From assembly GCA_020438595.1 (NCBI GenBank), contig JAGQUI010000003.1, forward strand, positions 1 to 31,060: a stretch of 31,060 bases of DNA, written 5' to 3'. The position numbers and the translations under genes were made by a program. Positions 1 to 31,060 of this stretch are shown piece after piece. The notes beneath the pieces are model-generated. The model did not search any database and was not told the DNA's origin. It saw nothing but the letters and a program-made list of their open reading frames with translations. The stretch comes from Propionibacteriaceae bacterium (GTDB lineage Bacteria; Actinomycetota; Actinomycetes; Propionibacteriales; Propionibacteriaceae). The first letter of the stretch is position 1, and every line of letters begins with the position of its first letter.

Positions 1-25
1 GGAGTATAGTCCTCCAGATAGAGGA
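1..25. promoter_or_regulatory. Possible TetR operator at the window edge
   Basis: Two overlapping imperfect inverted repeats lie just upstream of the TetR gene at 54: GGAG at 1-4 with CTCC at 12-15, and TCCTC at 10-14 with GAGGA at 21-25. Such short dyads ahead of a TetR gene are usually autoregulatory operators. The left side is cut by the window, so a divergent target gene may lie beyond it. Weak evidence. Confidence 0.3.
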
Positions 26-53
26 TGCAACCCCGTCCGGGAGGAGTGCGCGA

Positions 54-614
54 ATGAGGGCGGACGCACGGGCGAACCGGGACGCCGTCGTGACCGCGGC
101 CACCGCCCAGATGGCGACGCACGGGGTGGATATCTCGCTGACCGCTGTTGCCGAGCAGGCCGGGGTGGGCATCGCGACGCTCTACCGGAACTTCCCCACC
201 CGCGACGATCTGATCCGGGCAGTCCTGGCCGACCTGGAAGGCCGGATGCTCTCCCTCATCGAGCGCCACAGCCCCCGGATCGCGACCGAGCCCGAAGCAG
301 CCTGGCAGGAGTTCGGGCACGAGGTCGCCGCGTTGCGTCCCGGCGCCCTGGTGGCCGCCTTCGCCGCGGAATTCGTCACCGGCGACCAGCTCTCCGAGCC
401 ACTCAGGCTGGAGCGCGTTCATTCCCTCGCCGCAGTGCAACAGATCCTGGACGAAGCCAAGCGGGCCGGCCTGGTCCGTGCCGACCTCACGGCCGAACAG
501 TTCCAGCTCGGGATCGCGCAGGCCACACGCCCGCTGCCCGACGTCGCCGTCCCCGAACTCGCCGAGCACGAAGCCTGGCTGGTCGAGGTCTACCTCAGGG
601 GCCTGCGCCCCTGA
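54..614 (+). CDS. TetR/AcrR-family transcriptional regulator
   Basis: A 186-residue TetR-family repressor. The N-terminal helix-turn-helix spans about residues 8-55, with the typical 'LTAVAEQAGVGIATLYRNFPTRDDL' layout. The remaining helices would form the ligand-binding and dimer domain, which resembles the SbtR-like C-terminal class. A GGGAGGAG ribosome binding site sits 7 bases before the ATG. The stop lies 20 bases inside the end of the convergent TetR gene on the other strand. TetR proteins usually act on a divergent neighbour, so its target is probably left of the window. Ligand unknown. Confidence 0.9.
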   Translation: MRADARANRDAVVTAATAQMATHGVDISLTAVAEQAGVGIATLYRNFPTRDDLIRAVLADLEGRMLSLIERHSPRIATEPEAAWQEFGHEVAALRPGALVAAFAAEFVTGDQLSEPLRLERVHSLAAVQQILDEAKRAGLVRADLTAEQFQLGIAQATRPLPDVAVPELAEHEAWLVEVYLRGLRP

Positions 615-1197
615 GCGGCTGCGGGGTCAACGCCGGCCACAGGGTCTCGACGACCCGGTCGGCCCAGCCGTCCAGCAGCCGGCCCCGGAGCACCGTCTCG
701 GCGATAGCGGTGCCGACAACGACCTCGACGACGAGATCGGCGTCGAGATCTGAGCGCAGGACGCCGGCCCGCCCACCCTGCTCCAGAAAGCTGTACAGGG
801 ACCTCAGGCGAACGCCGAGGAACTGCGTGCGCCACTGCCGCTGGAAGCCCTCGTCTGCGACAAGGACGTGTCCGGTGAGGGACACCAGACCTTCGGCGCT
901 GAACGCGCGCTCCAGTTGACCGACGACCCGCCGGAAACCGTCGCGGTCACTGGTGACGTCGATCGGCGGCATCGGCGCAATCCGCCCGGCCACATCGTCG
1001 AGGATGTCGCTGCTGGTCGCGTAGCGGCGATAGAGCGTCGTGCGCGCGACTCCTGAAACCTCGCTGACCCGGGCAATCGTGACGGCGGCGGGGCCCTCGT
1101 CAACGACGATCCGCCTCACCGCCTCGTCGATCTTGGCGTCGGTAGCCACCCGCGCGCGCGAGCGTCCGTCCACCGCCGGGTCCGTCATGGCCATCAT
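595..1197 (-). CDS. TetR/AcrR-family transcriptional regulator
   Basis: A 200-residue TetR-family repressor with an N-terminal HTH at about residues 20-65 ('VTIARVSEVSGVARTTLYRRYATSSDIL') and a helical C-terminal ligand domain. A GGAGGG ribosome binding site about 6 bases before position 1197 supports the first of three closely spaced ATGs. It is divergent from the CrtC-like operon starting at 1318. The 120-bp gap holds two tandem 16-bp palindromes, so this protein most likely represses both that operon and itself. Its 3' end overlaps the convergent TetR gene by 20 bp. Confidence 0.9.
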   Translation of the reverse strand: MMAMTDPAVDGRSRARVATDAKIDEAVRRIVVDEGPAAVTIARVSEVSGVARTTLYRRYATSSDILDDVAGRIAPMPPIDVTSDRDGFRRVVGQLERAFSAEGLVSLTGHVLVADEGFQRQWRTQFLGVRLRSLYSFLEQGGRAGVLRSDLDADLVVEVVVGTAIAETVLRGRLLDGWADRVVETLWPALTPQPLRGAGP

Positions 1198-1230
1198 CGT
1201 AAGTCCCTCCGCCCCGCAGCCGTTTCGGTA

Positions 1231-1266
1231 TTGCGCTACATCAATGTAGCGCTACACTCATGTAGT
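1231..1266 (+). promoter_or_regulatory. Divergent promoter with two tandem TetR operators
   Basis: Two adjacent 16-bp palindromes sit head to tail. At 1235-1250 the arms GCTACA and TGTAGC flank TCAA; at 1251-1266 the arms CTACA and TGTAG flank CTCA. They overlap a plausible promoter for the 1318 operon: -35 TTGCGC at 1231-1236, a 16-base spacer, and -10 TACACT at 1253-1258. A repressor bound here would cover both hexamers. The TetR product of 595-1197 is the obvious ligand; that assignment is inference from position. Confidence 0.75.
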
Positions 1267-1317
1267 GAGAGATGGTCCACCACGGACCAGGCGTTCCACA
1301 AGGAGAGGAAGCCAACC

Positions 1318-2430
1318 ATGAGCACCGCACGACTGATGTCCCGTCCCGACGACCTGGAGAAGCTCGGGTTGACCCCGGGCGTCGTCCAGCAATGGGAGGA
1401 CGGCCGCCGCGACAGCGCCGAGCCCGGCCACAACGAGGTCTGGTACTTCGACGGCACCATGACCGACGGCACCAAGATCGTCGTCGGGTTCCGTCCGATC
1501 GCCCCGGCCGACACCGCGACCGGCGGGGACTCCCCCAACCTGAACGTGAACATCACCACGCCGGACGAGCAGGAGTTCGTCGACATGATCCATGTGCCGG
1601 TCGAGGACTCCTCGATCGCCTCCGACCGCGCCGAGGTTCGCTTTGGCCCCCATTTCGCCGTCGGCGATCTGCGGGACTATGACGTCCACGTCGAGCCGGT
1701 GAACGGGGTCGGCGTCGACCTGCACTACCACGCGCTCGTCGAGCCGTTCCGGGCCGGCGGCACCGCCCACGTCGCCCTCGGAGACAACGACGAGTTCTAC
1801 TACACGGACTTCTCCATCCCGCGGCACCAGGTGACCGGCACCGTCACCGCCGGCGGGGAGACCTGGGAGGTCTCCGGGCAGGGCTACCACGACCACCAGT
1901 GGTTCAACATCCACCCGTTCCTGGCCTGGCACCACTGGCTGTGGGGACGCTTCTACACCGACAACTTCACCGTGGTGATCTACGACTTCGTCACCAGTGA
2001 GAAGTTCGGTTTCACCCGCATCCCGATCTTCGGAGTGCTGGACTCCTCGGGCAAAGTGATCTTCGACAACCGCAGCGAGGCCGAGGTGGAGACGACCCTC
2101 TACCACGACGATGTCACCGGCAAGGACTACCCGAAGACCAGCCGGTACACCTTCCACGACGGCGATTGGACGGCCGAGTTCGACATCACCTGGAACCAGG
2201 TGCCGGAGATCCGCGACACCTACGGCGCAACCAAGGACCGCTACGGTCTGGCCGGTGGCCAGCAGCGGGCTGCGTACGACGCCATGGGTGTCCAGCCGAC
2301 CTACCTGCGCTACTACGCCGATGGCACCCTCACCCTGACCGCTGCCGACGGCACCGTCACCACCGAGTCCGGCGACATGATCTACGAGTACAACTACCCG
2401 GGCCGACCCGACCCCCGCGCCCACGTCTGA
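1318..2430 (+). CDS. CrtC/AttH-like lipocalin-fold protein
   Basis: A 370-residue protein resembling the CrtC (carotenoid 1,2-hydratase)/AttH group of paired lipocalin-like barrels. The most diagnostic stretch lies near residues 180-225: 'GQGYHDHQWFN' followed by an HHW-L-WGRFY segment and an acidic-aromatic strand. Family members hydrate or otherwise bind hydrophobic isoprenoid or lipid substrates. No carotenoid genes are nearby, so the substrate is unknown. The ATG at 1318 follows an AAGGAGAGG ribosome binding site; a longer open frame from 1231 would start inside the operators and is rejected. First gene of a three-gene operon with gaps of about 35 bp. Confidence 0.75.
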   Translation: MSTARLMSRPDDLEKLGLTPGVVQQWEDGRRDSAEPGHNEVWYFDGTMTDGTKIVVGFRPIAPADTATGGDSPNLNVNITTPDEQEFVDMIHVPVEDSSIASDRAEVRFGPHFAVGDLRDYDVHVEPVNGVGVDLHYHALVEPFRAGGTAHVALGDNDEFYYTDFSIPRHQVTGTVTAGGETWEVSGQGYHDHQWFNIHPFLAWHHWLWGRFYTDNFTVVIYDFVTSEKFGFTRIPIFGVLDSSGKVIFDNRSEAEVETTLYHDDVTGKDYPKTSRYTFHDGDWTAEFDITWNQVPEIRDTYGATKDRYGLAGGQQRAAYDAMGVQPTYLRYYADGTLTLTAADGTVTTESGDMIYEYNYPGRPDPRAHV

Positions 2431-2466
2431 TCCGGTCGCCCCACACGGAACCAGAGGAATCCTGAC

Positions 2467-3213
2467 ATGACCACATCACCCACCCAGGCAGTCTCCGACG
2501 CCACCCTGACCGCCGTCACCGCGACCACCCCGGCCGCCACCGTCGATGACACCGGCATCGATGCGTGGGAACTCGCCGCGTCCCGCCGGATCCTGGCCAA
2601 CCTGCGCACCCTCCTGGACGGCCAGCGCACGCTCGACCTGATCAACGGCCAGGTCGAGAAGTCCGACAGCCTGCTCCGCGGCTACGCCGAGCAGTCCAAC
2701 GGCAGGTTCACCGGCACCCAGGTCCTGCTGAGGATCACCGGCATCCACGTGCGGCAGTTCATGCCCACGGTGCGGGCCATGATGGATGGCGCCGCCTCCC
2801 CCGACCCCGCCGTGCGCGGAGCCGCCCTGGCCATGGCCTTCGCCGCCCACCCCGAGCACTACGCCATGGCCCCTGGCGGACGCCCGGGCGTGATCGAGAC
2901 CATGGGCGGCCTGCCCACCCGCAGCTTCCCCGCCTTCGTCCAGCCCGACCAGGTGCCCTCGTTCGTCTCCGACCTGATCGACAGCTCCTACGACCTGTCC
3001 ACCGTGGGCGCCGCCGACCTCGCCGACGGAACCATGTTCAGCTACGTGCTGCAGGAGTACCGCGACACCGCCAACGGCATGGAGGTCAGCCTGCGGATCT
3101 GGTACCCCGCCGCCTGTCCGCCCGCCTACGTCGAGGAACACGCCCAGCACTACGCCGTCGAGTTCCGCAACGGCGTCCGACTGGCCACCGCCGCACTGCG
3201 CGACCGAAACTGA
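2467..3213 (+). CDS. Unrecognised protein in the CrtC-like operon
   Basis: A 248-residue protein I do not recognise. The first 25 residues are rich in Thr, Ala and Ser and look disordered; the rest is soluble and mixed alpha/beta, without a signal peptide or membrane span. There is an Ala-rich helical middle (about residues 100-125) and a Tyr/His-rich C-terminus. It starts 36 bases after the CrtC-like gene with a GAGGA ribosome binding site and ends 32 bases before the oxidoreductase gene, so it is almost certainly co-transcribed and works on the same substrate. Confidence 0.8.
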   Translation: MTTSPTQAVSDATLTAVTATTPAATVDDTGIDAWELAASRRILANLRTLLDGQRTLDLINGQVEKSDSLLRGYAEQSNGRFTGTQVLLRITGIHVRQFMPTVRAMMDGAASPDPAVRGAALAMAFAAHPEHYAMAPGGRPGVIETMGGLPTRSFPAFVQPDQVPSFVSDLIDSSYDLSTVGAADLADGTMFSYVLQEYRDTANGMEVSLRIWYPAACPPAYVEEHAQHYAVEFRNGVRLATAALRDRN

Positions 3214-3245
3214 GCAGGACCAACTCCGACCAATCGAGGACTCCG

Positions 3246-4208
3246 ATGGCACAGCGCACCATGAAGCGGGCGGTCTACCACCGCTACGGCGGCCCAGACG
3301 TGCTCTCACTCGAGGACGTGCCCATCCCGACTCCTGGCAAGGGTCAGGTGCTCGTCCGGATGATCTCCACCAGCGTGAACGGGGGCGATCTGCAGGCCCG
3401 GTCAGGACGAGCGAAGTTCCGCACCGCGATAACTCCCGGCTGGCCCAAACAACTCGGGATGGACGTTGTCGGGGTGGTCGAGCAGATCGGTCCGGGAGTG
3501 GCGTCGCCCCGCACAGGGGATCGGGTCTGGGGGGTGTCCACCGGGGACGGCGCCTACGCGAAGTACGTGGTGATGGCCGCCGACCGGCTGGGATTGTTGC
3601 CCGCCGGGATCGATCCGGTCCAGGCGGGCGCGCTCCCGGTGGCCGGGACGACCGCACTGCTGGCACTGGACGGCCGCCGGACGACTGCGGCCGGCCAGCG
3701 GGTCCTGATCCGCGGTGCCGGCGGGGTAGGGCTGGCCGCCGTCCAGCTCGCACACGCCCGCGGAGCGGAGGTCACCGCGTTGGCCAGCGCCACGACCGTG
3801 ACGGGCGTCGCGGCCGCCGGCGCTGACCTCGTGTTGGACTACCGGAGCGCCGATCCCGCTGCGCTCGGCCCCTTCGACCTGGTCTTCGACACCGTCGGCG
3901 CGGGCGTCGATGCGTTCCGCCAGTGCCTTGCACCCGCGGGCCAGCTGCGGACGATCACCGCCGACTTCAGTCACCCGTTCCGGTCGCTCGGCCTGATGCT
4001 GGCGTCCGTGCGGTTCGGTGGGCACCGCACCCGGTTCGTCACCGGCATCCCGCGCACCCCGCAGCTGAACGCGCTCGCCGCCGCTGTCGAAGCCGGCGAA
4101 CTCCGCCCGATCGTCGACTCGGTCTTCGGCCTGGACCAGATCGCCCAGGCCCACGCCCGGGCCGAGCAGCACGGCGTCCTCGGCAAGATCGTGATCTCCA
4201 CCGAGTGA
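3246..4208 (+). CDS. Zinc-independent MDR-family NAD(P)H oxidoreductase (quinone-reductase type)
   Basis: A 320-residue medium-chain dehydrogenase/reductase. The GroES-like N-terminal half (about residues 1-125) opens with 'YHRYGGPDVLSLEDVPIP'. The Rossmann half has the nucleotide-binding 'IRGAGGVGLAAVQLA' (about 155-170). The Cys and His ligands of the catalytic and structural zincs are missing, which places it with quinone oxidoreductase/enoyl-reductase-like members that use NADPH. The ATG at 3246 has GAGGA ahead of it; an open frame extending back to 2565 is a shadow of the upstream gene. Last gene of the operon; a hairpin overlaps its stop. Confidence 0.88.
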   Translation: MAQRTMKRAVYHRYGGPDVLSLEDVPIPTPGKGQVLVRMISTSVNGGDLQARSGRAKFRTAITPGWPKQLGMDVVGVVEQIGPGVASPRTGDRVWGVSTGDGAYAKYVVMAADRLGLLPAGIDPVQAGALPVAGTTALLALDGRRTTAAGQRVLIRGAGGVGLAAVQLAHARGAEVTALASATTVTGVAAAGADLVLDYRSADPAALGPFDLVFDTVGAGVDAFRQCLAPAGQLRTITADFSHPFRSLGLMLASVRFGGHRTRFVTGIPRTPQLNALAAAVEAGELRPIVDSVFGLDQIAQAHARAEQHGVLGKIVISTE

Positions 4209-4235
4209 CCACCCGCTCGCCGCGGTGGGTGGTCA
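4206..4235 (+). terminator. Hairpin terminator after the CrtC-like operon
   Basis: Perfect 9-bp arms TGACCACCC (4206-4214) and GGGTGGTCA (4227-4235) surround a 12-base loop. The left arm includes the TGA stop of the oxidoreductase. There is no clear U-tract, as is common for actinobacterial terminators. Confidence 0.6.
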
Positions 4236-4250
4236 GCGCTGGCCTTTCGG

Positions 4251-4313
4251 TCAGGACGTGAACGGGTTGATGTCGGGGACGGGTCCGGCTCCGAAAACGG
4301 CGATGGTGGGCAT
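4251..4313 (-). pseudogene. 20-codon remnant of a Rossmann/SDR-type oxidoreductase
   Basis: An ATG at 4313 on the minus strand, with a GAAAGGA-type ribosome binding site upstream, opens a 20-residue frame beginning MPTIAVFGAG, then a short tail and a TGA. The start is the nucleotide-binding N-terminus typical of short-chain dehydrogenases, but the protein stops immediately. It looks like a gene reduced to its two ends by an internal deletion. It could be chance, but the well-placed ribosome binding site and the motif together argue for a relic. Confidence 0.35.
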
Positions 4314-4545
4314 GTCTGGGTTCCTTTCGATCAGGATTCGGTGGGCGAGGGGGCGGTGACAGGGGCGCAGGCGTCGGGATCCACACCGAGAGCGGGCGGA
4401 ATCGGCTACTACGCCAGTACACCGTTGCTCGAGGCGAGCGCCTCCGTGATCATGGCCGGCTCCGCCACAGGTGTGTCCTGGCCCTGAGGCCGGGGCATAG
4501 CATTGCTCTCAACGTTGCTACGGCATTGAAGGGTTGTCGACCGCA
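4314..4545. other. Intergenic region without a recognised gene
   Basis: No convincing coding sequence is seen between the oxidoreductase remnant and the TetR gene at 4546. The 60 bases before that TetR gene are less GC-rich (around 4498-4530) and probably hold its promoter, but no clean -35/-10 pair or palindrome was found. Confidence 0.4.
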
Positions 4546-5193
4546 ATGGGGGATGTCAGAACCGCCGACTATATCTGTGGCAAAATGGTCGACCTGCTTG
4601 AAACTCGCCCACTCTACTGCCTCAAAATCACCGAGTTCGTCAAGTTCGCAGGCATCGGACGTAGCACGTTCTACATGTACTTCGACTCCGTCTATGACGT
4701 GCTGCAGAAGGTGGAGGACGAGTTCTTCGACGCGATGCAGCGGGTGGACAGCTACGACCCGATCACTGACCTGCTGATCAGAGACGATGACACGGCCCGC
4801 AGCCTCGGGCCAGTGATGGACTACTTGGGGAAGAACCTGCGGCTCATCCGCATCCTGAGTGGGCCAAACGGGCACCCTGCTTTCGAGGCGCGCATGGTGG
4901 GCTATATCAGGGATCTCGGTATCCAATTCTCGAAGGCCCACAACACGACAGCAACGGACGAGGAGCAGGTGCAACTCTCGGAGTTTGTCGCCGGTGGGGC
5001 CATGGCGTCCCTCAAGTGGTGGGCAAACCACGAGGGTAATTTCAACTCCGACGCCGCGTTCCGAATCTTCCTGCTCGAGAGCCGCAGCATCGTGCGCCTC
5101 CTCCAGTCGGGCCGTCGCCGTGAGGGGGCAGCCTCGCTCCAGCCGCAGCAAGCTCCTGGTCGCGCAATCGGTCACGACAAGGACCGCGTCTAG
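4546..5193 (+). CDS. TetR-family regulator of the thiolase/ACP cluster
   Basis: A 215-residue TetR-type protein. The HTH covers about residues 25-55 ('ITEFVKFAGIGRSTFYMYFDSVYDVL'), followed by an all-helical C-terminal half. Codon use and GC are lower than in the neighbours. The ATG at 4546 is chosen; a TTG at 4534 is in frame but has its only purine-rich stretch directly against it. It lies upstream of, and in the same direction as, the thiolase operon, with a 20-bp palindrome in between (5221-5240). It is therefore the likely regulator of that operon; the ligand is probably an acyl compound, by inference only. Confidence 0.8.
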   Translation: MGDVRTADYICGKMVDLLETRPLYCLKITEFVKFAGIGRSTFYMYFDSVYDVLQKVEDEFFDAMQRVDSYDPITDLLIRDDDTARSLGPVMDYLGKNLRLIRILSGPNGHPAFEARMVGYIRDLGIQFSKAHNTTATDEEQVQLSEFVAGGAMASLKWWANHEGNFNSDAAFRIFLLESRSIVRLLQSGRRREGAASLQPQQAPGRAIGHDKDRV

Positions 5194-5220
5194 CACCACA
5201 CCCTGGTCGAGCCCCGACCG

Positions 5221-5240
5221 GACAGTTTTCGCAAACTGTC
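5221..5240. promoter_or_regulatory. 20-bp palindromic operator candidate
   Basis: GACAGTTT and AAACTGTC form perfect 8-bp arms around TCGC. It lies 27 bp after the TetR gene and about 250 bp before the thiolase start. Size and symmetry fit a TetR dimer site. The rest of the 5194-5488 gap holds no gene I can support. Confidence 0.6.
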
Positions 5241-5488
5241 TGGACTTCGGCGCATCGAGGTCGGTTCGCCTACGCGGAGCCGTAGGCTGGCCACCAACAT
5301 GGATGAATCGCAGGTTCATCCCACGGGAGCTCGGCCGAGGCCCTCAATGGCCAGAGGGCACAACAGCGAGTCCGCCTCAGGCACGACACGAAGAATGCAG
5401 ACGACCGCCAAAGGAGGCGCCCGTTCGCCCTATTTCAAAGATCATTGCAGCCATATCACGACCAACTCGCTGAATACTGGAGAGGAAG

Positions 5489-6780
5489 ATGACGCACAAT
5501 CTAGCACGAGGAGTGTCCATTATTGGCGTCGGATGCACGCCGATTGGATCCGTGCTCGATCACAAGGAAATCAAGGATTTACCGAAGGGGAGTTGCTCTC
5601 GACTGCCGTTATTGAGGCCGTCGAGGACGCGGGAATCGACGTGTTGGACATCGATTCCTTCAACTTGGGCCAGTTGGGCCCGAACGTCAACTCGAACATG
5701 GCTGGTGGCGCGGGCGAACTGTGTCGCTGGATGGGCATGAGCAACAAGGAAGGGTTCAGCCACGATGAGTGCTGCTCCACGGCCAGCGTGGGTCTGCACC
5801 GGGCCATCGAGGCGGTGGCTTCCGGCCGGAGCGAGATCGTGCTGTCGGCGAACGTCAACATCAACCTGGCCACGAGCCCTCAGGATGGGCCCGCGCTGCC
5901 ACAGCTTCGCAAGCCGACCGACCCGAACGAGTTCGGACGGAACGCTGCGCTGTGGGTGTTCGAACTGAACTACGGGTTCGCAGGTTCGGTGATGCTGAGC
6001 CCGCTGGACGGCTGGGGCGGGCTCTATGCCCGGAAGCACGGCTACTCCCGCGAGCAGATGTGGGAAGCCATGAACAACATCCTGGTTCTCGCACGGCAGA
6101 ACGCCTACGACAATCCGCTCGGTCTGCTCGCCGACGAGACCTACGCGGAGGAAGCGGAGCGGATGGGCTTCGACAACGCGTTCGAGTTGCTCAACGACCC
6201 CATGATGAACCCGCGGATCTGCACCCTGATGCGTGCTCGGGACAACTCTCCAGCCGCAGACGGCGCCGCCGCCGTCATCGTCTGCTCAACTGAGAAGGCC
6301 AAGCAGATCCACTCCCAGCCCATCGAGGTCGCGGGTTTCGCATCCTCGTCGAACTGGGTGGACGACTTCGGCGCATACCCGGTTCCGGTCGACGTCGCCG
6401 TTGCCCAGCGCGCCTACGACATGGCGGGCATCACCCGTCCATCTGAGGAGATCGACTGGCTCGCACTCCACGACTGCAGCACCCAGAACTGGATGACCTT
6501 CTCCGAGGACGTCGGGTACTACGGACCCGGAGAAGCCTGGAAGGCTGCCATGAACGGCGACATGGAGCGCCAGGGAAGAAAGCCCATCAACACCTCTGGT
6601 GGGCGCCTTGGCCTTGGCCACCCGTCGGCCCCGGCCAACGGGGTTGAGATCGCCGAAGCGGTGAACCAGATGCGCGGCAACTGCGGTGACCGCCAGATGA
6701 ACAATGCACCCAGGACAGCCGTCGTGCAGTCGGTCGGCGGCAGCTGGCACTTCGCGAACACCGTGCTTCGCGCGCTCTAG
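5489..6780 (+). CDS. SCP-x/thiolase-family enzyme with a 5' frameshift
   Basis: A thiolase-fold enzyme of the SCP-x type that pairs with DUF35 proteins. The N-terminus, MTHNLARGVSIIGVGCTPIG, is read from ATG 5489 behind a GGAGAGGAAG ribosome binding site. The rest, starting at TEGELLSTAVIEAVEDAGI, is in another frame, so one base seems to be missing near 5578-5581. The active-site Cys region is 'DECCSTASVG' (about 5764-5793); the His motif is 'GGRLGLGHPSAPANG' (about 6599-6643), preceded by a 'LHDCST' segment typical of this group. Restored length is about 430 residues. Frame 1 stays open upstream to 5299, but that part is not thiolase-like. Sequencing error or recent pseudogene cannot be told apart here. 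Confidence 0.8.
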
Positions 6781-6798
6781 AAGGAAGTGGAAGTGATC

Positions 6799-7200
6799 AT
6801 GAAGAAGATTGAGCCCTACGTGCGGACCTGGTACGACAACTTCGAGCACGGGAAGATCACGGGCGTCCGGTGTCAGGACTGCGGCGCGGTCGAGTATCCG
6901 CCGGTGCCGATCTGCAACGCCTGCGGCAAGTTCGACATGGAGTGGATCGAGATGAAGGGCACGGCCACGATGATCTCGGTCACCGAGAGCCCGATGCCCA
7001 GCCCGTTCTTCCCCGACGCGGGCCCGCTGATCGGCGGCTACATCACGATGGACGAAGGGCCGACCTTCATGTCCTGGCTGGTGGGCGTGCCCCCGGAGGA
7101 ACGCACCAGCCTGTTCGATCGCATTCCGTTCAAGGTGGAGGCCGAGTTCTACCAGCACGAGGGCTACCAGTACCCCGTGTTCCACATCAAAGCGGACTAG
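6799..7200 (+). CDS. DUF35 zinc-ribbon/OB-fold partner of the thiolase
   Basis: A 133-residue protein with a rubredoxin-like zinc ribbon and a C-terminal OB fold (DUF35). The four ligands are Cys25, Cys28, Cys39 and Cys42 (CQDC and CNAC). The OB fold, from about residue 48 on, contains the family's typical 'PFFPDAGPLIGGYITMDEGPTFMSWL'-type strands. DUF35 proteins form complexes with thiolase-fold enzymes, for example in C-acyltransferases and in steroid side-chain aldolases. It starts 18 bp after the thiolase stop. The ATG at 6799 with GGAAG ahead is preferred to an in-frame GTG at 6787. Confidence 0.88.
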   Translation: MKKIEPYVRTWYDNFEHGKITGVRCQDCGAVEYPPVPICNACGKFDMEWIEMKGTATMISVTESPMPSPFFPDAGPLIGGYITMDEGPTFMSWLVGVPPEERTSLFDRIPFKVEAEFYQHEGYQYPVFHIKAD

Positions 7201-7212
7201 GAGAGAATCACC

Positions 7213-7464
7213 ATGGTTGACGAGCAGTTTGAAGCAACGCTGTTTGAGAAGGTCGGCAAGATCTTCCGGAAGGACCCGTCCGAACTCAGTCGGGAGACCC
7301 GCTTCGCCGAGGACCTCCGCGCCGGCTCCCAGGGCATGTTCGCCCTGGCGGCGACCCTGGGCAGGATGACCGGCACCGCAGTGTCCTTCACCGACGTGAA
7401 TCAGTGCGCCACGCTGGGTGAGGCGCTCGACTTCGCCGACAACCTCAGCCAGGCCGACGCCTGA
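7213..7464 (+). CDS. Stand-alone acyl carrier protein
   Basis: An 83-residue acidic helical protein with the size and pattern of an acyl carrier protein. The phosphopantetheine Ser appears to be Ser39 in 'DLRAGSQGMFALAATLG', where carrier proteins usually have DSL; the Asp before the Ser is Gly here. It begins 12 bp after the DUF35 gene with GGAGAG upstream. No ketosynthase or acyltransferase lies nearby, but a holo-ACP synthase is encoded at 9620-10003, so the carrier is probably loaded with its arm locally. The unusual Ser context suggests a dedicated, non-fatty-acid carrier. Confidence 0.8.
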   Translation: MVDEQFEATLFEKVGKIFRKDPSELSRETRFAEDLRAGSQGMFALAATLGRMTGTAVSFTDVNQCATLGEALDFADNLSQADA

Positions 7465-7510
7465 GCGGCCGGGACATCGGGCGGGGTGGGCCCTCGCGGC
7501 CGCCCTGTCC

Positions 7511-7535
7511 GCTGTCCGCAGAACCCGCGGACAGC
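7511..7535 (+). terminator. Hairpin between the ACP and ptb genes
   Basis: Nine-bp perfect arms (GCTGTCCGC at 7511-7519, GCGGACAGC at 7527-7535) with a 7-base loop lie in the 92-bp gap. The hairpin has no U-tract and all genes run the same way, so it may be a partial terminator or an mRNA processing or stability element that sets ACP expression above that of ptb-buk. Confidence 0.45.
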
Positions 7536-7556
7536 AGTCCGATTCCAGGAAGCAGC

Positions 7557-8480
7557 ATGTTTGAGACCTTTGCCTCGATAGAGCAGCATCTCGTGAGCAC
7601 GGGCGAGAAGCTGACCATCGCGCTCGCCGGAGCAAGCGATGAGGTTGCCCTGCGTGCGATCGTCCGCGCCCACCGGCTCGGAATCGCTGACGCCATCCTC
7701 CTCGGCAATGCGGCCGAGACCGCGAAAGCGCTGGAAGCCGTTGGCGGCTCAGCCTCGCACTTCACCATCATCGATGAGCCGAACGAGGGCGGCGCAGCGG
7801 GTGCGGCGATCGAAGCCGTGGAGGACGGCGAGGCGGACGTTCCGATGAAGGGCCTGATGCAGACCGCGAACTTCCTCATGGCGTTGAAGTTCAGTTCCCT
7901 GTGCGAGGACCCGGAAGCCCTGCTCAACGAAGTCACGGTGTTCCACTATCCGGCTCAGGCGCGGCTGATCGTTGCCGGGGACTGCGCGGTCAACGTTGCT
8001 CCGACCCTGGCGGAGAAGGTCCAGATCACCGAAAACCTGATTCAGGTTGCGCGGGACCTGGGCGCCGACCCGGTACGGGTTGCGGCGCTGTCCGTCATCG
8101 AGCACGCTACCCCGTCGATCCTGTCCAGCATGGACGCGCGAGACCTCGCTGTGCGGGACTGGGGCGAGCGCGTCGTTGTGGAGGGGCCGCTGGCGCTGGA
8201 CAACGTCCTGGACGCCGAAGCTGCGCACCACAAGGGGATCGAGAGCCAGGTCGCCGGAAGAGCCGACGTCATCGTGATGCCCGGCATCCACGCCGGAAAC
8301 GTCTTTCACAAGGCCGTGCACTTCTTCGGAAGGTACGACTACGCCAGTGGTTTGTCGGGGGCGGCGGTTCCGGTGGTCATGAACAGCAGGACGGACAGCG
8401 CCGAGTCGAAGTACAACTCGATTCTCCTTGCGCTGCTGCAAGCCGCCGCCGGCGATCACGCTCGCGGAGTGAAGCGATGA
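7557..8480 (+). CDS. ptb: Phosphate butyryltransferase (PTA/PTB family)
   Basis: A 307-residue PTA/PTB-family acyltransferase that exchanges CoA (or possibly a carrier thiol) for phosphate on short acyl groups. Length and the segments 'MKGLMQTANFLMALKF' (about residues 96-112) and 'VPVVMNSRTDSAESKYNSILLAL' near the C-terminus match phosphate butyryltransferases rather than the larger phosphate acetyltransferases. The next gene overlaps it by 4 bp (ATGA) and encodes the matching kinase, so the pair is coupled. PlsX, which makes acyl phosphate from acyl-ACP, has the same fold, which makes an ACP substrate conceivable here; this is inference. Confidence 0.9.
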   Translation: MFETFASIEQHLVSTGEKLTIALAGASDEVALRAIVRAHRLGIADAILLGNAAETAKALEAVGGSASHFTIIDEPNEGGAAGAAIEAVEDGEADVPMKGLMQTANFLMALKFSSLCEDPEALLNEVTVFHYPAQARLIVAGDCAVNVAPTLAEKVQITENLIQVARDLGADPVRVAALSVIEHATPSILSSMDARDLAVRDWGERVVVEGPLALDNVLDAEAAHHKGIESQVAGRADVIVMPGIHAGNVFHKAVHFFGRYDYASGLSGAAVPVVMNSRTDSAESKYNSILLALLQAAAGDHARGVKR

Positions 8481-9562
8481 CCGGCCCGCTCCGAATCTTC
8501 GCGATCAATCTCGGCTCCACCTCCACCAAGGTTGCGTACTACGAGGACGAGCAGTGCATCCACCGGGACACCATTGACCACGACTCCGCCGACCTGCGAC
8601 GGTTCACCAGTGTCTTCGACCAGGGCGACCTGCGGAAGGAAGTCGTGCTGGCCTATCTCGGCACCAAGGGCATCGAGCTGTCGCAACTGGATGCCTTCGT
8701 CTCGCGCGGGGGTCAGACCCAACCGATTCCTGGCGGCGTGTACCGCATCACCCCGGAGATGGTCAGTCAGGCCGAAGGCGGTGACTTCGGGGTGCACGTG
8801 TGTTCCGTCGGCTGCCGGATCGCGCTCGACCTCACCCGGGACGTCAGGGCGATTCCGCTGACAGTGGATACGCCGTCCACCGATGAGTTTCAGCAGTTGG
8901 CGCGCATCTCCGGCCTCAAGGGGATCGAGCGGCGGTCGTGCTTTCAGGCGCTGAACCAGCAGGCGATGGCGAGGTTCTACGCGCGCAGCATCGGGCGCGA
9001 TTACCAGGAGTTGAACCTGGTGGTCGCCATGCTGGGGGGCGGCATCAGCGTTGTGGCCCACCGCCAGGGCGTCATGATCGACGGGCCGGACGCCCTGGAA
9101 GGTGAGGGCCCGTTCTCGAACAACCGGAGCGGGACGCTCCCTCCGGGCGCCTTGGTCAGGCTGTGCTTCACAGACTCCCCCGACATGGACTCAATGCTGC
9201 GCACGATCAACGGCGAGTCGGGGCTGGTGTCCTACTTGGGGACGACCGACATTCGGGCCATTGAGGCGCGCATCGGTGCGGGCGACGCCTACGCCGCGGA
9301 GATCCTCAAGGCCATGTGCTATCAGACTGCGAAGGACATCGGTGCCTATGCCACCGTGCTGAAGGGCGCTGTCGATGCGATCCTGCTCGTCGGCGGCATG
9401 GCGAACTCCCGCTTCATCACCCAGCACATCGAAGAGCGGGTGGAGTTCATCGCGCCCGTGGTGGTGCTGCCAGGCGAACGCGAGATGGAGTCCCTGTGTC
9501 TTCGCGCCTACGACGCTCTGACCGGGAGGGAACCCGTCCGGGAGTTCATTCCGAAACAGTGA
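8477..9562 (+). CDS. buk: Butyrate kinase (acyl phosphate + ADP to acid + ATP)
   Basis: A 361-residue ASKHA-fold acid kinase of normal butyrate-kinase length. Phosphate-1 motif 'INLGSTSTKVAYY' at residues 9-21, a central 'MLGGGISVVAHRQGVMID' and an adenosine-binding 'AILLVGGMANS' near residue 300 are visible. The ATG overlaps the ptb stop by 4 bp, indicating translational coupling. With ptb it would convert a thioester into a free acid with ATP recovery, or run in reverse to activate an acid. The true chain length is not determined by the sequence. Confidence 0.92.
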   Translation: MTGPLRIFAINLGSTSTKVAYYEDEQCIHRDTIDHDSADLRRFTSVFDQGDLRKEVVLAYLGTKGIELSQLDAFVSRGGQTQPIPGGVYRITPEMVSQAEGGDFGVHVCSVGCRIALDLTRDVRAIPLTVDTPSTDEFQQLARISGLKGIERRSCFQALNQQAMARFYARSIGRDYQELNLVVAMLGGGISVVAHRQGVMIDGPDALEGEGPFSNNRSGTLPPGALVRLCFTDSPDMDSMLRTINGESGLVSYLGTTDIRAIEARIGAGDAYAAEILKAMCYQTAKDIGAYATVLKGAVDAILLVGGMANSRFITQHIEERVEFIAPVVVLPGEREMESLCLRAYDALTGREPVREFIPKQ

Positions 9563-9619
9563 GCGCCAGCTACACCGAGACGGGCGTCCCGGCCGAGGTG
9601 ACGTCGTCGTGGTCGAGGG

Positions 9620-10003
9620 CTACTCGTCGGTCGCAACCACGAAAGCGAAGGCGAGATCCTGCCCGTGGCTGACGGTGAGGTGGAGCCCGCGAACACCCGC
9701 CGAGGCGAGTTGCTCCTCCAGACTCTGCGAGATGCTGACATACGGGGTCCCGTCCTCGCGAACGAGGGTCTCGACGATCCGAAGGTCGAAGTGCTTCGCC
9801 GGCGTGAGATGAGCGATCGCCTTGTACACGGCTTCCTTCACGGCGAACCGCACCGCGAAGTGCACATCCGGCCGCTCGACGGACCGGGCGGTGTCGATCT
9901 CGGCCTCGGTGAAGGCGTAGGTCGTGTACGTCTCTCCGAGTTCACGAATGAGACGTCCGGTCTCGGAGATGCTGGCGCAATCCAAGCCGATCCCTCGGAT
10001 CAC
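9620..10003 (-). CDS. acpS: Holo-ACP synthase (4'-phosphopantetheinyl transferase)
   Basis: A 127-residue AcpS-type transferase that moves phosphopantetheine from CoA to the Ser of a carrier protein. It shows the N-terminal metal-binding 'GIGLDCASISE', the central 'FAVRFAVKEAVYKAI' with the catalytic Glu and Lys, and a C-terminal 'VSHGQDLAFAFVVA'. The GTG at 10003 follows GGAGGGGAGGGG and gives the normal AcpS length; the longer ATG start at 10060 runs into a hairpin. It converges on buk with a 57-bp gap. Its place next to a lone ACP suggests it services that carrier. Confidence 0.88.
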   Translation of the reverse strand: MIRGIGLDCASISETGRLIRELGETYTTYAFTEAEIDTARSVERPDVHFAVRFAVKEAVYKAIAHLTPAKHFDLRIVETLVREDGTPYVSISQSLEEQLASAGVRGLHLTVSHGQDLAFAFVVATDE

Positions 10004-10053
10004 GTCCCCTCCCCTCCAGTGAAGCCCCATGATCGCACGCGCCACTCGGCGCG

Positions 10054-10095
10054 CGTGCACCGTTCTTGACCGTGTTCGGTCAAGAACGGTGCACG
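10054..10095. terminator. 18-bp perfect hairpin between the isomerase and acpS genes
   Basis: Arms of 18 bases (10054-10071 and 10078-10095) are perfectly complementary around a 6-base loop. This is the strongest simple dyad in the window. It lies 58 bp past the isomerase stop and 50 bp before the acpS start, both on the minus strand, so it probably ends the transporter/isomerase transcript. No U-tract follows on either strand. A large operator is the alternative. Confidence 0.6.
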
Positions 10096-10153
10096 GTGAC
10101 CGCAGAGCAATCAGTCAAGCCAGGCCTTGTTGCCGAGGCCGCAAAGCCACAGC

Positions 10154-10786
10154 TCAGTCCCTGGGCTGGACCCGGTCGAGAATCTGCTCGGTCTGCTCGC
10201 CCACGCGACCACCGGGGTGCGTGAAGAGGAACTGCTCCCAGGTATAACCCCGCAGCTGCATCAGCGTGGTGGCCAATGCGTCGCCCCATGCCTCCATGGC
10301 GAGGGTGCTCCCCATCGCAATGGCGTCTCCGGGGTCGGACTCGCCCGGCGGGATGAGGACAACGATGTCGGCCAACTCCCGGAGCGGGGACTCGTCCCGG
10401 CAGGTCATGACGACGAGGTCCGCCTGCCTGGCCTTGGCGCGGCTTGCGAACTCGGTGAGTTCGCCCGTGCCGCCGCCCTTCGAGAGCGCGATCACGACGT
10501 CGCCTGGCCCCACGGCTCCAAGGCTTCCGTGCAGGCCTTCGGTCGGGTGCAGGTAGAGCGACGTCGTGCCGCACACGGACAGCAGGTGGGCGAGCCTCCG
10601 GGCGACCGTGCCCGAGGTGCCCGCCGCAGACGTGATCACTTTGCCTTCGAGTGCCAGCAGTCGGTCGACAACGGCGTTGAAGGCGTCGTCTCCGACAAGG
10701 CTGGTGATCGCCGCGACAGTCGCCGCCTCACGATCCACGAGGGAGCGGGCGTCCCGGATGACTGCCTCACGCGGCAATGGATTCAT
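10154..10786 (-). CDS. SIS-domain sugar-phosphate isomerase (KpsF/GutQ type)
   Basis: A 210-residue single SIS domain, without the CBS pair of KpsF. Family marks are 'GKVITSAAGTSGTVARRLAHLL', 'LHPTEGLHGSLGAVGPGDVVIALSKGGGTGEL' and 'LMQLRGYTWEQFLFTHPGGRVG'. Family members interconvert aldose and ketose phosphates such as arabinose 5-phosphate and ribulose 5-phosphate. The start at 10786 has GAAGGAGAA upstream and overlaps the permease end by 20 bp; an ORF extension to 10864 is the permease's shadow. Coupling to sugar-type ABC permeases suggests catabolism of the imported pentose or polyol; the substrate is unknown. Confidence 0.85.
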   Translation of the reverse strand: MNPLPREAVIRDARSLVDREAATVAAITSLVGDDAFNAVVDRLLALEGKVITSAAGTSGTVARRLAHLLSVCGTTSLYLHPTEGLHGSLGAVGPGDVVIALSKGGGTGELTEFASRAKARQADLVVMTCRDESPLRELADIVVLIPPGESDPGDAIAMGSTLAMEAWGDALATTLMQLRGYTWEQFLFTHPGGRVGEQTEQILDRVQPRD

Positions 10787-11801
10787 GGTTCTCCTTCTTT
10801 CTGTTGGGGGCGTTCTTGCGGCTGGGGACGGTGGCCCGCACAGATGCGACAACGAAGGTCGCAAGGATCAGGCCTTGCACGATCTGGTAGATGTACGGGT
10901 TGATCTGCATCAGGTTGAAGCCGTTGCTGACGACCTGGAGAAGTACGGTGGCAAGGATGCAGCCACCGATCCGGATGCGCCCTCCGATGGGGTCGGTGCC
11001 GCCAAGGACTGCGATGGTGATGGCCAGCATGATGTAGCTGCCTCCGAAGCTCGCCGAGGCGCTCGCCGACCGGGCAGTGATGAACACGGCTGCCACTCCC
11101 GCGAGGGCCCCGGCAAGCAGGTAGGTGTGCAGGTGCACCTTGGCGATGCTGAACCCGGTATAGCGGGCCGCAGTCGAGTTGGCGCCGTACAGAAGAGCCC
11201 GGCGACCGAACGTCGTGCGACTCATCACGAACCAGATGGCGGCGGCCACCACTGCAGCGAGGACCAGCATCACCGGTATCCCCGCGAGCGTGGCCAGTCC
11301 GAGGTCGGCGATCGGCTGGGGCAGGCTGTACAGCGCCTTGCCCGCGGTGATGGCGAGCGCGAGGCCGGTGTACAGACTGCCGGTGGCCAGGGTGGCGAGG
11401 ATCGGGCGGATACTCACGCAGGCGACCAGCAGCCCGTTGATCAGCCCGCAGAGCGCGCCGACGGCAATGCTGACCGGAATTGCGAGCAGAGTCACGAAGA
11501 CGGGATGTACGGCCATATCCACGCCCCATTGACCGACGATGGCGATCGCGATGGCCGAGAGATTGGCGATCGCGACCAGCGAAAGATCGATGCCGCCGCT
11601 GGCCATCGTGACGACCATCGCCAGTGCCAGCAGGCCAACCTCGGGCAGGCTGAACGACAGCGACTGCAGGTTGAGCGGAGTCAGAAACGAACCGGGCCTC
11701 GCGACGCCGAAGACCGCGACGACCAGCAGCAGGAGAGCGGCCATTCGGGCGCCGTCGTGGCGTGTGACCCGGTTCAAGACCGATCGATTGTCGGTGGTCA
11801 T
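10767..11801 (-). CDS. RbsC-type sugar ABC transporter permease
   Basis: A 344-residue inner-membrane permease of the ribose/xylose/AI-2 class (BPD_transp_2), with about eight to ten hydrophobic spans. The 'VTMASGGIDLSLVAIANLSA' segment near residue 60 is characteristic, as is the later GG-DPIGG motif. The C-terminus is Lys/Arg-rich and cytoplasmic. It follows a second, truncated permease with 3 bp between them, and overlaps the isomerase gene. Two different permeases per transporter are usual for the LsrCD- and AraH-like branches. The ATPase and binding-protein genes are absent, presumably lost with the truncation at 12488. Confidence 0.9.
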   Translation of the reverse strand: MTTDNRSVLNRVTRHDGARMAALLLLVVAVFGVARPGSFLTPLNLQSLSFSLPEVGLLALAMVVTMASGGIDLSLVAIANLSAIAIAIVGQWGVDMAVHPVFVTLLAIPVSIAVGALCGLINGLLVACVSIRPILATLATGSLYTGLALAITAGKALYSLPQPIADLGLATLAGIPVMLVLAAVVAAAIWFVMSRTTFGRRALLYGANSTAARYTGFSIAKVHLHTYLLAGALAGVAAVFITARSASASASFGGSYIMLAITIAVLGGTDPIGGRIRIGGCILATVLLQVVSNGFNLMQINPYIYQIVQGLILATFVVASVRATVPSRKNAPNRKKENHESIAA

Positions 11802-11804
11802 GGC

Positions 11805-12488
11805 TCAGGCTCCTTCCAGGATCGGGGTGCGGTGGCCTCGGTTGCGCGTGGTGAGCGCCTGCACAGCCACACCGACAAGGACGACGACGCCCACAGCGAA
11901 CACGTGCCAGAAGCTGGGTACGCCGAGCCTGACCAGACTGTTCCGGACCATCGCGATCAGCACGACACCGAGAACGGTGCCCTTGACGCTGCCGCGACCG
12001 CCTGTGTCGAGGGCACCGCCGATCACGACGGCGGCGATCACGTCGAGTTCGCCTCCGACCAGATCGAAAGGATTTGCGGTGCGGCTGATGGCGACGTGCA
12101 TCATGCCGGCGAAGCCCGCGATGCAACCAGACAGCAGGAGCATCGCCGACCGGACCCTGAACACCGGGATGCCTGCGCGCTCGGCCGCGTCCACATCGCC
12201 ACCGATGGCGTAGATGGACCGGCCGTAGTAGGTCCGGGACAGAAAGAACGAGATCGCGACGCAGAGCACGATCACCGGCAGGACGAGGACGCTCACCGGG
12301 CTGTCGCCCAGTGAGAACAGGAAGGTCGTGCCGACAGCGTTGAGCGCTGGCGGCAGTTGGGCGATGTAGGAGGAGCCGACAAAGGCGAGCAGAAAGCCCC
12401 GCACGATGGTCTGGGTGCCCAGCGTCGCCATCAGGGTCGGCACCCGGAAGTGCGCGATCAGAAGGACGTTCGGGAGAGCGAGAAGCCC
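11805..12488 (-). pseudogene. 5'-truncated RbsC-type ABC permease
   Basis: The reading frame encodes the C-terminal two thirds of a second BPD_transp_2 permease, beginning at 'LALPNVLLIAHFRVPTLMATLGTQTIVRG', which in full-length relatives lies roughly 90-110 residues in. The frame runs into the IS-like remnant at 12489, and the first available start (TTG at 12494) is inside that remnant. The first three transmembrane segments and the 'GGIDLS' motif are gone, so a working permease is unlikely. The upstream transporter genes are missing for the same reason. Confidence 0.85.
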
Positions 12489-12554
12489 TGTCAACGCTCT
12501 CTGAAAACTGACCCCTTGCGGCGATAAGGGGTCAAAGTTGGAGCGGCGTTGACA
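12489..12554. mobile_element. 66-bp IS21-like miniature or internally deleted IS
   Basis: Two 29-base ends face each other around 8 bases. Both ends read TGTCAACGC, 11 bases, TGACCCCTT when taken inward, so the spacing is identical. TGT tips and subterminal repeats of this kind resemble IS21-family ends in actinobacteria, from memory of the family. The flanks carry AAGCC at 12483-12487 and 12555-12559, a possible target duplication one base off the left tip. It separates the metabolic part from the conjugative part and truncates a gene on each side. Confidence 0.65.
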
Positions 12555-14050
12555 AAGCCGTCGTCGATCTGGGACGTCGGGATCTACTCGGGGCCGCGAC
12601 TGTCTCCCATCGCGGTTGCTCGCCTGGCGATCTGGCTGCGCTGACCGCCGTCGGGGGGTGGAGGCAGTCGACTGCTGCCTTCAAGGCTGTCCCGGCCTGG
12701 GTGCAGGAGTGGAGCAAGACTTCGCCGGCGTGGGTTCCGGGGTCGGGTACCCAGTCGGAGCGGCTTGCTCCGGGGTGGTGGGTGAGGTAGCTCGGGCCGA
12801 GAGCCTGAACGCTGATCCAGAGGTTCCTTCTGCTGATGACCTGGACCAGCGCTGACTTGTGGCTGATCGCTACCTTCTCGGCGGAGAGCAGCGCGGCGCG
12901 CATCGCTACTTGCCGCGACGGGGCACCTGGCTGCCCGAGCCGGTGTGTGGCGAGTGCTTGATCGAGGTCTTGTGATCGGTGGCGCAGTTCGGTGGTGCGG
13001 CCGCCGAGCCGGACCTCGGGTGGCCAGTCAGCGGCCCGCTGCCATGCCTGGGACGCCCTGGTGAGTGCTACCGATGCTGCACCATCGAGGGGCCGTTGGC
13101 CCGTCGGTTCGGAGAATGTGGCTGCTGCTGTGCTGCAGAGGGTGGCGATCATGGCGGCGGTGCGTTGGAAGGCGTAGGACGTGACTCGGGTCTGGCTGTG
13201 CAGGATCTCGATGGCGGTTTCGGCCCACCGAGCGACGGTCTGGTCAAGGCCGCCGGGAATCTGTCCGAGCGCGAGCAGCCCGATCGGTTCGTGGAGATCG
13301 CCTGGCGGAACGTAGGAGGCCGGATAGGTAGCGTCAGCGAGATCACGAATCAGTGCCGGGCTCGAGAAGCCCTGATCGGGGGTACTGGCAACGAGACTGA
13401 CTGTTGCGGCATGGTGCAGCGTGGCAAGCACTTGGGAGCGCAGTTGCCCTCGGTCGGCATGTCCGGTGTTCCTCACGGTCTCGGGGTTGGCGTTAAGGGT
13501 GTCGGCAAGAGCCCCCAAGGTGTAGCCGATCGTTGTGATCGGGGAGTTGACGGGTTCCTCTGCGGGCTCGGCCTTCGGCATTGCTTCCAGGATGGCCATC
13601 ACGTCTGGTGGAGGGTCAATCAGGGTCAGGATGCGGATCGCGTTCCCGGCCAGTCGGCTCAGTCCGGACATCTCTGTCGTGGACTGCATGGACGGTTGGG
13701 CGCTGAGCTCGAGGGTCCGGTCGTGGAGCGCTGCGAGCAGCGCGTTAACGGTGGCCACGATCGCCTGCCTCGACGAGCACCGCCTGGAGGGCTGGCCAGA
13801 CCTCAGATGGCACGACTTCGGGCCGCCGGCCGAGGAGCCGGCCCGCCGTGGCCAGGGAAGCTGCCGCGGTGTCCGCGGCAGAGACCCAGGCCGGTTCGAT
13901 GTCGAGTTCCTCGAGGAGGTTCTCGATGTCAAGGACCTGGCTGGCGAGCGCCAGCGCCTGGCCTGTCGGATCCGCCTCGGCCAGCAGCTGGTGGGCTGCA
14001 TGACGGAGGTGGCCGAGCGCGTTGGCGAGATCATGCTTCGCGTCCGGCAT
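12532..14050 (-). pseudogene. Unrecognised conjugative-element protein, frameshifted and 3'-truncated
   Basis: A helical, Ala-rich protein of about 500 residues starts at ATG 14050, only 5 bp after the ArdC-like stop, and reads well to 'LQAVLVEA' near 13766. It then continues in another frame ('AIVATVNALLAALHDRTLELS'), consistent with one extra base at about 13761-13768. The C-terminal end is also odd: the last codons and the TGA at 12532 lie inside the IS21-like remnant, so the native end was lost. I recognise no domain. It was presumably co-transcribed with the ArdC-like gene, which is itself interrupted. Confidence 0.6.
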
Positions 14051-14055
14051 GGGGT

Positions 14056-14973
14056 CTACCTGGCCAGGCTCGGCCCGCTCCGTCCGCGGGATCGGGCTGG
14101 GGAGGCCATGACCTCTCCGCGGGGTCGTCCGGCGGCGGTCACGGTCTCCCAGACCCCGGGTGCCGGACTGACCATGGGCGTGATAGTCGCGCTGGTCGGC
14201 ACGTCGTCGATCGGCTGACCGGCGGGCTGGGTGTGGGTGAGGATGCGGTGGGCGGCGGCGATGACGCGCTCGCCGGTGGTTCGAATAGTCTCGTCGAGGC
14301 TGTGGAGATCGTGGTCGCGTCCTGCGGCTTCGACGGCCCAGCCGGCGACGTAGTTGAAGGTGTACTGGCCCGCGTCCAGTCCGTGGGCCTGGGTGATGAG
14401 GTAGGCGGTGGACTCAGCGATCACCTCGAGGACGCCGCGGCACTGCCGGGCACCGTAGGTGGCGATGTCGGCCGGGTCCATGGTGAACACGTGCGCGGCC
14501 TCATGACTGAGCGTGCGGACGGCTTGGGCGTCGTCCACGTCGGCCCGCACGCGTACCTGTCGGGCGGCGAAGTCGGTGTAGCCGTTCGCGCCCTGGCAGT
14601 CGCCGCGGGTCACGGTGAAGCCCTCGCCGGTCACTAGCTGGGCCAGCGAGTCCCACAGGCCGGGAGGTGCCTGGCCGACCAGCAGGGTGGGTCGGGGCCG
14701 TTCGATCTGGGGTGGCGGCTCAACCTGGCTGGCGTCGAAGACGTGCGCCACCCGTACTCCGACCATCTGGCGGCGAGTGGCAGGCCGGCCGGAAGGATCG
14801 AGGACGGGGCGGCCGTTGGCGTCCTCAATCGGCACGGTGCGCGTAACGGGTGCGAGGATCGGGATCGCCTTCTCGCCCCGGCGGACCTGGTGGCCTTTGG
14901 CCTGCCAGGCCCGGTAGCCGGCGACCAGGGTGGCGTCGGGTTTGGCCAGGTAGATCAGGCAGGTGTTCGAGAA
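14056..14973 (-). pseudogene. ArdC-like antirestriction gene, 3' part (interrupted)
   Basis: This segment encodes the last 305 residues of an ArdC-like protein: from 'FSNTCLIYLAKPDATLVAGYRAWQ' (end of the ssDNA-binding ArdC N-domain), through 'RRGEKAIPILAPV', to a metallopeptidase-like domain with 'LSHEAAHVF', an HExxH motif. ArdC-like proteins protect incoming single-stranded plasmid DNA from restriction. The first 57 residues are encoded at 18091-18261; joining the two parts restores 362 codons and the expected Y-S-F-S-N stretch. The 3,117-bp insert is a multiple of three and open on this strand, giving a spurious 1,401-codon frame. Confidence 0.85.
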
Positions 14974-15119
14974 GAAACCCGGCGAATTGCATCCGATGAT
15001 GTATTCAGGCGGTTGGCTGTATGCCTGCGAGCGTCGGACGGAGTCCATCGGACGCGGCCGGCCGCCCTCTCGGTGCCCAGTGTATCGCCTAGTGAAGGTT
15101 GGTTCGCCGGTGTGCGGAT

Positions 15120-15132
15120 TGCATCGGATGCA
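15120..15132. promoter_or_regulatory. Palindrome upstream of the E1 recombinase
   Basis: TGCAT and ATGCA flank CGG, just 12 bp before the recombinase start. A near copy of the left half (ATTGCATCCGATG) occurs at the left end of the element (14986-14998), so this may be a recombinase or HTH-protein binding site. E2 has a different, longer palindrome at the matching place. Confidence 0.4.
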
Positions 15133-15144
15133 TGATACGTTCAT

Positions 15145-16284
15145 GTGCTTGTGAGGGGTGTCGAGGGTGATGCGGCGGCGCGGTTGGCGCCTGCTGCGGT
15201 GGGTGTTCCGGGGTCGGCCGAGGTGCTGCTCGCGGGCGGGTTGTCGCTGCTGGCGCCGGAGGAGACTGTCTTCGAGGCGATGCTGGACGGTTGGGCTGTG
15301 CAGCAGCGGTCCCGGCTGCTGGTCGACACCACGATCAAGCAGCGGATCTTCGCGGTCCGCCGGTTCCACCGATTCGCCGGGGAGTATCCGTGGCGATGGA
15401 CGCCGGCCGACGTCGAGGAGTGGACCTCGGAGCTGGTCGGCGGCGGTGTCGCGCACTCCTCGGTCCGCTACTACCAGATGGCCGTGTCCCTGTTCTGTGG
15501 GTATGTCACCGACCCGCGCTACCGCTGGGCCGAGGTGTGCGAGCTGCACTTCGGGTCGCACCCGGTGCAGGTCTTCCACGAGTGGAACACCGTCGTCCAC
15601 CGTGCCGAGTACGAGGGGCGGCCCGGGAACCGGCCGTTCACCCGCGACGAGCTGCAGGTGTTCTTCGACTACTGCGACCAGCGGGTCGCCCAGGTCGCCG
15701 ACCGCGGCCGGAAGGGATGGCTGGCGGCCTACCGGGACGCCACCTTGTTCAAGGCGATCTACGCGTGGGGGCTGCGCCGCAGGGAAGCCGCGATGCTCGA
15801 GACCGTCGACTGGTCGGCCAACCCTGCCGCACCACAGTTCGGCCGCTACGGCGCGCTGAGCGTGCGCTACGGCAAAGCCGTCAAGGGTTCCCCGCCGCGG
15901 CGCCGGACCGTGCTCACCACGATGGGCTGGGCGGCGGAGGCGGTCGCCGAATGGGTCGAGGAGATCCGGCCGCTGTACGCCCCGGCCGGGGTCGCGCTGT
16001 GGCCCACCGAGCGGCGCGCCAAGATCTCCACCGACGCCCTGACCGTGCGCTTCCAGGCCTACCGCGAGGCGGCCGGGCTGGACCCGATCCTGTCCACACA
16101 CTGCCTGCGACACTCCTACGCCAGCCACCTCCTCGAGGACGGCTACGACCACCTGTTCGTCCAGCAGCAACTCGGCCACGCCTGGGGCGCCACCACCGCC
16201 ATCTACACAAGCGTCGGCGCCGACTACAAGAACCAGGCGCTGCGCCGGGCCCTGTCCCGAGCCCTCGACCAACCAACCAGCTAG
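15145..16284 (+). CDS. Tyrosine recombinase of element E1
   Basis: A 379-residue phage-integrase-family recombinase. The N-terminal SAM-like DNA-binding domain covers about residues 40-125. The catalytic domain shows Arg in 'YAWGLRRREAAML' (about 211), a Lys hairpin 'YGKAVKGSPPRRR', His319 and Arg322 in 'HCLRHSYASHL', His345 in 'LGHAWG' and the nucleophile Tyr354 in 'AIYTSV'. The full R-K-HxxR-H-Y set suggests an active enzyme that cuts and joins the element ends. The start may be GTG 15145 or GTG 15151. It is clearly homologous to the E2 recombinase but diverged. Confidence 0.92.
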   Translation: MLVRGVEGDAAARLAPAAVGVPGSAEVLLAGGLSLLAPEETVFEAMLDGWAVQQRSRLLVDTTIKQRIFAVRRFHRFAGEYPWRWTPADVEEWTSELVGGGVAHSSVRYYQMAVSLFCGYVTDPRYRWAEVCELHFGSHPVQVFHEWNTVVHRAEYEGRPGNRPFTRDELQVFFDYCDQRVAQVADRGRKGWLAAYRDATLFKAIYAWGLRRREAAMLETVDWSANPAAPQFGRYGALSVRYGKAVKGSPPRRRTVLTTMGWAAEAVAEWVEEIRPLYAPAGVALWPTERRAKISTDALTVRFQAYREAAGLDPILSTHCLRHSYASHLLEDGYDHLFVQQQLGHAWGATTAIYTSVGADYKNQALRRALSRALDQPTS

Positions 16285-16294
16285 GAGAAGCCCG

Positions 16295-16645
16295 ATGCCC
16301 CGCACCCGAAAGCCCGCCCTCGGATACCGCTGGCACCTGCGCCGGCTCATGGCCGAGCACGACATGTACGCCACCACCGACCTGACGCCCCTGCTCGCCG
16401 AACGCGGCGTCGCGCTGTCACCGGCCCAGGTGTACCGACTCGTCACCGGCACCCCCGAAAGGCTCAGCCTGCGCACCCTCGTCGCCTTATGCGACATCCT
16501 CGACTGCACCCCCAACGAGCTCATCGAGCCCGTCGTCGAAACCAAGCCCGTCAGGGCCACCGGCACCACCGGTCCCGCACCGGCGACCATCACCGCCGCG
16601 AAACAACGCACCCCCCGGCGGGCCGACATCACCAGCGTCGAGTGA
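16295..16645 (+). CDS. Small XRE-type HTH protein of element E1
   Basis: A 116-residue protein with a Cro/C1-type helix-turn-helix (HTH_26 style) at about residues 8-75: 'YRWHLRRLMAEHDMYATTDL', then 'RGVALSPAQVYRLVTG', and 'LVALCDILDCTPNELI'. The tail is Pro/Thr-rich and basic. AGGAGAAG overlaps the recombinase stop, 10 bp before the ATG. Its stop overlaps the next gene's GTG by 4 bp. It may regulate the trio or act as a recombination accessory factor; its constant place between the two recombinase genes in both elements favours a part in the reaction. Confidence 0.85.
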   Translation: MPRTRKPALGYRWHLRRLMAEHDMYATTDLTPLLAERGVALSPAQVYRLVTGTPERLSLRTLVALCDILDCTPNELIEPVVETKPVRATGTTGPAPATITAAKQRTPRRADITSVE

Positions 16646-18048
16646 GCTCGGGACCGTGCCCGATCTGCGGGCGGGAGATGGGCAAGTCCAGCAAGGAGTT
16701 CTGCGGCCGCTGCACCCAGGGCACCGACCGTGTCCGTGGCGCTTGCTCGGCCTGCGGCAAGCCCGACCGGGTCCTCGACCACCACCAGGTCTGCAAATGG
16801 TGCCGCAGGTACAGCCGGCGCCAATGCGTCGACTGCGGACGCACGCCCGACCAGGCACGCACCATCGGGCCCACCCAGCTGTGCGACCACTGCACCCTTC
16901 GCCGCGCGCTCGACCACATCATCCCCGCCCAGCCCGCCGGCCTCCTCGCACCGCTGCGACCGGTCATCCTCGCCGCCGAGCCCCTCACCACCCGCCGGTG
17001 GCTGGCCCGCCACGCCGACCTGCTCACCGCCCTCGACCAAGGCCGGTCCAGCCTCGATCACGCCACCCTCGACACCCTCCCCCACCCCAAGGCGGTCGGG
17101 CATCTGCGCGCCCTCCTGATCAGCGCCGAGATCCTGACCCCCGACCCCACCGGGCCCATCCGCCGGCTCGAGAACAGCCTCGATCAGCTGCTGGCCGAAC
17201 TCGACCAGCCGCACCGCCGCATCATCGCCGGCTGGATCCGCTGGCAAGTGCTGCCGCCCCTGCGGCAACGCGCGGCCGATGGCCTCGAGCTGACCAACTC
17301 CGTCGCCAACGCCCGCAACCGGATCGAACGCACCATCGCCTTCCTGACCACCCTGCAAGCCCGCGGTCGGACCCTGAGCAGCATCACCCAGCACGACATC
17401 GACGACTGGTTCGCCGGCCCCGGCGCCGCCCGCTGGAACACCCGCCCCTTCCTCGCCTGGGCACACAAACGCAAACACCTGCCCCAGCGAGTCCAGCTGC
17501 CCCCCGCCTCCTACATCGGGACCCGAACCGCGCCCGCCGACCCCGAGGAACGCTGGACCACCGCCACCAGGCTCCTCACCGACGACACCCTCGACCCCGC
17601 CGATCGCGTCGCCGGCCTGCTCATCGTCCTCTACGCCCAAACCCTCAGCCGCATCACCACCCTGACCCGCAGCGACATCACCAGCGACGGCGACGGCGTC
17701 CAACTTCGGCTCGGAGCAGACCCCATCGACCTGCCCGAACCCCTCGCGAGCCTGATCCAAACCCTGCCCATCAAACGACGCGAGGGCACCGCCGAGAACC
17801 TGCCCAACCCATGGCTGTTCCCCGGCCAATGGGCCGGCACCCACATCCACGCAGTCAACCTCAGCGACCGCCTCCGCCGCATAGGCATCGAACCCCGCCG
17901 CATGCGCCTCGCCGCCGCCGAGCAACTCAGCCGCGAGATCCCACCCGCCATGCTCTCCGGCGTCCTCGGCCTGCGCACCGCAACCATCGCCAAACACAGC
18001 ACCCAATCCGGCGGGAACTGGGCCAAATACGCCGGCGCCCGTGGCTGA
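16642..18048 (+). CDS. Zinc-ribbon protein with degenerate tyrosine-recombinase domain (E1)
   Basis: A 468-residue protein from a GTG that overlaps the HTH gene stop (GTGA). The first 90 residues hold six CxxC-type pairs (for example CPIC, CGRC, CSAC, CKWC, CVDC, CDHC), enough for about three zinc ribbons. Residues 130-300 look like a SAM-like DNA-binding domain. The C-terminal part aligns by eye with the tyrosine-recombinase core: Arg I in 'LYAQTLSRITTLTRSDI' is kept, but HxxR reads RxxR, the GH motif reads GL and the usual Tyr position is His. A later 'NWAKY' Tyr is conserved in the E2 copy. Probably a DNA-binding partner of the active recombinase. Confidence 0.8.
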   Translation: MSSGPCPICGREMGKSSKEFCGRCTQGTDRVRGACSACGKPDRVLDHHQVCKWCRRYSRRQCVDCGRTPDQARTIGPTQLCDHCTLRRALDHIIPAQPAGLLAPLRPVILAAEPLTTRRWLARHADLLTALDQGRSSLDHATLDTLPHPKAVGHLRALLISAEILTPDPTGPIRRLENSLDQLLAELDQPHRRIIAGWIRWQVLPPLRQRAADGLELTNSVANARNRIERTIAFLTTLQARGRTLSSITQHDIDDWFAGPGAARWNTRPFLAWAHKRKHLPQRVQLPPASYIGTRTAPADPEERWTTATRLLTDDTLDPADRVAGLLIVLYAQTLSRITTLTRSDITSDGDGVQLRLGADPIDLPEPLASLIQTLPIKRREGTAENLPNPWLFPGQWAGTHIHAVNLSDRLRRIGIEPRRMRLAAAEQLSREIPPAMLSGVLGLRTATIAKHSTQSGGNWAKYAGARG

Positions 18049-18055
18049 ACCCAGG

Positions 18056-18090
18056 TATTCACGGACTTCGAATATCTCTCTCCTGCCAGT
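18056..18090 (+). repeat. Right end of E1
   Basis: TATTC (18056-18060), 9 bases, GAATA (18070-18074), 11 bases, CCAGT (18086-18090). ArdC-like coding sequence resumes at the next base with CGAG. The inverted TATTC/GAATA pair is the shape of a tyrosine-recombinase core or arm site. The same pattern and spacing recur at 26782 and 27983. Confidence 0.75.
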
Positions 18091-18261
18091 CGAGTACTGG
18101 TGGAAGCCGGCGGCGAACCGGAGCCAGCGCTGCCAGGCTTCGCGGTCGTCGAAGGTGGCCAACTTGGCGGCGAGATCCTGGTGCATCTGCTCGAGCACTT
18201 CCCGGCGCGCGGCCTCGGCTGCCTCTCGGTGCAGCTGCTCGTCGTGGTGTGGTCTGGGCAT
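18091..18261 (-). pseudogene. ArdC-like antirestriction gene, 5' part (57 codons)
   Basis: Encodes the first 57 residues, MPRPHHDEQLHREAAE to 'RFAAGFHQYS', the helical start of the ArdC-like ssDNA-binding domain. A GGGGGA ribosome binding site lies 5 bases before the ATG at 18261. E1 interrupts it after the TCG codon; the remainder is at 14056-14973. An IS110-family element at 18295 also separates this start from its conserved upstream motif, so the gene is doubly disabled. Confidence 0.85.
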
Positions 18262-18296
18262 CGCTGTCCCCCGGGTTGATCGGCTGCTGACCCACT

Positions 18297-18589
18297 GATA
18301 TGGGGGGTTGGTTCGTCAAGAGGGCGTGGGGAGGCGCCGCCGGGGCTGGGTGCTTCGGCGGCGCCTCTTCTTGTCTTGGCTGCCGTGCCTGGGGCTGGTG
18401 GGCGGGTCGTGGTCGACGCGGTGTCAGTCTGATATGCGCGGGTTGGGTACCGCATTACGGTGTTCCGGCTGGAGCGTTCTGCGCTGTCTAAGCTCGAGCG
18501 TGGCCCAGGTGAGGGGTTGCTCATAGTGGGTTCGCGGGTCCGCTCCGGTGCCGCTGACACCAGCTGGTTGTGGCTGCCAAGGGCAGGCT
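18297..18589 (-). ncRNA. Candidate bridge-RNA region of the IS110-family element
   Basis: The 293-bp noncoding stretch downstream of the transposase contains short segments that match the junctions: CTGATATG at 18429-18436 equals the element's own end at 18295-18302; CTAAGC at 18488-18493 equals the right target side; AGTGGGT at 18525-18531 is the complement of the left target side (ACCCACT). Two guides that pair with opposite target strands are what the bridge-RNA model demands. A long noncoding flank on the 3' side fits the IS1111-like branch. Strand, ends and fold are not established; several matches are only 6-8 bases. Confidence 0.5.
18331..18367. terminator. GC-rich hairpin with trailing T-rich stretch
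   Basis: Eleven-bp perfect arms (18331-18341 and 18357-18367) with a 15-base loop; the plus strand continues TTCTTGTCTT. It lies within the noncoding flank of the IS110 element. It could stop plus-strand transcription leaving E1, or be a stem of the candidate bridge RNA. Confidence 0.5.
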
Positions 18590-19690
18590 TCAGGGTTGGT
18601 CGATGGTGGCTACTGACCAGCACCATCCGGCGAGTTCGCGGGCGATCGCGACGGTCGCGACGTGGTGGAGCTTCTTGCGGGCTTGGAATCCGACCCAGCG
18701 GGCGTGCAGGCGCCGGTTCCCGGCGTCGGCGCGGGCTCGTGCGGCGGGGGGTGCCAGATCCCACCTGGCCCGTAACGCCTTGCCTTTGCGGTAGGGCTGC
18801 ATGTGGTGCAGCGCGGCCTCGATCAACAGCCGGCGGACGTGTCCGTTCCCGGTGCGGGTGATCTTGCCGCGTACCTTGCTGGCCCCTGAGGAGTGTTCGG
18901 AGGGGATCAGGCCCAGGTAGGCGCCGATGCTGTTGCCGTCGAACCGGGTCCAGTCGCCGATCTCGACCGCGAGCGCGAACCCGGTCAGAGTGCTGATCCC
19001 GCGCAGGCAGCCGAGTTTGTGCACCATCGGGGTCCACGCCGAGTCGGCGGCCAGCTGCTCGATCCGGGCATCCAGCCGGTCCCGACGCGCGGTCGTGGCC
19101 AGGACCTGGTCCAGGTACTCCTCGAGGGTGCACTGCAAGTTGGGATCGTCGAACCGTTGCCGGGCCAGCCACGCCAGGTGTTTCCCGGTCCAGGCGGTCC
19201 CGTCGCAGTACACGACCTGATGCCGCAGCAGCAGCTTCGAGAGCCGGTGCCTCGACCGCATCAGATCGGTGCGGCAGTCCTCCCGGCACCGCACGAGGTC
19301 CCGGGCCGACTCGGCCGCGGCGTCCGGAACCGTCACCGGTGTGAACTCGCTCAACCGGAGCAGCCGACACAGCAGTTCGGCGTCCCGGGCGTCGGTCTTG
19401 ACCCGGTCCCCGGCCGGGCGCTGCAGCTTCGAGGGTGCTGCGACTTCGCACCGGATACCGGCAGCGCGCAGCTCGCGGGCCAGGCCGAACCCGGTCGGCC
19501 CGGCCTCGTACAACACCGCCACCGGCCCTGGCAGTCTGCTGATCCACTCCCACACCTCCATGCCGGGCGAGAGCCGGCCGACCAGCACCTCGCCAGTGAC
19601 TTCGTCGATCGCGTGCGCGCTCACCGATCGGGCGTGCACGTCCAGCCCGACACTCGTACGCTCTGTGAACACCGGGGCCTCCCCACACAT
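18590..19690 (-). CDS. IS110-family transposase (DEDD/Ser recombinase)
   Basis: A 366-residue IS110-type transposase. The RuvC-like domain has Asp in 'SVGLDVHARSV', Glu in 'AVLYEAGPTGFGLA' and the Asp pair in 'VKTDARDAELL'. The C-terminal Transposase_20 domain contains 'LGCLRGISTLTGFALAVEIGDWTRF' and 'YLGLIPSEHSSGASKVRGKITRTGN', where the Ser nucleophile lies. All key residues are present, so it may be active. The ATG at 19690 is preferred; the open frame extends to 19786 over a GGGCAGG/CCTGCCC hairpin (19703-19721) that could hide the start in read-through mRNA. Confidence 0.93.
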   Translation of the reverse strand: MCGEAPVFTERTSVGLDVHARSVSAHAIDEVTGEVLVGRLSPGMEVWEWISRLPGPVAVLYEAGPTGFGLARELRAAGIRCEVAAPSKLQRPAGDRVKTDARDAELLCRLLRLSEFTPVTVPDAAAESARDLVRCREDCRTDLMRSRHRLSKLLLRHQVVYCDGTAWTGKHLAWLARQRFDDPNLQCTLEEYLDQVLATTARRDRLDARIEQLAADSAWTPMVHKLGCLRGISTLTGFALAVEIGDWTRFDGNSIGAYLGLIPSEHSSGASKVRGKITRTGNGHVRRLLIEAALHHMQPYRKGKALRARWDLAPPAARARADAGNRRLHARWVGFQARKKLHHVATVAIARELAGWCWSVATIDQP

Positions 19691-19791
19691 GTCGGATAGG
19701 CCGGGCAGGTAGCCCCTGCCCAGCAACCCACGAAGGGTGTGCCGGTGAGGCCCCGGCCCGCAATCCCCACCAAAGGGACCTCCCATAGCGT

Positions 19792-19822
19792 CTAAGCCGA
19801 AAACGGGGGTGCGATCCGGACA
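19792..19822 (-). promoter_or_regulatory. Bipartite motif, copy B (IS110-interrupted, for the ArdC-like operon)
   Basis: On the minus strand: TGTCCGGATCG, 12 bases, CGGCTTAG. The IS110-family element begins at the AG (CT on the plus strand). The native downstream sequence, beginning TGGGTCAGC, reappears beyond the IS at 18294. Reconstructed, it ends 33 bp before the ArdC-like ATG. Confidence 0.75.
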
Positions 19823-19906
19823 GCCGGGAGCACATCTGCCGGCGAGCCGGTCGCAGGGCCCGGGTGGTGGTGACCCGGTCGGTGTCCTGGGGTGTGGAAG
19901 GCGGGC

Positions 19907-20548
19907 TCAGTCTGGAGGCGGGGTGGACGGGTCGCGGCGGAGCTCGTAGATGCGTCGGGCGATGAAGTCGCGGCGGGTGTCGTCGACCAGTTTCAGGCCG
20001 GGCATGTCGTTCAGGTAGAGCTGGCAGAGTTTGGCCACGCGGGTGCTGGTGACGATGACGACCTGCAGCCGATCGGCTTCGCCGGCCAGGTGCTGAAACA
20101 CACGCTGGCGGAACGGCGTGGCGAGGCCGTGGCCGCGCTTGGCGGCGACGTGGTCTGACAGCATCCAGGCACCGTCGCGGGTCGGATGGACGAGCATGGT
20201 GGCGCTGTCATCGAAGTAGCCGACCACCCAGCCTTGCCGGCGCCATCGTCGAAGGCTCCACCGAATGCCGTACGGCAGCAGGCCGAGAGACACCAGGAAC
20301 ACAACAACAGTGGCGATCGCCCCTTCGACAGGCTGGAGCGGTAGCCCGTAGGGCAGACCTCCGACGAGCCAGCATCCACCGACCAGCAGTGACACGGCGA
20401 CGACGTAGACCAGGAGACCGGGATCAAGCTGCCGCAGGGAGAGGCGTCCGAGAAGGCGCATGGTCTGGAGTGTGAGCGGTTCGGTTCCGGACAGCGGCGA
20501 TGGCTGCGGAGGCGGGGGCGATGCCGGGTGGCGGGGTGGTGTCGCCAT
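19907..20548 (-). CDS. Two-span membrane protein of the conjugative element
   Basis: A 213-residue protein. A Pro-rich N-terminus (residues 1-25) is followed by two hydrophobic spans at about 45-65 and 75-97 separated by a short Gly/Pro loop, then a basic stretch and a soluble C-terminal domain of about 110 residues ('GYFDDSATMLVHPTRDGAWML', 'ADRLQVVIVTSTRVAKLCQLYL'). I do not recognise the family. Last gene of a four-gene minus-strand operon, 17 bp after its neighbour. A GNAT-like C-terminal half is conceivable from the strand pattern but unproven. Confidence 0.75.
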   Translation of the reverse strand: MATPPRHPASPPPPQPSPLSGTEPLTLQTMRLLGRLSLRQLDPGLLVYVVAVSLLVGGCWLVGGLPYGLPLQPVEGAIATVVVFLVSLGLLPYGIRWSLRRWRRQGWVVGYFDDSATMLVHPTRDGAWMLSDHVAAKRGHGLATPFRQRVFQHLAGEADRLQVVIVTSTRVAKLCQLYLNDMPGLKLVDDTRRDFIARRIYELRRDPSTPPPD

Positions 20549-20565
20549 GGAACGACTGTGCCCGC

Positions 20566-21036
20566 CTATCCCGGTTCAGGCCATGGGTAAAGGCTGCCGA
20601 GCCTGCTGATGCCCATCCGGTTTCCGTCGGCGGCCCGGTAGCGGCCTTGCGGGTCCGGGACCAGTTGGCCGCTGTGTTCGTGGCTGCCGCTGGCGTGCGC
20701 GATCGCGGCCAACACCAGCTGGACATGGTCGTGGTCCAGCCCGGGAATGTCCTGGCACAGGCTGACGGGTCTCCCGCCGAGCAGGGCTCCAGCGATGCGC
20801 AGGATTCGGATCTCGCCGCCGGACAAGGCGGCGAGGTTGTCCTCGCTGAGCTGGTCGACATCGACCCACCACCATCCCGGATCCTCACCGGCCTGGATCC
20901 AGGGCATTGCGCTGCTGGCGAAGCGTCCACTGCAAGCGCGGATGAGCAGCTCGACGCCCGCCTCGAGCGGGTAGATCCCTTTGGCCCAGGCCAGCAGGCC
21001 GGCGGCCGTGTGCTGCACTGTGATGGTCATTGGCAT
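20566..21036 (-). CDS. Unrecognised protein of the conjugative element
   Basis: A 156-residue soluble protein. It has a Trp-rich turn ('DPGWWWVDV', residues 52-60), followed by a helical 'LSEDNLAALSGGEIRILRIAGALLGG' and a 'LDHDHVQLVLAAIAHASGSHEHSG' His-containing stretch. The ATG at 21036 overlaps the upstream gene by 10 bp; MTITVQHT at 21030 is an alternative. The longer frame to 21420 is a shadow of the upstream gene. Tight coupling says it works with the membrane pseudo-protease; its function is unknown. Confidence 0.75.
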   Translation of the reverse strand: MPMTITVQHTAAGLLAWAKGIYPLEAGVELLIRACSGRFASSAMPWIQAGEDPGWWWVDVDQLSEDNLAALSGGEIRILRIAGALLGGRPVSLCQDIPGLDHDHVQLVLAAIAHASGSHEHSGQLVPDPQGRYRAADGNRMGISRLGSLYPWPEPG

Positions 21037-21884
21037 GCCCGTCTCTTGGCGACTGGATCGGGATCGGTGGCGGCGGTGTGCGGCAGCGTGTCGAGTTTGT
21101 TGGCGCGCTCGAGGGCGCGAACAGGAGGCTTGGATGCGCGGATCATCGACGCCAAGGCCGGACCGAGTCCCTCGGCGATCACCTGCCGGTCGCCGAGAGT
21201 CCGCAGCGTGTCGTGCCAGCGGCGTCGGAACACCGGCGTGGTGCCGCTGAGCACGGCCACGATCACGACAACGACCAGTGCGCCCCAGCGGGCGGCGTGG
21301 GCGTTGTCGATGATCGCGACGCCGAACACGATCCAGCGGATCTTCCAGGACGCCGACATCAGCCCGGAGCGGCCGACGCTCGCGGTGAACACCGCCGTCA
21401 TGACCTCGACCAGCCTCCACGGCAAGCAGTAGGCATCCACGACGGCGACCAGCCTGGATCCCGATACCGGCTGCTGACCGAGCGCATGACTGACCAGGGC
21501 GGAGGCACTCTCGTCACTCAGCTCGCCCGTGACGATCCGTCGAAACAGGGACGGGCTGACCACCAGATCGGTGCAGGTGGGGACGACGGCCTCGCCGGGG
21601 CCGGTCCGGCTGCCGATCCAGATCCGCGGCTGGTGCCGGCCGCGCAGCGAGGCGACCGGCACGATCGCCGCCTGGACCCGGTCCCGCTCGAACGAGCTCG
21701 CCGGGCGGGCACCGAAGCGCCACCACAGGCCAGCTCGAATATCGCGAACCAGCAGCCCCAGGATGCCGACCCCCAACACGGTCACCGCGACCGTCAGGGA
21801 GAGCCCGGCAACAACGATCCAGACCATCGTGCTGAAGATCACCCCGGTGATCTGTGCCCGCGCCCACGCGCCAGGCCAGGACAT
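21027..21884 (-). CDS. Membrane protein resembling M48 peptidases but lacking the HExxH zinc site
   Basis: A 285-residue membrane protein with two N-terminal spans (about residues 12-48), one hydrophobic pair at about 185-215, and a cytoplasmic tail. Between them lies a region with the M48/HtpX layout: 'CTDLVVSPSLFRRIVTGELSDESASALVSHALGQQ'. The family's HExxH appears as HALGQ, so the catalytic Glu and second His are missing and zinc hydrolysis is unlikely. It would then be a structural or binding relative. Second gene of the operon, 3 bp after the 100-residue gene. Confidence 0.7.
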   Translation of the reverse strand: MSWPGAWARAQITGVIFSTMVWIVVAGLSLTVAVTVLGVGILGLLVRDIRAGLWWRFGARPASSFERDRVQAAIVPVASLRGRHQPRIWIGSRTGPGEAVVPTCTDLVVSPSLFRRIVTGELSDESASALVSHALGQQPVSGSRLVAVVDAYCLPWRLVEVMTAVFTASVGRSGLMSASWKIRWIVFGVAIIDNAHAARWGALVVVVIVAVLSGTTPVFRRRWHDTLRTLGDRQVIAEGLGPALASMIRASKPPVRALERANKLDTLPHTAATDPDPVAKRRACQ

Positions 21885-21887
21885 CGC

Positions 21888-22190
21888 TCACTCCCCAGCC
21901 GGGACGAGCTTGGCCAGCCGGCTGATCTCCCTGACCTCGAGTGTCCCGCCGCACAGCTCGACGATCTCGGCCGCTGACGCACCCTCGGCCAGGATCGCGC
22001 GGATTGCGGCGGACGCGGCCTGCTCGGCCTGGGCCACGGCCGCGTCCCGGCCCGCGACCACGGTCAGCAGCGTGACCGCCTGGTCGCGGATCCGCTTCTC
22101 CCGGGCCTCCCGCTCGCGCTGCCTGACCAGCAACGCCTCGTTGACCCGCCGCCTGGCCTCCTGGCGAAGGTTCTGCTGAGTGCCGCCCAC
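21888..22190 (-). CDS. Small coiled-coil protein of the conjugative element
   Basis: A 100-residue protein, strongly charged and helical (about residues 5-75, rich in Arg, Glu and Ala), probably a coiled coil. It ends in 'GASAAEIVELCGGTLEVREISRLAKLV', which looks like a small HTH-like or partner-binding region. It is the first gene after bipartite motif copy A. GTG at 22190 with AGGAGG about 9 bases upstream. A regulator or a partner of the membrane proteins encoded downstream is possible; nothing more can be said. Confidence 0.7.
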   Translation of the reverse strand: MGGTQQNLRQEARRRVNEALLVRQREREAREKRIRDQAVTLLTVVAGRDAAVAQAEQAASAAIRAILAEGASAAEIVELCGGTLEVREISRLAKLVPAGE

Positions 22191-22225
22191 GATCTCGGCC
22201 TCCTCTCGATCGGTTCCTCACCCCA

Positions 22226-22256
22226 CTAAGCCGAAAACCGACCCCCGATCCGGACA
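22226..22256 (-). promoter_or_regulatory. Bipartite motif, copy A (four-gene operon)
   Basis: Minus strand TGTCCGGATCG, 12 bases, CGGCTTAG, then TGGGG. It ends 35 bp before the GTG at 22190. Matching blocks continue after the motif (CCGATC about 12 bases on) in this copy and in the reconstructed ArdC-like promoter, so the likeness covers a whole promoter region. Confidence 0.75.
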
Positions 22257-22379
22257 ACATCCACCGACGACTTCCCAGCAGTCCTCAGCGACACCGTGGC
22301 CACACCGACCCACCCGACGATGTCCCCCCCACCCGAAACAGCCGATCCCATGTGCGACACACCTCTTGCACGAACAGCC

Positions 22380-22410
22380 AGACCATTGCGAATCCCGTCT
22401 GATGGGATCT
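22380..22410 (+). repeat. Probable left end of E2
   Basis: ACC, then GCGAAT (22388-22393), 7 bases, GATG (22401-22404), matching E1 at 14982-14998 in order and spacing. ATCCC and GGGAT arms at 22392-22408 add local symmetry. Only about a dozen bases agree, so the exact left tip is a guess. Confidence 0.45.
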
Positions 22411-22559
22411 CACAAACGTTGTTGATCGGCTGCGAGTTCGTGGCGTCTGCGCTGGTCAGGGACGGGATGGTTGCGTGCTGTCGCTGGTGGCCGCACGACG
22501 CAACGCGACGAGGGCTGTCCACGAACCAGCGGTTGGCTACGCGCTCAGCTGCGCGATCC

Positions 22560-22588
22560 CGTTAAACGGGATATTGTCCCGTTTAACG
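22560..22588. promoter_or_regulatory. 12-bp perfect inverted repeat before the E2 recombinase
   Basis: CGTTAAACGGGA and TCCCGTTTAACG flank 5 bases, ending 21 bp before the recombinase GTG. Lower GC than its surroundings. It is most likely an operator for the trio operon, with the encoded HTH protein as candidate ligand, or a recombinase accessory site. Confidence 0.6.
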
Positions 22589-22609
22589 CGATGCTGATGG
22601 GGTGGGGTT

Positions 22610-23743
22610 GTGGCGCGAAGGGCGGGGTCGCCGGTGGGCTCGATGCAGCTGGTGCTGCCTGCTGGCGTGCCGTTGCTGCACCCGGAGACGCAGGTGTTCG
22701 AGGGGATGATCCAGGGCTGGCGAAACCAGATGCTCGCCAGGAACTTGGCCGAGTCGACGATCGTTGCGGCGGTCCGGGTGGTGCGGGCGTTCAAGGCTCA
22801 TCACGACGTGTGGCCGTGGTTGTGGACGCCCGCGATGTCGGATGAGTGGTTCGCTGACCTGCGTTCGGTGCACCACATCGCGACCAGCACAGTGCGTTCC
22901 TACCAGGTCGCGCTGCGCGGCTTCTGCCGGTACGTCACCGACCCGGCCTACGGGTGGGCCGAGGACTGCGAGCGTCGGTTCGGCACTCACCCGATCCAGC
23001 TGATCAACGAGGTCAACGCGGCCGCTCATGTGGCCGATGTGGAGTCCGAGCCTCGGAAGCGGGCGTTCACCCGGCCCGAGTTGCAGGCGCTGTTCGACTG
23101 GGCCGACGACCAGGTTGAGCAGCGACGCATGGCCGGCCGCAAGGGCTGGCTGCCGGCGTTCCGAGACGCGACCATGTTGAAGACCGCGTACGCGTTCGGG
23201 CTACGACGGACCGAGACCAGGATGCTGGACGTCGTCGACTTCGGGCCGAACCCTGCGGCGTCGGAGTTCGGGAACTACGGGGCGCTGTACGTGCGCTACG
23301 GCAAGGCTCAGCGCGGCTCGCCACCCAAGCGTCGCAGCGTGCTCACGGTGTGGCCATGGGTGGTGCCGGTGCTGGAGCAGTGGTTCGGCGAGGTCCGGCC
23401 CCTTCTGGCCGGTGACGGCCCGGCCGCGTGGCCGTCGGAGCGTGCGGTCAGGATCACTTCGCCGTCGGTGGACGCGCTGCTTCGCCAGGCACGGACCGCG
23501 ATCAGTCTGGACCCGGTGCTGGACTTCCACTCGCTGCGCCGCTCCTACGTCACCCACCTGATCGAGGACGGCTGGGACGCCCGGTTCGTGCAGGAACAGG
23601 TCGGTCACGAACACGCCTCGACCACGGCCCTGTACACCTGTGTTTCGTCCGACTACCGGACCCGGACACTGCGCCGGGCCCTCGACGCCCTGGTCGGCGA
23701 GGTCCTCGATGACTCGCCCACAACCGCACGGAAAGGACCGTGA
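22610..23743 (+). CDS. Tyrosine recombinase of element E2
   Basis: A 377-residue phage-integrase-family recombinase homologous to that of E1 along its length (shared 'YVTDP', 'GRKGWL', 'RYGKA-GSPP', 'ARFVQEQVGH'). Catalytic set: Arg in 'YAFGLRRTETRML', Lys in the hairpin 'YGKAQRGSPPKRR', His307 and Arg310 in 'HSLRRSYVTHL', His333 in 'VGHEHAS' and Tyr342 in 'ALYTCV'. It should be active. GTG at 22610; the stop overlaps the following ATG (TGATG). Much of the divergence from E1 lies in the N-terminal DNA-binding part, which fits different binding sites. Confidence 0.92.
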   Translation: MARRAGSPVGSMQLVLPAGVPLLHPETQVFEGMIQGWRNQMLARNLAESTIVAAVRVVRAFKAHHDVWPWLWTPAMSDEWFADLRSVHHIATSTVRSYQVALRGFCRYVTDPAYGWAEDCERRFGTHPIQLINEVNAAAHVADVESEPRKRAFTRPELQALFDWADDQVEQRRMAGRKGWLPAFRDATMLKTAYAFGLRRTETRMLDVVDFGPNPAASEFGNYGALYVRYGKAQRGSPPKRRSVLTVWPWVVPVLEQWFGEVRPLLAGDGPAAWPSERAVRITSPSVDALLRQARTAISLDPVLDFHSLRRSYVTHLIEDGWDARFVQEQVGHEHASTTALYTCVSSDYRTRTLRRALDALVGEVLDDSPTTARKGP

Positions 23744-24087
23744 TGACCCGTCAACGACGCATCGTGTCTTACACCTGGCGGCTCCGGCAGGTGATGGCCC
23801 AAGCCGGGATGTTCGCCACCACCGACCTGGTCGAACCCCTCGCCGAACGGGGTGTGCAGCTGTCCACCTCCCAGGTGCACCGGCTGGTCACCACCCCTCC
23901 GGAACGGCTGAATCTGACCGTTCTGGCCGCCTTGTGCGACATCCTCGCCACCACCCCGGACGAGTTGATCCTGGTCGAGTCCGCGAACGTGCCCTCACGC
24001 AAGGTGGTCAACGATGCGCCCACCCCGCGCGGGGACCGTGTCCGGCCCATCCGTGCCGAGGTCGTGCCCGACACCGACCAGCAGTGA
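23743..24087 (+). CDS. Small XRE-type HTH protein of element E2
   Basis: A 114-residue protein with an HTH_26-like domain at about residues 8-72 ('YTWRLRQVMAQAGMFATTDL', 'RGVQLSTSQVHRLVTTPPERL', 'LAALCDILATTPDELI') and a charged tail. It matches the E1 protein closely, including the 'MFATTDL/MYATTDL' and 'PERL-L' elements. The ATG overlaps the recombinase stop by one base and the stop overlaps the next gene by four, so all three are translationally coupled. Confidence 0.85.
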   Translation: MTRQRRIVSYTWRLRQVMAQAGMFATTDLVEPLAERGVQLSTSQVHRLVTTPPERLNLTVLAALCDILATTPDELILVESANVPSRKVVNDAPTPRGDRVRPIRAEVVPDTDQQ

Positions 24088-25616
24088 GCCCGCGGCCACG
24101 GGTCATCGACCCCGGCAACCTGACGTGCGCCCGCTGCCACCGGCCCGCAAGACTCGCCACCCGAGAACCCTCTCCGGCCCGCGGAAAGATCATCACCCTG
24201 ATCCGCAACTGGCCCGACGGCAAGATCTGCTCGGGCTGCTACGCCAACGCCGCCGAAACCTTCGGAACCTGCCAACGCTGCGGCACCCACCGCCTCCTGC
24301 CCGGCCGCGGCCCCGACGGCGAACTGTGGTGCTCCGACTGCGCCGGCATCCCCAGCCAGGCCTGTGCCCGCTGCGGCCGGGAAGGCTGGCTGGAACACAA
24401 ACAGACGTGCGGCTGGTGCGTGCTCGGCGACAAGCTCACCACCGCGCTCGACGACGGCACCGGCCGGATCCGGCCCGAACTCCAACCCTTCTACGACCGG
24501 ATCGTCGCGATGCCCAGGCCCCGCACCGGAATCCTGTGGCTCAACAAACCGCACGTCCAGCCCCTGCTGCACAAGATCGCGACCGGACAGGTACCTCTCA
24601 CCCATGACGGCATCACCAGCCTCACCCCGGCCCGCTCCGCCTCATACGTCCGCCGGCTGCTCGTCGCTGCCGGCACCCTGCCCGACTACGACCACTACCT
24701 CGACCGGTTCGAACGCTGGCTCCCCGGCTGGCTCGACACCATCCCCGACCCCGACCACCGCCAAATCCTCACCCGCTACGCAAAATGGCACGTCCACCGC
24801 CACCTCCGCAACGCCGCCACCGACGACACCATCGGCCCCTACCGGGAACAGACCGCCCGACGCCAACTCCGGGTCGCCGCCGCCTTCCTGACCGACCTGC
24901 AAGCCGCCGGCCGACCCCTCGAACGCTGCACCCAAGCCCACCTCGACGCATGGCTGGCCACCGCCACCTGCGCCGACAAAACCACCGCGCGAGACTTCCT
25001 CAGCTGGACCATCCGGACCCGGATCGCACCCCGCCTACGACTCCCACCCGTCAAAGACAACCCCGCGACAGTGATCAGCCAGCAACACCGCCTCGAGATC
25101 CTCCGCCGGATACTCACCGACGCCGCGATCCCCACCGTCGACCGGGTCGTCGCCACCCTGATACTGCTGTACGCCCAACGCCTGCAACGCATCCTCGCGC
25201 TGCGCCTGGGCGACATCACCGACGGCGCCGAAGGTCTCACCATCAACCTCACCGGCACCGCCGTGGACGTCCCCGCGCCCTTCGACGAACTCATCCGAGC
25301 CCACCTCGTCGAACGCACCACCACCATCGCACCCGCCGCGAACACCGGCAGCGACTGGCTGTTCCCCGGCAGGCTCGCCGGACACCCCATCCAGCCCACC
25401 GGCATCCGCGCCCACCTCCAACGCCTCGGAATCCCCAACGCCCCCGGACGATCCAGGGCGCTGCGCGAGCTCGTCCTCCAAGCCCCACCCGCTGTCATCG
25501 CACCCCTGCTCGGTTACAAGGCCGAACACGCCGAAAAGATCGCCGCCGAAGCCGGCAACACCTGGCAGCGATACGCCGCGGGCACCCACACCCCACTCAC
25601 CGGCACCCGGCCGTGA
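24084..25616 (+). CDS. Zinc-ribbon protein with degenerate tyrosine-recombinase domain (E2)
   Basis: A 510-residue homologue of the third E1 protein, starting at a GTG that overlaps the HTH stop. Six Cys pairs in the first 115 residues (CARC, CSGC, CQRC, CSDC, CARC, CGWC) should bind about three zincs. The C-terminal part keeps 'ILLYAQRLQRILALRLGDI' with the box-I Arg, 'WLFPGRLAG', and 'LRELVLQAPPAVIAPLLGY', but the GH motif is GY and the Tyr position is not aligned; 'NTWQRYA' near the end parallels 'GNWAKYA' in E1. Likely an obligate partner of the active recombinase. Confidence 0.82.
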   Translation: MSPRPRVIDPGNLTCARCHRPARLATREPSPARGKIITLIRNWPDGKICSGCYANAAETFGTCQRCGTHRLLPGRGPDGELWCSDCAGIPSQACARCGREGWLEHKQTCGWCVLGDKLTTALDDGTGRIRPELQPFYDRIVAMPRPRTGILWLNKPHVQPLLHKIATGQVPLTHDGITSLTPARSASYVRRLLVAAGTLPDYDHYLDRFERWLPGWLDTIPDPDHRQILTRYAKWHVHRHLRNAATDDTIGPYREQTARRQLRVAAAFLTDLQAAGRPLERCTQAHLDAWLATATCADKTTARDFLSWTIRTRIAPRLRLPPVKDNPATVISQQHRLEILRRILTDAAIPTVDRVVATLILLYAQRLQRILALRLGDITDGAEGLTINLTGTAVDVPAPFDELIRAHLVERTTTIAPAANTGSDWLFPGRLAGHPIQPTGIRAHLQRLGIPNAPGRSRALRELVLQAPPAVIAPLLGYKAEHAEKIAAEAGNTWQRYAAGTHTPLTGTRP

Positions 25617-25647
25617 GCCCCGGAACCGGCCCGGATAGGCTTCCAAG

Positions 25648-26685
25648 GTGAGGAACAAGGGAATCCAGGCCGGCCTAGCCTCCGCGCTGCTCTTCGGCGC
25701 CGGAACCCCCATCGCCAAACTCCTGCTCAACACCGCCAACCCCTGGCTCCTGGCCGGACTGCTCTACCTCGGCTCCGGGCTCGGCCTCACCATCTGGCAA
25801 CTCGCCCGACGCGCCCCCCGCCCCCGCCTCCAGCACGGCGAACGGCGCTACCTCGCCGGCGCGATCACCTTCGGCGGCGTCGCCGGCCCCGTCCTGCTCA
25901 TGATCGGGCTCACCAGCCTGCCCGCCTCCGGCGCATCCCTGCTCCTCAACGCCGAAGCCGTGCTCACCGCCGGTATCGCCTGGATCGTGTTCCGCGAACC
26001 CTTCGACCGACGCGTCGGGCTCGGCATGCTCGCCATCATCGCCGGCGCCGTCGTCCTCACCGTGCAAGGCGGGATCAGCTTCGGCAGCCCCTGGCCCTCC
26101 CTGGCCATCCTCGGCGCCTGCCTGTGCTGGGCCATCGACAACAACCTCACCCGCAAGGTCTCCCTCCACGACGCCACCTGGCTCGCCGCGATCAAAGGCG
26201 GCGTTGCCGGCCCGGTCAACCTCGCCCTCGCCCTCGCCCTCGGCGCCACCCTGCCAGCCTGGACGAACGTCGCCGCCGCCATGGCCGTCGGGCTGGTCGC
26301 CTACGGGGTCTCACTCGCGCTGTTCATCATCGCAATGCGCCACCTCGGCACCGCCCGAGCAGGCGCCTACTTCTCCGTCGCACCATTCTTCGGCGCCGCC
26401 CTCGCCGTCGCTATGGGTGAACCCATCACCGGGCCACTCCTGATCGCCGCCGCCCTCATGGCCGCAGGGGTCTGGCTACACGTCACCGAACGACACGAGC
26501 ACCAGCACACCCATCAGCCGACCGCTCACACCCACTGGCACACCCACGACGACGGCCACCACGACCACCAACACGACGACCCGATCCCGGCAGGCACCGG
26601 GCACAGCCACCCGCACACCCACCAGGCCCTAACCCACAGCCACGCCCACTACCCCGACGCCCACCACCGACACGACCACAACTGA
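25648..26685 (+). CDS. EamA/DMT-family transporter with a His-rich C-terminal tail
   Basis: A 345-residue membrane protein with two five-helix EamA repeats (about residues 5-135 and 150-280; ten spans). The last 60 residues are a soluble tail with more than 20 His plus Asp ('HTHWHTHDDGHHDHQHDD' and similar), which should bind divalent metal. Such tails occur on transporters and sensors for nickel, cobalt or zinc; the metal is not known here. It lies 31 bp after the zinc-ribbon gene and before E2's right end, so it is cargo of the element and probably read from the same transcript. Confidence 0.88.
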   Translation: MRNKGIQAGLASALLFGAGTPIAKLLLNTANPWLLAGLLYLGSGLGLTIWQLARRAPRPRLQHGERRYLAGAITFGGVAGPVLLMIGLTSLPASGASLLLNAEAVLTAGIAWIVFREPFDRRVGLGMLAIIAGAVVLTVQGGISFGSPWPSLAILGACLCWAIDNNLTRKVSLHDATWLAAIKGGVAGPVNLALALALGATLPAWTNVAAAMAVGLVAYGVSLALFIIAMRHLGTARAGAYFSVAPFFGAALAVAMGEPITGPLLIAAALMAAGVWLHVTERHEHQHTHQPTAHTHWHTHDDGHHDHQHDDPIPAGTGHSHPHTHQALTHSHAHYPDAHHRHDHN

Positions 26686-26781
26686 CCCCGCCGGCAGGAG
26701 CCGCGCCGTGCCGAACTCGTCGTCCGCGTCCCAACGTCCACAGCGGTGCACGAAGACGCCCCGGGACGGCACAACAGACGC

Positions 26782-26815
26782 TATTCACAACCCCTGAATA
26801 CGCGCTGGTACCAGT
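26782..26815 (+). repeat. Right end of E2
   Basis: TATTC (26782-26786), 9 bases, GAATA (26796-26800), 10 bases, CCAGT (26811-26815), followed by CGGGG. Same plan as the base-resolved right end of E1. Confidence 0.7.
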
Positions 26816-26916
26816 CGGGGTATGCCGAGTATTACCGCGGAGTTCTTCCTGGCCGCGCCAAGCGCTAACCGCGCGTGTCGTCGGGGTGCTCTAGCACGGC
26901 CATCGCCCGGGCACTG

Positions 26917-27864
26917 TCACTGTGTCCGTCCGATCTCGACGGCTCCAGACTCGAGCCGGGTCTGCCAGGTGTCGAGAACGAACTCCGCGATGGTGACCGT
27001 CGCGTTCAGCGCCAGACGGGCGTGACGCGCAAGCGCCCCACTGCGCCGGGATTGCCCATGCCCGATCCCCAGTTCGTTGCGCAGCTCAGAGAGCGAGTTC
27101 ACCGTCGTCACGAGCGTCCGCAGGATCTTCTGCGACGTCTGACTCGCTCGGGCGGACTCAGGCACCGCCTCGGCGTTCAGGGCGAGAAGGTCCGCCACCT
27201 TGCGGTAGAGGTCAGGGATGTCGTCGCTGCGGCTGTACGAGACCTCGCTGCGGTCGAGGATGATCTTGAACAGCGACTCGATGAGGTTCTTGCAGGACGA
27301 GATTGCCGCCGGTGGATCCGCGACCAGACCGGCGCGGATCCGGTTGAGGTGCTCCTGGAGAACATCCGGATCCGTGAGAGGTCGCTCGCTCAGCCGTAGC
27401 TCCGGCGTTGTGCCGTGAAACGCGCCCAGACGCCGCCAGCCGTAGATCGCATGACCGCTGATCCAGTCGGACGCGTGAAGCTCGTAGCCGTCGCGCGCGA
27501 GAGCCTCGTTGAACGCCTTCAGTAACAGCGCCGCCTCGGCCTCGTTAGTCCGCACGACCGGGTGCAGCATCTCGGCGAGGAACGACAGGACCACCTCGTC
27601 GTCCCCATGCATGAGCCCGAACCTGCTGTCGGTGAAGACCCAATCGTCTTCCCAGTCCTGCGGGTTGTTCACTCGGTGCTGCCAGATGTCTCCGGCCGCG
27701 TCTCGGTAGCGGGTATCCGTGCTCGGCAACTCGCTCAGATCGTAGATCCGGCCGAGAAAGTCCGGCTCCTCAAGACGTCCCGACCAGCTGAGCCCGGAGA
27801 GCGCGATGGAGTCGAAAAGCTTGCGACGGGTGACTGCGGTGATGCGACTCGAGCTACTCGGCAT
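26917..27864 (-). CDS. Abortive-infection (AbiJ-like) phage-defence protein
   Basis: A 315-residue protein of the AbiJ/Abi_C type. The N-terminal part (about residues 10-100: 'FDSIALSGLSWSGRLEEPDFLGRIYDL', 'DIWQHRVNNPQDWEDDWVF', 'LMHGDDEVVLSFL') matches the N-terminal domain found on AbiJ-like proteins. The C-terminal part (about 185-305) has the Abi_C/HEPN-like 'ISSCKNLIESLFKIIL' and 'LSELRNELGIGHG' with an R-N-x-x-G-x-x-H type signature. Such proteins are thought to cut RNA and stop growth on phage infection. It stands alone between two element ends. Confidence 0.8.
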   Translation of the reverse strand: MPSSSSRITAVTRRKLFDSIALSGLSWSGRLEEPDFLGRIYDLSELPSTDTRYRDAAGDIWQHRVNNPQDWEDDWVFTDSRFGLMHGDDEVVLSFLAEMLHPVVRTNEAEAALLLKAFNEALARDGYELHASDWISGHAIYGWRRLGAFHGTTPELRLSERPLTDPDVLQEHLNRIRAGLVADPPAAISSCKNLIESLFKIILDRSEVSYSRSDDIPDLYRKVADLLALNAEAVPESARASQTSQKILRTLVTTVNSLSELRNELGIGHGQSRRSGALARHARLALNATVTIAEFVLDTWQTRLESGAVEIGRTQ

Positions 27865-27982
27865 GATCTGATCGTATTCACCTGAACGACTTCCGCAGCC
27901 CTTCGCATTCGGGTGCCATCTCGTGATGTCTGAACGCCCGCCGCAATCGACGGTGGCAACAGCGCGGCTTCGGTCCCGGAGC

Positions 27983-28017
27983 TATTCGGTCCTCTTGAAT
28001 ATGCACCCTCCACCAGT
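27983..28017 (+). repeat. Third copy of the trio-element right end
   Basis: TATTC (27983-27987), 9 bases, GAATA (27997-28001), 11 bases, CCAGT (28013-28017), then CGAG. The spacing is identical to E1, and the CGAG that follows is the same. Confidence 0.7.
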
Positions 28018-28121
28018 CGAGCGAGCTTTCCGGCAACACTGACGCGGTGTCTGCTGGTCAGCGCGAATACCTTCTGGAAGCGGCAGTTCCGGTCGCATCC
28101 TTGTCGAGGCAGGATGGGGCG

Positions 28122-28622
28122 GTGGTGATCGTACGCTGTACCCGCAAGCTGCTCAAACGCATCGGCCCGCCAGCGAGACTGGGCCCGGCGTCCACGACGC
28201 TGCTCGGGGACTGGTACGGCACCTACCTGCCCTGGCGGCCGAGGCAGGTCGCGCTCATGGTGAATGAACGGACCCTGCTTCCTGTGCTGGTGCCGCTTGC
28301 TCCAGCCGCGACTCTGCTGCGCCGGTTTACCGACCAGCTTTCCGCCGTCCTGGCGGCCCACCAGATCCCCGAGGCGGTCGCTTCCGCCGAAGTTTCCGCG
28401 ACGCGCTATGCCTGGCCGTCAACGACCTCGAACCGGAGCGTGGTCGGGTCCATGAACGAGTTCGCCTTTCTCGCCGAAGCAAACCGCCACGCTGAAGGGT
28501 CCGTTACCGATCTTGTCGATCTGTCGGTGAAACTCGCCCGCACCCCCTGTGGGCCGCTGTACAACAGCCACGTCAGCCCTGACCGAGAACTCAGAGCGCT
28601 CCTCGCCGATCTGAGCGAGTAG
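28122..28622 (+). CDS. DUF6933-like protein
   Basis: A 166-residue protein that begins VVIVRCTRKLLKRIGP and contains 'LLGDWYGTYLPWRPRQVALMVNERTLLPVLVPL', the pattern of the small bacterial family DUF6933 (function unknown). Two GTGs at 28122 and 28125 are candidate starts after a purine-rich AGGATGGGG; an in-frame GTG at 28047 would add 25 residues that do not look like the family. It lies just outside the third element end, so it is probably native to the conjugative element. Confidence 0.7.
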   Translation: MVIVRCTRKLLKRIGPPARLGPASTTLLGDWYGTYLPWRPRQVALMVNERTLLPVLVPLAPAATLLRRFTDQLSAVLAAHQIPEAVASAEVSATRYAWPSTTSNRSVVGSMNEFAFLAEANRHAEGSVTDLVDLSVKLARTPCGPLYNSHVSPDRELRALLADLSE

Positions 28623-28670
28623 AAGGTCTGGCGGGGTCAGGCAGTGCCGATGTCCCCCGATTCCAACAGC

Positions 28671-28723
28671 CCCGAGTGGGATCTATACCGATACTCGGGT
28701 AGTGGCGCTCCGTCAGTAGAGCG
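28671..28723. promoter_or_regulatory. Two inverted repeats upstream of the relaxase (oriT candidate)
   Basis: CCCGAGT and ACTCGGG (28671-28699) with a 15-base spacer, then CGCTC and GAGCG (28706-28723) with an 8-base spacer. They lie 100-150 bp before the MobF relaxase, where oriT is often found. A terminator for the DUF6933-like gene is equally possible for the first one. Confidence 0.35.
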
Positions 28724-28781
28724 ACCAGCAAGACCCGCGTCGTCACGGGTTGGGGATTGGCTCGAACTTCCCGGCCGGATC

Positions 28782-28812
28782 TGTCCGGATCGACCCCCTG
28801 AACCCGGCTTAG
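28782..28812 (+). promoter_or_regulatory. Bipartite motif, copy C (relaxase)
   Basis: TGTCCGGATCG, 12 bases, CGGCTTAG, then TGGG; it ends 12 bp before the relaxase ATG. Such a short distance suggests a leaderless or nearly leaderless transcript if the motif is a promoter. Confidence 0.75.
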
Positions 28813-28824
28813 TGGGTTGTGACG

Positions 28825-31060
28825 ATGAGCATGAAGCGGATCACTGCCGGGTCGGGCTATGACTACCTGACCCGGCAGGTCGCCGCGCAGGACTCCACCA
28901 CCAAGGGCCACACCACCCTGGCCGACTACTACGAGCAGAAGGGCGAGTCGCCCGGACGGTGGCTGGGCTCGGGGCTGGTCGGCGTCGACGGACTGGAGCC
29001 GGGCGACATCGTCACCATCGAACAGATGCAGGCCCTGTTCGGCGCCGGCCTGCACCCCCTCGCGCAGCAGCGCTCTGCCGCCCTGGAAGGCACCGGCGCC
29101 ACCGAAGCCGACTATCTCGACGCGACCCGGCTCGGGCAGCCGTTCCGCGTCTATCCCGACGACGTGAGCCCGTTCCGGGTCGAGGTCGCCCGACGGCTCG
29201 AACAACTCAACAGCTCCCGCGGACTGCCGGTGCGGACGGCGAACTCGATCGAGGACCGCGCCCGTGTCCGCACCGAGGTGGCGCTGGAGATGTTCCGCGA
29301 CCAGTACGGACGCGAGCCCCTGGACCGGCGTGAATTGGCCGGCCACATCGCCAAGCTGTCCCAGCAGAAGACGACCGCGGTGGCCGGGTTCGACCTCACG
29401 TTCTCCCCGGTGAAGAGCGTCTCCAGCCTGTGGGCGGTCGCCGACCCGGCCACCGCGGCCACGATCGAGCGCGCCCACCACGCCGCCGTGGCCGAAGCCC
29501 TCGCCTTCATCGAAAGCACCGCCCTGTACACCCGTACCGGGTCGGGTGGGGTGAACCAGGTCAACGTCCGGGGCCTGATCGGTGCCGCGTTCGTGCACCG
29601 CGACTCCCGCGCCGGCGACCCCGACCTCCACACCCACGTCGCGGTCGCCAACAAGGTCCAAACCGCAACCGACGGCCGCTGGCTGTCCATCGACGGACGG
29701 GTCCTGTTCAAGGCGATCGTGTCCGCCTCCGAGACCTACAACACCGCCCTCGAACAACACCTCACCGCAACACTGGGGGTGCGGTTCGCAGAGCGCCCCA
29801 ACCTCGACCGGCGACGACTTCCGGTCCGCGAGATCGTCGGAATCGACGACGCGTTGAACAAGCGCTGGTCACAGAGGCGGCAGAGCATCGAGGCTCGCCG
29901 GCGCGTCTTGGCCGCCGCGTTCCAGCGCGACCACGGCCGCCCACCCACCCCGGTGGAAGGGATCGCGCTGGCCCAGCAGGCCACCCTGGAGACCCGCGAG
30001 GACAAGCACGACCCCCGCACGCTCGCCGAACAACGCACCACCTGGCACACCCAAGCGCTCGAGGTTCTCGGCGGCGAACGCCAGCTCCGGACCATGATCG
30101 GCCAGGCCCTGCACCCCTCTCGCCACGCCCGGCCTGAACTGGATCGGGAGTGGTTCGACCGGACGGTGGAGGCGATGCTGGCCCGGATGGAGGCCAACCG
30201 GTCTACCTGGCAGGACTGGCACCTGCGGGCCGACGCCCTCCGCCAGGTGAGGGCCGCCGAGGCACCCCCGCAGCACACCCGGTGGTGGGTCGACCACCTC
30301 GTCGCCGCCGCGATCGCCCGCTCCGTGCCCATCACCAGGACCAGCGACGGGGTCGAGGAACCCGCCCCGCTACGCCGCGCCAACGGCGACAGCGTCTACT
30401 ACGTCGCCGGCTCCCAACTGTTCACCTCCGGCCGCGTGCTGCAGGCCGAACAACGACTGGTCGCCGCCGCCGGACAACACGGCGGGATGGTCGCCGACCC
30501 GACCGCGATCGACCTGGCGCTTCTGGAATGCGCAGCGAACCGGGTCCAGCTCAACCCCGGCCAAGTCCTCCTCGTGCGCGAAATGGCGACCTCCGGGGCC
30601 CGCGTCCAGCTCGCGATCGCGCCGGCCGGATCGGGCAAGACCACCGCCACGGACGCCCTGTCGATGGCCTGGACCGCGTCCGGCGGCAACGTCATCGGCC
30701 TCGCCCCGTCCGCCGCCGCAGCCGCCGTCCTGCGCGAGCAGATCGGCGCCACGACGGACACGCTGGCCAAGCTCACCTGGTCCCTCACCGACGGCGACCT
30801 GCCGGACTGGGCCGACGCCGTCGGACCCCGCACGCTGGTGGTCATCGACGAGGCCGGGATGGCCGACACCCTGACCCTCGACACCGTGGTGCTGTTCGTC
30901 ACCGCCCGGGGTGGGCAGGTCCGCCTGATCGGGGACACCCAGCAGCTCGCCGCGATCGGCGCCGGCGGCGTCCTGCGCGACATCGCCACCACCTGCGGGG
31001 CGCTGCACCTGTCCGAGCTGATGCGGTTCGCCGACCCCGCCGAAGCCGCCGCCTCCCTCG
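28825..31060 (+). CDS. MobF-family conjugative relaxase/helicase (TraA/TrwC type), 3' end outside the window
   Basis: At least 745 residues, running off the window without a stop. The N-terminal TrwC-relaxase domain (about 1-330) starts 'MKRITAGSGYDYLTRQVAAQD', with Tyr12 and Tyr14 as candidate nicking residues, and has the metal site 'FVHRDSRAGDPDLHTHVAV' (about 256-274). The helicase part has Walker A 'APAGSGKTTA' (about 599-608), Walker B 'VVIDEAGMAD' (about 672) and 'GDTQQLAAIGAGG'. It would nick oriT and unwind the strand for transfer. It defines this part of the window as a conjugative plasmid or integrative element. Confidence 0.93.
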   Translation, partial: MSMKRITAGSGYDYLTRQVAAQDSTTKGHTTLADYYEQKGESPGRWLGSGLVGVDGLEPGDIVTIEQMQALFGAGLHPLAQQRSAALEGTGATEADYLDATRLGQPFRVYPDDVSPFRVEVARRLEQLNSSRGLPVRTANSIEDRARVRTEVALEMFRDQYGREPLDRRELAGHIAKLSQQKTTAVAGFDLTFSPVKSVSSLWAVADPATAATIERAHHAAVAEALAFIESTALYTRTGSGGVNQVNVRGLIGAAFVHRDSRAGDPDLHTHVAVANKVQTATDGRWLSIDGRVLFKAIVSASETYNTALEQHLTATLGVRFAERPNLDRRRLPVREIVGIDDALNKRWSQRRQSIEARRRVLAAAFQRDHGRPPTPVEGIALAQQATLETREDKHDPRTLAEQRTTWHTQALEVLGGERQLRTMIGQALHPSRHARPELDREWFDRTVEAMLARMEANRSTWQDWHLRADALRQVRAAEAPPQHTRWWVDHLVAAAIARSVPITRTSDGVEEPAPLRRANGDSVYYVAGSQLFTSGRVLQAEQRLVAAAGQHGGMVADPTAIDLALLECAANRVQLNPGQVLLVREMATSGARVQLAIAPAGSGKTTATDALSMAWTASGGNVIGLAPSAAAAAVLREQIGATTDTLAKLTWSLTDGDLPDWADAVGPRTLVVIDEAGMADTLTLDTVVLFVTARGGQVRLIGDTQQLAAIGAGGVLRDIATTCGALHLSELMRFADPAEAAASL

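Follow-up and report, generated by a model that had tools for sequence, protein, structure and literature searches.

Two putative transposons in a Propionibacteriaceae contig represent a widespread and apparently undescribed family of actinobacterial mobile elements

Introduction

GInt islands, strand-biased circularizing elements (SEs), Tn554 and Tn554-like elements, RIT elements and the Gamma-Mobile-Trio (GMT) are the closest described systems to the elements reported here. In GInts a four-gene operon at the 5′ end is followed by cargo and by a short, AT-rich 3′ end; the published account describes a circular form and cuts staggered by 6 nt. The products of ginA and ginB have the full catalytic motif, GinC is recombinase-like with an incomplete motif and is accompanied by a small protein, and the pseudomonad GInts in that account all occupy a single site within an ABC transporter gene (PMC5385486). 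SEs are described as carrying intA, tfp, intB and srap, with two active recombinases and a Tfp protein that has the recombinase fold without the catalytic motif; the 6-bp spacer of attR derives from the left flank of the donor (PMC10214605). Tn554 and the Tn554-like pairs of Actinobacteria are reported to encode two recombinases, of which the long one has the catalytic motif, and in most cases TnpC (PMC3414803). RIT elements are reported to have three overlapping genes, all of them for recombinases with catalytic motifs (PMC3414803, PMC10214605).

Here we describe two elements in a 31,060-nucleotide stretch of DNA, referred to below as the window. Each has three mobility genes, for a tyrosine recombinase (YR), an HTH_26 protein (HTH) and a protein with zinc ribbons (ZR), and both belong to a widespread and apparently undescribed family of actinobacterial mobile elements; literature searches for a YR-HTH-ZR family returned no description. 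From sequence comparison we put the probability at about 85% that this is a family of small transposons, with YR-HTH-ZR and cargo between defined ends and resolved examples of 3.1-9.0 kb. It would join the few known tyrosine-recombinase transposons, and the ends of its elements are exact enough to be used in annotation. The cargo of the family includes transporters, regulators and small enzymes, and an AbiJ defence gene lies in an adjoining segment of the window.

Results and Discussion

The two elements of the window

Element 1 (positions 14975..18091, forward strand) is 3117 bp long and lies within an ardC-like gene. Its ends, an AA-N7-GAATTGCATC left end and a CCAGTC right end as in the relatives with empty sites, are placed to within 1-3 nt. 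The left end (14975..14998, forward), found with the left motif, contains a CATCCGATG dyad and is followed on the same strand by the genes for YR1 (15145..16284; 379 aa; PF00589, E=2.7e-16), which keeps the catalytic residues in alignment, an HTH_26 protein of 116 aa (16295..16645; PF13443, E=1.3e-17) and ZR1 (16642..18048; 468 aa), identified by Pfam, by comparison with its homolog ZR2 and by its six CxxC motifs. The right end, TATTC-N9-GAATA-N11-CCAGTC, was placed by motif search at 18056..18091 (forward). The 3′ and 5′ parts of the ardC-like gene lie on the reverse strand at 14056..14974 and 18092..18261. When joined, the flanks form a single frame with 39% identity to the intact ArdC of another locus (L105) and no gap at the junction, which indicates that element 1 interrupts this gene.

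Element 2 (22381..26816, 4436 bp) also lies on the forward strand, as do all of its features, and has one cargo gene. Its left end, GACCATTGC-GAATCCCGTCTGATG (22381..22404), was recognized by the left motif and is common to contig L007, whose own end is GTGCCAGTC; its right end (26782..26816) was found by motif search. Between them are YR2 (22610..23743; 377 aa; PF00589, E=1.9e-16), again with the catalytic residues kept in alignment, an HTH_26 protein of 115 aa (23740..24087; PF13443, E=6.5e-13), ZR2 (24084..25616), which has six CxxC motifs and a predicted tyrosine recombinase fold at residues about 221-510, and an EamA-type transporter with a His-rich tail as cargo (25648..26685; PF00892, E=2.1e-27). 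A megablast of window positions 1-15000 against plasmids gave no match.

The first-pass annotation had described two diverged trios in the order YR, HTH_26, ZR, and this is borne out by the coordinates, the Pfam matches and the identities between the trios (YR 48%, HTH 52%, ZR 30%). The overlaps of 1-4 bp or close spacing that it gave are also present: the HTH and ZR genes share 4 bp (GTGA) in each trio, the YR2 and HTH genes of element 2 also share 4 bp, and a gap of 10 bp separates YR1 from its HTH gene. Its reading of a complete recombinase and a six-CxxC ZR with a degenerate recombinase core agrees with the alignments, in which YR1 and YR2 both retain the catalytic R, K, H, R, H and Y, each kept in 71-73 of 74 YR sequences. 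Each trio is predicted to have one active recombinase, YR, with ZR a degenerate recombinase fold that carries six CxxC. The fold and weak Pfam matches suggest that ZR and YR are kin; their profiles gave no sequence relation (hhalign probability 0.8%), the ZR profile had no match up to E=0.1 among PDB sequences, and an alignment of 35 ZR sequences contains no invariant or near-invariant His beyond residue 330.

Ends of the elements

The right-end signature TATTC-N9-GAATA-N10/11-CCAGT occurs three times in the window (at 18056, 26782 and 27983) against none in 100 shuffles, and the left motif occurs twice against 0.09 expected. The common left-end motif of the first-pass annotation is thereby upheld, and its shared right-end signature is present at both elements, although the third copy has neither a trio nor a left end. 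The CGRG that it had added after CCAGT is mostly flank, and we take the element to end with the final C of CCAGTC.

The signature had also been expected to mark the border between conserved and variable DNA, and in related trios the conserved regions do end there, at the relaxed form of the right-end signature and at the left motif. The strict right end is rare outside the window, being found in one of 85 other loci (L003); a relaxed pattern occurs 37 times on the element strand, in 35 of 79 loci, and twice on the opposite strand, against 0.35 per shuffle. However, no right end was recognized in L001, L002 or many clade-B loci, and in an Arthrobacter branch the conserved left end reaches about 38 bp further outward. 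A typical element consists of a left end, AA-N7-GAAT(T/C)-(CATCNGATG-type dyad), followed by YR-HTH-ZR, 0-5 kb of cargo and a right end, ATTC-N9-NRATA-N(7-12)-CC(A/G)NNN; the contigs of two relatives (L008 and L064) span end to end within 1 nt. YR, HTH and ZR occur in that order in 45 of the 56 loci with enough upstream room, YR and/or HTH being absent from the other 11, and of nine left-end loci examined over their whole length, five contain no trio.

The third right-end copy (27983..28018, forward strand, by motif search) closes a segment next to element 2 (26817..28018, no strand assigned) in which motif and trio searches recognized no left end and no trio. The sole gene of this segment encodes an AbiJ-type protein of 315 aa (26917..27864, reverse strand; AbiJ_NTD3, E=5.2e-54; Abi_C, E=9.6e-18; PADLOC AbiJ, E=4.8e-18). 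The segment could be a second, trio-less element or a gene cassette mobilized in trans, a real possibility although the odds are against it. Its right end is complete, at L147 the YR gene of another trio contains a 3006-bp unit that has both ends but lacks a trio, and at L139 a right-end pattern occurs about 0.8 kb past a left end. However, there is no left end at 26817, and the segment is equally well explained as the remains of a neighbouring element after a deletion, a 458-bp element piece being known from the Kutzneria array described below. Plasmid matches to AbiJ did not exceed 80% identity and those to DUF6933 stayed below 60%, and these searches revealed no empty site of element 2.

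Comparison with described systems

Could the trios belong, as a diverged member, to one of the kinds already described (Tn554-like, GInt, SE, RIT or GMT) instead of forming a family of their own? We consider this unlikely. The published descriptions do have much in common with the trio elements: a left-end operon, cargo and a short right end are found in GInts, SEs and Tn554, a recombinase-fold partner with an incomplete motif (GinC or Tfp) is common to GInts and SEs, and Tn554-like pairs that include a long recombinase have already been published from Actinobacteria. The genes and their order differ, however, and it is by these descriptions that the trios are set apart from GInts and SEs. There is one active recombinase here, not two or three, the small protein is an HTH_26 protein and ZR carries zinc ribbons.

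The tripartite GInt layout of operon, cargo and short 3′ end was also found in trio elements. In contrast to their three genes, ginABCD has four, three of them integrase-like, and the parts of the GInt description used here do not mention zinc ribbons, which are present in ZR (PMC5385486). SEs are alike in their motif-less recombinase-fold protein, left-end operon and cargo; as described, they differ in having IntA and IntB with Tfp between them and Srap, where trio elements have one motif-bearing recombinase and two other genes. The right-end hexamer of trio elements is identical within each of three same-genome pairs (CCATTA, CCGTTA and CCATTT) despite different left flanks, whereas the SE spacer is described as coming from the donor's left flank; the final six right-end bases of trio elements move together with the element.

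Tn554, as described, resembles the trios as a multi-gene tyrosine transposon with a long second protein and with plasmid and chromosomal copies (PMC3414803). Yet no pair of catalytic recombinases like TnpA and TnpB was found, YR alone keeping the motif, and in place of TnpC both window trios encode a small protein that Pfam assigns to HTH_26. The long ZR had no match in four plasmids with Tn554-like pairs listed in 2012, where PF00589 does find recombinases, some in frames of 805-1037 aa. RIT elements, in the accounts cited above, also have three overlapping genes, but a trio has only one motif-bearing recombinase; the first-pass annotation had likewise kept the trios apart from Tn554 and RIT. 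GMT elements are trios with tyrosine recombinases and defence cargo. No NCBIfam GMT model scored above its cut-off: YR1 matched GmtY at E=0.0084 (15.4 bits against a cut-off of 340), YR2 matched GmtZ at E=0.026 (12.5 against 600) and ZR matched neither. More generally, none of the named-system models or profiles searched matched the window trios.

Target choice

In the branch whose ZR has 16 CxxC, insertion occurs at TAY NNN^, mostly in tyrosine recombinase genes beside the codon for the catalytic tyrosine. Among 39 distinct left flanks (L056 and L102 have one in common), 27 lie at a recombinase catalytic-tyrosine motif, four of these in a trio's own YR, seven lie at or beside the ISL3-transposase motif CRDRxGxYA, and five lie elsewhere (L006, L031, L069, L075 and L079). 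One flank of the 39 is in an IS3 transposase, L069 is in a DNA ligase domain, and L031 and L075 have no target assignment. The classifier searched for the YR and ISL3 motifs, so that any insertion at another place in a recombinase gene could be concealed only among the five others. The flanks have T at -6 (38/39), A at -5 (33/39) and C or T at -4 (38/39), with 1.83, 1.16 and 1.06 bits of information, respectively; at L054, L056, L059 and L060 the flank is cut 7 nt past the Tyr codon, not 3. The frame of joined flanks was set by the target motif, the longest open frame being misleading in GC-rich DNA. Of 38 flank peptides from 35 loci, picked by eye for the likely coding frame from 69 candidate frames, Pfam assigned 21 to Phage_integrase, 5 to DDE_Tnp_ISL3 and 1 to DNA ligase.

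The branch with 12 CxxC sits at the ISL3 motif, CRDRxGxYA^. The CxxC number is 12 in all four ISL3 cases with a ZR and 14-16 in all 20 YR cases whose ZR frame could be used, a link with target that is confounded by ancestry; the count excludes three of seven ISL3 cases and seven of 27 YR cases (L004, L033, L040 and L136, with broken frames, and L090, L093 and L101, where no ZR was seen). Nested insertion has left an extra HTH and ZR at L033 and L036. In many insertions the interrupted recombinase frame runs on into the left end, which adds a new, short tail after the catalytic Tyr; the recombinase may retain its activity with this tail or have it altered. Nesting and the strict target choice of a large branch were absent from the first-pass annotation, as were the ardC target of element 1 and the cargo between ZR and the right end.

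We propose that YR alone would perform strand exchange between a circular form and the target. In the circle, the right end would be joined to the left end, and the element would supply the 6-bp spacer. The HTH protein would have its binding sites in the dyads of the left end and of the promoter. ZR would be a catalytically dead recombinase-fold partner whose zinc-ribbon array helps to build the synapse and sets target choice; if so, the site choice of tyrosine recombinases would be open to study through a separate subunit. The target choice is unusual, in that most of the insertions mapped for the 16-CxxC branch fall, at one fixed base, on the catalytic codon of rival recombinases. A tentative reading, to which we give somewhat less than even odds, is that the family is hyperparasitic. 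ZR would read DNA that encodes the active-site motifs of recombinases or transposases of other mobile elements, and the element would insert there, living on, and probably disarming or rewiring, its rivals, including its own kin; lineages with different ribbon numbers would read different motifs. On this reading, ZR would be a target reader that exists in nature as a separable part.

The list of targets may in part reflect survival bias. That such bias accounts for the list, with near-random insertion at TAY sites and only hits in dispensable mobile genes being seen, we regard as improbable. The common DNA motif is indeed short, but tolerance of gene loss leaves the position unexplained: all 27 recombinase flanks stop at the catalytic motif, and those in ISL3 genes stop at a single motif. 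In addition, the DNA ligase domain at L069 does not belong to a mobile-element gene.

Evidence of mobility

Near-identical whole units of 4.0-6.3 kb, cargo included, are found in different genes of one genome, with identity ending at the predicted ends. For example, plasmid pRWAY02 of Rhodococcus WAY2 has one copy in an IS3 transposase and another in an integrase, and these are 99.8-99.9% identical end to end save for one internal 62-bp difference. Two units of about 6.3 kb with MFS and MerR cargo in M. aubagnense (L004 and L136) are 99.7% identical with 11 small gaps; each lies at an integrase Tyr codon, and the ZR frame is broken in both. Two copies in genome G286, in two integrases, are identical at 4074 of 4075 bases. 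Outside these same-genome pairs, the units at L006 and L039 are both exactly 4048 bp long, are 93% identical and differ in target. A Kutzneria unit of 3238 bp occurs in one tandem array, with two complete copies, one lacking 7 nt and the 458-bp piece, and once elsewhere. That larger ICEs or prophages simply use the trios as modules for integration is very improbable: many trios are plasmid-borne, with 32 of 240 typed as conjugative, but sequence identity between copies does not extend past either predicted end of the 3-6 kb units, and an IMG/VR scan with the ZR alignment found one relative (L110) among 32 pattern-matched stretches, a viral scan with YR2 finding none among 4.

Defined ends, several insertion sites and empty sites, which are the marks of a transposable unit, were all found by comparison, and on these comparative grounds the trio units are mobile elements. 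Empty sites, which the first-pass annotation had proposed looking for, occur naturally. Joined flanks match one stretch of equal length over 242 nt (99.6% identity), 318 of 320 nt (99.1%), 340 nt (98.8%) and 340 nt (95.0%), and the flanks rejoin with no target bases lost or gained. In addition, Miniimonas pS16-2 has an intact ardC that corresponds to the left flank of a Paenarthrobacter element.

Trios and end signatures

Read from the sequence, both trios in the window (element 1, 14975-18091, and element 2, 22381-26816) have the gene order, the overlaps and the six CxxC pairs per zinc-ribbon protein (ZR) that the first-pass annotation described. The two tyrosine recombinases (YR), HTH_26 proteins (HTH) and ZRs are 48%, 52% and 30% identical, respectively. 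The strict right-end signature, TATTC-N9-GAATA-N10/11-CCAGT, occurs three times on the plus strand of the window (18056, 26782 and 27983) versus none in 100 shuffles, and the left motif twice (0.09 expected). Outside the window the strict form was found at 1 of 85 other loci (L003). A relaxed pattern, ATTC-N9-NRATA-N(7-12)-CC(A/G)NNN, gave 37 matches on the element strand (35 of 79 loci), 2 on the opposite strand and 0.35 per shuffle in 20 shuffles. The distance from the left motif to the YR gene is near-constant inside each branch. Directly upstream of the second YR gene lies a palindrome, GTTAAACGGGATATTGTCCCGTTTAAC (22556-22592), possibly an operator. An IS110-family transposase (18590-19786; PF02371, PF01548) lies a short way to the right of element 1.

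The signature had been proposed to mark the border between conserved and variable sequence, and in its relaxed form it does so in related trios: element pairs from separate genomes stop at the same positions. The elements at loci L006 and L039 are each 4048 bp long, in different targets. Kutzneria sp. 744 carries a 3238-bp unit in an array of two complete copies, which terminate at CCAGTA, and one copy 7 nt short, with a further copy elsewhere on the contig; the array also holds a 458-bp right-end remnant (L026 11464-11929). Several contigs are the element itself, running from AA-N7-GAAT to CCAGTA (L008), from AACC to 1 base beyond CCAGAG (L064), from 6 nt outside the left end to CCAGTC (L007), from about 6 nt inside it to CCAGAG (L067) and from about 10 nt outside it to 4 nt beyond CCAGAC (L019). 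Left-side conservation reaches about 38 bp further out in the Arthrobacter branch than in other branches.

Two Paenarthrobacter sp. YJN-D plasmids (L001/L002 6334-17389) share 11 kb at 99.99% identity from the element left end onward; no right end was recognized in them. Because the common sequence starts at the left end and the left flanks differ, the elements may have been transferred by one end, or the plasmids may have recombined at the left end.

Mobility and empty sites

Near-identical copies occupy different sites within single genomes. Plasmid pRWAY02 has two copies, 99.8-99.9% identical with a single internal 62-bp difference, one in an IS3 transposase and one in an integrase. In M. 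aubagnense, about 6.3 kb including cargo is 99.7% identical between L004 and L136, which lie in two integrase genes and whose ZR frames are broken. Another copy, L137, is truncated by the end of its record and has the left flank of L136. The two copies in genome G286, also in two integrases, agree at 4074 of 4075 bases.

Empty sites, which the element interpretation predicted, were recovered in four cases, the joined flanks matching single equal-length stretches elsewhere over 242 nt (99.6% identity), 318 of 320 nt (99.1%) and twice 340 nt (98.8% and 95.0%); the absence of gaps is judged by equal length, and where identity falls to 81-89% the records are in places 1-2 nt longer or shorter. In the element-1 branch, Miniimonas pS16-2 shares backbone genes with a Paenarthrobacter plasmid and has an intact ardC that is identical to the sequence there up to GTTGATG^CTGTAG. 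The joined ardC halves of the window read FHQYS-FSNTCLI and are 39% identical to the pS16-2 ArdC, without a gap at the junction.

Target sites

Loci with the left end of the large branch that inserts as TAYNNN^ (branch F) provide 39 distinct left flanks after collapsing duplicates. By motif assignment, 27 of these stop at the active site of a tyrosine recombinase and 7 at the ISL3 motif CRDRxGxYA (L099 slightly off the motif). The remaining 5 lie in neither: L006 is in an IS3 transposase (from the annotation of its empty site), L069 in a DNA ligase domain and L079 in what we take to be a helicase-like motif; the targets of L031 and L075 are unassigned. Among 38 target peptides from 35 loci, Pfam reported Phage_integrase (21), DDE_Tnp_ISL3 (5), Zn_ribbon_ISL3 (3), DNA ligase (1) and single matches to DUF3435, BRK and Phage_integr_3, with no match for the target peptides of L006, L033, L086 and L100. 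The target reading frame carries on in the right flanks. Some elements sit in their own kind: at L033, L036, L040 and L101 the recombinase targets read as trio YR genes, with HTH and in part ZR beyond the right end.

Across the 39 flanks, position -6 is T in 38, -5 is A in 33 and -4 is C or T in 38. The sub-branch of L054, L056, L059 and L060 cuts 7 nt past the Tyr codon, not 3. In many insertions (e.g. L033, L039 and L048) the broken recombinase frame runs on into the left end as a similar short tail, which may reflect coding or binding-site constraint. Pattern searches in two families matched 3 of the 401 genomes of one and 10 of the 300 of the other.

Proposed mechanism and known systems

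The way the flanks join shows that insertion neither removes nor duplicates bases of the target. In three same-genome pairs the right-end hexamer stays constant with the element. Insertion may proceed via a circular intermediate whose 6-bp spacer would be the element's own, with TAYNNN staying on the target side. We infer roles for HTH and ZR as well. Such an element-owned spacer would differ from strand-biased circularizing elements (SEs) as reported (PMC10214605).

In the passages covered of the literature searched, which took in few subscription papers, nothing described such a trio or elements that insert at the active-site codons of recombinases. The Tn554-like pairs listed for actinobacteria in 2012 (PMC3414803) look different from the trio family, since the long ZR had no match in four of the plasmids that carry them.

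Zinc ribbons and cargo

The short-ZR branches have 5-7 CxxC motifs. Where a ZR was seen, the four elements that target ISL3 (L043, L046, L063 and L140) have 12 and the four with other targets (L006, L031, L069 and L079) have 16. The 20 elements in recombinase genes whose ZR frame was usable have 14-16. Left out of these counts are L004, L033, L040 and L136, with a broken or wrong frame, and also L090, L093, L101 and three of the ISL3 loci, at which a ZR was not seen. The association with target can be explained by shared ancestry.

Cargo, the genes between ZR and the right end, is diverse. Element 2 carries an EamA transporter (25648-26685) whose very His-rich C-terminal tail suggests, from its composition, a metal-related role. 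Elsewhere we found MFS and MerR (L004/L005), GtrA (L017), Imm21 (L028), a PLP enzyme with GNAT (L064), GNAT (L036), AAA (L040), a weak NUDIX (L049), GrpB (L053) and a 5-kb set including a serine resolvase (L029). For several of the ORFs in cargo regions, Pfam gave no match.

Units without a trio

Nine loci with a left end were retrieved as longer stretches. In four of them (L139, L141, L142 and L143) the next 5 kb lack a trio, and for the branch-F left ends L141, L142 and L143 a right end was not recognized either. At L139 (about 374-1180) the right-end pattern follows 0.8 kb past the left end; the right flank looks ISL3-like by eye, and tblastn did not find ISL3 there. Window segment 26817-28018, flanked by element 2 and a DUF6933 gene, encodes the defence gene AbiJ and has a full right end and no left end; it could be a remnant or a trio-less element. 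At L147, another of the nine loci, a 3006-bp unit (458-3464) has both ends and no trio, encodes a DUF6082 protein and lies inside the YR gene of another trio.
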